IMG/VR virus record: IMGVR_UViG_3300008107_000380
Coordinates: 1-42,788 of that record
Direction: 5' to 3' (one strand)
Length of the DNA stretch: 42,788 nt
Origin: a virus
Below, in pieces: positions 1 through 42,788 of the stretch. Every line of letters starts with the position of its first letter. Within the stretch, counting starts at the first letter, position 1. The position numbers and the translations under genes are program-made. Under the pieces are notes generated by a model. That model saw nothing but the letters and a program-made list of their open reading frames with translations. It ran no database searches and was not told the origin of the DNA.

Positions 1-2
1 TA

Positions 3-113
3 AACAGGCTTCTGGATATAGAAGAGGTTTTAGATGATATGCCAGATAGTGAATATAAAGATAGAATAAATGAAATATTGCATGTAGAGGATGAAGATAA
101 TAATGATATTTAG
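3..113 (+). CDS. Partial C-terminus of an acidic protein
   Basis: One frame is open from the window edge to a TAG and gives the last 36 residues of a gene that begins outside. The tail is strongly acidic and ends EDEDNNDI. No domain can be recognised from so short a piece. It reads in the same direction as the small genes that follow. Confidence 0.5.
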   Translation, partial: NRLLDIEEVLDDMPDSEYKDRINEILHVEDEDNNDI

Positions 114-156
114 CTCGCAATTAGTGAAGCGAAAAGTGCGGCGAAAAGAGAGAACC

Positions 157-288
157 ATGTTAAATAAGATCAAATGTAGTATCAAGGGTCATAGCCTGCA
201 ACCTGCAGGAACATGCCCTTTCACAGGATCAACATATGATTACTGTGAGAACTGTGAACAAATGATTCCTAGAGAGTTGGCTGTATAA
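157..288 (+). CDS. Small Cys-containing protein, 43 aa
   Basis: Starts at MLNKIKCS; an AGAGAG purine run lies just upstream, which favours this ATG over an earlier in-frame one that would overlap the preceding gene. It holds four cysteines (a lone Cys, a CP pair and CENC) that could bind one zinc. The pattern CSIKGH and YCENC resembles short zinc-ribbon proteins of phages, but no named family is recognised. Its TAA shares its last A with the ATG of the next gene (TAATG), so the two are probably translationally coupled. Confidence 0.55.
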   Translation: MLNKIKCSIKGHSLQPAGTCPFTGSTYDYCENCEQMIPRELAV

Positions 289-560
289 TGGACAAATTGG
301 TACAAATGCTATTTAAATGGACAAAACTTAGAGAGGCTCTATTTACAGAGGTTAACTTCTATAACTCAATTAGCAGAATGACTAAAGACCCAGAATCGAT
401 GTGTACTGCATCTACTTTCTGAGATGAAGGCGATGGCTGGCGGGGCTGGACAAAAGGGGAGAATAAATATTACTTTAATGATATCCCAGAGTATGATCTT
501 ATGAGAGTAATAGAGAGTATCGATGATATGGAGAAACATAGTAATTCTAGTCAACTATAA
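288..560 (+). pseudogene. Small ORF split by an in-frame TGA
   Basis: The ATG overlaps the stop of the previous gene. The frame gives 44 residues (MDKLVQ to CTASTF), then TGA at 420-422, and then continues open in the same frame for 45 more residues (DEGDGWRGWTKG to NSSQL) to a TAA. The second half has normal protein-like composition with several Trp and acidic residues, so a single 90-residue gene interrupted by a point mutation is the simplest reading (CGA or TGG to TGA). Read-through or a sequencing error is possible. No family recognised. Confidence 0.5.
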
Positions 561-569
561 TTATTATGA

Positions 570-582
570 TATAATATAACTA
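570..582 (+). promoter_or_regulatory. Leaderless-type promoter (TATAAT-N6-ATG)
   Basis: A perfect TATAAT lies exactly six bases before the ATG of the next gene, so transcription should start at or within a base of the start codon. No Shine-Dalgarno sequence is possible in that space. The same arrangement recurs at several other genes here. A consensus -35 box is not visible. Confidence 0.6.
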
Positions 583-1079
583 TGGAAAACATTAACTCAT
601 CTAACGAAGTAGAAAAGGCCATACGTCCTGAAGTTACAAAAGAACAACTTGGTATGGTTGTAGAGCATCTTATGGAAGCAATTGAATCAATGATTGAAGT
701 TCCAGAGGAAGAGACTGAAGATACAGAATCAGAAGATTCTACTGAAATTGAAGATATGTCTAAATCAGAAGATGGCATGGAAGATACTGAAGGATGCGAC
801 TGTGAAGGTTGCAAGGAATGCAAGGCAAATGGCGGATGTACTCAAAAGATGTGTTCAGGACATAAGAAGGTAGAAAAGTCTGCAGAGCTTTCAGATGAAG
901 AGATCTCCAAGTCATATGAGTCCGATAATGAAGAAGAGGACAAATGGGACAATATGGAGAAGGCTTGCTGGAGCGGATATAAGCAAGTTGGCATGAAGGA
1001 AAAAGGCGGAAGAATGGTTCCTAATTGCGTACCTGCAAAGAAGTCAATATTTGGCACAGAAGGACCACAGACAATATAA
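582..1079 (+). CDS. Acidic Cys-rich phage protein with VPNCVP tail, 165 aa
   Basis: Three parts can be seen: an N-terminal half very rich in Glu, Asp and Ser (residues about 40-70), a cysteine cluster (CDCEGCKECK, then C, C and CSGH, about 72-95) that could bind metal, and a C-terminal block ACWSGYKQVGMKEKGGR followed by MVPNCVP. From memory, this last block (W-GY-QVGMK-K-GR-VPNCVP) recurs at the ends of several phage head-region and hypothetical proteins, but it does not fix a function. Start is the leaderless ATG. A scaffold-like or assembly role is possible but unproven. Confidence 0.6.
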   Translation: MENINSSNEVEKAIRPEVTKEQLGMVVEHLMEAIESMIEVPEEETEDTESEDSTEIEDMSKSEDGMEDTEGCDCEGCKECKANGGCTQKMCSGHKKVEKSAELSDEEISKSYESDNEEEDKWDNMEKACWSGYKQVGMKEKGGRMVPNCVPAKKSIFGTEGPQTI

Positions 1080-1119
1080 ATATTGTGCGGTATCGAGAAC
1101 GAAAAAGGAATAACCTATA

Positions 1120-1290
1120 ATGGGCATACTGGATAACCTAGAGGCATACCTAGAAAATGCGGGGGATACTGAAAAGTGTCATTACTGCCAAGGTATAGCT
1201 AAATACAATGATCTAGCAGAGATAGATAAAGCTAAGTATGATGTAGTAGGAGTATGTGAATGTCACTCCTATAAAGGCTTAGTATCATAG
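1120..1290 (+). CDS. Small CxxC...CxC protein, 56 aa
   Basis: ATG preceded by an AAAAAGGA ribosome site nine bases upstream. The protein has CHYC and, 25 residues later, CECH, a spacing that fits a one-zinc ribbon or knuckle. The rest is helical and charged (MGILDNLEAYLENAG). No named family recognised. It lies in the plus-strand group of tiny zinc-binding proteins at the left edge. Confidence 0.6.
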   Translation: MGILDNLEAYLENAGDTEKCHYCQGIAKYNDLAEIDKAKYDVVGVCECHSYKGLVS

Positions 1291-1337
1291 ATCCAATATA
1301 TACATATAACTTCTATTGTCCAAAAGATAAGTCTACG

Positions 1338-1469
1338 ATGAACTTGGAGATATCCAGGGAGTTAGACTATATTCCTAGTTGCCTAAAATGCAATTCAAGC
1401 ATGATCATCAGATATTCCATAGATCACAATGGATCTATCTGGATGAATTCAGCTATTATGCATGAGTAA
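1338..1469 (+). CDS. Small CLKC protein, 43 aa or slightly longer
   Basis: The first ATG of the frame gives MNLEISRELDYIPSCLKC and ends at HE-TAA. The frame is open upstream to about 1275 and includes a further Cys (FYCPKDK) that would complete a zinc site with CLKC. An ATA start overlapping the previous TAG is therefore conceivable, but ATA starts are rare, so the ATG is given here. Function unknown. Confidence 0.4.
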   Translation: MNLEISRELDYIPSCLKCNSSMIIRYSIDHNGSIWMNSAIMHE

Positions 1470-1511
1470 ATTCTGACCTAAACCCTATCTATTCCCCTCC
1501 CAAATTCTCCC

Positions 1512-1565
1512 TTCTATGGCCTTTCTATGGCCTATAAAGTGGAGTAAAGTGGAGTATTGTGGAGA
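1512..1565. repeat. Tandem iteron-like repeats
   Basis: Two perfect head-to-tail copies of TTCTATGGCCT (1512-1533) are followed within three bases by two perfect copies of AAAGTGGAGT and one degenerate copy ATTGTGGAGA (1536-1565). The second set has a 10-bp period, so a protein binding each unit would sit on one face of the helix. It is followed by about 65 bp of very AT-rich DNA and then DnaA-box 9-mers, which is the usual order of an iteron-type origin. Confidence 0.55.
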
Positions 1566-1634
1566 ATATTTACTATTAATTAGAGAGCAAATACTACTGT
1601 ATATTTATTTAGATATATAATGAGTAATTGAGCG

Positions 1635-1679
1635 TTATCCACAGGCATAACGTAATGTTGTGGATAAACTTGTGGATAA
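1635..1679. other. Three DnaA-box 9-mers; candidate replication origin
   Basis: TTATCCACA occurs at 1635-1643 and its reverse complement TGTGGATAA at 1659-1667 and 1671-1679. All three match the bacterial DnaA-box consensus exactly. Together with the repeats and AT-rich stretch just to the left they form a plausible replication origin in the largest gene-free stretch of the window (1470-1989). From 1690 to 1930 I see no gene, only AT-rich DNA with a weak copy of the spacer motif AAATTCCAGGG at 1873. Confidence 0.45.
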
Positions 1680-1932
1680 CTATGCATATTGATCCATGTT
1701 TGTCAATAGCATTATATGCCACCATATGTTCCAGGATTTGTCAAGACCCCTCGTAAATAGCGAATTTGACACGCAAATTTCGAGTAAATTTTGATCCATT
1801 TTCTTCAGATTTATATGTATATTAGATTGATTTTACATTATTTTGTGCACATTTTGGCAGATTCTTTTCAAAAAATTCCAGGGATTTTTTAGAGCTATCG
1901 TAAATAGAAATTCTCGCCCGTATTCGCACAGC

Positions 1933-1972
1933 AAAAAAGGCAAATCGGACATTTGATGTCCAACCTGCCTTT
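1933..1972 (-). terminator. Rho-independent terminator of the first minus-strand operon
   Basis: The arms 1936-1952 and 1956-1972 can form a stem of about 15 pairs with a three-base loop. Read on the minus strand, a run of six T follows the stem directly. It sits 18 bases past the stop of the last gene of the operon. Confidence 0.75.
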
Positions 1973-1989
1973 AATGTTTGCTTATTTAG

Positions 1990-2208
1990 TTATTGTTTAT
2001 ATTGCTGAGTCCCACATGTTTTATCTAATTTCATTTCCTCATTGTGATACTTCTCAATATACTTGATTAGTTCAATTAGTTTTTGTTGGGTATATGGGGG
2101 ATATGTAGTTGTTATGATATTAGCCATAAGTGCTGGGTGGAAATGGAAATCGTTTAGGATTTCTTCCAGCCCGTCAATTACTTTATCTACTTTGGTTCGT
2201 TTTCTCAT
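1990..2208 (-). CDS. Small hypothetical protein, 72 aa
   Basis: Starts MRKRTKVDKVIDGLEEIL; a GAAAGGCGG ribosome site and the TGTCAG-N10-TATAAT promoter lie directly upstream. The sequence is a basic N-terminus, an amphipathic helix, a TTTYPPYTQQK segment and a second helix (LIELIKYIEKYH). No family recognised. It is the last gene before the operon terminator. Confidence 0.6.
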   Translation of the reverse strand: MRKRTKVDKVIDGLEEILNDFHFHPALMANIITTTYPPYTQQKLIELIKYIEKYHNEEMKLDKTCGTQQYKQ

Positions 2209-2229
2209 GAGTTCCGCCTTTCGCTAATG

Positions 2230-2251
2230 ATTATAACATAAGGGGCTGACA
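2230..2251 (-). promoter_or_regulatory. Phage promoter, TGTCAG-N10-TATAAT class
   Basis: On the minus strand TGTCAG is followed after exactly ten bases by TATAAT; the predicted start of transcription leaves a 15-base leader with a ribosome site. This is one of thirteen near-identical elements in the minus-strand block. Confidence 0.75.
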
Positions 2252-2265
2252 TATAGCCAGCCCCT
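2241..2265 (-). terminator. Hairpin overlapping the promoter
   Basis: AGGGGCTG and CAGCCCCT form a perfect 8-bp stem around a nine-base loop, downstream of the mini-Lsr2 gene. The descending arm is also the spacer of the next promoter, and the loop includes part of TGTCAG. There is no strong T run. Confidence 0.5.
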
Positions 2266-2280
2266 CTATTCAGTTGTATA

Positions 2281-2427
2281 TTACTTCTTTGGTGTCTTGA
2301 CCTCTGAAGTAAACTTGATTCCCGCCTTCTCAGCTTCCTGCAATGCATTAACCGCTGCTGATGAGAAACGACCACGACGGCCTACTGTGATTCCCTTGCT
2401 TACTAGATATTCACGCTTTGTTGTCAT
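2281..2427 (-). CDS. Miniature Lsr2-like DNA-binding protein, 48 aa
   Basis: The whole protein resembles the C-terminal DNA-binding domain of actinobacterial Lsr2: REYLVSKGITVGRRGRFSSA then AAVNALQEAEKAG, matching the family pattern W/Y-x-x-x-x-G-x-x-V-x-x-RGR-(I/F)-(P/S)-x-x-(V/A)-x-x-A. The RGR loop is residues 18-20; in Lsr2 this loop inserts into the minor groove of AT-rich DNA. The N-terminal oligomerisation domain of full Lsr2 is absent. The gene has its own sigma70-type promoter and an AAAGGA ribosome site eight bases before the ATG. A role as a silencer antagonist or DNA-packing protein is an inference. Confidence 0.65.
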   Translation of the reverse strand: MTTKREYLVSKGITVGRRGRFSSAAVNALQEAEKAGIKFTSEVKTPKK

Positions 2428-2461
2428 TTGTTTGATCCTTTCTAGATCGATTGTTATATAT

Positions 2462-2490
2462 ATTATATAGGAATTTACAAATTTTGTAAA
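2462..2490 (-). promoter_or_regulatory. Sigma70-type promoter (TTTACA-N17-TATAAT)
   Basis: Unlike its neighbours, this minus-strand promoter has a normal -35 box at the canonical 17-base spacing. TTTACAAA and TTTTGTAAA around 2475-2490 also form a short palindrome over the -35, a possible operator. It drives the mini-Lsr2 gene separately from the operon. Confidence 0.65.
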
Positions 2491-2496
2491 TACCCT

Positions 2497-2739
2497 TTAG
2501 CCTTCTTTTTGTTCAGTTATGATTATTTCATTATTCATTGATGGATACCCATCCTCTAATTCATCTAACATCTCTTCTACAAAATGGACCTCAACTGTTT
2601 GGTCCTGTAGAATTTGAGTCCACTTATGTGTCTCTGATTTGTCAGCAATATCCCATGCTTCATCAGGCGAATCCGCCTCTACATCGATAAAGAATGTAAA
2701 TACCATATCTCCAAATACTTTATACTGAGCCATTGTCAT
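2497..2739 (-). CDS. Small alpha-beta protein with EADSPDEA motif, 80 aa
   Basis: Begins with a predicted strand (YKVFGDMVFTFFIDVEADS) followed by DEAWDIADKS. This pattern of hydrophobic strand, VEA-(D/N)S and (D/E)EA-x-x-IA is seen in many small phage and plasmid proteins (DpnD/PcfM-like folds) of unknown function. The start overlaps the end of the upstream gene by 20 bases, with AAAGAGAG at the right spacing; a second ATG two codons later is also possible. Acidic C-terminus. Confidence 0.6.
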   Translation of the reverse strand: MTMAQYKVFGDMVFTFFIDVEADSPDEAWDIADKSETHKWTQILQDQTVEVHFVEEMLDELEDGYPSMNNEIIITEQKEG

Positions 2740-2866
2740 CCATTCTCTCTTTAATTAGTTTAGCAATCATATTATGTGCTTCGATGTTTTCTGTTTCGCT
2801 GCCACCCCACAAAAGCTTTTGGGCATCTGCGAGGATCTTGTCAACATATTGGTCACTCATCTTCAT
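2720..2866 (-). CDS. Small hypothetical protein, 48 aa
   Basis: A perfect AGGAGG lies six bases before the ATG of MKMSDQYVDKI, which fixes this start over ATGs six bases either side. The Shine-Dalgarno is itself inside the Glu/Asp repeat that ends the upstream gene. The product is a helical, charged protein without recognisable domain. Both ends overlap neighbours, as in the rest of the operon. Confidence 0.55.
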   Translation of the reverse strand: MKMSDQYVDKILADAQKLLWGGSETENIEAHNMIAKLIKERMDDNGSV

Positions 2867-3209
2867 CTTCATCCTCCTCAATATACTCCTCAATGATTGA
2901 TTCGTCAATCATCCAGTCACGTACCGCTTCATACAGGTCTTCCGTCCCATACTCCAGTGTGAATCCATTCTTGTCAGCCTGTGTCCAGAATAGTTGCCAG
3001 ACCTCTTGCTCATCCATAGAGATACAGTACTCTTCTTCCCGTCCTTCTTGAATGTTTCTGTAGAGGTCCCTAGCAACATCCCATACGTAGACCCATACCA
3101 AGGGCTGGCCAACAGGAAGTTTACTTATCTTTTCAATGATGTCTTCGATATCACGGTAGACATCTAACATACGAGTTCTATCTTGTAGGTCTTGCTCAAT
3201 TGGTTGCAT
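2853..3209 (-). CDS. Hypothetical acidic protein, 118 aa
   Basis: Starts MQPIEQDLQDRTRML with AGGAGC six bases upstream, overlapping the end of the gene before it. The N-terminal half is helical, the middle is rich in aromatic residues (PLVWVYVWDVARDLY and VWQLFWTQADKNGF), and the C-terminus is a run of Glu and Asp. No known family recognised. Acidic-tailed small proteins are common among early phage proteins that contact host enzymes, but nothing here shows a target. Confidence 0.6.
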   Translation of the reverse strand: MQPIEQDLQDRTRMLDVYRDIEDIIEKISKLPVGQPLVWVYVWDVARDLYRNIQEGREEEYCISMDEQEVWQLFWTQADKNGFTLEYGTEDLYEAVRDWMIDESIIEEYIEEDEDEDE

Positions 3210-3483
3210 TTTTGCTCCTGTCGTTGATTGCGAACGCTAGATTATATGTCAGTTGGTAAATATGTGTCAAGGCGTCCATATAACCTTCGTTATACAGCCT
3301 ATCGACAGTGTCATGATATTCCTCATCTGAGCCCAATTGATTTGAGTTCTCTAGAAGAGGAAGAAGTACTTGCTCTGTTTCATACATGAGGTTTTTTAGT
3401 TCCCCATGTAATATGTCTGTACCTGGCATACCCAGGTCTACCTGCTTCTGCAGGTGCGGTGCTAGTTCGTCTGAGATTATCAT
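3196..3483 (-). CDS. Hypothetical helical protein, 95 aa
   Basis: Starts MIISDELAPHLQKQVDLG; its ATG overlaps the TGA of the upstream gene (ATGA). The sequence is predicted helical throughout with a central acidic stretch (GSDEEYHDTVDRLYNEGYMD). No signal peptide, no membrane segment, no recognised domain. Member of the eight-gene overlapping operon headed by the Api92-like gene. Confidence 0.6.
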   Translation of the reverse strand: MIISDELAPHLQKQVDLGMPGTDILHGELKNLMYETEQVLLPLLENSNQLGSDEEYHDTVDRLYNEGYMDALTHIYQLTYNLAFAINDRSKNATN

Positions 3484-3683
3484 GATGACATCATATCATC
3501 TGCTACTGACAAAAAGTGACGGGTAGCAATAATCTGTCCAGCAAGCCAGTTATACTCATAATCTAATTCATTATAATCCTTAGATGCAGGGTCAAGTTTC
3601 TCCATTTCATTAGATATATCCTCTTGGTCTTGTTCAATACTAATTAAATGAATCTTCATATATTCAACTAATTGATTAGACAT
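3480..3683 (-). CDS. Hypothetical coiled-coil protein, 67 aa
   Basis: I use the start MSNQLVEYMKIHL because AAGGGT lies upstream and the longer frame would run over most of the preceding gene. The product is an amphipathic helix pair (SIEQDQEDISNEMEKLDP then YNELDYEYNWLAGQIIATRHF), a common pattern for small phage coiled-coil proteins. No function can be assigned. Confidence 0.55.
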   Translation of the reverse strand: MSNQLVEYMKIHLISIEQDQEDISNEMEKLDPASKDYNELDYEYNWLAGQIIATRHFLSVADDMMSS

Positions 3684-3840
3684 TATCAAAATACCCTTCT
3701 GCCCATAGCCCTTGAAGAAAATCATGAGCTTTAACTAAATAATTATGAATAGCAGGATTTTCATCTGCGTCAACTAGCAGGTCTGCTTGATATACGCCAT
3801 AAATCATATCTGCTAAATCTCCATTAGAATAACCTAACAT
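3676..3840 (-). CDS. Hypothetical protein, 54 aa
   Basis: Reads MLGYSNGDLADMIYGVYQ to GYFDNV. A GAGGAGA ribosome site stands five bases before the ATG, inside the end of the upstream gene, and the last codons overlap the next gene. Acidic and aromatic composition, no family recognised. It fills what would otherwise be a gap in a continuous operon. Confidence 0.6.
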   Translation of the reverse strand: MLGYSNGDLADMIYGVYQADLLVDADENPAIHNYLVKAHDFLQGLWAEGYFDNV

Positions 3841-3992
3841 TATTTCTCCTCATCCCACCAGTATTTTACAATTGTATTTAATGTAATGTGAATTTGACAA
3901 TCACAATCCCCACCGTTCATGTTCTCCATATATTCAAGATGTGCTTCATTATCCATGTACATCTCATTAACTAATTCATCAATTGTTCTCAT
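3840..3992 (-). CDS. Hypothetical CDC-motif protein, 50 aa
   Basis: MRTIDELVNEMYMDNEAHLE followed by GGDCDCQIHITLNTIVKYWW. Start overlaps the upstream TGA (ATGA) and the TAA overlaps the next ATG (TAATG). The single CDC pair is not enough for a classic zinc site. Function unknown. Confidence 0.6.
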   Translation of the reverse strand: MRTIDELVNEMYMDNEAHLEYMENMNGGDCDCQIHITLNTIVKYWWDEEK

Positions 3993-4705
3993 GATTCCAC
4001 CTTTTCTGTAGGTTCTGATTCTACACTATGGGACTGACATCTTTCATCAGGTTCCCCCCAACCACAATTAGGGCACATGTCCCATTCGCATCCCTCACAA
4101 TAAGGAGTCTCATCCTCTGTGTGTTCACACTCACGGCACATCCATCCATATTCTGATTCTGATATCTTTTCACCACGAAGGAACTCACATTCCCCACCCC
4201 AACCTGTCTCCTCTTCATAAGATAAAGTAAATAGAAGATTTGGGTATTGTGCTGACAACTTAGAAATGGCAGGGAACGGCGGAGACCAAGCAGTATTAAA
4301 GTTGTAATGAACTACATGGTTCTCACCATTAACAGTATCTTCCATAGTTGTATCAGGATACTTTTCGTTTGCATGAACAGCAACATCCCATTTTGTTCCC
4401 CATTCACGCACATTAAATGAATACCAGTCATTGGTATTGAATTTCATTTGCTCTGCAATTGGGACGGAATAGTCAGGCTGAGATAAATAAACATCTTCAC
4501 TAATACCAGCATCTAAATGATTATAGATATTATGAAATGCAAATACAGGATTAGGATATAGAGTTTCCATAATTTCCATTTGATGATTTGCAGGATTCCA
4601 AGAGTCATGCTTCTTCTTGAATGGCTTATTTAATTGTTCCATCATTGTCTTGACAGATTCAGGATTACCTTCTATAGTTAATCCGTTATATACCCAGTTC
4701 GGCAT
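3989..4705 (-). CDS. Api92-like protein with zinc-ribbon tail, 238 aa
   Basis: The N-terminus MPNWVYNGLTIEG, the central SFNVREWGTKWDVAVHAN, and NFNTAWSPPFPAI followed by YEEETGWGG are the signature of the Api92/YubB ferredoxin-like (DUF1281-type) proteins carried by phages and plasmids; their biochemical role is unknown. After about residue 185 comes CRECEH, CEGC and CPNCGWG, a likely zinc ribbon not present in most members I know. It heads the operon: the ATG has a GAAAGGAAAT ribosome site and a phage-type promoter 20 bases upstream. Confidence 0.75.
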   Translation of the reverse strand: MPNWVYNGLTIEGNPESVKTMMEQLNKPFKKKHDSWNPANHQMEIMETLYPNPVFAFHNIYNHLDAGISEDVYLSQPDYSVPIAEQMKFNTNDWYSFNVREWGTKWDVAVHANEKYPDTTMEDTVNGENHVVHYNFNTAWSPPFPAISKLSAQYPNLLFTLSYEEETGWGGECEFLRGEKISESEYGWMCRECEHTEDETPYCEGCEWDMCPNCGWGEPDERCQSHSVESEPTEKVES

Positions 4706-4732
4706 TTTATTTCCTTTCGTTTGAATGTCCTA

Positions 4733-4754
4733 ATTATATAATGGACCACTGACA
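4733..4754 (-). promoter_or_regulatory. Phage promoter, TGTCAG-N10-TATAAT class
   Basis: Both hexamers match exactly on the minus strand. It drives the operon from the Api92-like gene down to the terminator near 1950. Confidence 0.75.
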
Positions 4755-4773
4755 AATGTCTATAGAATATCCC

Positions 4774-4789
4774 TGTGATGCCCACCACA
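4774..4789. promoter_or_regulatory. CRP-like palindrome (one mismatch)
   Basis: TGTGA-N6-CCACA, centred about 55 bases upstream of the predicted transcription start. It is the weakest member of the set of TGTGA-N6-TCACA sites in the block. Confidence 0.35.
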
Positions 4790-4791
4790 TT

Positions 4792-4834
4792 GATCAAAAC
4801 ACTAATTGATTAGCTTTAAATTATCGTTTTGATC
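4792..4834. repeat. Inverted repeat, 9-bp arms
   Basis: GATCAAAAC and GTTTTGATC are perfect inverted copies separated by 25 AT-rich bases. No T run follows, so it is more likely an operator or protein site than a terminator. It sits in the 340-base gene-free spacer 4706-5046. Confidence 0.4.
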
Positions 4835-4844
4835 TCATATTGTG

Positions 4845-4908
4845 AAATTTTCAGGAAATTTACTTGACTCCCGTAAAAGGTCTATGCTATCCTCAGTTCT
4901 TGCGGGCA
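4845..4908. repeat. Dispersed spacer module, copy B
   Basis: AAATTTTCAGG and, 57 bases after its start, GCGGGCA. Four other inter-operon spacers carry the same pair at 55 or 57 bases. Between them this copy holds TTGACT-N18-TATCCT on the plus strand, a possible sigma70 promoter pointing into the next terminator. Confidence 0.5.
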
Positions 4909-4911
4909 AAT

Positions 4912-4951
4912 AAAAAATCTCCTAGACAGGGGCACGTCTAAGAGATCTTTT
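4912..4951 (-). terminator. Rho-independent terminator
   Basis: ATCTCCTAGAC and GTCTAAGAGAT pair (one mismatch) around an eight-base loop, and on the minus strand a T run follows. It closes the operon whose last gene ends at 5047. The rest of the spacer up to that stop (4952-5046) shows no gene. Confidence 0.7.
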
Positions 4952-5046
4952 ACATAAGGCTGCTAGGTACCAACGAAAGTAAAAACCTGCTTTATTTAAC
5001 CCCTGGCCATAACGCATTGGATGACTATAGAGGCACCTTTAATTAA

Positions 5047-5451
5047 TTATACTTTAATCAAGCTATCTGAATACTTCTCTACAAAGGAGCGAAGGTCCTG
5101 AGTAAAGATTGCTTCATTCTTCATGCCACGGACCTTGTTATCAAGGTTATGATATGAATCTTCCTCGTGAAGACTGAATGTCATTTGAGCCCAATCGATT
5201 ACTGGAATCTTGTGCTCATTGTCTAGAATCTCATTAACACTGAGACCCCAACCTGTTTCAAATGCCCACCCGTCACCAATCATTTGACTGATAGCAATAC
5301 GTGTTGCATATGAAGGGTCTGACCAACGTGACTGGGCCTTGGCTACAGCCTCTGCTAGATTTGCTAGCATGTTATGTCCACCCCAGTGTGAGTACAATAC
5401 AATTGTTTCACCGTTTGGTTGTACGAATACGAAGTTTGCTCTATCTCCCAT
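5047..5451 (-). CDS. Conserved actinophage MGDRANF protein, 134 aa
   Basis: Begins MGDRANFVFVQPNGETIVLY, then SHWGGHNMLANLAEAVAKA, and SYATRIAISQMIGDGW. From memory, proteins with this start and the WAGHNML... SYATRI pattern are very common in phages of Actinobacteria, always annotated hypothetical. Length is usual for the group. The ATG lies two bases past the stop of the upstream zinc protein, so the pair is one transcript. Confidence 0.75.
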   Translation of the reverse strand: MGDRANFVFVQPNGETIVLYSHWGGHNMLANLAEAVAKAQSRWSDPSYATRIAISQMIGDGWAFETGWGLSVNEILDNEHKIPVIDWAQMTFSLHEEDSYHNLDNKVRGMKNEAIFTQDLRSFVEKYSDSLIKV

Positions 5452-5452
5452 T

Positions 5453-5662
5453 TTATTCCGCCATTTCTGTTAGTTGTGGTACTTCTTCTATTTTGTTCAA
5501 TTCTATCATTTCAAAAGAGACCTTGTCAAGGGCATCCTTATTCTTCTTATAGTGGTGCCCGCAAAAGAACAGTTCACCATCTACTAGTTTAATTAGATAC
5601 ATTGCTTGCGCCGTTCCGCATTGGTCACAGCCAATCCATCTAGTTAGATCTTCAGAGGTCAT
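5453..5662 (-). CDS. DUF7455-like zinc protein, 69 aa
   Basis: CDQCGTAQAMYLIKLVDG followed by ELFFCGHHYKKN matches the pattern C-x2-C ... ELxFCGHH of the small DUF7455 proteins of actinobacteria and their phages; the two Cys, the later Cys and the HH probably bind zinc. Function unknown. The ATG overlaps the end of the upstream gene, with GGAAAGG eight bases before it. Confidence 0.7.
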   Translation of the reverse strand: MTSEDLTRWIGCDQCGTAQAMYLIKLVDGELFFCGHHYKKNKDALDKVSFEMIELNKIEEVPQLTEMAE

Positions 5663-5807
5663 AGTCTACCTTTCCAAATTCAATACGGTCAGCAATTTCA
5701 TCGAAAGCTGGACCATCATCTGAAGTCTCTGCCCACAGGCGAATGTTATTTACAATAACCTCACGAGCAAACTTGACTCCATCTTCGAATCCATCTTGAT
5801 AATCCAT
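5652..5807 (-). CDS. Hypothetical acidic protein, 51 aa
   Basis: MDYQDGFEDGVKFAREVIVN to EFGKVDYDL. AGGAGA stands five bases before the ATG and the last codons overlap the next gene. The opening Y-x-x-GF-x-DGV-x-FA pattern occurs in other small phage proteins (for example YxxGFxxGxxxA helices), without known role. Confidence 0.6.
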   Translation of the reverse strand: MDYQDGFEDGVKFAREVIVNNIRLWAETSDDGPAFDEIADRIEFGKVDYDL

Positions 5808-5815
5808 TATATCTC

Positions 5816-6019
5816 CTAATATCCTGTAGTTTCTTTATTACTTATATAAGATTCAGTTAACATATGCTTGTCACGAATCTTACTTACTTTCTCAATGCTA
5901 CCAGTTCCAATGTTGAATGTCAATGGTCCAATTCTTTCTGGATCCAATCCCATTATCTCCGCATCCCAGAAAGCCCTTTGCAGGGCAGTCTGGGACGGAG
6001 CGGTGAGTTCAAAATACAT
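5816..6019 (-). CDS. Hypothetical protein, 67 aa
   Basis: MYFELTAPSQTALQRAFWDA then EIMGLDPERIGPLTFNIGTG. The ATG overlaps the previous TAA (TAATG), giving translational coupling. Mixed alpha-beta composition; no family recognised. Confidence 0.6.
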   Translation of the reverse strand: MYFELTAPSQTALQRAFWDAEIMGLDPERIGPLTFNIGTGSIEKVSKIRDKHMLTESYISNKETTGY

Positions 6020-6636
6020 TAGGCTACTTCAATTCTATCAACAGTACCTGAAAGATATGCTACGCCATCAGGCTCTGATACTGAATCAAAATCGATATCA
6101 TGAATTGTGTTAATGGCAGACTCTTCGTCACGGGCATTAACTGTAACTGAATATTCAACTGTTACAGTCAACTCAAATTCAGTTGTTAATTCAAAACCAC
6201 AGATGCTTGCAATTTCCTCTGCCTGAAATTCAGTCAAAGAATCAACATCAAGACCTTCTAATGTGAATGTCTTCATGTCATCTCGCATCTTATTTAACTC
6301 AGCCTGATATGAAGTAGAACGAGTAACTGTATTAGAGTGTGCTGATTCTAGTTGAGCAATATAAGCCTTATTTTTTACTAACTCTGACTCAAGAAATTCT
6401 CTTGTCATGTAGTGATTGTCTGTTGTTGTTTCCATTTTTTCCTCCGTTTGTTTTGTTGGTGTAATTGTAGCATGCTCCACTGACACTAATGTGGTTTCTC
6501 TTCCACATGGACATGTGAGTTTTGTCACACCTGATGGAAATCCAAATCCATCAGATGATGTTAGTTCGATTAAAGAATCACATTCACCTGGGTCGCAGAC
6601 AAATGTATATTTACTTGATACTAGTTCGTTGGTCAT
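6019..6636 (-). CDS. Zinc-ribbon plus coiled-coil protein with nested gene, 205 aa
   Basis: The frame stays open upstream, but the phage promoter at 6643-6664 predicts a transcript starting exactly at the ATG of MTNELVSSKYTFVC, so I use this leaderless start. Residues 1-52 form a zinc ribbon (FVCDPGEC and LTCPCGRE). Residues 53-67 are a linker encoded by a second promoter and ribosome site. From residue 68 (METTTDNHYM) the sequence is coiled coil and then a beta-rich end (FELTVTVEYSVTVNARDEES). The second part has its own promoter at 6464-6485 and a strong GGAGGA before ATG 6435, so a 138-residue short form is probably also made. No family recognised. Confidence 0.6.
   Translation of the reverse strand: MTNELVSSKYTFVCDPGECDSLIELTSSDGFGFPSGVTKLTCPCGRETTLVSVEHATITPTKQTEEKMETTTDNHYMTREFLESELVKNKAYIAQLESAHSNTVTRSTSYQAELNKMRDDMKTFTLEGLDVDSLTEFQAEEIASICGFELTTEFELTVTVEYSVTVNARDEESAINTIHDIDFDSVSEPDGVAYLSGTVDRIEVA
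6464..6485 (-). promoter_or_regulatory. Internal phage promoter inside a coding region
   Basis: TGTCAG, ten bases, TACAAT on the minus strand, followed by a 22-base leader, GGAGGA and the ATG at 6435. The whole element lies inside the open frame of the longer gene and is translated there as a linker. Confidence 0.65.
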
Positions 6637-6642
6637 GCGAGT

Positions 6643-6664
6643 ATTATAGCGGACCCTACTGACA
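6643..6664 (-). promoter_or_regulatory. Phage promoter, leaderless
   Basis: Exact TGTCAG-N10-TATAAT; the -10 ends seven bases before the ATG at 6636, so the message should begin at the start codon. Confidence 0.7.
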
Positions 6665-6672
6665 TTTACAAC

Positions 6673-6734
6673 AAATTTCAGGGACTTTTTATGTGAGTCG
6701 TAACACAATTTTTTGGCTTTTACCTCTGCGGGCA
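6673..6734. repeat. Dispersed spacer module, copy C, with CRP-like site
   Basis: AAATTTCAGGG and GCGGGCA with starts 55 bases apart. Inside it, 6692-6707 reads TGTGA-N6-ACACA, centred about 63 bases upstream of the predicted start of the promoter at 6643-6664. Nothing coding is seen between 6737 and 6804. Confidence 0.5.
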
Positions 6735-6804
6735 TCGATCAAGCTTTGTCAACTAGAAACGCCGAAGCGGGAGCAGTTTTAAATCATGCTCAGGATTTTA
6801 TTTT

Positions 6805-7809
6805 TTAGAATGCAGAGATTAACTTTTTGATTTTGTTTTTCTCAGCAGTTAGAACAGGGTCAAAGCCAGATGCACCAGCCATGAGTGACTCAGAATTTCC
6901 ACGAGATGTGCGGAAATAATCTAGGCGTTCAGTTAGAGCGTTGAATGCGCCCCACTTTGTGCCCTTGATATTAGCGTTAGTTGGTGAGTTGTGATACAAA
7001 TCGTCCAAGAGGACAACTTTGTTTTCCCACTTCTTTAGAGCACCCTTTGAATCCTTCTCAGGCTTAGGGTAGATTGTGCGAATCAACTTTGAAAATTCTG
7101 CATCAGTAATTGATTGAGAATAGAGTGCTTGCGCCTCTTTTTCAAATTCATCAAAGTAACCAAGAGCAAGACCAAGAGTCTCACGAGCAACTTGAATGCG
7201 ACCTTCAACAGATTGCGTGTGGCGAATCTTGAAAGATTGCTTTGCATTACGCATTGCAAGATTCAAAGTGTTTTGACATACAACACGAACAGGGGTAACA
7301 GCAGCCTGTACAGCAACAGACCCGTCATGAGATGTCCATACGATTAGATATAACTTTGTCGCATCATTGGCACCGCTAGGGTCAAGCACCATTGTGCGAG
7401 GAATATCAACAGTACCGAATACAACTTTGCCCTGCTTTAGAGAGCCAGCAGATTCCCAGCGACAGTCAGCGTTTGCATCATGAATTGCATCTGCGAATGC
7501 AAATAATTCTTCATTCTGCACAGGCTTGTAACGCTTTCCAACAGTTGCAAGAACATCAGTTCCGCCATTGAATGGATTAGTACGAACAACGAGAGATGAA
7601 TTTGAAACATCATTCCATGATTCGTCAATATGATTTGTGATTGGAGATAAACGAACATTCCAATTTGCTAACTTTGCTTCTTCAAGCATTGTTTGTGTAG
7701 TAACTTCCTCATCTTGTGTAAAGATGCGATTTGCGAGATTGTGCCACGCTGGAGCACCACGAAGAGCAAAAGCAACTTCGCCGTTTTCGACTTCTAGATT
7801 GTGAGCCAT
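6805..7809 (-). CDS. DUF932 / TIGR03299 phage-plasmid protein, 334 aa
   Basis: MAHNLEVENGEVAFALRG then APAWHNLANRIF, and the middle PVQNEELFAFADAI, are typical of the phage/plasmid-like TIGR03299 group of the DUF932 superfamily (length 310-350 in the family). VRVVCQNTLNLAMRNA followed by FKIRHTQSVEGRI is the conserved core that ends many members. DUF932 proteins are found on plasmids and phages; their molecular role is not settled. Monocistronic: promoter and GAAAGGAAAAAAT ribosome site upstream. Confidence 0.85.
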   Translation of the reverse strand: MAHNLEVENGEVAFALRGAPAWHNLANRIFTQDEEVTTQTMLEEAKLANWNVRLSPITNHIDESWNDVSNSSLVVRTNPFNGGTDVLATVGKRYKPVQNEELFAFADAIHDANADCRWESAGSLKQGKVVFGTVDIPRTMVLDPSGANDATKLYLIVWTSHDGSVAVQAAVTPVRVVCQNTLNLAMRNAKQSFKIRHTQSVEGRIQVARETLGLALGYFDEFEKEAQALYSQSITDAEFSKLIRTIYPKPEKDSKGALKKWENKVVLLDDLYHNSPTNANIKGTKWGAFNALTERLDYFRTSRGNSESLMAGASGFDPVLTAEKNKIKKLISAF

Positions 7810-7839
7810 ATTTTTTCCTTTCGATTGGTTGTTGGATTG

Positions 7840-7861
7840 AGTATAACATAGGGGACTGACA
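7840..7861 (-). promoter_or_regulatory. Phage promoter, TGTCAG-N10-TATACT
   Basis: Drives the DUF932 gene with a leader of about 24 bases containing AAAGGA. Confidence 0.75.
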
Positions 7862-7899
7862 TTAACAAGATTAGACAGTCATTTGTCCGATTTGTCTCG

Positions 7900-7915
7900 T
7901 GTGATCAATCTCACA
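7900..7915. promoter_or_regulatory. CRP/GlxR-like palindrome
   Basis: TGTGA-TCAATC-TCACA is a perfect match to the CRP-family consensus TGTGA-N6-TCACA. Its centre is about 74 bases upstream of the predicted start of the DUF932 transcript. It abuts the spacer module that follows. Confidence 0.6.
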
Positions 7916-7977
7916 AAATTTCAGGGGTTGTGGATAACTCTCTTAAACCTGTGGAAAACCCCTCACATATGCGGGCC
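7916..7977. repeat. Dispersed spacer module, copy D, with DnaA boxes
   Basis: AAATTTCAGGG and GCGGGCC with starts 55 bases apart. Inside are TGTGGATAA (7929-7937), an exact DnaA box, and TGTGGAAAA (7950-7958), one mismatch, 21 bases apart. Confidence 0.55.
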
Positions 7978-7993
7978 ACGCAGCAGGGAAGAC

Positions 7994-8028
7994 GGGGCGG
8001 GATTAGAAAGTAAGAAAGATCCCGCCCC
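7994..8028 (-). terminator. GC-rich hairpin after the 85-aa gene
   Basis: GGGGCGGGAT and ATCCCGCCCC form a perfect 10-bp stem around 15 bases, six bases past the stop at 8034. No T run is visible, so termination efficiency is uncertain. Confidence 0.55.
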
Positions 8029-8033
8029 AAGCT

Positions 8034-8291
8034 TTATGATAAACCAATCTCCTCAGAAGTTAGTTTAGTTGGTTTATACTTACTTATCAACTCCATTGGT
8101 AGAATTAATGCAGTTGTTTTCTTTTTCTTTAAATTGTCATAAACATAAGCACGTATGTTTCCAGAAAACTGTCTCATGTTTGAGAATACAATTTCAGTTA
8201 AGTATTCTTTGTCGATGTTGGACTCAGAATAAATTGTTAAATCATTTGCTTTTACATCATCATAGATTTCTACACGATAACGATTTTTCAT
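8034..8291 (-). CDS. Hypothetical actinophage protein, 85 aa
   Basis: MKNRYRVEIYDDVKANDLTI then SNIDKEYLTEIVFSNMRQF and IRAYVYDNLKKKKT. It looks like a compact alpha-beta protein with a strongly basic KKKK stretch; similar short proteins occur in other actinophages from memory, unnamed. AAGGAAC precedes the ATG. It is transcribed alone from the variant promoter upstream and ends at a GC-rich hairpin. Confidence 0.65.
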   Translation of the reverse strand: MKNRYRVEIYDDVKANDLTIYSESNIDKEYLTEIVFSNMRQFSGNIRAYVYDNLKKKKTTALILPMELISKYKPTKLTSEEIGLS

Positions 8292-8318
8292 TTTGTTCCT
8301 TCGATAGTAGGGATACGA

Positions 8319-8354
8319 ATTATAGCATTGGGGGCTAGAGTTTGTCTAGCCCCC
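8319..8354 (-). promoter_or_regulatory. Variant promoter fused to a terminator hairpin
   Basis: TATAAT (8319-8324, minus strand) has CTCTAG instead of TGTCAG at the usual ten-base distance. GGGGGCTAG (8330-8338) and CTAGCCCCC (8346-8354) form a perfect 9-bp stem that terminates the upstream gene, and the variant hexamer is part of that stem. Sequence change in the promoter therefore keeps the hairpin intact. Confidence 0.5.
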
Positions 8355-8365
8355 TGCTAGATTAT

Positions 8366-8791
8366 TTAGAGATAACGAGCAATAGCGTTGTATGTGCTAG
8401 TGCTTACTGTTTCCTCATCTGTCATCTTGAGAATACGGATAGCGTTTTCCATTTCCTCTTTCTGCTCTGTGTAAGAGTGGCGATGAAGTTGCTCAAAATC
8501 ACGCTGAGGCTCTTTTGGCAAGTCCTTCTCTGATGTCATCAAGTCAAAGTCAATGTTGAGAGTGTTATTCCAAGCACGATAATTTGTGCGGAAGTTTTCT
8601 GCTTTCTTGATGTTTGCTACCGCATAATCAACAAGTTCCTTTTTCCACTTCTCGTATTGCTTCTGATACTTTGCTTCGTTTGCTTCTTGACTATCCCAAT
8701 TCTTATTGAGTTCTGCCAATTTAGTTTCCAAAGCCTTGATTACCTTTGGTGTAGCGATTTTCACGCTAATAGATTTTCCGTTTCTAGCCAT
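8366..8791 (-). CDS. Coiled-coil hypothetical protein, 141 aa
   Basis: MARNGKSISVKIATPKVIKA followed by long charged helices (LETKLAELNKNWDSQEANE, KYQKQYEKWKKELVDYA) and RHSYTEQKEEMENAIRILKM. Predicted almost entirely helical coiled coil. From memory, actinophage proteins with this basic MARNGKSIxVKI start are widespread and unnamed. ATG preceded by GAAAGGAAATACAA. Single-gene unit with promoter upstream and hairpin downstream. Confidence 0.7.
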   Translation of the reverse strand: MARNGKSISVKIATPKVIKALETKLAELNKNWDSQEANEAKYQKQYEKWKKELVDYAVANIKKAENFRTNYRAWNNTLNIDFDLMTSEKDLPKEPQRDFEQLHRHSYTEQKEEMENAIRILKMTDEETVSTSTYNAIARYL

Positions 8792-8822
8792 TTGTATTTC
8801 CTTTCGTTAGGTTTGTTTGAGT

Positions 8823-8859
8823 ATTGTAGCAGGGACTACTGACAAGCAGTAGCCCCTGC
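8823..8859 (-). promoter_or_regulatory. Phage promoter within a terminator hairpin
   Basis: TGTCAG-N10-TACAAT on the minus strand. The same bases form a hairpin of 12 out of 13 pairs (8829-8841 with 8847-8859) around a five-base loop, downstream of the 47-residue gene. TGTCAG lies across the loop and the top of the descending arm. Confidence 0.65.
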
Positions 8860-8867
8860 CAATTAGA

Positions 8868-9011
8868 TTAGTTAGATACGCTAGTCCAGCGTTCTGTTCC
8901 ATTTACATCAAGTGCTAAGCGAGTCACACCGCTTGGGTGATTGTCAATAGCCGTGATTGTTCCAGTAACACCGCTCTTTGATGTTGTGTATGTTTGTCCT
9001 ACTTCTAGCAT
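8868..9011 (-). CDS. Small beta-rich protein, 47 aa
   Basis: MLEVGQTYTTSKSGVTGTIT then HPSGVTRLALDVNGTERWT. The alternation of short strands and glycines suggests an SH3-like barrel or KOW-type fold; this is only a composition-based guess. Preceded by AAGGAGAAATAA. Monocistronic, between two hairpins. Confidence 0.6.
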   Translation of the reverse strand: MLEVGQTYTTSKSGVTGTITAIDNHPSGVTRLALDVNGTERWTSVSN

Positions 9012-9041
9012 TTATTTCTCCTTTGTTTGCTTGTTGGTTGT

Positions 9042-9063
9042 ATTATAGTGTATGCCACCGACA
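9042..9063 (-). promoter_or_regulatory. Phage promoter, TGTCGG-N10-TATAAT
   Basis: One change from TGTCAG, exact ten-base gap, perfect TATAAT on the minus strand. Drives the 47-residue gene. Confidence 0.7.
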
Positions 9064-9066
9064 AAT

Positions 9067-9084
9067 CCCCCTGTTTCCAGGGGG
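9067..9084 (-). terminator. Short GC hairpin
   Basis: CCCCCTG and CAGGGGG form a perfect 7-bp stem with a TTTC loop; on the minus strand ATTTGT follows. It lies just past the end of the 46-residue gene and before the next promoter. Confidence 0.5.
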
Positions 9085-9090
9085 TTGCCG

Positions 9091-9106
9091 TGTGATAAAT
9101 CTCACA
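9091..9106. promoter_or_regulatory. CRP/GlxR-like palindrome
   Basis: TGTGA-TAAATC-TCACA, a perfect match, centred about 63 bases upstream of the predicted start of the 47-residue gene. Its right arm includes the stop codon of the neighbouring gene. Confidence 0.6.
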
Positions 9107-9242
9107 AGTATTCTGTGAGGTCTCCGTCCATGATTTCGTTTAGCTCTAAACCTTCTGAGTCTGCAATAGCCTCCCATAGGTCCATTTCGTTAAAGTCTCC
9201 GTCAGGATGTCTTTCGGCTAAGATAGAATAAAGATTGTCCAT
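9102..9242 (-). CDS. Hypothetical acidic protein, 46 aa
   Basis: MDNLYSILAERHPDGDFNEM then DLWEAIADSEGLELNEI. Two predicted helices and high acidity. The ATG lies two bases past the upstream stop with AGGTGAG before it. No family recognised. Its stop codon is inside the CRP-like palindrome of the next unit. Confidence 0.6.
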   Translation of the reverse strand: MDNLYSILAERHPDGDFNEMDLWEAIADSEGLELNEIMDGDLTEYL

Positions 9243-9244
9243 GA

Positions 9245-9499
9245 TTACTCACCTGCCAATTCTAAAAACATTTGAGTGCCACCTTCGTTAATGTGGTCCA
9301 GCATAGCAACCAATTCCTCATGAGTTGTTTCATCAGTAATTGTAAGCAGGTCATCTATTGCACCTTTATTCATGTCAATAAATGCTTCGCCCATCATAGC
9401 AATTTGAGCCGCATGACGAGACTCTTGCGAAATACGAGAGACAAAGTTAATTCCTTTGTGTGTGAATGGGTAGAGTGTGAATTGAATTGTGTTAGACAT
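9245..9499 (-). CDS. Hypothetical protein, 84 aa
   Basis: MSNTIQFTLYPFTHKGINFV then SRISQESRHAAQIAMMGEAF and a helical acidic C-terminus (TTHEELVAMLDHINEGG). A strand-rich start followed by helices. First gene of a two-gene operon; ATG preceded by GAAAGGTAACAA and the phage promoter. Unnamed family at best. Confidence 0.65.
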   Translation of the reverse strand: MSNTIQFTLYPFTHKGINFVSRISQESRHAAQIAMMGEAFIDMNKGAIDDLLTITDETTHEELVAMLDHINEGGTQMFLELAGE

Positions 9500-9528
9500 T
9501 TGTTACCTTTCGTTTGATTGATAGTGGA

Positions 9529-9550
9529 ATTATAGCATGGCCTACTGACA
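9529..9550 (-). promoter_or_regulatory. Phage promoter, TGTCAG-N10-TATAAT
   Basis: Exact match to both hexamers; 22-base leader to the ATG at 9499. Confidence 0.75.
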
Positions 9551-9587
9551 AATTGTGCAACACGCTTTAATTAATCTAAGTTAATTT

Positions 9588-9603
9588 TGTGATAAACCTC
9601 ACA
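9588..9603. promoter_or_regulatory. CRP/GlxR-like palindrome
   Basis: TGTGA-TAAACC-TCACA, perfect half-sites, centred about 73 bases upstream of the predicted start of the 84-residue gene. Confidence 0.6.
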
Positions 9604-9664
9604 AATTTCAGGGTGTTTTGGTGCTTGACTTAAAGGCGCTGATGCCCCCACACTATTGCGGGCA
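9603..9664. repeat. Dispersed spacer module, copy F
   Basis: AAATTTCAGGG and GCGGGCA with starts 55 bases apart, directly following the CRP-like palindrome. After GCGGGCA this copy continues with AGCTG and then TGTCAAGTCGACACGCCG, which copy G also carries with one change. Confidence 0.5.
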
Positions 9665-9669
9665 GCTGA

Positions 9670-9780
9670 TCAATCTGTCAAGTCGACACGCCGCTTGTGT
9701 TTTATTTTTCTTGTGTATTTTTTCTTATTGCGTACAGGTTGCGCCGCATTACTACGACGCAAATCCTGTATGCGTTGCAC
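9670..9780 (-). CDS. Small very basic protein, 36 aa
   Basis: A GTG start one base past the previous stop gives (M)QRIQDLRRSNAAQPVRNKKK then YTRKIKHKRRVDLTD, with about a third of residues Lys or Arg. GAAGAG before it can serve as ribosome site. A longer frame exists but would run through the upstream gene. Such tiny basic proteins are common in actinophages; nucleic-acid binding is plausible but unproven. Confidence 0.5.
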   Translation of the reverse strand: MQRIQDLRRSNAAQPVRNKKKYTRKIKHKRRVDLTD

Positions 9781-9781
9781 C

Positions 9782-10084
9782 TTACTCTTCAGCGATGCAA
9801 TCAAAACAATCACAGTCCCAAGAATGATTAAGCCAATTGTGCAAGTGGTGTGCCTCTGCAATTGCATAGGCAGGCGCATGAGTTTCGCCTCTCCAAGATA
9901 CGCCTTCAGGCAATTCGATTAATCTATTTCCATCCTCGTCATTAATTGCATCAATGGCATCAATGCAAGGTTGCACCATGGAAGACGGGACGGGTGGATA
10001 GTGATTACTCGTTAAGTGAATTGCTATCGCATTATTTAGATCAAGATCCATTTCAGCTAAATCCGCTGCAAAATTATTTCCCAT
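9782..10084 (-). CDS. Hypothetical His/Cys-containing protein, 100 aa
   Basis: MGNNFAADLAEMDLDLNNAI to AHHLHNWLNHSWDCDCFDCI. The C-terminal HH, H, H, CDC, C cluster could bind metal. ATG overlaps the end of the upstream gene. No family recognised. Part of a five-gene operon headed by the 49-residue CEDC protein. Confidence 0.6.
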   Translation of the reverse strand: MGNNFAADLAEMDLDLNNAIAIHLTSNHYPPVPSSMVQPCIDAIDAINDEDGNRLIELPEGVSWRGETHAPAYAIAEAHHLHNWLNHSWDCDCFDCIAEE

Positions 10085-10269
10085 TAGTAAATCACCTTTA
10101 CTTTGTAGTTGCTTGCTTCATGGAATTTAGTTACGTCAAATCGTGGGTTATCTTTTGCGAACATAGTCGCAAAATCTCCGACAGTCTTTGAGAATAACGC
10201 AGGGTGCATTTTATCGCTCATGTATTTTAGAATTTCAGCGGTTGCTATGTAGTCTTTTCGTGTCATCAT
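10084..10269 (-). CDS. Conserved MTRKDY phage protein, 61 aa
   Basis: MMTRKDYIATAEILKYMSDK to FAKDNPRFDVTKFHEASNY. The pairing of an N-terminal (M)TRKDY-x-x-x-A-x-x-(I/L) helix with DNPRFD-x-x-(K/R)F near the end is a pattern I know from many short phage proteins, always uncharacterised. The ATG overlaps the upstream TGA; the second Met could also be the start. Confidence 0.7.
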   Translation of the reverse strand: MMTRKDYIATAEILKYMSDKMHPALFSKTVGDFATMFAKDNPRFDVTKFHEASNYKVKVIY

Positions 10270-10481
10270 TTTACTGATACCATTCCTGTTCTGTATAGGT
10301 TCTTAGTGTGCATTTTACCAGTAGGCTCTGACAAATTTACAGTAGCAAACTCGTTAGCAAATCCCCAATCAATAAAACTCAAATATGAATTTACTGCATC
10401 TAGCGCATTATCAAAACGGGCTGTCCAATGCGGAGCCTTTCCGTCATAGGAACAAGTTACGGCATATAGATATTCTTTCAT
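10266..10481 (-). CDS. Hypothetical protein, 71 aa
   Basis: MKEYLYAVTCSYDGKAPHWT then ARFDNALDAVNSYLSFIDWG. A short strand-helix-strand protein with one Cys. The ATG lies just past the stop of the CEDC gene. Function unknown. Confidence 0.6.
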   Translation of the reverse strand: MKEYLYAVTCSYDGKAPHWTARFDNALDAVNSYLSFIDWGFANEFATVNLSEPTGKMHTKNLYRTGMVSVK

Positions 10482-10482
10482 T

Positions 10483-10632
10483 TTAGTATTCTCCCATTTC
10501 GCTAGTTACACAGTCACAAGGTTCGACATGATAATTTTCATTATCTCCCCAAAAAATTGCTCCAAATCCTAAGCAATCCTCGCAAGTTACAACGGAAATT
10601 GTTCCGCTTGCTTCATCTAAGAAGTTTCCCAT
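10483..10632 (-). CDS. Small CxxC/CxC zinc-type protein, 49 aa
   Basis: MGNFLDEASGTISVVTCEDC then LGFGAIFWGDNENYHVEPCD. CEDC and CDC 24 residues apart, with glycine-rich turn between, suggest a rubredoxin-like zinc knuckle. First gene of its operon; GAAAGGAAAA precedes the ATG and the phage promoter is immediately upstream. Confidence 0.6.
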   Translation of the reverse strand: MGNFLDEASGTISVVTCEDCLGFGAIFWGDNENYHVEPCDCVTSEMGEY

Positions 10633-10665
10633 TTATAGTTTTCCTTTCGTTGTTGTTATAGTGAA

Positions 10666-10687
10666 ATTATAGCGTATAGGTCTGACA
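10666..10687 (-). promoter_or_regulatory. Phage promoter, TGTCAG-N10-TATAAT
   Basis: Exact match on the minus strand, placed in the 55-base gap between two genes; its upstream edge touches the stop codon of the previous gene. Confidence 0.75.
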
Positions 10688-10906
10688 TTATTCGACAGAC
10701 ACGCAGACAGTAGCCCAAAAATCTTTTTCAAGTATTTTTCCATTATAAGTAGGGCGAACCTGAACGACATAAGCCTCAAGGTTTTCACCATACCAAATGC
10801 CCTCACGCTTTTCAGCATGCTGAATAATTCCCTCAAGATTACGGGAACGGGAACGATAATACTTTCCCTCTAGTAGTGTTTCGATATTGTATTTTAGTGC
10901 TGACAT
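10688..10906 (-). CDS. Hypothetical basic protein, 72 aa
   Basis: MSALKYNIETLLEGKYYRSR, then SRNLEGIIQHAEKREGIWYG and ENLEAYVVQVRPTYNGKIL, WATVCVSVE at the end. Alpha-beta composition. AGAAAGGCGG precedes the ATG. Read from its own phage promoter. No family recognised. Confidence 0.6.
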   Translation of the reverse strand: MSALKYNIETLLEGKYYRSRSRNLEGIIQHAEKREGIWYGENLEAYVVQVRPTYNGKILEKDFWATVCVSVE

Positions 10907-10937
10907 ATTGTCCGCCTTTCTTTGTTGTTATGGTGAT

Positions 10938-10959
10938 ATTATACTTTAGGGCACTGACA
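10938..10959 (-). promoter_or_regulatory. Phage promoter, TGTCAG-N10-TATAAT
   Basis: Exact match on the minus strand; 25-base leader to the ATG at 10906. Confidence 0.75.
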
Positions 10960-11008
10960 TTTTTCTACTTACTAGCGAGTAATTCCATAATGTGAGACGC
11001 TCAAGTCA

Positions 11009-11024
11009 TGTGATAAAAAACACA
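11009..11024. promoter_or_regulatory. CRP-like palindrome (one mismatch)
   Basis: TGTGA-TAAAAA-ACACA, centred about 85 bases upstream of the predicted start. A second partial site TGTGAGACGCTCA lies at 10991. Confidence 0.45.
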
Positions 11025-11045
11025 AAATTTTGGGCGTGTCGCTGC

Positions 11046-11109
11046 AAAATCCAGGGTTGTGGATAACTCCTCGTAACCTGTGGATAACCCCCACAAAAGA
11101 CTGCGGGCA
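11046..11109. repeat. Dispersed spacer module, copy G, with two DnaA boxes
   Basis: AAAATCCAGGG and GCGGGCA with starts 57 bases apart. Inside are two exact DnaA boxes TGTGGATAA (11058-11066 and 11079-11087), 21 bases apart, the same spacing as in copy D. The module is followed by the inverted repeat CGCCTT/AAGGCG (11115-11130). No gene is seen between 10960 and 11153. Confidence 0.55.
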
Positions 11110-11153
11110 GCTGCCGCCTTTGTCAAGGCGACACGCCGTTAGATCCGTGTGAT

Positions 11154-11300
11154 TTACATCTCCTCTTTATCTCGCATTGCTAAACGCCATGCCCAAACTA
11201 GGGCGGGAATTCCAATAAGCAGATAAGTAGGGACATTAGCATAGAGCCCTAAGAAATCGGAATTCACATAGAGAAATTCTGTTGTTAATTCTAGTGTCAT
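11154..11300 (-). CDS. Single-span membrane protein, 48 aa
   Basis: MTLELTTEFLYVNSDFLGLY, then one hydrophobic segment ANVPTYLLIGIPALVWAW (about residues 21-38) followed by RLAMRDKEEM. The charged, positive end after the helix suggests an N-out, C-in orientation. The ATG follows the upstream stop directly. A small membrane protein in an early operon could act on host uptake or exclusion, but that is a guess. Confidence 0.6.
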   Translation of the reverse strand: MTLELTTEFLYVNSDFLGLYANVPTYLLIGIPALVWAWRLAMRDKEEM

Positions 11301-11486
11301 TTATTTATCTCCAAACATGTTAAAGACCTCATCTATTTGTTCATCTGTTAAGTGGTCAATCTGTATCGCCTTGATAAAGCCGAACACATCTTCTTCTTCT
11401 GCCATTAGGTTTTCGTACATCTCCTCTTCGGCTAGGTGTGCGTATGCGTCCGCTACATCTGATTGAATTGTATCCCATTTAGTCAT
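11301..11486 (-). CDS. Hypothetical acidic helical protein, 61 aa
   Basis: MTKWDTIQSDVADAYAHLAE then EEDVFGFIKAIQIDHLTDEQ. Two acidic helices; the end IDEVFNMFGDK resembles half of an EF-hand helix only superficially. The upstream gene stops directly before its ATG. Unknown function. Confidence 0.6.
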   Translation of the reverse strand: MTKWDTIQSDVADAYAHLAEEEMYENLMAEEEDVFGFIKAIQIDHLTDEQIDEVFNMFGDK

Positions 11487-11651
11487 TTACTTATTGTCCT
11501 GTTCTACTTTAGAGATAAAAGCCTCAAACTTAGGCTTTACATCTGTGCTGTTTAGTTCTTTAATTGTAGCCATTACCTCTGACATTTTAGAGGCGGTAAA
11601 TCCTGAGCCCTTGATGATAGAGCCTTGCCATACGCTATAAGTAATTTTCAT
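11487..11651 (-). CDS. Hypothetical protein, 54 aa
   Basis: MKITYSVWQGSIIKGSGFTA, then SKMSEVMATIKELNSTD. It looks like two strands and a helix. GAAGAAAAC in the preceding gene can serve as ribosome site. It ends directly against the next gene of the operon. Not recognised. Confidence 0.6.
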   Translation of the reverse strand: MKITYSVWQGSIIKGSGFTASKMSEVMATIKELNSTDVKPKFEAFISKVEQDNK

Positions 11652-11795
11652 TTAGTTTTCTTCTCTCGCTAGTAGGTAATCGTTATTTAGTGGGCGGGAA
11701 TTGTTAGAGAACATAGCCTCTATCTTAGCCTTGTTAGCCTCACGCTGCTTAGCGTATTGTGCTTGTTGATACTCTCTAAATTCTTCTAGTGTCAT
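11652..11795 (-). CDS. Hypothetical coiled-coil protein, 47 aa
   Basis: MTLEEFREYQQAQYAKQREA, then NKAKIEAMFSNNSRPLNNDY. Helical and polar. GAAAGAAGAA stands before the ATG. First true gene of a four-gene operon; its leader of about 95 bases is unusually long and carries a direct repeat. Its opening codons (MTLE) match those of the membrane gene further down the operon. Confidence 0.55.
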   Translation of the reverse strand: MTLEEFREYQQAQYAKQREANKAKIEAMFSNNSRPLNNDYLLAREEN

Positions 11796-11830
11796 TTACT
11801 GTTCTTCTTTCGTTAGTAGGTTAGTGGGTC

Positions 11831-11871
11831 TTATTTGCTAGGCTCACCTTTCGGATTATTTGCTAGGCTCA
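11831..11871 (-). repeat. Direct repeat and possible 13-codon leader ORF
   Basis: Two copies of a 16-base repeat (TTATTTGCTAGGCTCA on the plus strand, 11831-11846 and 11856-11871), 25 bases apart, in the operon leader. On the minus strand an ATG at 11872 opens a 13-residue frame MSLANNPKGEPSK that ends in the second repeat copy. It could be a leader peptide or simple duplication. Confidence 0.4.
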
Positions 11872-11897
11872 TACCCTTATTTAATTGTTATGTCGTT

Positions 11898-11919
11898 AGA
11901 CTATCAGATAGGTCTGACA
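11898..11919 (-). promoter_or_regulatory. Phage promoter, weak -10 (TAGTCT)
   Basis: Exact TGTCAG, ten-base gap, degenerate -10. A CRP-like site lies about 64 bases upstream, so this weaker promoter may depend on an activator. Confidence 0.55.
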
Positions 11920-11947
11920 ATTTCAAGCCGACACGCTATGTCTTTTG

Positions 11948-11963
11948 TGTGATGTCTATCACA
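11948..11963. promoter_or_regulatory. CRP/GlxR-like palindrome
   Basis: TGTGA-TGTCTA-TCACA, perfect half-sites, overlapping the stop codon of the upstream gene and centred about 64 bases before the predicted start of the next operon. Confidence 0.55.
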
Positions 11964-12159
11964 GACCGATTATGTCTGTGCCGTATCTTTCTACGGCATC
12001 ATAGACACCCATTACACCTTTATAGTCACGGCATTTGCGACAGATACTGTCCCATCCGTCCATGCGATTTGAGCAAAACACGCAGATGTTATCTGTCACG
12101 CAGATGTTATTCTCAATAAGAAAATCCATTGTATCTATTACTTTATTTGTGTTAGTCAT
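11959..12159 (-). CDS. Zinc-finger protein, 66 aa
   Basis: MTNTNKVIDTMDFLIENNIC, then CVFCSNRMDGWDSICRKC, a C-x2-C-x11-C-x2-C zinc site. The segment NNICVTDNICV is encoded by a 14-base direct repeat (ATAACATCTGCGTG, twice), so it arose by duplication. AGAGAGG precedes the ATG. First gene (highest coordinate) of the minus-strand block. Confidence 0.65.
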   Translation of the reverse strand: MTNTNKVIDTMDFLIENNICVTDNICVFCSNRMDGWDSICRKCRDYKGVMGVYDAVERYGTDIIGL

Positions 12160-12190
12160 TTGCTAACCTCTCTTTCTATCTAATACCTTT

Positions 12191-12212
12191 ACTCTACATG
12201 AGGGGTCTGACA
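12191..12212 (-). promoter_or_regulatory. Phage promoter, weak -10 (TAGAGT)
   Basis: Exact TGTCAG at the ten-base spacing with a poor -10 hexamer, preceded by two CRP-like sites. Confidence 0.55.
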
Positions 12213-12246
12213 AATTGCAAGGCGAAAGTTAGTACAAATCGGACAT

Positions 12247-12287
12247 TGTGAGTTAATTCACAAGTTAATTGTGTGAGATGCATCACT
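12247..12287. promoter_or_regulatory. Two CRP/GlxR-like palindromes
   Basis: TGTGA-GTTAAT-TCACA (12247-12262, perfect) and TGTGA-GATGCA-TCACT (12272-12287, one mismatch), with centres 25 bases apart, in the divergent region between the minus-strand block and the glycosyltransferase gene. They sit about 70 and 95 bases upstream of the minus-strand start. No gene is seen from 12160 to 12414. Confidence 0.6.
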
Positions 12288-12377
12288 TATGGGCGCACTA
12301 AATGGACAAAACGGACATTTATAAACCCTGCATCATACAAAATAAAAATTTATTAACATTTTTGTAAATCTGAAATA

Positions 12378-12415
12378 CTAGTCGACTAGAATCTGAATAT
12401 GTTATACTTTAGATG
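12378..12415 (+). promoter_or_regulatory. Palindrome plus leaderless promoter
   Basis: CTAGTCGACTAG is a perfect 12-bp palindrome placed where the -35 box should be; 13 bases later comes TATACT, and six bases after it the GTG start. A near copy, CTAGTCGACCAG, lies 10 bases upstream of the start of the GT4 gene near 19300. Confidence 0.5.
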
Positions 12416-13482
12416 TGTTAGACTTTGAGCTAGACTACAGCTTGCATTATTTTAAAAATGGCGGGTGGGTAGAAAATAATAAATCTATAGATTTCCAGGA
12501 TCTTAGAGAAAATTCTACTATAACAAAAAGAGATTATTATATCTCAGATAATGAGACATATAGCCATGAAGTTTATCATCTGGAAAATGTAAAGCTTGTA
12601 AACAATAAATTAGGCGGGAACAATTATCGTTTCTCAGGAAACTCATATATCCTATGGCTAGGACATCACAATATATTTCACATACTTGCAGATGCATATG
12701 GTCAAGCACTGTATATGAAAGACATAATCCCAGATCTAAATATTATTCCAGTATTGCAGTTGACTGAAATAAATACTGATGAAACTTCAATGATAACTAA
12801 AGAGATAGCTGAAGTATTAGGTATCGACATTAGTAACATTATTTCAGCAAGACAATCTAGTGAACTAAGTTTTGAAAACTTATACTTTTTCAATCCATAT
12901 CAAAATGATTTTCTATCTAATGCTATAACTGGGGATCGGCAGCAAGAGATTCCAAGAGATCCAAATAAACAATACAATAGCGCAAGTATCTCAGCTATTG
13001 CATTTATGCTTAAGTTATTGGATTATGTAAAAAAAGCAGTTGACCAGAATATTACTCAAGATGATAATACATATCCTAAAAAAATATTTTTGAATATTCC
13101 AGAGGTTAAATACTCTGAAGATCAACGTCATCTTAAGACTTATTTAAAACAAGAAGATTATGACACTATTTTAAAATATGCTAAATCAAATGGATTTACA
13201 GTAATTAATCCATGGGAGCTTACATTCAGAGAACAAGTTCTATACTCAAGAAATGCTCAGGAAATTTTAACTATACCAAGTAGTAATGCTATTCATGCAA
13301 TGTGGGGCGGGGATAAAAATAGATTCATCTATTTTAACCCATATAGATTCCATTTCTTTGCCTTTGACTATATCATCAGACACTATGCAAAGAATAATGA
13401 AGTAATTTATGGTGGGATAGAAGATATCCTATTCCTCAGTGCTTACAACCAGTTAAAATCCCTGCATATAAGCCTTCTATAG
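12415..13482 (+). CDS. GT61-family (DUF563) glycosyltransferase-like, 355 aa
   Basis: The GTG start is at the predicted transcription start (leaderless). Residues 82-98 read LGHHNIFHILADAYGQA, matching the GH-x-N-x-FH-x-x-x-D-x-x-GQ segment of GT61 enzymes, and the C-terminal third has GFTVINPWELTFREQV then AQEILTIPSSNAIHAMW, the usual 'position in hand, suspicious-looking Gly/Ser loop' region of the family. GT61 enzymes add xylose, GlcNAc or other sugars to glycans or proteins. No signal peptide. It faces a second GT61-like gene tail to tail. Confidence 0.65.
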   Translation: MLDFELDYSLHYFKNGGWVENNKSIDFQDLRENSTITKRDYYISDNETYSHEVYHLENVKLVNNKLGGNNYRFSGNSYILWLGHHNIFHILADAYGQALYMKDIIPDLNIIPVLQLTEINTDETSMITKEIAEVLGIDISNIISARQSSELSFENLYFFNPYQNDFLSNAITGDRQQEIPRDPNKQYNSASISAIAFMLKLLDYVKKAVDQNITQDDNTYPKKIFLNIPEVKYSEDQRHLKTYLKQEDYDTILKYAKSNGFTVINPWELTFREQVLYSRNAQEILTIPSSNAIHAMWGGDKNRFIYFNPYRFHFFAFDYIIRHYAKNNEVIYGGIEDILFLSAYNQLKSLHISLL

Positions 13483-13484
13483 CC

Positions 13485-14798
13485 CTATAGAGACAAGATC
13501 TCCATAATCTTAGGGTCCCGCTTCATCTTGTCTATAATCGTTCTGCTATTCAAATCTAAATTTGTAATCTTATGATACTCTATATCCAGATCATGAGCCA
13601 AAGCTGCATGCCATGGGTGATATTGACCATGTTTTTTCAAAATACCATTACATATTTCTGAGAACTTTTCTGGGTCTATTTCACCATCTGCATCATTTAG
13701 CTCTTTTCCAACATCCATAAATGACTGATTTGTATCCAGGCCATTTACTTGAAAGAATCTAGTCTCAAGTTCGATAATGTTGGAGCTATTTGTATTCATG
13801 AATAGCATATTCTGCAAAGCACTGCTTGATATTGACACTAATGTCTTAACTTCATTAAAATAACGAATGTTCTCTTCTATTGAGCACCCGCCGACGCACT
13901 TTGCCTTCGTATGTGACATATTGTCATTTTGTAGCTTTACATACTGTAAACATTGTTCTTTATGAAATTTAAATCCTGGCTCTATAGATTCAAACCCATA
14001 TGACCCTAAAAAGTCTTCTAGTTCATTCTCGTTATATATTCGTTTTGACAATACATTTTGCTCAACTAAAGCTTCATAAAGATTGTCATACCCTCTATCT
14101 GAATACAGTGTAGATCTATCTATGTCTAATGATCTAATTACACTTTTTGCATTTTTGTAAAGATACGGTGGGGTCTTCCACTTTCCATACCAAAGGCTCT
14201 TTGTAGCATACACCTTACGCCATGGAACTATAGTATCCTCAAACAAATACTCATTTATCCTCTTTACGTCATAGTTGTAATCACCATTGTTTGCCCAAAA
14301 ATTGTCTACCTCATAAATCGTTGGCTCGTTATTAAAAACGTAAGATTCAATGTTAAAATCAGAAATAAGTTTTTCTGTAAATCCCTTATAGTAGGAATCT
14401 TCTGGTGTAAAGCAACCCTCAACATTTGATCCAAGTAGAACAATCATTGAGTTCTTTAAACTATTATCTTTGATATAAAATAGTATTTTAAATAATCTAT
14501 AATAGTATTGTTGCCAGATATGTCCAAATTGAGATATCAAAAAATTTGCTGGTTGACTTAAAAAGTATTTTGTCTGATCAGATAAAATTTTTACATGCTT
14601 ATACTCTACGCTTGGGTATTCCTCCCAGCATTTGATATGAATATTTGGATTTAAGTCATTCTGACAAGTTGGGCATGTGTCAGGAGATTTAAAATATTCC
14701 TGGATATCTTCATAATCTTTTGTAATAAATAAAACTTTGCCTGCAAAAGTTACGACAAAATGTTTTTCTTTATAAAAAGATTTCATATCTAGGTCCAT
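13485..14798 (-). CDS. GT61-like glycosyltransferase, divergent, 437 aa
   Basis: The C-terminal part NENELEDFLGSYGFESIEPG and VKTLVSISSSALQNMLFMN matches the end of GT61 proteins (ELE-x-x-L-x-x-YGFE, then a Ser/Gly loop and N-x-LF). The middle FGHIWQQYYYRLF may be the GH motif. Residues 42-57 hold CPTC and a third Cys, an unusual zinc-like insert near the N-terminus. TATTAT lies six bases before the ATG, so the message is leaderless. Assignment is weaker than for the two other GT61 genes. Confidence 0.5.
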   Translation of the reverse strand: MDLDMKSFYKEKHFVVTFAGKVLFITKDYEDIQEYFKSPDTCPTCQNDLNPNIHIKCWEEYPSVEYKHVKILSDQTKYFLSQPANFLISQFGHIWQQYYYRLFKILFYIKDNSLKNSMIVLLGSNVEGCFTPEDSYYKGFTEKLISDFNIESYVFNNEPTIYEVDNFWANNGDYNYDVKRINEYLFEDTIVPWRKVYATKSLWYGKWKTPPYLYKNAKSVIRSLDIDRSTLYSDRGYDNLYEALVEQNVLSKRIYNENELEDFLGSYGFESIEPGFKFHKEQCLQYVKLQNDNMSHTKAKCVGGCSIEENIRYFNEVKTLVSISSSALQNMLFMNTNSSNIIELETRFFQVNGLDTNQSFMDVGKELNDADGEIDPEKFSEICNGILKKHGQYHPWHAALAHDLDIEYHKITNLDLNSRTIIDKMKRDPKIMEILSL

Positions 14799-14821
14799 TT
14801 AACAATAATACCATATTATGC

Positions 14822-14836
14822 TATAATGGATGAATA
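14822..14836 (+). promoter_or_regulatory. Leaderless-type promoter
   Basis: TATAAT with the ATG of the sulfotransferase eight bases downstream. It is back to back with the TATTAT (14805-14810, minus strand) of the divergent GT61-like gene, so both genes share a 37-base divergent promoter. Confidence 0.55.
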
Positions 14837-15501
14837 TGATACCTTCAAAATCGCAATATGCGCTAATCAACAGCTTCCCTAGGTCTGGTTCTACTTTTTT
14901 GCACTCCGCACTAGATAAGCACAAGGCTCAATTTACTTTTGTTGAAGAAAACGAAGACTATCTTGATAGATTTTGTACATTGCATACTGCGTCAATTCCA
15001 CATGCTATTGAAAATCCAGCGATTAAGACCATCTCTATATTAAGAGATCCGTATGATGCAATAACCTCATTAATCTATACAAAGTTTAAGCATATTGGTA
15101 TGCAAGAATTTAGACAAACTGATATAAATTTTTATTCTAACCTATATATAGAGTTTACAACTGCAATTGAGAATATGAAGGGTGCCGACAATTTTATAGG
15201 TATCGATTTTAATGAAATGATAGAAGACCCTTCTGCAGTATGTGAAAGAATCATAAATAAGTTTAATATGTATAGAAGCAATCCGTCTAAAATATCAAAT
15301 GAAAATTTAATGATTTTGATTAAAGAACAGATGATACAGGACGGACAAGTTTCATCTGAAACACGAGGACCTGTAGAGGTAAGCTTTTTGCCAGAGAAAA
15401 AAGATCCTCTTAGAAATACAATTTCTGCCTTAGTAAAAGAATCTAAAAAAGATATAGACCCAGCTTTTAAGGCATACAAAAAAGCTTTAAAGTCTATATA
15501 G
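14836..15501 (+). CDS. PAPS-dependent sulfotransferase-like protein, 221 aa
   Basis: Residues 12-21 (NSFPRSGSTF) are the 5'-phosphosulfate loop, and ILRDPYDAITSLI (68-80) is the 3'-phosphate-binding segment of the sulfotransferase superfamily. IGIDFNEMIEDP further on is the usual strand before the C-terminal helices. The family moves sulfate from PAPS to sugars, proteins or lipids. I start at the second Met because the -10 box leaves no room for the first. Placed between GT61 genes, its substrate may be a glycan (inference). Confidence 0.75.
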   Translation: MIPSKSQYALINSFPRSGSTFLHSALDKHKAQFTFVEENEDYLDRFCTLHTASIPHAIENPAIKTISILRDPYDAITSLIYTKFKHIGMQEFRQTDINFYSNLYIEFTTAIENMKGADNFIGIDFNEMIEDPSAVCERIINKFNMYRSNPSKISNENLMILIKEQMIQDGQVSSETRGPVEVSFLPEKKDPLRNTISALVKESKKDIDPAFKAYKKALKSI

Positions 15502-15515
15502 TAAAAAACATTTGA

Positions 15516-15532
15516 TATAATTTAGCTATATG
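15516..15532 (+). promoter_or_regulatory. Leaderless-type promoter
   Basis: TATAAT eight bases before the ATG of the HNH gene, in the 28-base gap after the sulfotransferase gene. Confidence 0.5.
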
Positions 15533-15811
15533 AAGACTGAAAAGGTCTCAATCGCTAAACAGAAGGCCTCTCTTTATAAATATATAAGAGAGTACAAGGA
15601 AAAACATCCTTGCGCTGACTGCAAAATACAGTACCCTTATTATGTTATGGACTTTGATCATGTCCGTGGTAAAAAACATAAGAACGTTATGGAGATTGTC
15701 CCAACCTTATCTAAGTCTAAGATAGATGAAGAAATTGCAAAATGCGAAGTTGTTTGTTCTAATTGCCACAGAGTAAGAACTCATATGAGAAAGATAAGCA
15801 AAGGCGTCTAG
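15530..15811 (+). CDS. HNH endonuclease, 93 aa
   Basis: CADC (28-31), DFDHVRGKK (41-49) and CEVVCSNCHRVRTH (72-85) form a complete zinc-supported HNH fold: the H of FDH is the likely general base and the later H of NCH the metal ligand. A free-standing HNH of this size may be a homing-type or nicking nuclease. It overlaps by four bases the convergent GT61 gene. Whether it is linked to DNA packaging is unlikely, as no terminase is near. Confidence 0.75.
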   Translation: MKTEKVSIAKQKASLYKYIREYKEKHPCADCKIQYPYYVMDFDHVRGKKHKNVMEIVPTLSKSKIDEEIAKCEVVCSNCHRVRTHMRKISKGV

Positions 15812-16959
15812 TCTTTAAGCCATTCGTTTATATTCATAGCATTCTCTTCTCCGTAAACCTGCTTCCACCTTCTGTCTTGAATACAAGATAAGTATGAATT
15901 CTTTTTATCTATGCATCCAGAAATTGGACTAAATAAAAAGAAGAAGTTTTGCCACCAGTTATCTTCAGGTACTGGAAGCATTATCTCGTAGATGTTTGTC
16001 TCTTTATCGCATATAAATGTATTAACTAATCCAGATCCATGCAATGCTACCACGGTTTTAGTGTTTAGTAAAACCTCCAGCTGTTCTATATACTTTAAGT
16101 CTTCAAGATAAACAATTTGATATCCATTTTCTTTAAAATAATTTTCAAAAAAAACTTCTTGCTTGTAGCATCTATTAGTAAGAGTATATTTTGTGTTTTG
16201 AATTGCAATAAAACTTTTAGCTTTTTTATGCTCATTGATATATTTTTTTGTAGTCTTTGTTCTAGATATGTAAACCCCTTTAGACTTAGAGTCTTTTTTG
16301 TTTAAAAAGGGCAAAACTTTTTCTTTAAACTTTTCTATTCCATCTCTTATAAAATAGTCATAGTTGTGGCTATATAAAGAAAGTATCTGTGTTGAAAACT
16401 TTTCAATCTCTGCTTCTTCTACTAAAGGCCGAATTTTTAAAAATGCGCTGTTGGCATCCCATACTATTTCTTGTCCATCTTTATACCACTCTGGGGCTTC
16501 GCATCCCAATGTAGAGTAAACTTCTTTTGGTATAAGCTTATGGAAATCTATAATCATGTAGGCCTCTTCAAATACAATGCTGGAGGTTATAAGGTCAACA
16601 CATTCAGATTGATTTATGCTGTAAGAATTTAAATATACATATGGGATAAACTCTTGAATACTAAATTCTTTGTAAGAAAGAATACTTCTTTTTCCTTCTG
16701 AAATAAAGAACGGCATGATCTCTTTGTCAAAACTATTTAATGCTTCAAACTGTCCACATAAATCTGGAATCGCATGAAATTGATTATAGTGTCCTATTAA
16801 AAACGGATAAGACTTTCCCTTTACGAATTTTGTTTCCCCGCCGTTGTCAAACTTTAAGTTTTTAAACTTGATAACATTTACTGAGTACGTCGCTTTATAG
16901 TGACACTCAACATCTATACTGAAAGGGATGTATTCTATGCTATCGCATGAAACTTTCAT
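15808..16959 (-). CDS. GT61-family (DUF563) glycosyltransferase, 383 aa
   Basis: IGHYNQFHAIPDLCGQ (56-70) is the same motif as in the 355-residue neighbour. Further on come GVYISRTKTTKKY, then EVFFENYFKENGYQIVYLED and VVALHGSGLVNTFIC, the classic GT61 C-terminus with the HG-x-G-x-x-N loop. Best of the three GT61 candidates. Its start shares a base with the stop of the 2OG oxygenase, so the two are co-transcribed: the oxygenase is made first, then this enzyme. Confidence 0.8.
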   Translation of the reverse strand: MKVSCDSIEYIPFSIDVECHYKATYSVNVIKFKNLKFDNGGETKFVKGKSYPFLIGHYNQFHAIPDLCGQFEALNSFDKEIMPFFISEGKRSILSYKEFSIQEFIPYVYLNSYSINQSECVDLITSSIVFEEAYMIIDFHKLIPKEVYSTLGCEAPEWYKDGQEIVWDANSAFLKIRPLVEEAEIEKFSTQILSLYSHNYDYFIRDGIEKFKEKVLPFLNKKDSKSKGVYISRTKTTKKYINEHKKAKSFIAIQNTKYTLTNRCYKQEVFFENYFKENGYQIVYLEDLKYIEQLEVLLNTKTVVALHGSGLVNTFICDKETNIYEIMLPVPEDNWWQNFFFLFSPISGCIDKKNSYLSCIQDRRWKQVYGEENAMNINEWLKD

Positions 16960-17615
16960 TAATACTTATTTTTTTCGTAGAAATCTGCAACCTTTATAAA
17001 GCCAGGCATTACATATCTAATTGGACCTTTTCCAACATGCTTAACTCCATGGTTAAACTCGTCTGTGCCAGGGAACATTACAAGTGTTCCAGCTTTTGGC
17101 TTTATGACAAAATCTTTGTTTGGCCAAAAAATTTCTCCGTCTTCATAATCATCATTTAGATAAAGAACGGCTGCGTACTTAATACTTGGGTCTGTATGCT
17201 GATCTGTATGAGCTTTTAACTCTACGCCTTCTTGCATTCTCTGGAATATTCCAAAAGATAGGTGAAGGGTTGGATCACACTTGTAGATTAAATCTGTTAA
17301 TCTTTTAGTAACTATTCCTGCTACTGGGTAGTCTATAACCAAAAGATTCTTGTCGTCCCAGCCTTTTGTGATTTCGTATTTTCCTTCAGCTACAAGGTTT
17401 TCTACGTCATCTCTACCAAACTTTTCCATACAGAATTTTGCAAGATGTTCTCTATAGTGAACAAACCATCTTTCTTCTGGAGTGCTGTCAATGATCTTCC
17501 AAAAATCTAATAGCTCTTCATTGGTAATAAAATTTTCTACAATCAAAATACCTTCAACTGGCTCAGCTACGTCAAAGCCAGCATTGATTAGATCTTCTTT
17601 TAAGAAAGTTTCCAT
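16959..17615 (-). CDS. 2OG-Fe(II) oxygenase (prolyl hydroxylase type), 218 aa
   Basis: The double-stranded beta-helix signature is complete: H136-T-D138 for iron, distal H189, and R200 for 2-oxoglutarate. LYLNDDYEDGEI precedes the KPKAGTLVMFPG strand, as in the P4H superfamily. Reaction: oxidation of a substrate, usually a prolyl or other side chain, with 2-oxoglutarate and oxygen. GGAGGATAC precedes the ATG and TTGCTATAAT lies upstream. Sixth member of the family in this window, but apart from the other five. Confidence 0.85.
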   Translation of the reverse strand: METFLKEDLINAGFDVAEPVEGILIVENFITNEELLDFWKIIDSTPEERWFVHYREHLAKFCMEKFGRDDVENLVAEGKYEITKGWDDKNLLVIDYPVAGIVTKRLTDLIYKCDPTLHLSFGIFQRMQEGVELKAHTDQHTDPSIKYAAVLYLNDDYEDGEIFWPNKDFVIKPKAGTLVMFPGTDEFNHGVKHVGKGPIRYVMPGFIKVADFYEKNKY

Positions 17616-17664
17616 GTATCCTCCAAATTATCCTATAAGTATATTATAGCAAATTATTTATTTG

Positions 17665-17740
17665 CCTCCCTGACACGATTCGAACGTGCATGTATCCATT
17701 AGCCTTTCAAGCGGGTAGAAACCGCAGGGCATACAAGGAG
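17665..17740 (-). tRNA. tRNA-like element, anticodon and D-arm unclear
   Basis: On the minus strand CTCCTTG and CAGGGAG pair over seven positions (one G-U), 76 bases end to end. A perfect 5-bp T-stem with the consensus loop TTCGAAT lies at the right place. However, no normal D-arm or five-pair anticodon stem can be drawn. The best internal hairpin is GCGG-TTTCTAC-CCGC, a seven-base loop that would read as TCT, followed by an oversized variable region. It may be a decayed tRNA, an unusual tRNA or a tRNA mimic. The message starts about 100 bases upstream. Confidence 0.4.
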
Positions 17741-17755
17741 ATAGTGGGGTATAAA

Positions 17756-17844
17756 ACAAATTCCAATCAGAGGCGGATCCGATTGGAATTTGTTGCGCCA
17801 AAGCGCTGTATGGGGAACAAATGGTGGGATGCTACAACCCATAC
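17756..17844 (-). ncRNA. Structured RNA upstream of the tRNA-like end
   Basis: Three hairpins in a row on the minus strand: GTATGGG/CCCATAC (17844-17808), GCGC/GCGC with a four-base loop (17806-17795) and a perfect 13-bp stem ACAAATTCCAATC/GATTGGAATTTGT (17793-17756). The first begins exactly at the predicted transcription start. No ORF is present. With the tRNA-like domain it would make an RNA of about 185 bases. Confidence 0.5.
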
Positions 17845-17850
17845 TAAAAC

Positions 17851-17879
17851 AGTATAAGACAAAGAAAATTCAAAGTCAA
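17851..17879 (-). promoter_or_regulatory. Strong sigma70 promoter (TTGACT-N17-TATACT)
   Basis: Near-consensus boxes at the ideal spacing on the minus strand, pointing into the hairpin and tRNA-like region and not at a protein gene. It is one of the best host-type promoters in the window. Confidence 0.65.
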
Positions 17880-17885
17880 TACTTT

Positions 17886-18071
17886 TTAGTTGATAAGCTG
17901 TTTTGTAACCAATAGGTCGTATACGTTTCCAAGCATGTATTCAATAGAAGGCATACTCTTCTCAGTCATCTTTTCAATTTCATCTTCAGGCATACCTGAT
18001 CCAGCCGCCATCATTCTATTGTCATTTAAAAATGACTCTAGCATCATCTTTACAACTTCTTCCTTATTCAT
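17886..18071 (-). CDS. Small helical acidic protein, 61 aa
   Basis: MNKEEVVKMMLESFLNDNRM then AAGSGMPEDEIEKMTEKSMP and YMLGNVYDLLVTKQLIN. It shares its layout (acidic helix, then YxLGNVYDxL helix) with the preceding gene's MLHRIYDILFL, so the pair may be diverged duplicates. The start overlaps the upstream gene by eight bases. Confidence 0.55.
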   Translation of the reverse strand: MNKEEVVKMMLESFLNDNRMMAAGSGMPEDEIEKMTEKSMPSIEYMLGNVYDLLVTKQLIN

Positions 18072-18270
18072 TTTCTTCCTTTGCTCTAAATGCTGGGGAG
18101 GGTCCCAGCAAAAATCCCTCTTTATGATATTCTATCATTTTTTCTAGATCTTGACTAGATACAGTTTGCTTTGCCATAAGAAATAAAATATCGTATATTC
18201 TATGAAGCATAATATAATTTACCATAGGCAAATTGTCTTCTATGCTACTTTCAATATTTTCCTCAGACAT
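18064..18270 (-). CDS. Small helical protein, 68 aa
   Basis: MSEENIESSIEDNLPMVNYI then MLHRIYDILFLMAKQTVSSQ and HKEGFLLGPSPAFRAKEENE. One amphipathic helix (YIMLHRIYDILFLMA) is hydrophobic but too charged for a clear membrane span. Overlaps both neighbours. No known family. Confidence 0.55.
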   Translation of the reverse strand: MSEENIESSIEDNLPMVNYIMLHRIYDILFLMAKQTVSSQDLEKMIEYHKEGFLLGPSPAFRAKEENE

Positions 18271-18454
18271 ATTTTTCTTCCGAAGTTATATCAAAAAGTA
18301 CATTCTTAAGAGTTTTACCATTAGATAAAGATTCATCTAGATATTCAACAAAACTCTTTATTGTTCTGTCTGCTATTAGATCTCTTGGTATGTGAGCACA
18401 CGGGATAACCATGGCTATTTTCATTAAGACGTCTTTGCTAAACGTGCTTTCCAT
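18263..18454 (-). CDS. Hypothetical protein, 63 aa
   Basis: MESTFSKDVLMKIAMVIPCA then HIPRDLIADRTIKSFVEYLD. Overlaps the upstream zinc-ribbon gene by 17 bases. No domain recognised; composition is helix-strand-helix. Confidence 0.55.
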   Translation of the reverse strand: MESTFSKDVLMKIAMVIPCAHIPRDLIADRTIKSFVEYLDESLSNGKTLKNVLFDITSEEKYV

Positions 18455-18635
18455 CTACCGCCCTTTTCATATCGCTATATACATCTGTTCCGATGTAGGA
18501 TTTATAATTGCAAGATATGCAATATAAAAATATATCGTCATTAATATCCATATTAGGGAAAAGAAGGCCTTGATCTATTGGGCAAGCCATTTGTTGAACA
18601 AGGCCCTCTTTTGCCATTGATAAATACTTTGACAC
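18438..18635 (-). CDS. Phage zinc-ribbon protein, 65 aa
   Basis: After the GTG start come MAKEGLVQQMACPIDQGLLF and YCISCNYKSYIG: a Cys, and then C-x2-C, in the pattern MACP-(I/V)-D-x-G-x-L-x-P ... (Y/F)C-x-x-C-x-YK seen in small phage zinc ribbons. The GTG is chosen because the frame fits the 28-base gap after the lysozyme gene; a downstream ATG before AKEGL is an alternative. Confidence 0.55.
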   Translation of the reverse strand: MSKYLSMAKEGLVQQMACPIDQGLLFPNMDINDDIFLYCISCNYKSYIGTDVYSDMKRAVDGKHV

Positions 18636-18663
18636 AATCTGTATCTTAGTATCTATCTCCTAA

Positions 18664-19224
18664 CTATTTTGGAAACTGCTGTAGCCACTTTTTAGTTGCT
18701 GGCGTTAAGCCTTTCCAGGATGACCAGTCTTTACCGCCATCAGTCATATAATACGTTATCTCTGCGTTTATTACTGGATCAAATAATAGTACATTTGATC
18801 TCAAATTGAATTTCTCTTTACGATCTTCGCCAAGGTTTCCTAGCATATTGATCTGAAAAATTCCGTAGGAACTGTCTCCAGTATTCCTGTTTCCATTGTA
18901 AGCCATTGGGCGTCCATTGGACTCCTTCTTAGCTACTGCCCAAGCCATTTTAAGGGCTTGTCCTTCGAATCCTACAGACTTGAGAAGTTGCAGCAACTCT
19001 TTGTCTGTAAGCATTTCTGAAGCTTTGTACACAGTGTTGCTGAATTTTTCCAGCGATTCTTTCTTCAGTTGTGCTTTTTGTTCTATAGAAACTTCTGGCT
19101 TTACAACCAGAGCCTCTGCTGATGGCATTGGGTCAGGCTGGACTCCAAACAGAAATAATGTTATCATTCCTATTGTAGTCCAACTATGAGCAACGCTACT
19201 CAGTTTTTCTTTTATATTCTCCAT
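18664..19224 (-). CDS. Lytic transglycosylase / lysozyme-like protein, 186 aa
   Basis: A hydrophobic segment near the N-terminus (TTIGMITLFLFGV, about 16-28) could anchor or export the enzyme. The catalytic domain has AWAVAKKESNGRP with the catalytic Glu at about residue 101, then GDSSYGIFQINM and FDPVINAEITYYM, and DWSSWKGLTP: the SLT/goose-type lysozyme order. It cleaves the glycan strand of peptidoglycan. GGAGG fits the second ATG (MENIKEK) best. It is probably the endolysin or a virion lysin, although the separate holin-like gene lies 3 kb away on the other strand. Confidence 0.75.
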   Translation of the reverse strand: MENIKEKLSSVAHSWTTIGMITLFLFGVQPDPMPSAEALVVKPEVSIEQKAQLKKESLEKFSNTVYKASEMLTDKELLQLLKSVGFEGQALKMAWAVAKKESNGRPMAYNGNRNTGDSSYGIFQINMLGNLGEDRKEKFNLRSNVLLFDPVINAEITYYMTDGGKDWSSWKGLTPATKKWLQQFPK

Positions 19225-19308
19225 TGGCATTCCTCCTTTAGAGATAACGAACTATAATAGTAACATTGTTTGATAATAACTGTCAAGCTAGTCGACCAGA
19301 AAGTTAAA

Positions 19309-20307
19309 ATGAAAATATCGTATCACACTGCTAAGCAGTCTTTAAATCCAGCAATTGGATACGGTTATGCTGGAAATAATATAGTAAAATCATTAAGAGA
19401 TCTGGGACATGAAGTTAATACTGATGATGAGTCAGCAAAAGTTCAATTAAATTTTTGTCAACCAGACTATTTTAAGTTTAACAAGAATCAATATCAAATC
19501 GGATATACTCCATGGGAATCTACTATTATAAAGAAAGAGTGGGTTATCTTATTTAATAGATGTGATGAAGTATGGACAACATCTGATTGGTGTGCAAATG
19601 TTTTTCAAGAAAATGGAGTTAAGGTTGACATAAAAGTTTTTCCTCATGGCATTGAAGATATATGGTCTCCAACAAAAAGAGTTGTTGCTGATGATAGGCC
19701 ATTAAAGTTTTTGCATATTGGAGAACCAGCACCAAGAAAAGGTGGACAGCTAGCACTTGATGCTTTTGTAAAATATTTTGCTGGGGATGAGCGTTATTCT
19801 TTAACTATTAAAGGACATCATAGTAATAGTACTAGAGTACATATAAATGATAATAAGATATCTACTCCTAATATATATAATAATATAAAGATTATAACAG
19901 AAGAGTTAGAGTTAAGTCAACTAGTAGATTTATACAAGTCCCACCACGTTTTAATTTATCCAGGATGGGGAGAAGGTTTTGGTCTTATTCCATTTCAAGC
20001 ACTTGCAACTGGAATGCCAACAATATGTACAGAATCTTGGGCACATTATAAAGAATACCTTGGACCTCTAAAGCTTAACTCAACACTTACAGATGAAGCA
20101 ATACCAAATACAATTAAAAATATACATCTTGGAAAAATGTTTAAGCCAGATAAAGAAAACTTAGAAGAGAATATGCTTTTTGTTGCAAAAAACTTTAAAG
20201 CATTGTCTGGTTACTACTATGCTCAGTCAACTAAACTACATAAAGATTACAATTGGTTACAGTTGACTAATAATGCATTTGAAGACATTTTTAAAAAGTT
20301 TTCCTAG
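19309..20307 (+). CDS. GT4-like glycosyltransferase, 332 aa
   Basis: MKISYHTAKQSLNPAIGYGY AG-N, then FPHGI (111-115), HIGEPAPRKGGQLALDAF (136-153) and IYPGWGEGFGLIPFQ ALATG (216-234) are the landmarks of GT-B, GT4 enzymes. The EX7E motif is altered: E222 is present but the second Glu is Gln 230. The start at the second Met is chosen as it begins the typical N-terminal strand. It probably transfers a nucleotide sugar to phage DNA, virion or host glycan; target unknown. Divergent from the lysozyme gene. Confidence 0.75.
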   Translation: MKISYHTAKQSLNPAIGYGYAGNNIVKSLRDLGHEVNTDDESAKVQLNFCQPDYFKFNKNQYQIGYTPWESTIIKKEWVILFNRCDEVWTTSDWCANVFQENGVKVDIKVFPHGIEDIWSPTKRVVADDRPLKFLHIGEPAPRKGGQLALDAFVKYFAGDERYSLTIKGHHSNSTRVHINDNKISTPNIYNNIKIITEELELSQLVDLYKSHHVLIYPGWGEGFGLIPFQALATGMPTICTESWAHYKEYLGPLKLNSTLTDEAIPNTIKNIHLGKMFKPDKENLEENMLFVAKNFKALSGYYYAQSTKLHKDYNWLQLTNNAFEDIFKKFS

Positions 20308-20335
20308 AACCCTTCCCTCTATAAATAAAGTTTGC

Positions 20336-20341
20336 TAGAAT
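20336..20341 (+). promoter_or_regulatory. Extended -10 (TTGCTAGAAT) before nrdJ
   Basis: TAGAAT with TTGC just upstream, no clear -35 box. The leader to the start is about 37 bases, too short for a cobalamin riboswitch. Confidence 0.35.
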
Positions 20342-20384
20342 AGGACTCTATCTAAATTAAACTAACCGCAAGGCGGAGAAAAAG

Positions 20385-22331
20385 GTGTCACTAAAAATGT
20401 CTAGAACTATTGAAAACCCATATGAAAACTTTATTGCATTATCAAGATATGCAAGATGGATTCCAGAAGAAGGCCGTCGTGAAACATGGGGTGAAACAGT
20501 AGACAGATACTTTGATTTCATGCTAAATCATCTTCGCAAAAATCATTCCTATAAGCCAGATGATAAGTTAGTTGAAGAGCTAAAGGATGCAGTATTCAAT
20601 CGTAATGTTATGCCATCAATGAGATCAGTAATGACTGCAGGTGCAGCTCTTGACAGAGACAATGTAGCAGGATATAACTGTTCATTTGTGCCAGTAGATA
20701 ATCCTCGTTCATTTGACGAAACAATGTATATCTTGATGTGTGGAACTGGTGTTGGGTTTTCTGTTGAATACAAGTACGTCAATAAACTTCCTTCCGTCCC
20801 AGATTCTTTTGAAAAATCAGATACAGTAATTGTTGTAGAAGATTCAAAGCAGGGATGGGCAAAAGCATATCGTGAACTACTAGCACTTCTTTGGACTGGG
20901 CATATCCCAGCAGTTGATGTTAGCAAAGTTCGTCCAGCAGGTGCTCGTCTTAAGACAATGGGTGGTCGTTCATCTGGCCCACAACCACTTGTAAACCTTT
21001 TTGACTTTACAATTTCAAAGTTTAAGAATGCAGCTGGTCGTCAGCTAAAGCCAATTGAAGCTCATGACATTATGTGCAAGATTGGAGAGGTTGTAGTTGT
21101 TGGAGGAGTTCGTCGCTCAGCAATGATTTCTCTTTCTAATATCAATGACATTGAGATGGCAGCAGCAAAATCTGGAAACTGGTGGGAGAATAATACTCAA
21201 CGTGCTTTGTCAAACAATTCTGTTGCTTACTCTAGAAAGCCAGAGATGGAACAATTTATAGCAGAATGGAAAAATCTTTATGATTCAAAGTCAGGAGAAC
21301 GTGGAATCTACAATGTTGCAGCAGCACAAGCACAAGCAGCAAAATATGGAAGAAGAGATCCAGATGTTCATTACGGAACAAACCCATGTTCAGAAATTAT
21401 TCTACGTCCTTATCAGTTTTGTAATCTTTCAGAAGTCGTATTACGTGAAAAGGATACAAAAGAAGATATTGCAAAAAAGGTACGCCTTGCAACAATTCTT
21501 GGAACATGGCAATCAACATTAACAGACTTTAAGTATCTTCGTAAAATTTGGAAAGATAATACTGAGGAGGAAAGACTTCTTGGAGTTTCTCTTACTGGAC
21601 AGTTTGGTCACAAGTTCATGTCAGGCAAACAAGACATAGTTGCTTTGGAAGCATACCTTATGAGTTTAAGAGAGTATGCTCGTGAGACAAACAAAGAAGA
21701 AGCAGAAAACATTGGAATCTCTGAATCTGCTGCAATCACATGCGTGAAGCCATCAGGAACGGTATCACAACTAGTTGGTGTATCTTCAGGAATGCATCCA
21801 TGGCACTCACAATATTATATTCGTACAGTGCGTGGTTCAAAGGGAGATCCAATTTCAACTTTCCTAAAAGAAGTTGGCATCCCAGTAGAAGATGATGTAA
21901 TGAAGCCAAACGATACATATGTATTCTCATTTCCAGTAAAGGCACCAGAAGGTGCGATTGTAAGAAATGATTTAACTGCATTAGATCACTTAAACACATG
22001 GTTGGTATATCAACGTGCATGGTGTGAGCATAAGCCTTCGATTACAGTTTCTGTAAAGGAAGACGAATGGATGGAAGTTGGTGCTTGGGTATATAAGCAT
22101 TTTGATGAAGTATCAGGCATCTCATTCCTGCCTCACTCAGATCACACATACAAGCAAGCGCCTTATCAAGAGGTTACAAAAGAAGAATATCAAGAACTTC
22201 TTTCAAGGATGCCAAAGAGCATTCGCTGGGAAGACCTATCTTTCTATGAGACAGAAGATGGAACTTCAACAAATGCCACACTTGCATGTACTTCAGATGG
22301 AAATTGTGAGCTTGTAGACATTTCCGCATAA
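20385..22331 (+). CDS. nrdJ: Class II (B12-dependent) ribonucleotide reductase, 648 aa
   Basis: Monomeric RTPR type. GYNCSFVPVDNPRSFDETMY with C99, GGVRRSAM, NPCSEIILRPYQFCNLSEV with C335, E337 and C346, KPSGTVSQL, and the C-terminal pair C635/C641. The spacing 335-337-346 equals that of C408, E410 and C419 in the Lactobacillus leichmannii enzyme. It reduces ribonucleoside triphosphates using adenosylcobalamin to make a thiyl radical, needs no small subunit and works with or without oxygen, securing dNTPs for phage replication. GGCGGAG stands seven bases before the GTG start; MSRTIEN four codons on is an alternative start. Confidence 0.95.
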   Translation: MSLKMSRTIENPYENFIALSRYARWIPEEGRRETWGETVDRYFDFMLNHLRKNHSYKPDDKLVEELKDAVFNRNVMPSMRSVMTAGAALDRDNVAGYNCSFVPVDNPRSFDETMYILMCGTGVGFSVEYKYVNKLPSVPDSFEKSDTVIVVEDSKQGWAKAYRELLALLWTGHIPAVDVSKVRPAGARLKTMGGRSSGPQPLVNLFDFTISKFKNAAGRQLKPIEAHDIMCKIGEVVVVGGVRRSAMISLSNINDIEMAAAKSGNWWENNTQRALSNNSVAYSRKPEMEQFIAEWKNLYDSKSGERGIYNVAAAQAQAAKYGRRDPDVHYGTNPCSEIILRPYQFCNLSEVVLREKDTKEDIAKKVRLATILGTWQSTLTDFKYLRKIWKDNTEEERLLGVSLTGQFGHKFMSGKQDIVALEAYLMSLREYARETNKEEAENIGISESAAITCVKPSGTVSQLVGVSSGMHPWHSQYYIRTVRGSKGDPISTFLKEVGIPVEDDVMKPNDTYVFSFPVKAPEGAIVRNDLTALDHLNTWLVYQRAWCEHKPSITVSVKEDEWMEVGAWVYKHFDEVSGISFLPHSDHTYKQAPYQEVTKEEYQELLSRMPKSIRWEDLSFYETEDGTSTNATLACTSDGNCELVDISA

Positions 22332-22350
22332 AAGTAGTACAATATTAGAA

Positions 22351-22387
22351 TTGGGGTAAAACCCAAAATTCCTGGACAGGTGTCCAG
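22351..22387 (+). other. Hairpins in the leader of the holin-like gene
   Basis: TTGGG/CCCAA (22351-22366) and CTGGAC/GTCCAG with an AGGT loop (22372-22387) lie between nrdJ and AGGAGG. There is no T run. TACAAT at 22339 could start a short transcript here. Confidence 0.35.
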
Positions 22388-22402
22388 AAATAGGAGGATC
22401 TA

Positions 22403-22627
22403 ATGAATACAGATCTAAACAAGGATGGGAAGATAACAATGCAGGAAAAAATTCTAGCAGCGTTGGCAAGCTATGGACGTCATTTTTTAGGTGCATCAAT
22501 CGCTCTTTATATGACAGGAAACACTGATCCAGGAGATTTAGTTAAGGGCGGAATTGCAGCAGTATTGCCAGTAATTTTGAAGGCTCTAAATACTAATGAG
22601 CCAGCTTTTGGATTCACAAAGAAGTAA
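22403..22627 (+). CDS. Holin-like membrane protein with EF-hand-like loop, 74 aa
   Basis: HFLGASIALYMTGN and DLVKGGIAAVLPVILKALN are two hydrophobic stretches, and the end NTNEPAFGF fits a group of small phage putative holins (ALYLAG-x-x-x-P ... GGLAAVLPVILRWLNPxDxAFG). The N-terminus DLNKDGKIT has the ligand spacing of an EF-hand or dockerin calcium loop (D, N, D, K, T). Strong AGGAGG before the ATG. The holin forms the membrane lesion timing lysis. The EF-hand-like part is unusual. Confidence 0.6.
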   Translation: MNTDLNKDGKITMQEKILAALASYGRHFLGASIALYMTGNTDPGDLVKGGIAAVLPVILKALNTNEPAFGFTKK

Positions 22628-22648
22628 AACTTAAAACCGATTAGGACG

Positions 22649-22682
22649 ACTCCTGTGCTAAAATAGGCATAGGAGTTTTCCT
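22649..22682 (+). terminator. Rho-independent terminator
   Basis: ACTCCTGTGC and GCATAGGAGT form a 10-bp stem (one G-U) with an 8-base loop, followed by TTTTCC. It separates the nrdJ/holin unit from the tail-fibre cluster. Confidence 0.75.
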
Positions 22683-22700
22683 ATTTAGGAGATTTTGAAA

Positions 22701-23048
22701 ATGGCAACACAAAAGAATTTTGAAGTAGATCAAAATACTACTTTTACCTTTATTCTAGAATATAAAGATTCAACTGGTACACCAATAAATTTAACTGGCG
22801 CATCAGCTAAATTGCAGGTTCGTGATACAAAGGGTGGAAGCAAGTTAGCTTTTACATTGACATCCCCATCTAGCGGAATAACAATAGATCCGCTTCTTGG
22901 CAGACTAACTGTTAGAATGACTCCAACTCAAACAAATAAATTGTTTTATCCAAAATCTTCATACGACTTGATGATAACAGATTCTAATACTGTTAAAACA
23001 AAATTGATTGAAGGATTTATAACCCTAAGCAGATCGGTGACAATCTAA
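22701..23048 (+). CDS. BppU-N-like baseplate or fibre protein, 115 aa
   Basis: FEVDQNTTFTFILEYKDSTG then PINLTGASAKLQVRDTKGG and TIDPLLGRLTVRMTP, QTNKLFYPKSSYDLMITDS: the order fits the BppU_N-type beta-sandwich that opens many phage baseplate upper and fibre proteins. AGGAGA precedes the ATG. Short, with no adhesive domain; it probably forms part of the tail tip. The next start overlaps its stop (TAATG). Confidence 0.65.
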   Translation: MATQKNFEVDQNTTFTFILEYKDSTGTPINLTGASAKLQVRDTKGGSKLAFTLTSPSSGITIDPLLGRLTVRMTPTQTNKLFYPKSSYDLMITDSNTVKTKLIEGFITLSRSVTI

Positions 23049-23494
23049 TGGCAGAAACAATCGTTATAAACGAAACCGTAAATGACGTAGTTGTTTTAGC
23101 AGAAGGAACACAGGGTCCTGCAGGTAGAACAATATTAAATGGAGTTGGCGTACCAGCATCGAATCTTGGAGTGTCTGGTGATTTTTACTATGACACACAA
23201 ACTACCAGATTCTATGGCCCAAAGCTTTCAGACTTATCTTGGGTTGGCGCAAACAGCTTTCTTCTAAATGCTGGAGTTATTTCATATGAAATGTCTTGGG
23301 AAACCTCTCAAATAGATGGTCCATTTAATGGTGTATTTTCAATACTTATTATCCATAACCTTGGCTTTAAGCCAAACGTAACTGTAATTAACAGTGCTGG
23401 AGATGTATTAGAAACTGGAATATACTATAATAATGACTATATATTAACACTGACAATGGCTCAACCATTTGCAGGGACAGCGTACCTGTCTTAA
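23048..23494 (+). CDS. Short tail-fibre protein with collagen-like motif, 148 aa
   Basis: VVVLAEGTQGPAG is a short collagen-like turn that often starts fibre trimer stalks. Then YYDTQTTRFYGPKL, and a beta-rich end NLGFKPNVTVINSAGDVLET. The YYDTxTxxxYGP motif is a common fibre hinge. No receptor-binding domain recognised. Coupled to the preceding gene. Confidence 0.6.
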   Translation: MAETIVINETVNDVVVLAEGTQGPAGRTILNGVGVPASNLGVSGDFYYDTQTTRFYGPKLSDLSWVGANSFLLNAGVISYEMSWETSQIDGPFNGVFSILIIHNLGFKPNVTVINSAGDVLETGIYYNNDYILTLTMAQPFAGTAYLS

Positions 23495-23506
23495 GGAGCA
23501 AAGAAA

Positions 23507-25015
23507 ATGGCAAGATTATTTGTAACTAGCATCAATCTGAATAAGAACGAACTTCAAAATGCTAGAATTCAAAATTTAAGTTCTGCACCATCAAGCCCAG
23601 TATCTGGACAAATTTACTTTGATACCGTTGATAACATTTTATATTTCTACAACGGAACAGCATGGATCCCAGCATCAGGTGCAGCAGAGGTAATTCAAGA
23701 CACAGTATCTACAATGATATTGACTGGAACTGGTCTTAATAAGCTTTACGATGATCCAAATGGAACACTGACTTTACAAATTGATTCATCAGTAACAACA
23801 GATAATAATACACAGACATTAACAAATAAAACAGTTAACTTAACTAATAATACTTTATCTGGAACTATTGCTCAATTTAATACAGCTTTATCAGATGCAG
23901 ATTTTGCAACTTTGGCGGGATCAGAAACATTATCAAATAAGACACTCGCCTCACCGCTAGTTACTGGTCTAACCCTTAATGACGCTACAATAGTATTTGA
24001 AGGTGCTACACCAAACGAGTTTGAAACTAATTTGCAGGTAGTAGACCCAACAGCTGATCGTACAATTTCACTTCCTGATTTATCTGGAACAGTGATCTTA
24101 ACAGCAAATAAGGTAACAGATCTAACAGCTCCAACTAGCTCATTCTCAATGAATAGCCAGAAGATTACAAATGTTGCAACACCAACAGATGCAACAGATG
24201 CAGCAAATAAGGCATATGTTGATGCAATTTCAGAAGGACTGCACATCCACCCATCAGCCATAGTTTATGTTGCTGCTAATATTGATCTTTCAACAGCACT
24301 TGAAGCTGGGGACACAATTGATGGAATTACACTTTCTGCTGGAGACCGTGTACTTGTAAATGGCCAAACATCTGGCGCTCAAAACGGTATCTACGTAGTT
24401 CAGGCATCAGGTGCAGCAGTTCGTGCAGCTGATTTCGATACCGCTCTAGAGATTGCAAGTGGAGACTTCATATTTGTTTCATCAGGAACAACTTATGGAT
24501 CAACAGGATGGGTTCAAACACTAAAGCCAGCAACAATTGGAACTGACCCAATCAGCTTTACTCAATTCTCTGGTGCTGGAACATATTTGGCTGGCAACGG
24601 ATTAACATTAACTGGAAATACATTTAGCGTAGATGTAACACCAACTACAGGAGCCGCATCATTAACAAATAACGGTGGCGCAACTGAAGTAAAGACAGAT
24701 ACATCTCGTGGTTTGTCTGTAGATGGAAATGGTTTAGGAATAAATGCAGGAACAGGACTTGCATTTTCATCAAACGCATTAACATTTGCATCTGGTTATG
24801 GAGTTAGAAAGCATTCAGAAGATATTTCATCTACAACGGCACATGCTGTGACTCACAATTTTGGAACAAGAGATGTTACAGTTGCTGTATACGATAACAA
24901 CTCTCCATATGCTGAGGTTTTCCCAGATGTAGAGCACACATCTACTTCAGTAGTTACAATTCGATTTGCTACAGCACCTACAGCAAATCAATATAGAGTA
25001 GTAGTTGTAGGCTAA
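23507..25015 (+). CDS. Tail-fibre protein, 502 aa
   Basis: An N-terminal SSAPSSPVSGQIYFDTVDN then ILYFYNGTAWIPA hinge, a shaft with repeating (L)TNKT and LSNKTL repeats, and NAATPTDATDAANKAYVDA-type helices. A beta-strand domain follows (DRVLVNGQTSGAQNGIYVV). The C-terminus SEDISSTTAHAVTHNFGTRD then VTVAVYDNNSPYAEV is a terminal beta domain. Typical for Caudoviricetes receptor-binding fibres. The receptor cannot be read from sequence. Confidence 0.8.
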   Translation: MARLFVTSINLNKNELQNARIQNLSSAPSSPVSGQIYFDTVDNILYFYNGTAWIPASGAAEVIQDTVSTMILTGTGLNKLYDDPNGTLTLQIDSSVTTDNNTQTLTNKTVNLTNNTLSGTIAQFNTALSDADFATLAGSETLSNKTLASPLVTGLTLNDATIVFEGATPNEFETNLQVVDPTADRTISLPDLSGTVILTANKVTDLTAPTSSFSMNSQKITNVATPTDATDAANKAYVDAISEGLHIHPSAIVYVAANIDLSTALEAGDTIDGITLSAGDRVLVNGQTSGAQNGIYVVQASGAAVRAADFDTALEIASGDFIFVSSGTTYGSTGWVQTLKPATIGTDPISFTQFSGAGTYLAGNGLTLTGNTFSVDVTPTTGAASLTNNGGATEVKTDTSRGLSVDGNGLGINAGTGLAFSSNALTFASGYGVRKHSEDISSTTAHAVTHNFGTRDVTVAVYDNNSPYAEVFPDVEHTSTSVVTIRFATAPTANQYRVVVVG

Positions 25016-25023
25016 GGGCAAAC

Positions 25024-25443
25024 ATGGCTAGAAAATTTCTAAGCCCGTTAAATTTAGTAAATTTAACTACAGATCCAGAGTCTGCTAATGAGGGTGATTT
25101 TTATTGGAATTCGTCAACAAACTCTCTAAGAGTTTATTTTGACGGAGGCTGGGCAAATGCCTCATCTTCAGATTTAGCTGGATTGGGAATAGAGACAGAT
25201 AATCTTGAGGGAGCCACAAGCGGTATAGAAAATACTACCACTATTGATACCGCATCAATGACAACCTGGAGAACATTAAAGTACTTAATTCAAATTGAAT
25301 ATTCTGGAGAAATTCATTCTTTAGAGTCTATAGTTTCACATGATTCAAGCAATATAATGGTTTCACAATACGGAGATATATTCTCAGTTAGTCCGTTAGC
25401 TACGGTAACAGCAGATACAAATAATGGTATATGGTATAATTAA
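25024..25443 (+). CDS. Tail-fibre protein, C-terminus cut by a frameshift, 139 aa
   Basis: MARKFLSPLNLVNLTTDPES and GDFYWNSSTNSLRVYFDGGW, a fibre hinge like the gene before it, followed by a domain ASMTTWRTLKYLIQIEYSG to GDIFSVSPLATVTADTNNG. The same domain ends the next fibre gene (SAKYMVQGTSG to AEYGNVMTSGDLFTI) and continues there to a conserved RTVIAV end. Here the frame stops short, but the missing end is present in the +1 frame directly after. It is therefore either truncated or read by frameshifting. Confidence 0.7.
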   Translation: MARKFLSPLNLVNLTTDPESANEGDFYWNSSTNSLRVYFDGGWANASSSDLAGLGIETDNLEGATSGIENTTTIDTASMTTWRTLKYLIQIEYSGEIHSLESIVSHDSSNIMVSQYGDIFSVSPLATVTADTNNGIWYN

Positions 25444-25516
25444 TTTAAAAGTTACGCCGATTTCTGGAAAAACCCCAATATCTGTAAGGTTTTTTAGAAT
25501 AGGAATCAAGGTGTAG
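25436..25516 (+). pseudogene. Out-of-frame C-terminal end of the preceding fibre gene
   Basis: Reading one base further on gives IINLKVTPISGKTPISV, then RFFRIGIKV and a TAG. This aligns with VTITVTPTTGNGGLVAKAMRTVIAV at the end of the next fibre protein. So the fibre domain would be complete with a single +1 shift near 25432-25436. Confidence 0.55.
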
Positions 25517-25528
25517 AGGAGATAGCAA

Positions 25529-27583
25529 ATGGCAACACTAGATAAGTCTTTTAGAGTTAAAAATGGAGCAGTAATTGAGGGCTCTTCAGGTATTACAGCA
25601 ATTGCAGCAGCAACACAAGATGCTTTAGTTGTTACAGGTCGTGCAGGAGGCTCAAGCAGCCGTACACTCACGATACTTCCAGCAACACTTTCTGGCAATC
25701 AAACAATTACATTCCCAGATGCTACTGGAACAGTAGCGCTGACATCCAACAAACTTAGCGCATTTGCCGCAACAACATCTTCAGAATTAGCAGGAGTAAT
25801 TTCAGACGAAACTGGTTCTGGATCTCTCGTATTTGCTAATACACCAACTCTTATAACTCCTGTTTTAGGAGCAGCAACAGCTACAACAATTAACAAGCTT
25901 ACAATTACAGCGCCAACAAGCGCTGCAACACTTACTATTTTAGATGGTAAGACCCTCACAGCAAATAATACATTGACATTTTCTGGTACAGACGGATCAT
26001 CTGTAGCATTTGGAACAGGTGGAACAGTAGCTTATACTGGAGGAACGCTTGCTCAATTCTCAGCAACCTCCTCCTCTCAGCTAGCTGGAATTATTTCAGA
26101 TGAGACAGGTTCTGGAGCATTAGTATTTGCCACCTCTCCAACTCTTACTACACCAAATATTGGTGTAGCAACTGGTACATCTTTTAACAGCATAACAGGA
26201 TTAAGCTCAACAACTCCTATTGTAGACGGAACTGCTGCAGTTGGAACAGGCACAACAGCAGCTCGTGCAGATCACGTTCACCCAACTGATACTTCAAGAG
26301 CTCCACTTGCAAGCCCTACATTTACTGGAACAGTAACTCTTCCTGGAGATCCAACATCTGCATTACATGCAGCAACAAAGCAATACGTAGATGCTGTTAT
26401 TACATCTATTAATTATCATGAAGCAGTAAAATATGCAACAACAGGAGCGCTAGGAACAACTGGCAACTTGGTTGGTGGAACGATTACACCTACCTATGCA
26501 AACGGAACTGGTGGAGTAGGCGCAACATTAACAATTGCTACATCGTCAAACTGGACAGCAATTACAATTGATGGACAATCTCTAACTGTTGGGGATCGTG
26601 TATTAATTAAAGATCAGGCATCAAGCCTACAAAACGGTATTTATACAGTAACAACTGTAGGTGCGATTGGAAATACAACCTCATTCGTATTTACAAGAGC
26701 AACAGATGCAGACAACTCTCCAAGCGGCGAAGTAAAGGGCGGAGACTTTGTATTCGTTCTAAGCGGTACTACAAATAGCGGATTTGGTTATGTATGTTCA
26801 AATACATCGGCAATTACAGTAGGTACAACTGGTATTACATTTGCAACATTTAACTCAAGCTCAACAATTACCCCTGGAGATGGATTACAAGAAACAACAC
26901 CAGGAACATTGGCTGTAGATAGCTCAGTTGTTAGATTAACTGCAACACAAACACTTACAAATAAGACTCTTACAGATTCAACTACATTCTTACAGGATGA
27001 AGGAGACAACTCAAAGAAGGTACAATTCCAGCTATCTGGTCTTACAACTTCAACAACTAGAACTCTTACTGTACCAGATGCAAATGGCACATTAGCCATT
27101 ACAGCAAATAAGCTAAGCACATTTGCTGCAACATCATCATCTGAATTGGCAGGCGTAATTTCTGATGAAACTGGATCTGGTGCCCTAGTATTTGCAAATA
27201 CACCAACATTGGTAACACCAGTACTTGGAGCAGCAACTGCAACATCTATTGCTCTTGCTAATGGACAGGTTTCTTCTTCAACAGTTACATGTGCGACTGC
27301 GGGAACTGGTTATACGCTAGATACATTTGCAGTAGCATCATTTACTTCTGCAAAGTATATGGTACAGGGAACAAGCGGAAATGAGCGTGAATTGACAGAA
27401 TTGTTAGTTACCGTAAATGCCGCAGATGTACATATTGCAGAATATGGAAATGTCATGACATCAGGAGATTTATTTACTATCACAGCAACTCTTGCAGGTG
27501 GAACAGTAACAATTACAGTTACTCCAACTACAGGAAATGGCGGACTAGTAGCAAAGGCAATGAGAACTGTAATAGCAGTATAG
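25529..27583 (+). CDS. Repetitive tail-fibre protein, 684 aa
   Basis: Starts MATLDKSFRVKNGAVIEGSS, a head shared with the next gene. Three copies of a shaft unit (FAATTSSELAGVISDETGSG, then LVFANTPTLITPVLGAATAT) occur near residues 80, 177 and 550. Between are LASPTFTGTVTLPGDPTSAL and ATKQYVDAVI, the usual fibre trimer hinge, and the DRVLIKDQASSLQNGIYTV domain also found in the 502-residue fibre. The C-terminal domain ends in AMRTVIAV. The composition is Ser/Thr/Ala/Gly-rich. GAGGAG precedes the ATG. Likely a long trimeric fibre. Confidence 0.8.
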   Translation: MATLDKSFRVKNGAVIEGSSGITAIAAATQDALVVTGRAGGSSSRTLTILPATLSGNQTITFPDATGTVALTSNKLSAFAATTSSELAGVISDETGSGSLVFANTPTLITPVLGAATATTINKLTITAPTSAATLTILDGKTLTANNTLTFSGTDGSSVAFGTGGTVAYTGGTLAQFSATSSSQLAGIISDETGSGALVFATSPTLTTPNIGVATGTSFNSITGLSSTTPIVDGTAAVGTGTTAARADHVHPTDTSRAPLASPTFTGTVTLPGDPTSALHAATKQYVDAVITSINYHEAVKYATTGALGTTGNLVGGTITPTYANGTGGVGATLTIATSSNWTAITIDGQSLTVGDRVLIKDQASSLQNGIYTVTTVGAIGNTTSFVFTRATDADNSPSGEVKGGDFVFVLSGTTNSGFGYVCSNTSAITVGTTGITFATFNSSSTITPGDGLQETTPGTLAVDSSVVRLTATQTLTNKTLTDSTTFLQDEGDNSKKVQFQLSGLTTSTTRTLTVPDANGTLAITANKLSTFAATSSSELAGVISDETGSGALVFANTPTLVTPVLGAATATSIALANGQVSSSTVTCATAGTGYTLDTFAVASFTSAKYMVQGTSGNERELTELLVTVNAADVHIAEYGNVMTSGDLFTITATLAGGTVTITVTPTTGNGGLVAKAMRTVIAV

Positions 27584-27619
27584 CGATTACATTAACACAA
27601 GAAGGGAGAGTGAACTTCT

Positions 27620-28756
27620 ATGGCAACATTAGATAAAAATTTTATAGTTAAAAATGGTCTTACGGTAGAAGGTTCTACAATAATCTCTCCTGCCGCAACA
27701 ACATCTTTTGCATCATTAAGAATACCTCATGGAACAGCTCCTTCATCTCCTACAAATGGAGATATTTGGTCTACAACCACTGGAATATTTGTTAGAGTCA
27801 ATGGATCAACAGTTGGACCACTTGGACCATCTGGTGGAGCTACAGCAACTCAAACCACTTTCGGCACAGTTGTTGGTATTACAGAAACTGCTAGCACTTA
27901 TCAGTCAAATACTGCAATAGGAAAAAATGCTGGCCTGTATATGCCAACAGGTACTAGTAATACATTTTTTGGATCGCTTGCTGGATTTCAAAATGCAGCA
28001 GGCGTAACTGCTGCTGCTGATGCTAACACAGGAATTGGCAACGCTTCTTTGGCAAGTTTAACAACAGGTGCCAGAAACGTTGGCCTAGGATATGATAGTG
28101 CGTATTCTACAACTACTGGATCCCACAATGTTGCTATTGGTGGAGAAGATGCACTATTTAGCAATATAATAGGAAGTCATAATATTGCAATTGGTACTTT
28201 GGCAGGCTACAACTCAAAAGGTAATTCTAATGTTTTTATAGGAGGTTTTGCTGGAGATTCAATTACAACAGGATCAAACAATATAATTATTGGTCGAGAT
28301 TCTGACGGATCTTCTGCAACAGTTTCTAATGAAATAACTCTTGGAAATACAAGCATAAATAGATTTAGAATGCCTGGATTAGGAGTAGATTGGACTTCTT
28401 CCACGGTTCCAGTAGTTCAAGAAATTATTCCATTAGATGATATTTCAAATGATTTTGATGGGGCAAATACAAGATTTATCCCTAATTATCAAGGTACAAA
28501 AGTAACTATAAATAATCCTTTTCGACTTTTACTAACCATTAATGGTATAATGCAATATATAGATTCACCAGATTATGTATGGATGTCTGGAGTCCCAAGA
28601 AGAGGTTTTTTTGTGGACTATGAAGGACAGATACAGTTTTCTGAACCAGTTCCGCCAGGATCTGAATTTGATGCTAGGCTAATGCCTGGAGATGTAAACA
28701 CAACAAGAACAAGAACGTATCCTTTCAGAGCACTGGATATATTATTAGGAGGATAA
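27620..28756 (+). CDS. Fibre/adhesin with YadA-head-like repeats, 378 aa
   Basis: After MATLDKNFIVKNGLTVEGST come eight repeats of about 14-25 residues built on N-(T/V/I)-(A/F/G)-(I/F/L)-G-x-x-(A/S)-(G/L): NTAIGKNAG, NTFFGSLAG, NTGIGNASL, NVGLGYDSA, NVAIGGEDA, NIAIGTLAG, NVFIGGFAG, NIIIGRDSD. This is the signature of the left-handed beta-roll head of trimeric autotransporter adhesins. The end (PNYQGTKVTINNPFRLLLTI) is a separate beta domain. It probably binds the host surface. Confidence 0.7.
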   Translation: MATLDKNFIVKNGLTVEGSTIISPAATTSFASLRIPHGTAPSSPTNGDIWSTTTGIFVRVNGSTVGPLGPSGGATATQTTFGTVVGITETASTYQSNTAIGKNAGLYMPTGTSNTFFGSLAGFQNAAGVTAAADANTGIGNASLASLTTGARNVGLGYDSAYSTTTGSHNVAIGGEDALFSNIIGSHNIAIGTLAGYNSKGNSNVFIGGFAGDSITTGSNNIIIGRDSDGSSATVSNEITLGNTSINRFRMPGLGVDWTSSTVPVVQEIIPLDDISNDFDGANTRFIPNYQGTKVTINNPFRLLLTINGIMQYIDSPDYVWMSGVPRRGFFVDYEGQIQFSEPVPPGSEFDARLMPGDVNTTRTRTYPFRALDILLGG

Positions 28757-28760
28757 GAAT

Positions 28761-31205
28761 ATGGCAAGAAAAGTATTAACAGAAGGTGGATATTCATTTA
28801 CCGCTTCAACAAAAACGGTGGTAATTAATAAGTCTGTCCCTCGTGAAAATTTAATTTTAATCACAAACGTAACAACTGGACAGGTCATCTATAACTTTTC
28901 TGACCCATCTTTGAAGGCTACCTCCTATACAGTATCTTCAAGCGGTGCTAATTCTACAACTACAATTGTTCTTAACTACAATACACTTGCAATGTCTAAC
29001 TCAGACAAGCTTTCTATTGTAGTTGATGAATATGCCGAGCAGATGGCACCAGCAGAAACCATCCTTGATCCAGTAAACAAGATGCGTGTTTCTCAGCCGC
29101 AATCTCTTATCGATACAGACTTTGAATATGGTCCACAGACAACTAAGTGGGAAAACATTGCTCTTGTAAATAATAGACCATTTGCATATGACAATCAGGT
29201 TCCTCTTACAAACGTTACAGCAATTACAATGAGCGCAAATGCTCGTGTAGTTACTGTTGCTACAGTAACCCCACCAGCAGTTGGAACACCAGTATTTATT
29301 CGTGACTCTATTCTCCCATTTGCAAACGGAAACTTTGTTGTAGAGTCTGTCAGCGCAGGAACTAACTTTACATACACAGCAAGATCCGTAAATTATACAT
29401 CAATTACAGCACTATATGATGCTTCAAAAACAGTAGTAAGCGCTGGTACACTTTATACTGCTGCAAGAATTGGTGGAAACGCAACAATTTCTGTAACAGG
29501 GTCAGACCTAAGAGTTGGAGTAACCACTACTGTTGCACATGGACTTTCTGTAGGAAATGAAATTGCAGTTCGTGGTATTACTGGAACAAACCCTCCAAAT
29601 GGTAATTTCTATGTAGCTTCTGTTACCTCTCCAACAGTGTTTGCATATTTTGCAAACCCAACAGCTGGAACCCCATCATCACTTGGCGGTGCTGCAGAAA
29701 TTTATGTTAGACCACAGTCACAAGTAGTTCACAGACCATTTGACGGTGGAGTTATGTTTGGAACATTTAGCTCTTCAAACAATGTTTCTCAATCACGTCA
29801 AACTCGTAGATATTTCCGATATCAGTCTGGTAAGGGTATTCAGACATCTTCTGGAACAATTTTAAGACCTTATGCTACTGTAGATCAAATTACTTCATCT
29901 GGAACCACAGTAACCGTAACAACTCGTGAGGCACACGGAATGCAGCCAGGAGTTTCTATTACTGTTGCTGGTTGTGTTGAAACCGCATATAACGGAACCT
30001 TTACAGTAGTTTCTTGTCCAAGATTTAATACATTTACATATACAGCATTATCAACACCATCTGCATCACCTGCATCTGGAGATCCAACAGTAAGCGTAAA
30101 CTCATGGTCTGGCGCTAAAAATCGCTTAGGCGTTTTTGATCAGCAAAACGGTTTATTCTGGGAGTATGATGGTCAACAATTATACGCAGTTAGAAGATCT
30201 TCTGTTTATCAGATAGGTGGTCGTATTTCTGTAACAGCTGGAGCAAATACAGTAACTCAAACTGATGCCGCATTTCCAACAGCATTTGCTAAGCAGCTAG
30301 TCGTTGGAGATTGGGTAACAATTAGAGGTCAAGTATATAAAGTTATTAATATTGCATCTGATACATCTATGACAATTTCTCCATCTTATCGTGGAGCATC
30401 TAGCGTTACATTTGGAACATTAACAAAGATGGTAGATACAAGAATTCCACAATCATCATTTAATTTAGATAAGATTGATGGAACTGGTCCGTCAGGATAT
30501 AATATTGATTTAAGTAAAATGCAAATGTTCTATATCGACTATTCATGGTATGGAGCAGGATTTATTCGCTGGGGTGTAAGAGGTCCAGAAGGAGATGTTA
30601 TTTATGTTCACAAGATGGCAAATAACAACGTAAACTCTGAAGCCTATATGCGCTCTGGTAACTTGCCAGCACGTTATGAGACAGTTAATGAGTCTCCGTA
30701 CACACAAACAACTGCAACTCTGAGCTCTGCAGAAGTCACAACACTTTCAGTAAGAAGTACATCAGAATTTCCATCTGCTGGAACATTAATTGTTCGTAAT
30801 GGAACTGTTTATGAGGGTATAAACTATACTGGAAAGACAGCAACAACATTTACTGGATTAACTCGTGGATTAGCTGGTTCTGCAGTAGCTGGAACATCTA
30901 CAACATGGTCATCTGGTTCCGTTTCTGGAACAGTTTCATCTGCAACAGGTATTCAAGTTGGTCAAAGAGTTCATTCATCAACTAACCCAAATCCAGTACC
31001 AGAAGGAACATTTGTAACAGCAGTTTCTGGAACAACAATTACTCTTAATGAGGCTGTAACTGCCGCAAATCCGCAGCTTATATTTGCACCAATTGGAAAT
31101 ACAGCTCAAACATTTACATACATTTGGAACAACCACAGTAACAACAATTTCAGCAGGTGCATCAGTTGCACTAATGTCAATTCGTATAGCTCCATCTGCA
31201 GATAA
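28761..31205 (+). CDS. Large tail or fibre protein, N-terminal part of a frameshifted gene, 814 aa
   Basis: MARKVLTEGGYSFTASTKTV, then many beta domains with the repeating pattern V-x-x-AHGL and TTREAHGMQPGVSITVAGC, and IDYSWYGAGFIRWGVRG in the middle. Up to GNTAQTFTY the sequence is normal; then the frame yields an unrelated stretch (IWNNHSNNNF to SSICR). In the +1 frame the natural continuation FGTTTVTTISAGASVA follows, so one base is extra near 31117-31120. As a whole it would be about 965 residues. Structural; possibly a tail spike or adhesin backbone. Confidence 0.75.
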   Translation: MARKVLTEGGYSFTASTKTVVINKSVPRENLILITNVTTGQVIYNFSDPSLKATSYTVSSSGANSTTTIVLNYNTLAMSNSDKLSIVVDEYAEQMAPAETILDPVNKMRVSQPQSLIDTDFEYGPQTTKWENIALVNNRPFAYDNQVPLTNVTAITMSANARVVTVATVTPPAVGTPVFIRDSILPFANGNFVVESVSAGTNFTYTARSVNYTSITALYDASKTVVSAGTLYTAARIGGNATISVTGSDLRVGVTTTVAHGLSVGNEIAVRGITGTNPPNGNFYVASVTSPTVFAYFANPTAGTPSSLGGAAEIYVRPQSQVVHRPFDGGVMFGTFSSSNNVSQSRQTRRYFRYQSGKGIQTSSGTILRPYATVDQITSSGTTVTVTTREAHGMQPGVSITVAGCVETAYNGTFTVVSCPRFNTFTYTALSTPSASPASGDPTVSVNSWSGAKNRLGVFDQQNGLFWEYDGQQLYAVRRSSVYQIGGRISVTAGANTVTQTDAAFPTAFAKQLVVGDWVTIRGQVYKVINIASDTSMTISPSYRGASSVTFGTLTKMVDTRIPQSSFNLDKIDGTGPSGYNIDLSKMQMFYIDYSWYGAGFIRWGVRGPEGDVIYVHKMANNNVNSEAYMRSGNLPARYETVNESPYTQTTATLSSAEVTTLSVRSTSEFPSAGTLIVRNGTVYEGINYTGKTATTFTGLTRGLAGSAVAGTSTTWSSGSVSGTVSSATGIQVGQRVHSSTNPNPVPEGTFVTAVSGTTITLNEAVTAANPQLIFAPIGNTAQTFTYIWNNHSNNNFSRCISCTNVNSYSSICR

Positions 31206-31659
31206 TGGACAGATTGGTGCATTTGGTGCTCGTGAAATTGTAAATAGAATGCAATTAAAGCTTCAGTCTCTTGGACTTACTTTTACTGGAACAGCACAAC
31301 CTCTGCTAGTAACAGCCGTACTTAATGGAACTCCTTCAAGTACAACCGCTTGGACAAATGCTGTTTCTAATGGAGCAGTACAAAACTCATCACTTGCACA
31401 AATAGCATCATATGCTGGTGGTACAACAACTGTATCTGGTGGTGAGGTTGCAGGTGGATTCTTCGTACAGGGTACAGACCGTCTAGATCTTACAACAGTT
31501 CGTGATCTTGGTAATTCAATTCTTGGTGGCGGAGGATCAAACTCCAATACTGGAATTTATCCAGACGGACCAGATACAATTACAATTGTTGTACGTAATC
31601 TTGGTGCAGCAAACGCAACAGTATTCGGACGTCTAGGGTGGACAGAAGCTCAGGCATAA
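31120..31659 (+). CDS. C-terminal part of the frameshifted large tail protein, about 179 aa
   Basis: Continues the preceding protein in the next frame: TFGTTTVTTISAGASVALMS, GQIGAFGAREIVNRMQLKLQ, LLVTAVLNGTPSSTTAWTNA, GGGGSNSNTGIYPDGPDTIT. It has no ribosome site of its own, and its natural N-terminal junction is TAQTFT/TFGTTT. If two proteins are made this would be the second, but a single gene is more likely. Confidence 0.65.
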   Translation, partial: TFGTTTVTTISAGASVALMSIRIAPSADNGQIGAFGAREIVNRMQLKLQSLGLTFTGTAQPLLVTAVLNGTPSSTTAWTNAVSNGAVQNSSLAQIASYAGGTTTVSGGEVAGGFFVQGTDRLDLTTVRDLGNSILGGGGSNSNTGIYPDGPDTITIVVRNLGAANATVFGRLGWTEAQA

Positions 31660-31671
31660 AAGGAGACATAA

Positions 31672-32562
31672 GTGCCTATTACAAGAGAGCAAACTAAGTA
31701 TATATCAACTAATGATACTGTATTTTTACCATCAGTAGCAGTTGATAGTAATCTTGGCGTTCGTGGAACATCTCTCTTTGACGGTAATGCAATATTTAAT
31801 AATGGAATAAGAATTTCATCAGGATCTTCTATTTTTTCTGGAACAATTGATGAATATTCTATAGTGTCAGGACTACATGCTGGAGTGCAAAATGGAACTC
31901 CAAGATTAATGTTTGCTCCTCCAGGATCGACATCTTCTGCAAACAATTGGCAAATAGATGTAAGTGCTGGAACATTCAGGTGGTTTACTCCAGGAATTGT
32001 GCAAATGAGTCTAACTCCAAGTTCATCTGGTGGAACGGTATCAGTTAATCAAGTAATAGCTTCAGGAACAATCACATTAAGTGGTCCTTCTCCTACAATT
32101 ACTTCTACAAATCCTACAGCGGCATCTGTATTTCCTTCTACAGTTACTGGAATTACTATTGGATCTTCTACAATTAAAACTACAGTATTTCCTGCAGATG
32201 GCACAGTGACAGCAGCCTCAGCAGCTTCAGGATATATGGGAATGCCAAGAGGAAATTCTGGAAATGCTATTACTGGAGCGTATGCAATTACTGCAGCAGA
32301 TGCAGGAAAACATTTATATATAACTACTACTGGACAAACAGTGACTATTCCAGCCAATGGATCAGTAGCGCTTCCAATTGGTACAACTATTGTTTTTGTA
32401 AACGGAAGCGGTGTAACAACAACAATTGCAATAACTACAGATACTTTAAGACAAGCTAATACCTCAAACACTGGAAGCAGAACACTTGCTTCAAATGGCA
32501 TGGCCACACTAGTAAAAATCAATACTACAGAGTGGATTATTGGAGGAAATGGTCTGTCATAA
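31672..32562 (+). CDS. Tail-fibre protein, 296 aa
   Basis: MPITREQTKYISTNDTVFLP then SLFDGNAIFNNGIRISSGS, a central beta shaft and a C-terminal domain TITDAGKH-like (AYAITAADAGKHLYITTTGQ then TVTIPANGSVALPIGTTIVF) common at the ends of phage fibres. GTG start with AAGGAGA seven bases upstream. The TAA overlaps the next possible ATG. Confidence 0.7.
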   Translation: MPITREQTKYISTNDTVFLPSVAVDSNLGVRGTSLFDGNAIFNNGIRISSGSSIFSGTIDEYSIVSGLHAGVQNGTPRLMFAPPGSTSSANNWQIDVSAGTFRWFTPGIVQMSLTPSSSGGTVSVNQVIASGTITLSGPSPTITSTNPTAASVFPSTVTGITIGSSTIKTTVFPADGTVTAASAASGYMGMPRGNSGNAITGAYAITAADAGKHLYITTTGQTVTIPANGSVALPIGTTIVFVNGSGVTTTIAITTDTLRQANTSNTGSRTLASNGMATLVKINTTEWIIGGNGLS

Positions 32563-32618
32563 TGGTATCAGAAAAAGACAATAGTAATAAGAAAAATAAA
32601 AAAGCCACAGGAGTTACT

Positions 32619-33242
32619 ATGGCTACTATTGTTTCTGCACCATTTTTCCCACCATACTTTCCTTTCTTTCCACCCTTCTTTCCTTTCTTTCCTCCTTACT
32701 TTCCTTTCTTCCCGCCGTTCTTTCCATTCTTCCCGTTCTTTCCACCGTTCTTCCCGTTTTTCCCACCTTACTTCCCATTCTTCCCACCGTTCTTTCCTTA
32801 CTTCCCTTACTTCCCGTTCTTCCCATTCTTTCCGTTCTTCCCACCTTACTTCCCATTCTTCCCACCTTACTTCCCGTTCTTCCCACCGTTCTTCCCATTC
32901 TTCCCTTACTTCCCATTCTTCCCATTCTTCCCGTTCTTCCCACCTTACTTCCCATTCTTCCCACCTTACTTCCCATTCTTCCCTTACTTCCCATTCTTCC
33001 CATTCTTCCCGTTCTTTCCACCGTTCTTCCCGTTTTTCCCACCTTACTTCCCATTCTTCCCTTACTTCCCATTCTTCCCATTCTTTCCGTTCTTCCCACC
33101 ATTCTTCCCGTTTTTCCCACCGTTCTTCCCTTACTTCCCGTTCTTCCCGTTTTTCCCACATTTTGCTGGTTGCGGAGTAGGATGTAACGGATGCTTTGCA
33201 GGAAGCACTGGACCAGGGTGCTTATGTGGATGTGCAGTTTAA
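32619..33242 (+). CDS. (F/Y)FP-repeat protein with Cys-rich tail, about 207 aa
   Basis: After MATIVSAP the protein is almost only Phe, Pro and Tyr for about 175 residues, in units (F/Y)FP and PP(F/Y)FPFF, for example FFPPYFPFFPPFFPFF. It then ends with FAGCGVGCNGCFAGSTGPGC and LCGCAV, seven cysteines in 23 residues. AGGAG stands five bases before this ATG; an in-frame ATG at 32562 overlaps the previous stop and would add NSNKKNKKATG. DNA repeats of 9-12 bases (TTCTTCCCN) make the tract. No known family. The repeat would form an extended, strongly hydrophobic rod. Opposite-strand frames are artefacts. Confidence 0.7.
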   Translation: MATIVSAPFFPPYFPFFPPFFPFFPPYFPFFPPFFPFFPFFPPFFPFFPPYFPFFPPFFPYFPYFPFFPFFPFFPPYFPFFPPYFPFFPPFFPFFPYFPFFPFFPFFPPYFPFFPPYFPFFPYFPFFPFFPFFPPFFPFFPPYFPFFPYFPFFPFFPFFPPFFPFFPPFFPYFPFFPFFPHFAGCGVGCNGCFAGSTGPGCLCGCAV

Positions 33243-33254
33243 AATTCTAAACTA

Positions 33255-33283
33255 TTGAAGTTTTAATTTTGATATGTTATCAT
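33255..33283 (+). promoter_or_regulatory. Sigma70-type promoter (TTGAAG-N17-TATCAT)
   Basis: Placed just after the repeat gene, it would start the oxygenase cluster with a leader of about 17 bases including AGAGGA. Confidence 0.5.
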
Positions 33284-33306
33284 TACACTTATAGAAAAGA
33301 GGATTT

Positions 33307-33744
33307 ATGTATAGATATGTAATTGGAACTAAAATAAATGAGAATGAATATGAAATATTTCATAATCTATCTGATTATTCAGAAGTTCCCGCCCCATTTG
33401 TTGAAAGATGTGAAAATGCAATTAATAGTGGTCTGCCAATTATTGGAATGAATACCTCAGCATTTCAAAATGAGGCCTGTACAAATGCTATTTGGGACGG
33501 AACTTCTTTTTCTGGCGGAGTTTCTTTTGAACCAATGAATATCAACTGGGATGTTTCAAGAAGCTACTCACTTTTATGCGACAATAAAGTATTCTTAACA
33601 GTATTTCAAACCGCAGGAAGCTTAGCTGACTCAATGTTTGAGGCAGCATTTTCTGAAGATATAGTATTCTTAAAGTTAGAAGATGATCAATTTGCCTCAA
33701 AAGGAGACATCTGGAACGGTACTAGCTTCAGAGGGCCAGAATAA
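33307..33744 (+). CDS. Hypothetical protein with WDGTSF/WNGTSF repeats, 145 aa
   Basis: NAIWDGTSFSGGVSFEP and GDIWNGTSFRGPE bracket a middle of mixed composition (VFLTVFQTAGSLADSMFEA). The IW-(D/N)-GTSF motif is a fibre-like or tail-accessory element (cf. hinge motifs YYNGTAW), but no domain is recognised. One Cys each in ECT-like and LLCDN. First gene of the oxygenase region. Confidence 0.55.
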   Translation: MYRYVIGTKINENEYEIFHNLSDYSEVPAPFVERCENAINSGLPIIGMNTSAFQNEACTNAIWDGTSFSGGVSFEPMNINWDVSRSYSLLCDNKVFLTVFQTAGSLADSMFEAAFSEDIVFLKLEDDQFASKGDIWNGTSFRGPE

Positions 33745-33746
33745 AA

Positions 33747-33989
33747 ATGTCAAAATGGGATGAATGGAAAAAATCTCTTGGCGATTCAAGGCCATGGCAT
33801 TTATTTGATCCTCACAAGCACATAGAGGATGAAGCTATAATTAAGAATAGACTTGACATATGTTTGTCTTGTGATAATTTAGTAAAAATGACAAAGCAGT
33901 GCAAGTTATGTGGTTGCTACATGCCAGCAAAAACAATGCTTGCAGATGCAGAATGTCCGATTAAAAAGTGGTCAAAAGAACCTCTTTAA
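33747..33989 (+). CDS. Zinc-ribbon protein with CGCxM...CPxxKW, 80 aa
   Basis: ICLSCDNLVKMTKQCKLCGC YMPAKTM and ECPIKKW (seven cysteines) form the two C-x2-C pairs and the CP-x-x-KW end of a zinc-ribbon type (DUF6171-like, from memory) that is frequent next to phage oxygenase genes. HLFDPHKHIE at the start adds His. Function unknown. No ribosome site beyond the AAAAATG context; two bases past the upstream stop. Confidence 0.65.
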   Translation: MSKWDEWKKSLGDSRPWHLFDPHKHIEDEAIIKNRLDICLSCDNLVKMTKQCKLCGCYMPAKTMLADAECPIKKWSKEPL

Positions 33990-34013
33990 AAATATTTAAA
34001 GATATTGTATAAT
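33985..34013 (+). promoter_or_regulatory. Promoter (TTTAAA-N17-TATAAT)
   Basis: Perfect -10 and ideal spacing with a weak -35, overlapping the end of the zinc-ribbon gene and starting the first oxygenase gene of the cluster. Confidence 0.5.
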
Positions 34014-34039
34014 CTACTTATAGAGATAGGAATAAAATT

Positions 34040-34750
34040 ATGGAGTATCAGGACCCACAAGATCACTGGTTTAACAAAGATAGATCAGAAACAGCATCAG
34101 AAAGAATGCCAGTAAAAGAAGCTGGAAAAGGGATAACTGTTTCAAATCCAGGACTAGGACTAAATGTATATCATAATGTATTTTCTGTAGAAGATGCGAA
34201 TAGATATATAAATATATTAGAAACAAATTTGGATGGAAACAATGGCTACCGTTGGTCTGAGGCACAGGTAACAAATTCAACATCTCCAATTAAAAAAGCA
34301 AGAGACTGTGTTGATTTTAGATATAAGCAAGAAAACCTTGGGCCTAGAAATGAAAGAAATGCTCAACTTTTAGATTTACATGAAGAAATTTATCAAAAGT
34401 TGAAGTATTGCATTGATGACTATGCAAGATATTGGGGAATCAATGTAACATATTATGAGGCTTTTAATTTCGTAAAGTATGAAGGTGAAGGAAAGCATTT
34501 TAGAATACACGCAGATGATGGACCAGCTTATAGCTGTAGAGTATCTGCAGTTATATATATAAACGATGATTACGAAGGCGGAGATCTTAATTTCCCAAGA
34601 TTAGATAATTATACGTATAAGCCAAAAGCTGGTGACATAGCAGTGTTTCCATCTAACTATATCTATGAGCATGCATCACTACCAATGACAAGTGGAACAA
34701 AATATTGTGTTGTAGTTATGACAGACTTAAGCGATAGGGCTCATAAGTGA
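34040..34750 (+). CDS. 2OG-Fe(II) oxygenase (P4H type), 236 aa
   Basis: H157-A-D159 and distal H211 for iron and K221 (GTKY) for the co-substrate; YINDDYEGGDLNFP and YKPKAGDIAVFPSN are the beta strands around them. Lys replaces the Arg of standard prolyl hydroxylases. It also has a long N-terminal part with a YRWSEAQVTNS segment. Likely hydroxylates a side chain of a protein or small molecule. First of five such genes in the cluster. Confidence 0.85.
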   Translation: MEYQDPQDHWFNKDRSETASERMPVKEAGKGITVSNPGLGLNVYHNVFSVEDANRYINILETNLDGNNGYRWSEAQVTNSTSPIKKARDCVDFRYKQENLGPRNERNAQLLDLHEEIYQKLKYCIDDYARYWGINVTYYEAFNFVKYEGEGKHFRIHADDGPAYSCRVSAVIYINDDYEGGDLNFPRLDNYTYKPKAGDIAVFPSNYIYEHASLPMTSGTKYCVVVMTDLSDRAHK

Positions 34751-35532
34751 CAGATGAAGAGTCAAATAATTTAATTAAGTTTAGAGCAGCAAACACTTCT
34801 GTAACAGAGTCTAACCCCTCAGTACCTTCTCCAACTCAATCTCAAATTCCAGATTGGTATAAAGAAGCAGATAGATTTGCAAAGCATCCAATTACTGGAG
34901 ACTACTATAAAGCACCACAAGCAGTTTGTCCATTTCCAAAAGAAGGGACAAAAGATGACTATGGAAAAATTCCTACCTGGAAAGCATGCCCAGCTATTTT
35001 AGATGCATTTATTACTGGATATGTTTTAAGAACTCCATGCGATATAACGTTTTTCAAAAATAGTTATGGAAAAATAGACGTAAAGGTTAGTGATGAAAGA
35101 TTTAAATCATTTTGCACTAAGCGCCCACCAATGCCACAATTTAATCATCCATTTGGATATTATGAAGAACACTTTGCTTGGCTTCCAGACTGGGGACTAA
35201 CTGTTCCAGAAGGATATAGTTGTTTATATATGACCCCAATGAATAGATTTGATTTGCCGTTTTTAAATACAACTGGAATCATAGATAATGATGAGGTAAA
35301 GCTTCCTGGCTCATTTCCATTTTTTCTTGTAAAAGATTGGGAGGGAACCATACCAGCAGGAACCCCACATATGCAGATACTTCCATTTAAAAGAGAAAAC
35401 TGGTACCATGAGAAAGAGTTCCTGTCTCAAAGAGAAATACAATTAGAATTTTTTAATAATGCTAAAAAATATAGGGTTCCAGACGGTGGAATCTATAAGG
35501 ACAAAGTTTGGTCCAGAAGAGAATATAGGTAA
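34747..35532 (+). CDS. Conserved phage protein between oxygenases, 261 aa
   Basis: IPDWYKEADRF, then TWKACPAILDAFITGYVLRT PCDI, NHPFGYYEEHFAWLPDWGLT VPEGYSCLYMTPMNRFDLPF and GTIPAGTPHMQILPFKRENW. From memory, this IPxWYK... KxCPP(F/A)xDAxxxGY... GTPxxQxxPFKR pattern is a widespread but unnamed phage and marine-virus protein, often beside oxygenases. It may be a substrate-presenting or scaffold protein. GTG start overlapping the upstream TGA. Confidence 0.65.
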   Translation: MTDEESNNLIKFRAANTSVTESNPSVPSPTQSQIPDWYKEADRFAKHPITGDYYKAPQAVCPFPKEGTKDDYGKIPTWKACPAILDAFITGYVLRTPCDITFFKNSYGKIDVKVSDERFKSFCTKRPPMPQFNHPFGYYEEHFAWLPDWGLTVPEGYSCLYMTPMNRFDLPFLNTTGIIDNDEVKLPGSFPFFLVKDWEGTIPAGTPHMQILPFKRENWYHEKEFLSQREIQLEFFNNAKKYRVPDGGIYKDKVWSRREYR

Positions 35533-35537
35533 ACATT

Positions 35538-36194
35538 ATGAAAACATGGACAGATAAAGAAAATCTTGGCAATGGCATTGTAAGATACTCAAATGTAATT
35601 AAGCCAGAGTTTGACGTTATTAATCGTTTAGAAAAGCTACTGGCTCCTGTTGGAACAACAAACAGGTATGCTTGGCAGCCAGCGTATGTTGGCTACAAAG
35701 AACTGATGCCAGATTATAGAGACTGCACAGACTTTAAATTTAAGAAAACTGATTTACAGTTTGATAAAAGTGAAACATCCTTAGAGCTTCAAAGCTTATG
35801 GCAAGATGTTTATGACGCACAGTCAGCCGCTGTAGATGACTACAGAAGAGATTACAATATAATGGAATTGAAGTATTGGGAAGCATTTAATTTTATTAAG
35901 TATGGCCCAGGACAACACTTCCAGGAACACCACGATCACGGATTCTCATATAACTGTACAGTTTCATTAGTTGCATACCCTAACGATGATTATGAGGGTG
36001 GAGAACTATATTTCAGACTACAGGATTTAAGCATTAAGCCAAAAGCTGGAGACCTGTATATATTCCCTTCAAACTTTATGTACCCACACAGAGCAATGCC
36101 AGTCCATAGTGGAACAAAGTATTCAATTGTAACAATGCTTGATTACAATAAAAAGTTTCATACACCTGAAATGTATAGACCAGATGAGGACTAA
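35538..36194 (+). CDS. 2OG-Fe(II) oxygenase (P4H type), 218 aa
   Basis: H131-H-D133, distal H184 and K194 (SGTKY) form the site; LKYWEAFNFIKYGPGQHFQE is the strand before it and PNDDYEGGELYF the later one. Its closest relative in the window is the 236-residue oxygenase (both use K and YxHxxxPxxSGTKY), so they are likely duplicates. ATG five bases past the upstream stop. Confidence 0.85.
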   Translation: MKTWTDKENLGNGIVRYSNVIKPEFDVINRLEKLLAPVGTTNRYAWQPAYVGYKELMPDYRDCTDFKFKKTDLQFDKSETSLELQSLWQDVYDAQSAAVDDYRRDYNIMELKYWEAFNFIKYGPGQHFQEHHDHGFSYNCTVSLVAYPNDDYEGGELYFRLQDLSIKPKAGDLYIFPSNFMYPHRAMPVHSGTKYSIVTMLDYNKKFHTPEMYRPDED

Positions 36195-36841
36195 TGCTTA
36201 ATATATCTGTTGAAAAGTCTATGGACTCTGTTATATCCATAGCGCCAATGTCAATCAAAAGAGATTGGATGGATGCCACACCAGAAAAGCATGCCTATAG
36301 ATGTTTTCCAGTAACTCAGGCAAATATGGTTGGCTGGTATCTGTATTCAAACAAAGATGTTGAGTTTACTTGGAATGGCATCAATGATACAAGCTCAGAT
36401 AATATTCAGATTACAAAAGGAGTTAGTATGCTAACAATAAATCCAGTAAATTACTTTAATGAGGATTTTGAAACAATGTCTTCTCTAATAAGCACATCTT
36501 GGCTTGACGTTGCCTTACCATTAGCAATCAAAGCCAGAACAGCAAATAAAAATATAGTAATAAAAGCTGGAACTCCGCTGGCAACGATTATTCCAATATC
36601 ATTAACTTCAATGAACGACACAGATATAAATATATTTGACTACTCAGATCCAGACAGAAAAAGAGAACGTGCCCACATGTCATACGGAGAAGCAGCACAA
36701 GAAATAAATAAGCAGGGCAAATGGACTGATTGGTATAGGGATGCAGTTAATGAAAAAGGCGAAAGTCTTGGATCCCATGAGACAAAGGTTATAAGGCTAT
36801 CAGTCTCAGATAATACAAAAAATAGAAATGATATAATGTAA
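36194..36841 (+). CDS. DUF6065-like protein, 215 aa
   Basis: PMSIKRDWMDATPEKHAYRC FPVTQANMVGWYLY and VEFTWNG match the RDWMDATPxxxAYRCLPL ... (A)NxxGW pattern of DUF6065 as I remember it. The end has NEKGESLGSHETKVIRLS. These proteins co-occur with oxygenase genes; the function is not known. Coupled to the oxygenase before it (one shared base) and followed by a leaderless oxygenase gene. Confidence 0.6.
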   Translation: MLNISVEKSMDSVISIAPMSIKRDWMDATPEKHAYRCFPVTQANMVGWYLYSNKDVEFTWNGINDTSSDNIQITKGVSMLTINPVNYFNEDFETMSSLISTSWLDVALPLAIKARTANKNIVIKAGTPLATIIPISLTSMNDTDINIFDYSDPDRKRERAHMSYGEAAQEINKQGKWTDWYRDAVNEKGESLGSHETKVIRLSVSDNTKNRNDIM

Positions 36842-36844
36842 TTA
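36832..36844 (+). promoter_or_regulatory. Leaderless-type promoter (TATAAT-N6-ATG)
   Basis: Perfect TATAAT, six bases, ATG, at the end of the DUF6065-like gene. Confidence 0.6.
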
Positions 36845-37515
36845 TGGACATAATGAATATGAGAAATGATCAAAGAAAATCTATCACCCCCTCTGGATTT
36901 TTTGGAAATAGCGAAAGCATGATAGTAGAGCTAGAAAACTTTATGACCGAAGAGGAAATTAATTTTCTAGAAAATGCTGCTAGAAATATTACAATTTGGG
37001 ATGTTACAGAAAGCCATACGAATGAAAACGGAACGGTTATCTATGACGCAGACTATTGGAAAGATAGAGTAGCAAGCAGGCCATCTTTAGACAAGAATGA
37101 TCCAGCTATCGGACCAGTAATAGAAGGATTGTTTCAAAAACTACAACCAGTAATTGAAAGATTTTATGATGTAAAAGCAGTTCCTACTGGACAAACAATT
37201 GTAAGATGGCTTCCAGGACAATTGCAGAATCCTCATGCAGATAAAGAATTGCATGAAGGACCTGATGCTGGATTGCCTAACGATTTCCATTACTATGTTA
37301 TAGCAAGTCTATTTTATTTAAACGATGATTATGAAGGCGGAGAGTTATACTTCCCTCTTCAAGGAGTTCAGTTCAAGCCAAAGCGTGGAGCAGCTTATTT
37401 CTTCCCAGGAGATAAGAATTTTATTCACGGAGTTACGCAGATTCAAAGTGGGATTAGATATACATGTCCATTTTTCTGGACAATATTAGAACATACTGGA
37501 GACAAGAAGCCATGA
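36844..37515 (+). CDS. 2OG-Fe(II) oxygenase (P4H type), 223 aa
   Basis: H131-A-D133, distal H195 and R205 give a full iron and 2-oxoglutarate site; FYLNDDYEGGELYFPLQG and FKPKRGAAYFFPGD are the strands. Arg as in standard prolyl hydroxylases. An N-terminal FFGNSESMIVELENFM TEEE leads the fold. Leaderless start. The next start overlaps its TGA (ATGA). Confidence 0.85.
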   Translation: MDIMNMRNDQRKSITPSGFFGNSESMIVELENFMTEEEINFLENAARNITIWDVTESHTNENGTVIYDADYWKDRVASRPSLDKNDPAIGPVIEGLFQKLQPVIERFYDVKAVPTGQTIVRWLPGQLQNPHADKELHEGPDAGLPNDFHYYVIASLFYLNDDYEGGELYFPLQGVQFKPKRGAAYFFPGDKNFIHGVTQIQSGIRYTCPFFWTILEHTGDKKP

Positions 37516-38258
37516 ATCTAATAAAGCATACAGATAATGTTTTTGTTTATGAAGATTTTTTATCGCCAGAAGAATCTGCTGCTGTAATAAAAATAATTGA
37601 CAAGCAGGCAGAAAATGGAAAAATTTCATGGATGCCAATTTCTTTTTACGAATCTTATTCTTCTGTTACCCCACAAGATGGAGATTCAGAGCTAGAAGAA
37701 TTTGGCCTACCTTCTAATTTTTTTTCTAATTTAAAAAATAAGTTTATAGATGCAATAGCAGAGGTTGCGAACAAAGACAGAACAAACATCTTTGAAATAG
37801 GCTTTCATACTCAAAAATGGGAGCCTGGCGCATACGCAAGACTGCACTCAGATAACACAGATGAAAAGGGAAATACTGGACCTTTTGCTAGAAGCAGATA
37901 CGCCGCATTCTTATATCTCAATGATGATTTTGAAGGTGGGCTACTAAACTTCCCATCACAAAATTTAACTATTCAGCCAAAAGTAGGAATGCTTGCAGCA
38001 TTTGATGGAGGTTTTGAAAATATGCATGAGGTCACTATAATTACAAAGGGTACAAGATATACAATTGGATCTTTCTGGGATGATAGAGCAGAATCAGATT
38101 ATCCTCAAGAAACCAGAGATGCTTGGGCAGAAGAGATGAAAAGGATTAGAGAGGCTCAAGAAGTAGAAAGAGCAGAGTGGCAGGAATTGCTAAAAGAAGG
38201 ATACAAGTTAGATTTAGAAGGTCAAAAGTATAAATTTAAAGGAGAAGAAAATGAATAG
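37512..38258 (+). CDS. 2OG-Fe(II) oxygenase (P4H type), 248 aa
   Basis: H112-S-D114 (RLHSDNTDEKG), distal H172 and R182 (GTRYT) form the site, with LYLNDDFEGGLLNFPSQ between. After the core comes a helical tail (RDAWAEEMKRIREAQEVERA and EWQELLKEGYKLDLEG) absent from its neighbours, perhaps for dimer or partner contact. The first Met here is chosen because it overlaps the previous TGA, not the longer upstream frame. Confidence 0.85.
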   Translation: MNLIKHTDNVFVYEDFLSPEESAAVIKIIDKQAENGKISWMPISFYESYSSVTPQDGDSELEEFGLPSNFFSNLKNKFIDAIAEVANKDRTNIFEIGFHTQKWEPGAYARLHSDNTDEKGNTGPFARSRYAAFLYLNDDFEGGLLNFPSQNLTIQPKVGMLAAFDGGFENMHEVTIITKGTRYTIGSFWDDRAESDYPQETRDAWAEEMKRIREAQEVERAEWQELLKEGYKLDLEGQKYKFKGEENE

Positions 38259-38940
38259 AGAAATCTTAGAAGAAAAGATATATTACTATACTGATGTATT
38301 TGAAGATCCAAAGAAGCTGGTAGAAATTATTGAGTCTACAGAATTTAAGGACTTTGGAAACTCTATATCAAAATGGTCTAGCTGGGATTCATGCAGTGGG
38401 CAAATGTATAACTACGGAACAGAAAAAATTGTTTACGCAAATGAAGAAGAAAAGTCTAAGCCAGCAGAATCTAATGAAGTAAGCTATATATTCCATGCCA
38501 TTAATAATGCATTCTATGAGGCTTGCAAAGACTATGCTTTATCTCAAGGAGATACAGAAGAGCCAAACTTCTACCCAGTCTTTCCAATTAAAAAGTATAA
38601 AGAGGGAACGTTTATGGGTGCCCACTACGACCAGCAAGAAGGCGACAAGAGACTTAAGTACTCAATGGTAATGTATTTAAATGACGACTATGAAGGCGGA
38701 GAAATATCATTTACCATTAAGTCACCAGATGCTCCAATTATCGAAGGAAAGCCTTCTGAAGATTTTGAGGTGGCTAGCCAAATGAATAAGGAATTGCTAA
38801 CAGTTGCAGTTAAGCCAAAAGCAGGCAGCATTATTATATTCCCATCATCTCCACCCTACCATCACACAGCACATCTAGTTAAAAGTGGATTTAAGTATAT
38901 GGTCCCAAGCCACTGGATGTTTCAAAATATAGATGCATAA
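38251..38940 (+). CDS. 2OG-Fe(II) oxygenase (P4H type), 229 aa
   Basis: H125-Y-D127, distal H205 and K215 (SGFKY) form the site; MYLNDDYEGGEISFTIKSPD carries an insertion before VKPKAGSIIIFPSS. A nearby H204 gives YHH. AAAGGAG precedes the ATG inside the upstream gene. It has Lys like two relatives. Last of the cluster. Confidence 0.85.
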   Translation: MNREILEEKIYYYTDVFEDPKKLVEIIESTEFKDFGNSISKWSSWDSCSGQMYNYGTEKIVYANEEEKSKPAESNEVSYIFHAINNAFYEACKDYALSQGDTEEPNFYPVFPIKKYKEGTFMGAHYDQQEGDKRLKYSMVMYLNDDYEGGEISFTIKSPDAPIIEGKPSEDFEVASQMNKELLTVAVKPKAGSIIIFPSSPPYHHTAHLVKSGFKYMVPSHWMFQNIDA

Positions 38941-38972
38941 GGTTTGCAAAAAGCTCTATAATATAATTTTGC

Positions 38973-38987
38973 TATAATTGTACTATG
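38973..38987 (+). promoter_or_regulatory. Leaderless-type promoter (TATAAT-N6-ATG)
   Basis: The third of three near-tandem TATAAT boxes (38957, 38962, 38973) stands six bases before an ATG. Confidence 0.6.
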
Positions 38988-39143
38988 AGCCCATACCAAA
39001 GAAAGCCAGGAAAACATTTTTGTAATCAAATGTATTCCCCGTATTTTCAAACAGAAAACTATAAAGAAGCTCATTTGGGTGCAGAAAGAACAGTAGAAAA
39101 ATATTATAAAAAAATTATAATGTTTATTAGAAGAAAGAAATAA
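38985..39143 (+). CDS. Small basic protein, 52 aa
   Basis: MSPYQRKPGKHFCNQMYSPY then FQTENYKEAHLGAERTVEKY and IRRKK. Rich in Tyr, Lys and Arg with one Cys. No recognised family. Leaderless start. One base separates its stop from the next ATG. Confidence 0.55.
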   Translation: MSPYQRKPGKHFCNQMYSPYFQTENYKEAHLGAERTVEKYYKKIIMFIRRKK

Positions 39144-39144
39144 A

Positions 39145-39375
39145 ATGACAATTGACTACACATCACTACTTACAGTTGAGCAAAAGAAGACTATTCTAGA
39201 ACAAAGAATTGCACAGTTTGCTGCAGAGGCTTACCAGCATTCTCTTAATAAGAAGACTTGCGAAGGCCTACAGGATGTAGAAGGCGCAGAATCAGCAGCA
39301 AAGTCGTTGGCTATTCTAGAGGCTGCAATCAACGTACACTCAGAAGAGCTAAACTCATTGCCGTCAGAAGGTTAA
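39145..39375 (+). CDS. Hypothetical helical protein, 76 aa
   Basis: MTIDYTSLLTVEQKKTILEQ RIAQFAAEAYQ, then EGLQDVEGAESAAKSLAILE. Predicted helical; similar short proteins (LTVEQ-x-x-x-L ... AAEAYQHxLN) sit near structural genes in other phages, from memory. AAGAAAGAA before the ATG. No function known. Confidence 0.6.
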   Translation: MTIDYTSLLTVEQKKTILEQRIAQFAAEAYQHSLNKKTCEGLQDVEGAESAAKSLAILEAAINVHSEELNSLPSEG

Positions 39376-39383
39376 TATTCTGA

Positions 39384-39398
39384 TATAATCTATTTATG
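39384..39398 (+). promoter_or_regulatory. Leaderless-type promoter (TATAAT-N6-ATG)
   Basis: Perfect box, six bases, then ATG of the LamG-fold gene. Confidence 0.6.
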
Positions 39399-41129
39399 TC
39401 TTACAGAATAAAGGTTTTAAAAGATAATCCTATAGGTTTTTGGCCTTTAGATGAGTCTTCTGGAACCACAGCAACAGACGCTTCTGGTTGCGGAAACAAT
39501 GGAACATATTCAAGTGTCTCGTTACAAAACATAGTCCCTCTAGTTATGGGTGGAGTGTATTCTGTAAATATAAATAATTCAGGCTCGATATCTCTTCCAG
39601 TAACAAAAAATTTTTATGGAACAACAGTTACTGGTGGCGGCTTTGCCAATTTAAAAAGCTCAGATAATGATTTTTCTTTAGAGGTTTGGTTTTGTCCAAA
39701 AATAAGTACATCTAACAGAACAACAATTTTTGCTGATGAAACTAACAGCATTGGCATATATTACGAAAACAGTAATATTCTTTTTAAGTTAAATAATGAA
39801 GAACTATATTATAATTTAAATAGTAAAAATAAGGTATTTCATGTAGTTGCAACTTACTCTACAAGATCAATGCAAATATTTATTGACGGCATGCTATCAG
39901 CATCAAAATCGATATCAGATTTTAAGTTTTCAAATACTACAACAGGCCCCTTTAAAATTGGTCCAACCCTTAATGCATCTGACTCATTTTTAGTAGAATG
40001 CCCAGCTATTTATAGATATGCGCTTTCAGATAAAAAGGTGGCAGAGCATTATTCTAATGGCATCTATCATGTGGATGCATTCCAGATAGTTAATCAAGAC
40101 GGAGGATTTTTCTTTTCTACACATGAAGAGAATTTAAACCCATCGTATGTTCATGAATTTAGCCCAGAACAAATTGAGCTTGGAATGACAGAAGACACAT
40201 ACTATGAAAATGATAAAAAATATATTGGATTCTATAAATCTTCTGGCGAAAAGTCATTAATACTTTTTGACACAATAATGTTACCATCTACATTAAATGT
40301 TGTTTCTTCAAAAATAGAGTGGCTGGCGGATAAAAATATAGTCGTACAGATGGGTACAGATGGATCTACATATCCCTATACATTAACAAATGGGTCATCG
40401 TTGCCTCTATACAACAAGTCAGAAGCGCTTGGAAATAGAATTATATACTTAAAGGTAACTTTTACAACTTTAGACGCTTCAAAATATTTGCCTAAATTTT
40501 TAAATCTAAGAGTAAAGTTTTATGACACAAAAGATCTATATAGCGATAATAGCAAGTACTTTATAACATCTACTAGCGAATATGATATAGCCTCTTTTAA
40601 TTATCCAACGCTTATTAGAATGGATAGGGACGGCATCCAAACGTCTTCATCTGGAGGATTTAAAATAAACTGTGATGCAAGTATAAATACTTTAGAGTTC
40701 TTCTATAACCCATCAGCCCTAACAGCAAGTACGCTTATTAATAATACCTCCGCTAATTTTTCATGGAACGGCTCAGGAGTAGTGTCCAAAACAAATATAG
40801 CTGCTATATATGTAAATGGAGTTGATAGGTCCTCTGCAACATCAGCTTCATCAATCTTTAATATTGGGCAAATTCATCATGTTGTAATTAGATTTACGAC
40901 GGCTATAACTGGAGATATTAAGTTCAATTATAATACTTCTGGTGGCCCATCGAATGGATTTAATAACATTGCTATTTATACGAAAGCATTAACTGGTACT
41001 GAGGCATTGAGACATTATTCTGAGTATACCTCAAGGCCAGTTTCATCCTCATCGGATTCTACTATGACGATGACAGATAATGGCATAAACTATGCAAATA
41101 GTGAATGGATAGTTATATCAACCATATAA
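39396..41129 (+). CDS. LamG/concanavalin-A-like virion protein, 577 aa
   Basis: RIKVLKDNPIGFWPLDESSG TTATD, SGCGNNGTYS and NDFSLEVWFCPKISTSNRTT with FHVVATYSTRSMQIFIDGML are the strands of a LamG/ConA-like lectin domain (about 5-225). A second, weaker copy lies near the C-terminus (INTLEFFYNPSALTASTLIN to FNNIAIYTKALTGTEALRHY). Between is a beta-rich region. The domain binds sugars in many viral minor tail proteins. Role: probable adhesin or tail-associated protein. Confidence 0.75.
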   Translation: MSYRIKVLKDNPIGFWPLDESSGTTATDASGCGNNGTYSSVSLQNIVPLVMGGVYSVNINNSGSISLPVTKNFYGTTVTGGGFANLKSSDNDFSLEVWFCPKISTSNRTTIFADETNSIGIYYENSNILFKLNNEELYYNLNSKNKVFHVVATYSTRSMQIFIDGMLSASKSISDFKFSNTTTGPFKIGPTLNASDSFLVECPAIYRYALSDKKVAEHYSNGIYHVDAFQIVNQDGGFFFSTHEENLNPSYVHEFSPEQIELGMTEDTYYENDKKYIGFYKSSGEKSLILFDTIMLPSTLNVVSSKIEWLADKNIVVQMGTDGSTYPYTLTNGSSLPLYNKSEALGNRIIYLKVTFTTLDASKYLPKFLNLRVKFYDTKDLYSDNSKYFITSTSEYDIASFNYPTLIRMDRDGIQTSSSGGFKINCDASINTLEFFYNPSALTASTLINNTSANFSWNGSGVVSKTNIAAIYVNGVDRSSATSASSIFNIGQIHHVVIRFTTAITGDIKFNYNTSGGPSNGFNNIAIYTKALTGTEALRHYSEYTSRPVSSSSDSTMTMTDNGINYANSEWIVISTI

Positions 41130-41152
41130 TTTGTCATTGCAAGTGACAAAAT
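41130..41152. other. Inverted repeat
   Basis: TTTGTCA and TGACAAA, seven-base arms, seven-base loop; the TGTCA core is that of the phage promoter. Could be a terminator after the LamG gene or an operator for the next. Confidence 0.4.
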
Positions 41153-41190
41153 GTGGACTTTGGCCATAAAGAATGGTAAAATAATAACCT

Positions 41191-41532
41191 ATGGACATCA
41201 ATAAGATAAACTCGCAAGTTGTAGAAGACGTCACCAGACTTGGAATATATGTCTGGGAAATGCCAGACGGAAGATGGATTGGCGACGACGATGGCAATTT
41301 CCTATCAGTTACTTCTACAAAAGGAAACAGGTCTAAGATAGACGCCCTGGCTAGAGAAGTTAGATCATATGGAATCCATGACGGAAAGCCTAAGTTTTTA
41401 GCAGGACGCAGAAAAATAGATGATGAAGAATTTGAGCATCAGACTAAAAGACTTGAGTGGGGCCTAATTCCAGATCCATTGGATATCGGAAACCATAAAG
41501 ATGAAATGAAAAAATTAAGAGGTGGGAAATAA
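41191..41532 (+). CDS. Conserved hypothetical protein before portal, 113 aa
   Basis: LGIYVWEMPDGRWIGDDDGN FLS then IDALAREVRSYGIHDGKPKF LAGRRKIDDEEFEHQTKRLE WGLIPDPLD. Similar short proteins precede the portal in other phages (YVWxxPDGxxxGDDxGNFLxxxSxxGD), from memory, unnamed. TAAAAT lies eight bases before the ATG, another possible leaderless start. Confidence 0.65.
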   Translation: MDINKINSQVVEDVTRLGIYVWEMPDGRWIGDDDGNFLSVTSTKGNRSKIDALAREVRSYGIHDGKPKFLAGRRKIDDEEFEHQTKRLEWGLIPDPLDIGNHKDEMKKLRGGK

Positions 41533-41533
41533 T

Positions 41534-42788
41534 ATGATACACGAAGAAGAGTCAAACACAGAAAGCATTCAGCTATCAAATATAGATGATTGGGTCAGAT
41601 TTAACACCCCTCAAGATGTTGTGAGCAATGACCCATTTAAAATTGAAGGAGATGCTTTATCAAAAGTATCTGGACTAAGCTCTACATTTCGTCGTAAGAT
41701 GAATAGAGATCTACAAAAAAGATTTACTGGTATTGATGGAACTGCTACACAGCAAAATCTATTGCAACAGGCGGTTACTGGATATGCAATGTTTGATCTT
41801 GTGGAACCTCCATATAATCTAGAATACCTTTCTACAATTTATGAAATATCTCCATACAATTACTCTGCAATCAACGCAAAGGTTTCTAATATTGTTGGTT
41901 TAGGTTTTGACTTTATTGAAACAAGAAAAACAGTAGATGCTATTGATGAGATAACAAATGAAGCCCAGCTACAAAGAGCTAGAAGAAAGCTTGACAAGTT
42001 GAGACAAGATCTGCATCAATGGCTTGAAGATTGCAATGAAGAAGAAACATTTAAAGAAACTCTTATTAAGTTCTATACAGATGTAGAAGCAACTGGAAAT
42101 GGATTTTTAGAAATTGGTAGAACCACTTCTGGCAAGATTGGATATATTGGTCACATCCCTTCAAAGACTATGAGAGTTCGTCGCCTTCGTGATGGATTCA
42201 TTCAGTTGCTATATGGCAAGGCAGTGTTCTTCCGTAACTTTGGAGATCAAGAAACTCCTAACCCAATTGCTGGTGGACTTGATAGACCAAATGAAATTAT
42301 TCATTTTAAAAAGTATACACCTAAAAATAATTACTATGGAATCCCAGATATTATTGCTGCTCAAAATGCCATGACTGGAAATGAGTTCGCTGGAAAATAT
42401 AACCTTGACTACTTTGAAAATAAGGCGGTTCCAAGATATATTATTACAGTAAAGGGAGCAAAACTATCTGCAGAATCAGAGCGAAAGCTATTAGAATTTT
42501 TCCAGGTTGGACTAAAAGGCAAGAACCATAGATCTCTTTATATTCCACTTCCTGCAGATTCGCCAGATTCTAAGGTTGAATTTAAGATGGAGCCAATTGA
42601 GGCAGGAACTCAAGAATCTTCATTTAATGTTTACAGACAATCAAATAGAGATGAAATTTTGATGGCTCACCGTGTTCCAATTTCTAAAATCGGAAGTCCT
42701 CAAGGAATATCTCTTGCTAATGCTCGTGATGCAGATAAGACATTTAAAGAGCAGGTTTGTAAGCCAATTCAAGATATATTAGAAAAGA
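41534..42788 (+). CDS. Phage portal protein, partial (first 418 aa)
   Basis: Runs off the right edge. NLEYLSTIYEISPYNYSAIN, NEIIHFKKYTPKNNYYGIPD and RYIITVKGAKLSAESERKLL, then RDEILMAHRVPISKIGSP are the usual order of PBSX/HK97-type portal proteins (stem, wing and crown). The portal is the dodecameric ring at the capsid vertex through which DNA enters. One base past the previous stop. Later head genes should lie to the right. Confidence 0.85.
   Translation, partial: MIHEEESNTESIQLSNIDDWVRFNTPQDVVSNDPFKIEGDALSKVSGLSSTFRRKMNRDLQKRFTGIDGTATQQNLLQQAVTGYAMFDLVEPPYNLEYLSTIYEISPYNYSAINAKVSNIVGLGFDFIETRKTVDAIDEITNEAQLQRARRKLDKLRQDLHQWLEDCNEEETFKETLIKFYTDVEATGNGFLEIGRTTSGKIGYIGHIPSKTMRVRRLRDGFIQLLYGKAVFFRNFGDQETPNPIAGGLDRPNEIIHFKKYTPKNNYYGIPDIIAAQNAMTGNEFAGKYNLDYFENKAVPRYIITVKGAKLSAESERKLLEFFQVGLKGKNHRSLYIPLPADSPDSKVEFKMEPIEAGTQESSFNVYRQSNRDEILMAHRVPISKIGSPQGISLANARDADKTFKEQVCKPIQDILEK

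Follow-up and report, generated by a model that had tools for sequence, protein, structure and literature searches.

A phage gene cassette pairing a Phe-Phe-Pro repeat protein with a row of prolyl-hydroxylase-family oxygenases

In the window (the whole 42,788-nucleotide stretch of IMG/VR record IMGVR_UViG_3300008107_000380 analysed here), a gene for a tandem Phe-Phe-Pro (FF-Pro) repeat protein is followed by a row of oxygenase genes, and this gene set is present in many uncultured lake viruses of bacteria. The region is probably a phage cassette in which a fibre-like virion protein with Phe-Phe-Pro units is hydroxylated, most likely on proline, by the phage's own oxygenases. The almost constant pairing of the repeat with the oxygenase row suggests that these phages modify a protein of their own particle.

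The repeat gene and the oxygenase array

The repeat open reading frame (ORF) begins at ATG 32619, with AGGAG six bases 5' of the start and an alternative in-frame ATG at 32562. From ATG 32619 it encodes 207 aa, including 92 Phe, 70 Pro and 14 Tyr; the resulting 34% Pro agrees with an earlier sequence-only reading of this DNA, which had described a Pro-rich (F/Y)FP protein with about one Pro in three residues. Pro is encoded by four different codons and Phe by two, and the C-terminus carries a Cys-rich tail, GCGVGCNGCFAGSTGPGCLCGCAV. Homologues were found in loci L032 (178 aa ORF) and L201 (303 aa ORF). In 84,980 genomes of bacteria and archaea, a search for the codon pattern of FFPP[FY]FPFFP returned 7 matches, of which only one, L285, is a repeat ORF of the FF-Pro kind, and chance is therefore excluded as the origin of the repeat. 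The L285 contig itself carries three P4H-family genes. In IMG/VR, the same pattern occurs in at least 119 stretches. The locus and its surroundings are organized as follows:

16959..17615, minus strand: sixth PF13640 oxygenase, outside the cassette (PF13640 1.3e-11)
25529..32562, plus strand: upstream genes; three of four tested match virion structural PHROGs (phrog_6002, phrog_5838)
32619..33242, plus strand: FF-Pro repeat protein, (F/Y)FP(P) units and Cys-rich C-terminal tail
33307..33744, plus strand: small protein; in many loci a relative comes after the repeat gene (60 loci in the cluster)
33747..33989, plus strand: DUF6171 Cys-containing small protein (PF19668 E 9.3e-7; phrog_13558)
34040..34750, plus strand: oxygenase P1, prolyl-hydroxylase family, core subfamily 0 (PF13640 1.2e-11)
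34747..35532, plus strand: D1, dUTPase-like fold in a predicted model, no Pfam family (phrog_7084)
35538..36194, plus strand: oxygenase P2, core subfamily 0 (PF13640 8.3e-15)
36194..36841, plus strand: D2, DUF6065 (PF19541 8.1e-24)
36844..37515, plus strand: oxygenase P3, core subfamily 1 (PF13640 2.9e-7)
37464..38258, plus strand: oxygenase P4, core subfamily 2 (PF13640 4e-9); the true start may be ATG 37512
38251..38940, plus strand: oxygenase P5, subfamily 5, which accompanies type A repeats (PF13640 4.2e-11)
39396..41129, plus strand: Laminin_G_3 / concanavalin A-like protein, 3' of the array (PF13385 7.2e-14)
41522..42787, plus strand: portal protein, running off the window (phrog_12 1.4e-46); used as an independent anchor

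Downstream of the repeat gene, two small ORFs precede five intact PF13640 genes interleaved with D1 and D2. The sequence-only reading had placed five prolyl-hydroxylase-superfamily genes directly after the repeat; their family assignment stands, all five exceeding the Pfam cut-off of 27 bits, but the two small ORFs lie between. A PF13640 match was obtained for 70/70 sampled array members, and the HxD...H...K/R signature of the iron triad and the 2-oxoglutarate residue is intact in all six copies in the window and present in 1200 of 1276 oxygenases. PF13640 also includes enzymes other than prolyl hydroxylases, a counterpoint to the cassette reading. The repeat protein is likely to be part of the virion, judging from the virion-structural-type genes upstream and the portal gene downstream.

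Among the array oxygenases, fold comparison covers the AlphaFold model of P1 (pLDDT 89), whose closest counterparts in the PDB are prolyl hydroxylases (Z 20.4); among the top matches are 6f0w and 3gze, both complexes with peptides, 4iw3, a complex with EF-Tu, and 5c5t, the enzyme of a chlorovirus. D1 is predicted to adopt a dUTPase-like fold (model pLDDT 92; Z 10.0 over 130 residues, rmsd 4.1). Its conserved GIIDND and AGTPYxQ resemble dUTPase motifs 3 and 4, while motifs 1, 2 and 5 are unrecognisable by eye. D2 matches PF19541 (DUF6065) with 84.8 bits against a cut-off of 26.6. The two proteins are distant homologues by hhalign (E 2.8e-5); membership of D1 in DUF6065 was rejected, the family assignment applying to D2 only.

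Co-occurrence and joint exchange of repeat and array

Two repeat types were distinguished: type A, with FFP/FFPP units, and type B, with FFxPPx units, the latter found via this second motif. Across 1304 type B units, FF is kept in 1297 and PP in 1299, and the flanking positions are variable. Among the matches listed, PF13640-type oxygenases lie within 5 kb downstream on the same strand in 78 of the 83 type A loci with enough flank and in 60/64 type B loci, compared with 6/56 loci of a Pro-Thr repeat control; the co-occurrence of FFP repeats with P4H clusters, proposed earlier as a check, is thus borne out. Upstream oxygenases within 5 kb were seen in 1/47 type A and 0/52 type B loci. Where a repeat has no neighbouring oxygenase, 7 of 9 records hold 5-13 elsewhere.

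The association also holds in the opposite direction. Arrays found independently via D1 have an upstream FF-Pro gene in 48/48 cases and a collagen-like repeat in 12/48. Loci that seemed to carry an array and no repeat proved to have a PPxFF variant, a short hybrid repeat (L621) or a truncated sequence. Of the 37 array-negative relatives, 8 have a single PF13640 gene without the repeat and another has three; such lone genes are a further counterpoint to the cassette reading.

Among 67 portal-anchored relatives, 25 have both repeat and array, 37 have neither and none has the repeat only; the remaining loci are four truncated ones and one array whose short hybrid repeat falls below threshold. On the portal tree, the state of the array switches at least eight times, with the repeat changing in parallel in 5.9 of 6 independent pairs (p 0.031). 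No such joint change with the array is seen on this tree for collagen-like repeats. As candidate array partners they were rejected, being without association in both the D-anchored and the portal-anchored sets.

A natural swap was observed between L529 (type A) and L527 (type B): near-identical phages, with flanking ORFs 98-99% identical, have exchanged the repeat type and the whole array jointly, these being merely 29-55% identical. Arrays together hold at least nine oxygenase subfamilies, three of which form a core common to both repeat types. Subfamily 3 is restricted to type B (33/64 versus 0/83 type A loci), and subfamilies 4, 5 and 6 to type A (33, 32 and 24 of 83, respectively, versus 0/64), subfamily 5 being absent from three of the portal-anchored type A loci. 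On the phylogeny, the three informative independent pairs for subfamily and repeat type are all concordant, too few for significance.

Candidate substrate and competing readings

The putative enzyme-substrate link put forward by the sequence-only reading receives strong comparative support from near-complete co-occurrence in a fixed order, joint gain and loss, joint swapping and the closeness of the predicted P1 fold to prolyl hydroxylases with peptide substrates. We propose that the phage produces a fibre-like virion protein of tandem Phe-Phe-Pro units from a gene beside those for its own Fe(II)/2-oxoglutarate oxygenases. In the infected cell and ahead of assembly, these enzymes would hydroxylate the repeat, with proline as the most likely target. 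The core subfamilies would serve both repeat types, with accessory subfamilies matched to FFP/FFPP or FFxPPx units, and the constant partners D1 and D2, of the dUTPase-fold family, could act as a scaffold or substrate holder. Hydroxylation would render an aromatic, Pro-rich and very hydrophobic segment soluble, stiff or adhesive.

It is unlikely, though worth weighing, that the oxygenases act on the FF-Pro protein mainly at aromatic or at several residue types, and not at proline specifically. Phe-Phe is as invariant as Pro-Pro, the subfamily diversity of the arrays goes beyond the need of one chemistry, and in 15 loci the repeat gene is followed by sulfotransferase and Asp/Asn beta-hydroxylase genes; however, the P1 model is nearest to prolyl hydroxylases, all 70 sampled members fall in PF13640, and hydroxylation of peptide Phe by a 2OG oxygenase of this family is not known to us. 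In its own right, the presence of five to nine paralogues exceeds the need of one residue type and runs counter to the cassette reading. Tail fibres, collagen-like proteins, host translation factors or the like could also be the targets of the array, with the repeat gene a mere neighbour, given that a Pseudomonas P4H acts on EF-Tu, that single PF13640 genes occur in phages without the repeat and that the array sits in a structural region. We consider this improbable in view of the near-complete two-way association with FF-Pro repeats, shared by the second-motif repeats and lacking for collagen-like ones.

A cassette for DNA-base or nucleotide modification, combining TET/JBP-like oxygenases, dUTPase-fold proteins and glycosyltransferases, would accommodate the D1 fold, a halovirus relative of which adjoins thymidylate synthase, as well as the Tet_JBP matches. 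The latter are weak, however, and fewer than those to PF13640: they concern 5/70 sampled array oxygenases (best E 2.5e-4), and P3 reaches 19.1 bits with PF12851, below the cut-off of 34.9. GT61 is also rare, and the cassette is tied to the repeat protein, with subfamilies that change with repeat type, which makes this reading highly improbable. Chance or hitchhiking, with neighbours co-transferred as they lie between conserved genes, fits the exchange of cassettes as blocks but is barely credible: block exchange leaves the absence of repeat-only and array-only blocks unexplained, and the same order is kept across two repeat types and different tail contexts. Exchange between conserved flanks would move neighbours jointly even without an enzyme-substrate link, which is a counterpoint to the cassette reading.

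Known systems and implications

Megablast of 32500-42788 against INPHARED gave no match. Low-complexity masking makes the tblastn result for the repeat, likewise without a match in INPHARED, uninformative, and D1 and P1 were therefore used as queries instead; they revealed no close cultured relative there, and no cultured phage carrying the cassette was found. In the literature searched, with most subscription papers and preprints outside its scope, no paper on the repeat motif or on phage virion prolyl hydroxylation was found.

The best structural matches of P1 (Z 19.5-20.4) are the HIF prolyl hydroxylases (PHD2, Trichoplax PHD) and the EF-Tu-modifying Pseudomonas P4H, which are known as enzyme-substrate complexes; they differ in modifying a single site of a non-repetitive protein and share 13-17% identity. 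The plant and algal P4Hs (Cr-P4H, 3gze; Z 19.5 to P1) with their extensin-type partners offer a tandem Pro-rich fibrous substrate. Extensin-type substrates, however, are Ser/Pro-rich, secreted and glycosylated, whereas the material here is Phe-Phe-Pro from the bacterial cytoplasm. Three GT61-like genes (of which one falls below Pfam's cut-off), a GT4 gene and a sulfotransferase gene, as noted by the sequence-only reading, do lie in the window, 12-20 kb from the array, but GT61 is not conserved as a constant partner, occurring in 3/45 records, two of them from the window's own lineage. On the GT61 counts, a glycosylated spike, suggested by the same reading, is not supported as a general feature. 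Extensin-like Tyr cross-linking is not general either, with Tyr a minority residue and FF nearly invariant in type B units. Neither the (F/Y)FP(P) repeat of the window nor FFxPPx is a Gly-X-Y tandem repeat of collagen type.

The algal virus PBCV-1, a chlorovirus, has a single, characterised prolyl 4-hydroxylase and, to our knowledge, no array, FF-Pro repeat or dUTPase-fold partners. Its vP4H (5c5t) is virus-encoded, shares the fold of P1 (Z 17.1) and has Pro-rich viral proteins as proposed substrates. As far as the citation of ref. 162 in PMC7019647 goes, amino-acid analysis of PBCV-1 virions gave no hydroxyproline, a counterpoint to the cassette reading. Cyanophage 2OG-Fe(II) oxygenases belong to the same superfamily and to phage genomes; they differ in showing 29-40% identity over part of the protein and, among the matches listed, at most two matching places per record.

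Prolyl 4-hydroxylase ranks with the most abundant auxiliary metabolic genes of viruses in the Baltic Sea water column, and its use by viruses has been termed cryptic (PMC9301287). The cassette gives viral prolyl 4-hydroxylases, usually filed as unexplained metabolic genes, a specific candidate substrate in the same genome and suggests that many of them serve virion maturation, not host metabolism. Tentatively, and with slightly less than even confidence, we suggest that a large set of phages, uncultured and mostly aquatic, may build a virion fibre of previously undescribed Phe-Phe-Pro material, matured by dedicated multi-enzyme hydroxylation. Each repeat type would have accessory enzymes tuned to it, and in some phages an intein-like domain would process or anchor the repeat. 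If true, the phage oxygenases now classed as auxiliary metabolic genes would for the most part be virion-maturation enzymes. The cassette further indicates a tandem-repeat protein material not described before, together with a ready-made set of enzymes that may act on it in the bacterial cytoplasm.

Architecture and products of the cassette

The window is a virus record of 42,788 bases in IMG/VR. In it, the sequence-only reading had noted five prolyl-hydroxylase-superfamily genes directly after the gene of a Pro-rich protein, proposed to belong to the virion. The five genes were borne out, each retaining the HxD...H...K/R active site; the direct adjacency was not, as two small ORFs separate the FF-Pro repeat gene from an array of seven genes on the same strand.

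FF-Pro cassette of the window
32619-33242, + strand: FF-Pro repeat ORF, 207 aa, (F/Y)FP and (F/Y)FPP units over almost the entire length
34040-34750, + strand: oxygenase P1, PF13640 above the Pfam cut-off
34747-35532, + strand: D1, no Pfam family, distant homologue of D2
35538-36194, + strand: oxygenase P2, PF13640 above the Pfam cut-off
36194-36841, + strand: D2, DUF6065
36844-37515, + strand: oxygenase P3, PF13640 above the Pfam cut-off
37464-38258, + strand: oxygenase P4, PF13640 above the Pfam cut-off
38251-38940, + strand: oxygenase P5, PF13640 above the Pfam cut-off

Upstream genes are of virion-structural type, and a LamG-like gene and the portal gene lie downstream. The repeat ORF contains 34% Pro and ends in a Cys-rich tail; AGGAG is located 6 bases upstream of its ATG at 32619, and an alternative in-frame ATG at 32562 overlaps the end of the preceding gene. 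Its codon usage is mixed, with four codons for Pro and two for Phe, so selection acts at the protein level. Besides these FFP/FFPP units (type A), a second repeat of FFxPPx units (type B) was recognized, in which 1297 of 1304 units retain FF and 1299 retain PP, with free variation in the intervening residues. Repeat number differs among close relatives, with ORFs of 178 aa (locus L032) and 303 aa (L201). A segment longer than 80 aa, not found in the window protein, precedes the repeat in 86/87 type A and 75/86 type B proteins, and fn3 scored above the Pfam cut-off in one partial repeat protein and in four of six scanned at complete length. The C-terminal part exceeds 100 aa in 13/87 type A and 45/86 type B complete proteins. 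At the C-terminus of many FF-Pro proteins lies an intein/Hint-like domain, with Cys first and ...HN-x last (L527:835-2151, L529:769-2097, L072:5250-6659 on the minus strand, L143:2157-3509); its Pfam Intein_splicing match is below the cut-off, and its role could be cleavage or anchoring of the repeat. In about 15 loci, a Sulfotransfer_2 gene and an Asp/Asn beta-hydroxylase gene, candidates for further protein modification, directly follow the repeat gene (L072:3985-5236 on the minus strand, L143:3510-4764).

All 70 sampled array oxygenases belong to PF13640, and the catalytic site is kept in 1200/1276. The AlphaFold model of P1 (pLDDT 89) gave prolyl hydroxylases as first structural matches: Trichoplax PHD with HIF peptide (Z 20.4), Pseudomonas P4H with EF-Tu (Z 19.5), algal P4H with (Ser-Pro)5 (Z 19.5) and chlorovirus P4H (Z 17.1). 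D1 is distantly homologous to D2 (hhalign E 2.8e-5) and has a dUTPase-like fold (Z 10.0). Relatives of D1 occur in haloarchaeal HF1/HF2-like viruses (compare locus L630); in Halorubrum tailed phage 7, such a gene adjoins thymidylate synthase with DNA polymerase nearby, so this dUTPase-fold family may stem from nucleotide metabolism. Elsewhere in the window (12415-17615), three GT61-like genes are clustered with a sulfotransferase and a sixth PF13640 oxygenase; GT61 is common to the window and its closest relatives (L622, L624) and rare in other cassette-bearing phages.

Association of FF-Pro repeats with oxygenase arrays

The co-occurrence check that the sequence-only reading called for was run in four ways, and an association of FF-Pro repeats with the array was found. 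A search of IMG/VR for the FF-Pro codon pattern returned at least 119 stretches, 83 of those listed having 3 kb or more downstream. Among these listed type A matches, a PF13640-like gene lies within 5 kb downstream on the same strand in 78/83 and D1 or D2 is present in 76/83; an oxygenase lies upstream in only 1/47. Arrays seemingly devoid of a repeat proved to carry type B, and an independent FFxPPx motif search showed the oxygenase association in 60/64 loci. Pro-Thr repeats, a Pro-rich control, had an oxygenase in 6/56 and two or more in 1/56. Conversely, among 48 loci retrieved via D1 and extending 2.5 kb or more upstream of the array, an FF-Pro gene precedes the array in all 48 and a collagen-like gene in 12. 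Whole records of the exceptions (five type A, four type B) hold 5 to 13 PF13640 genes elsewhere in seven of nine cases, the remaining two being fragments. In L026 and L098, a type A block forms part of a long protein of Pro-Thr repeats; no oxygenase adjoins it, and six lie elsewhere in the record.

All of these counts contain related phages, and a small number of stretches lie on a common contig; as a fairer test, a portal-anchored set of 67 distinct loci was used, each reaching about 9 kb or further upstream. Array and repeat occur together in 25 loci, neither in 37 and the repeat alone in none; four loci are truncated inside the array, and in one (L621) the array is accompanied by a short hybrid repeat that falls under the threshold used. 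The array state changes at least eight times on the portal tree, and across six independent pairs the repeat goes with the array in a mean of 5.9 (p 0.031), a pattern that collagen-like repeats do not show. Among the 37 array-negative records, 28 contain no PF13640 gene, eight contain one and one contains three; those with PF13640 and without an FF-Pro repeat near the portal are L542, L543, L544, L545, L547 (three genes), L559, L566, L570 and L208.

Natural exchange and subfamily matching

The ORFs that flank the cassette are 98 and 99% identical between loci L529 and L527, but the repeat is type A in L529 and type B in L527, and every oxygenase and D gene also differs (29-55% identity). L266 and L265, near each other by portal, differ in the presence of the cassette. 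Such pairs support the link between repeat and array, short of proof, since block exchange alone could move neighbours together.

Oxygenase subfamilies 0, 1 and 2 were found with both repeat types. Subfamily 3 is restricted to type B (33/64 vs 0/83), and subfamilies 4, 5 and 6 to type A (33, 32 and 24 of 83 vs 0/64). Within the portal set, counting the window, 11/14 type A and 0/12 type B arrays contain subfamily 5, in agreement with the L529/L527 pair; with phylogeny controlled, the three informative pairs are all concordant and not significant.

Proposed modification of the FF-Pro protein

Considering the co-occurrence, fixed order and joint swapping, which support the enzyme-substrate link of the sequence-only reading, we think it likely that the array enzymes hydroxylate the FF-Pro protein, with Pro as the probable target, prior to assembly of the virion. 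The FF-Pro protein would be made, modified by the array oxygenases and then assembled into the virion; the analysis directly shows sequence, fold, order, association and swapping, while the reaction, its target residue and the virion location are our inferences. The strongest doubt about Pro as the target arises from the many oxygenases and from Phe being as conserved as Pro. The nearest precedent, the chlorovirus PBCV-1, calls for caution: the chlorovirus review (PMC7019647) refers to an analysis in which its particles showed no hydroxyproline.

In the bacterial genome collection, a single FF-Pro ORF of this type occurs, on L285, a Chitinophagaceae MAG contig of 5.3 kb on which three oxygenases and two D genes are present too; L285 is probably a phage contig, and the MAG gives a weak hint of the host group. 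The phage collection held no record close to the cassette: D1 relatives there (about 25% identity) are from haloviruses, and P1 relatives (about 23-40%, in most cases covering only a portion of the protein) from cyanophages. Our literature search found no paper describing the repeat or the cassette. This kind of enzyme and virus-encoded prolyl hydroxylases are already known; what appears to be new is the array, the class of its substrate and the pairing of subfamilies with repeat types.
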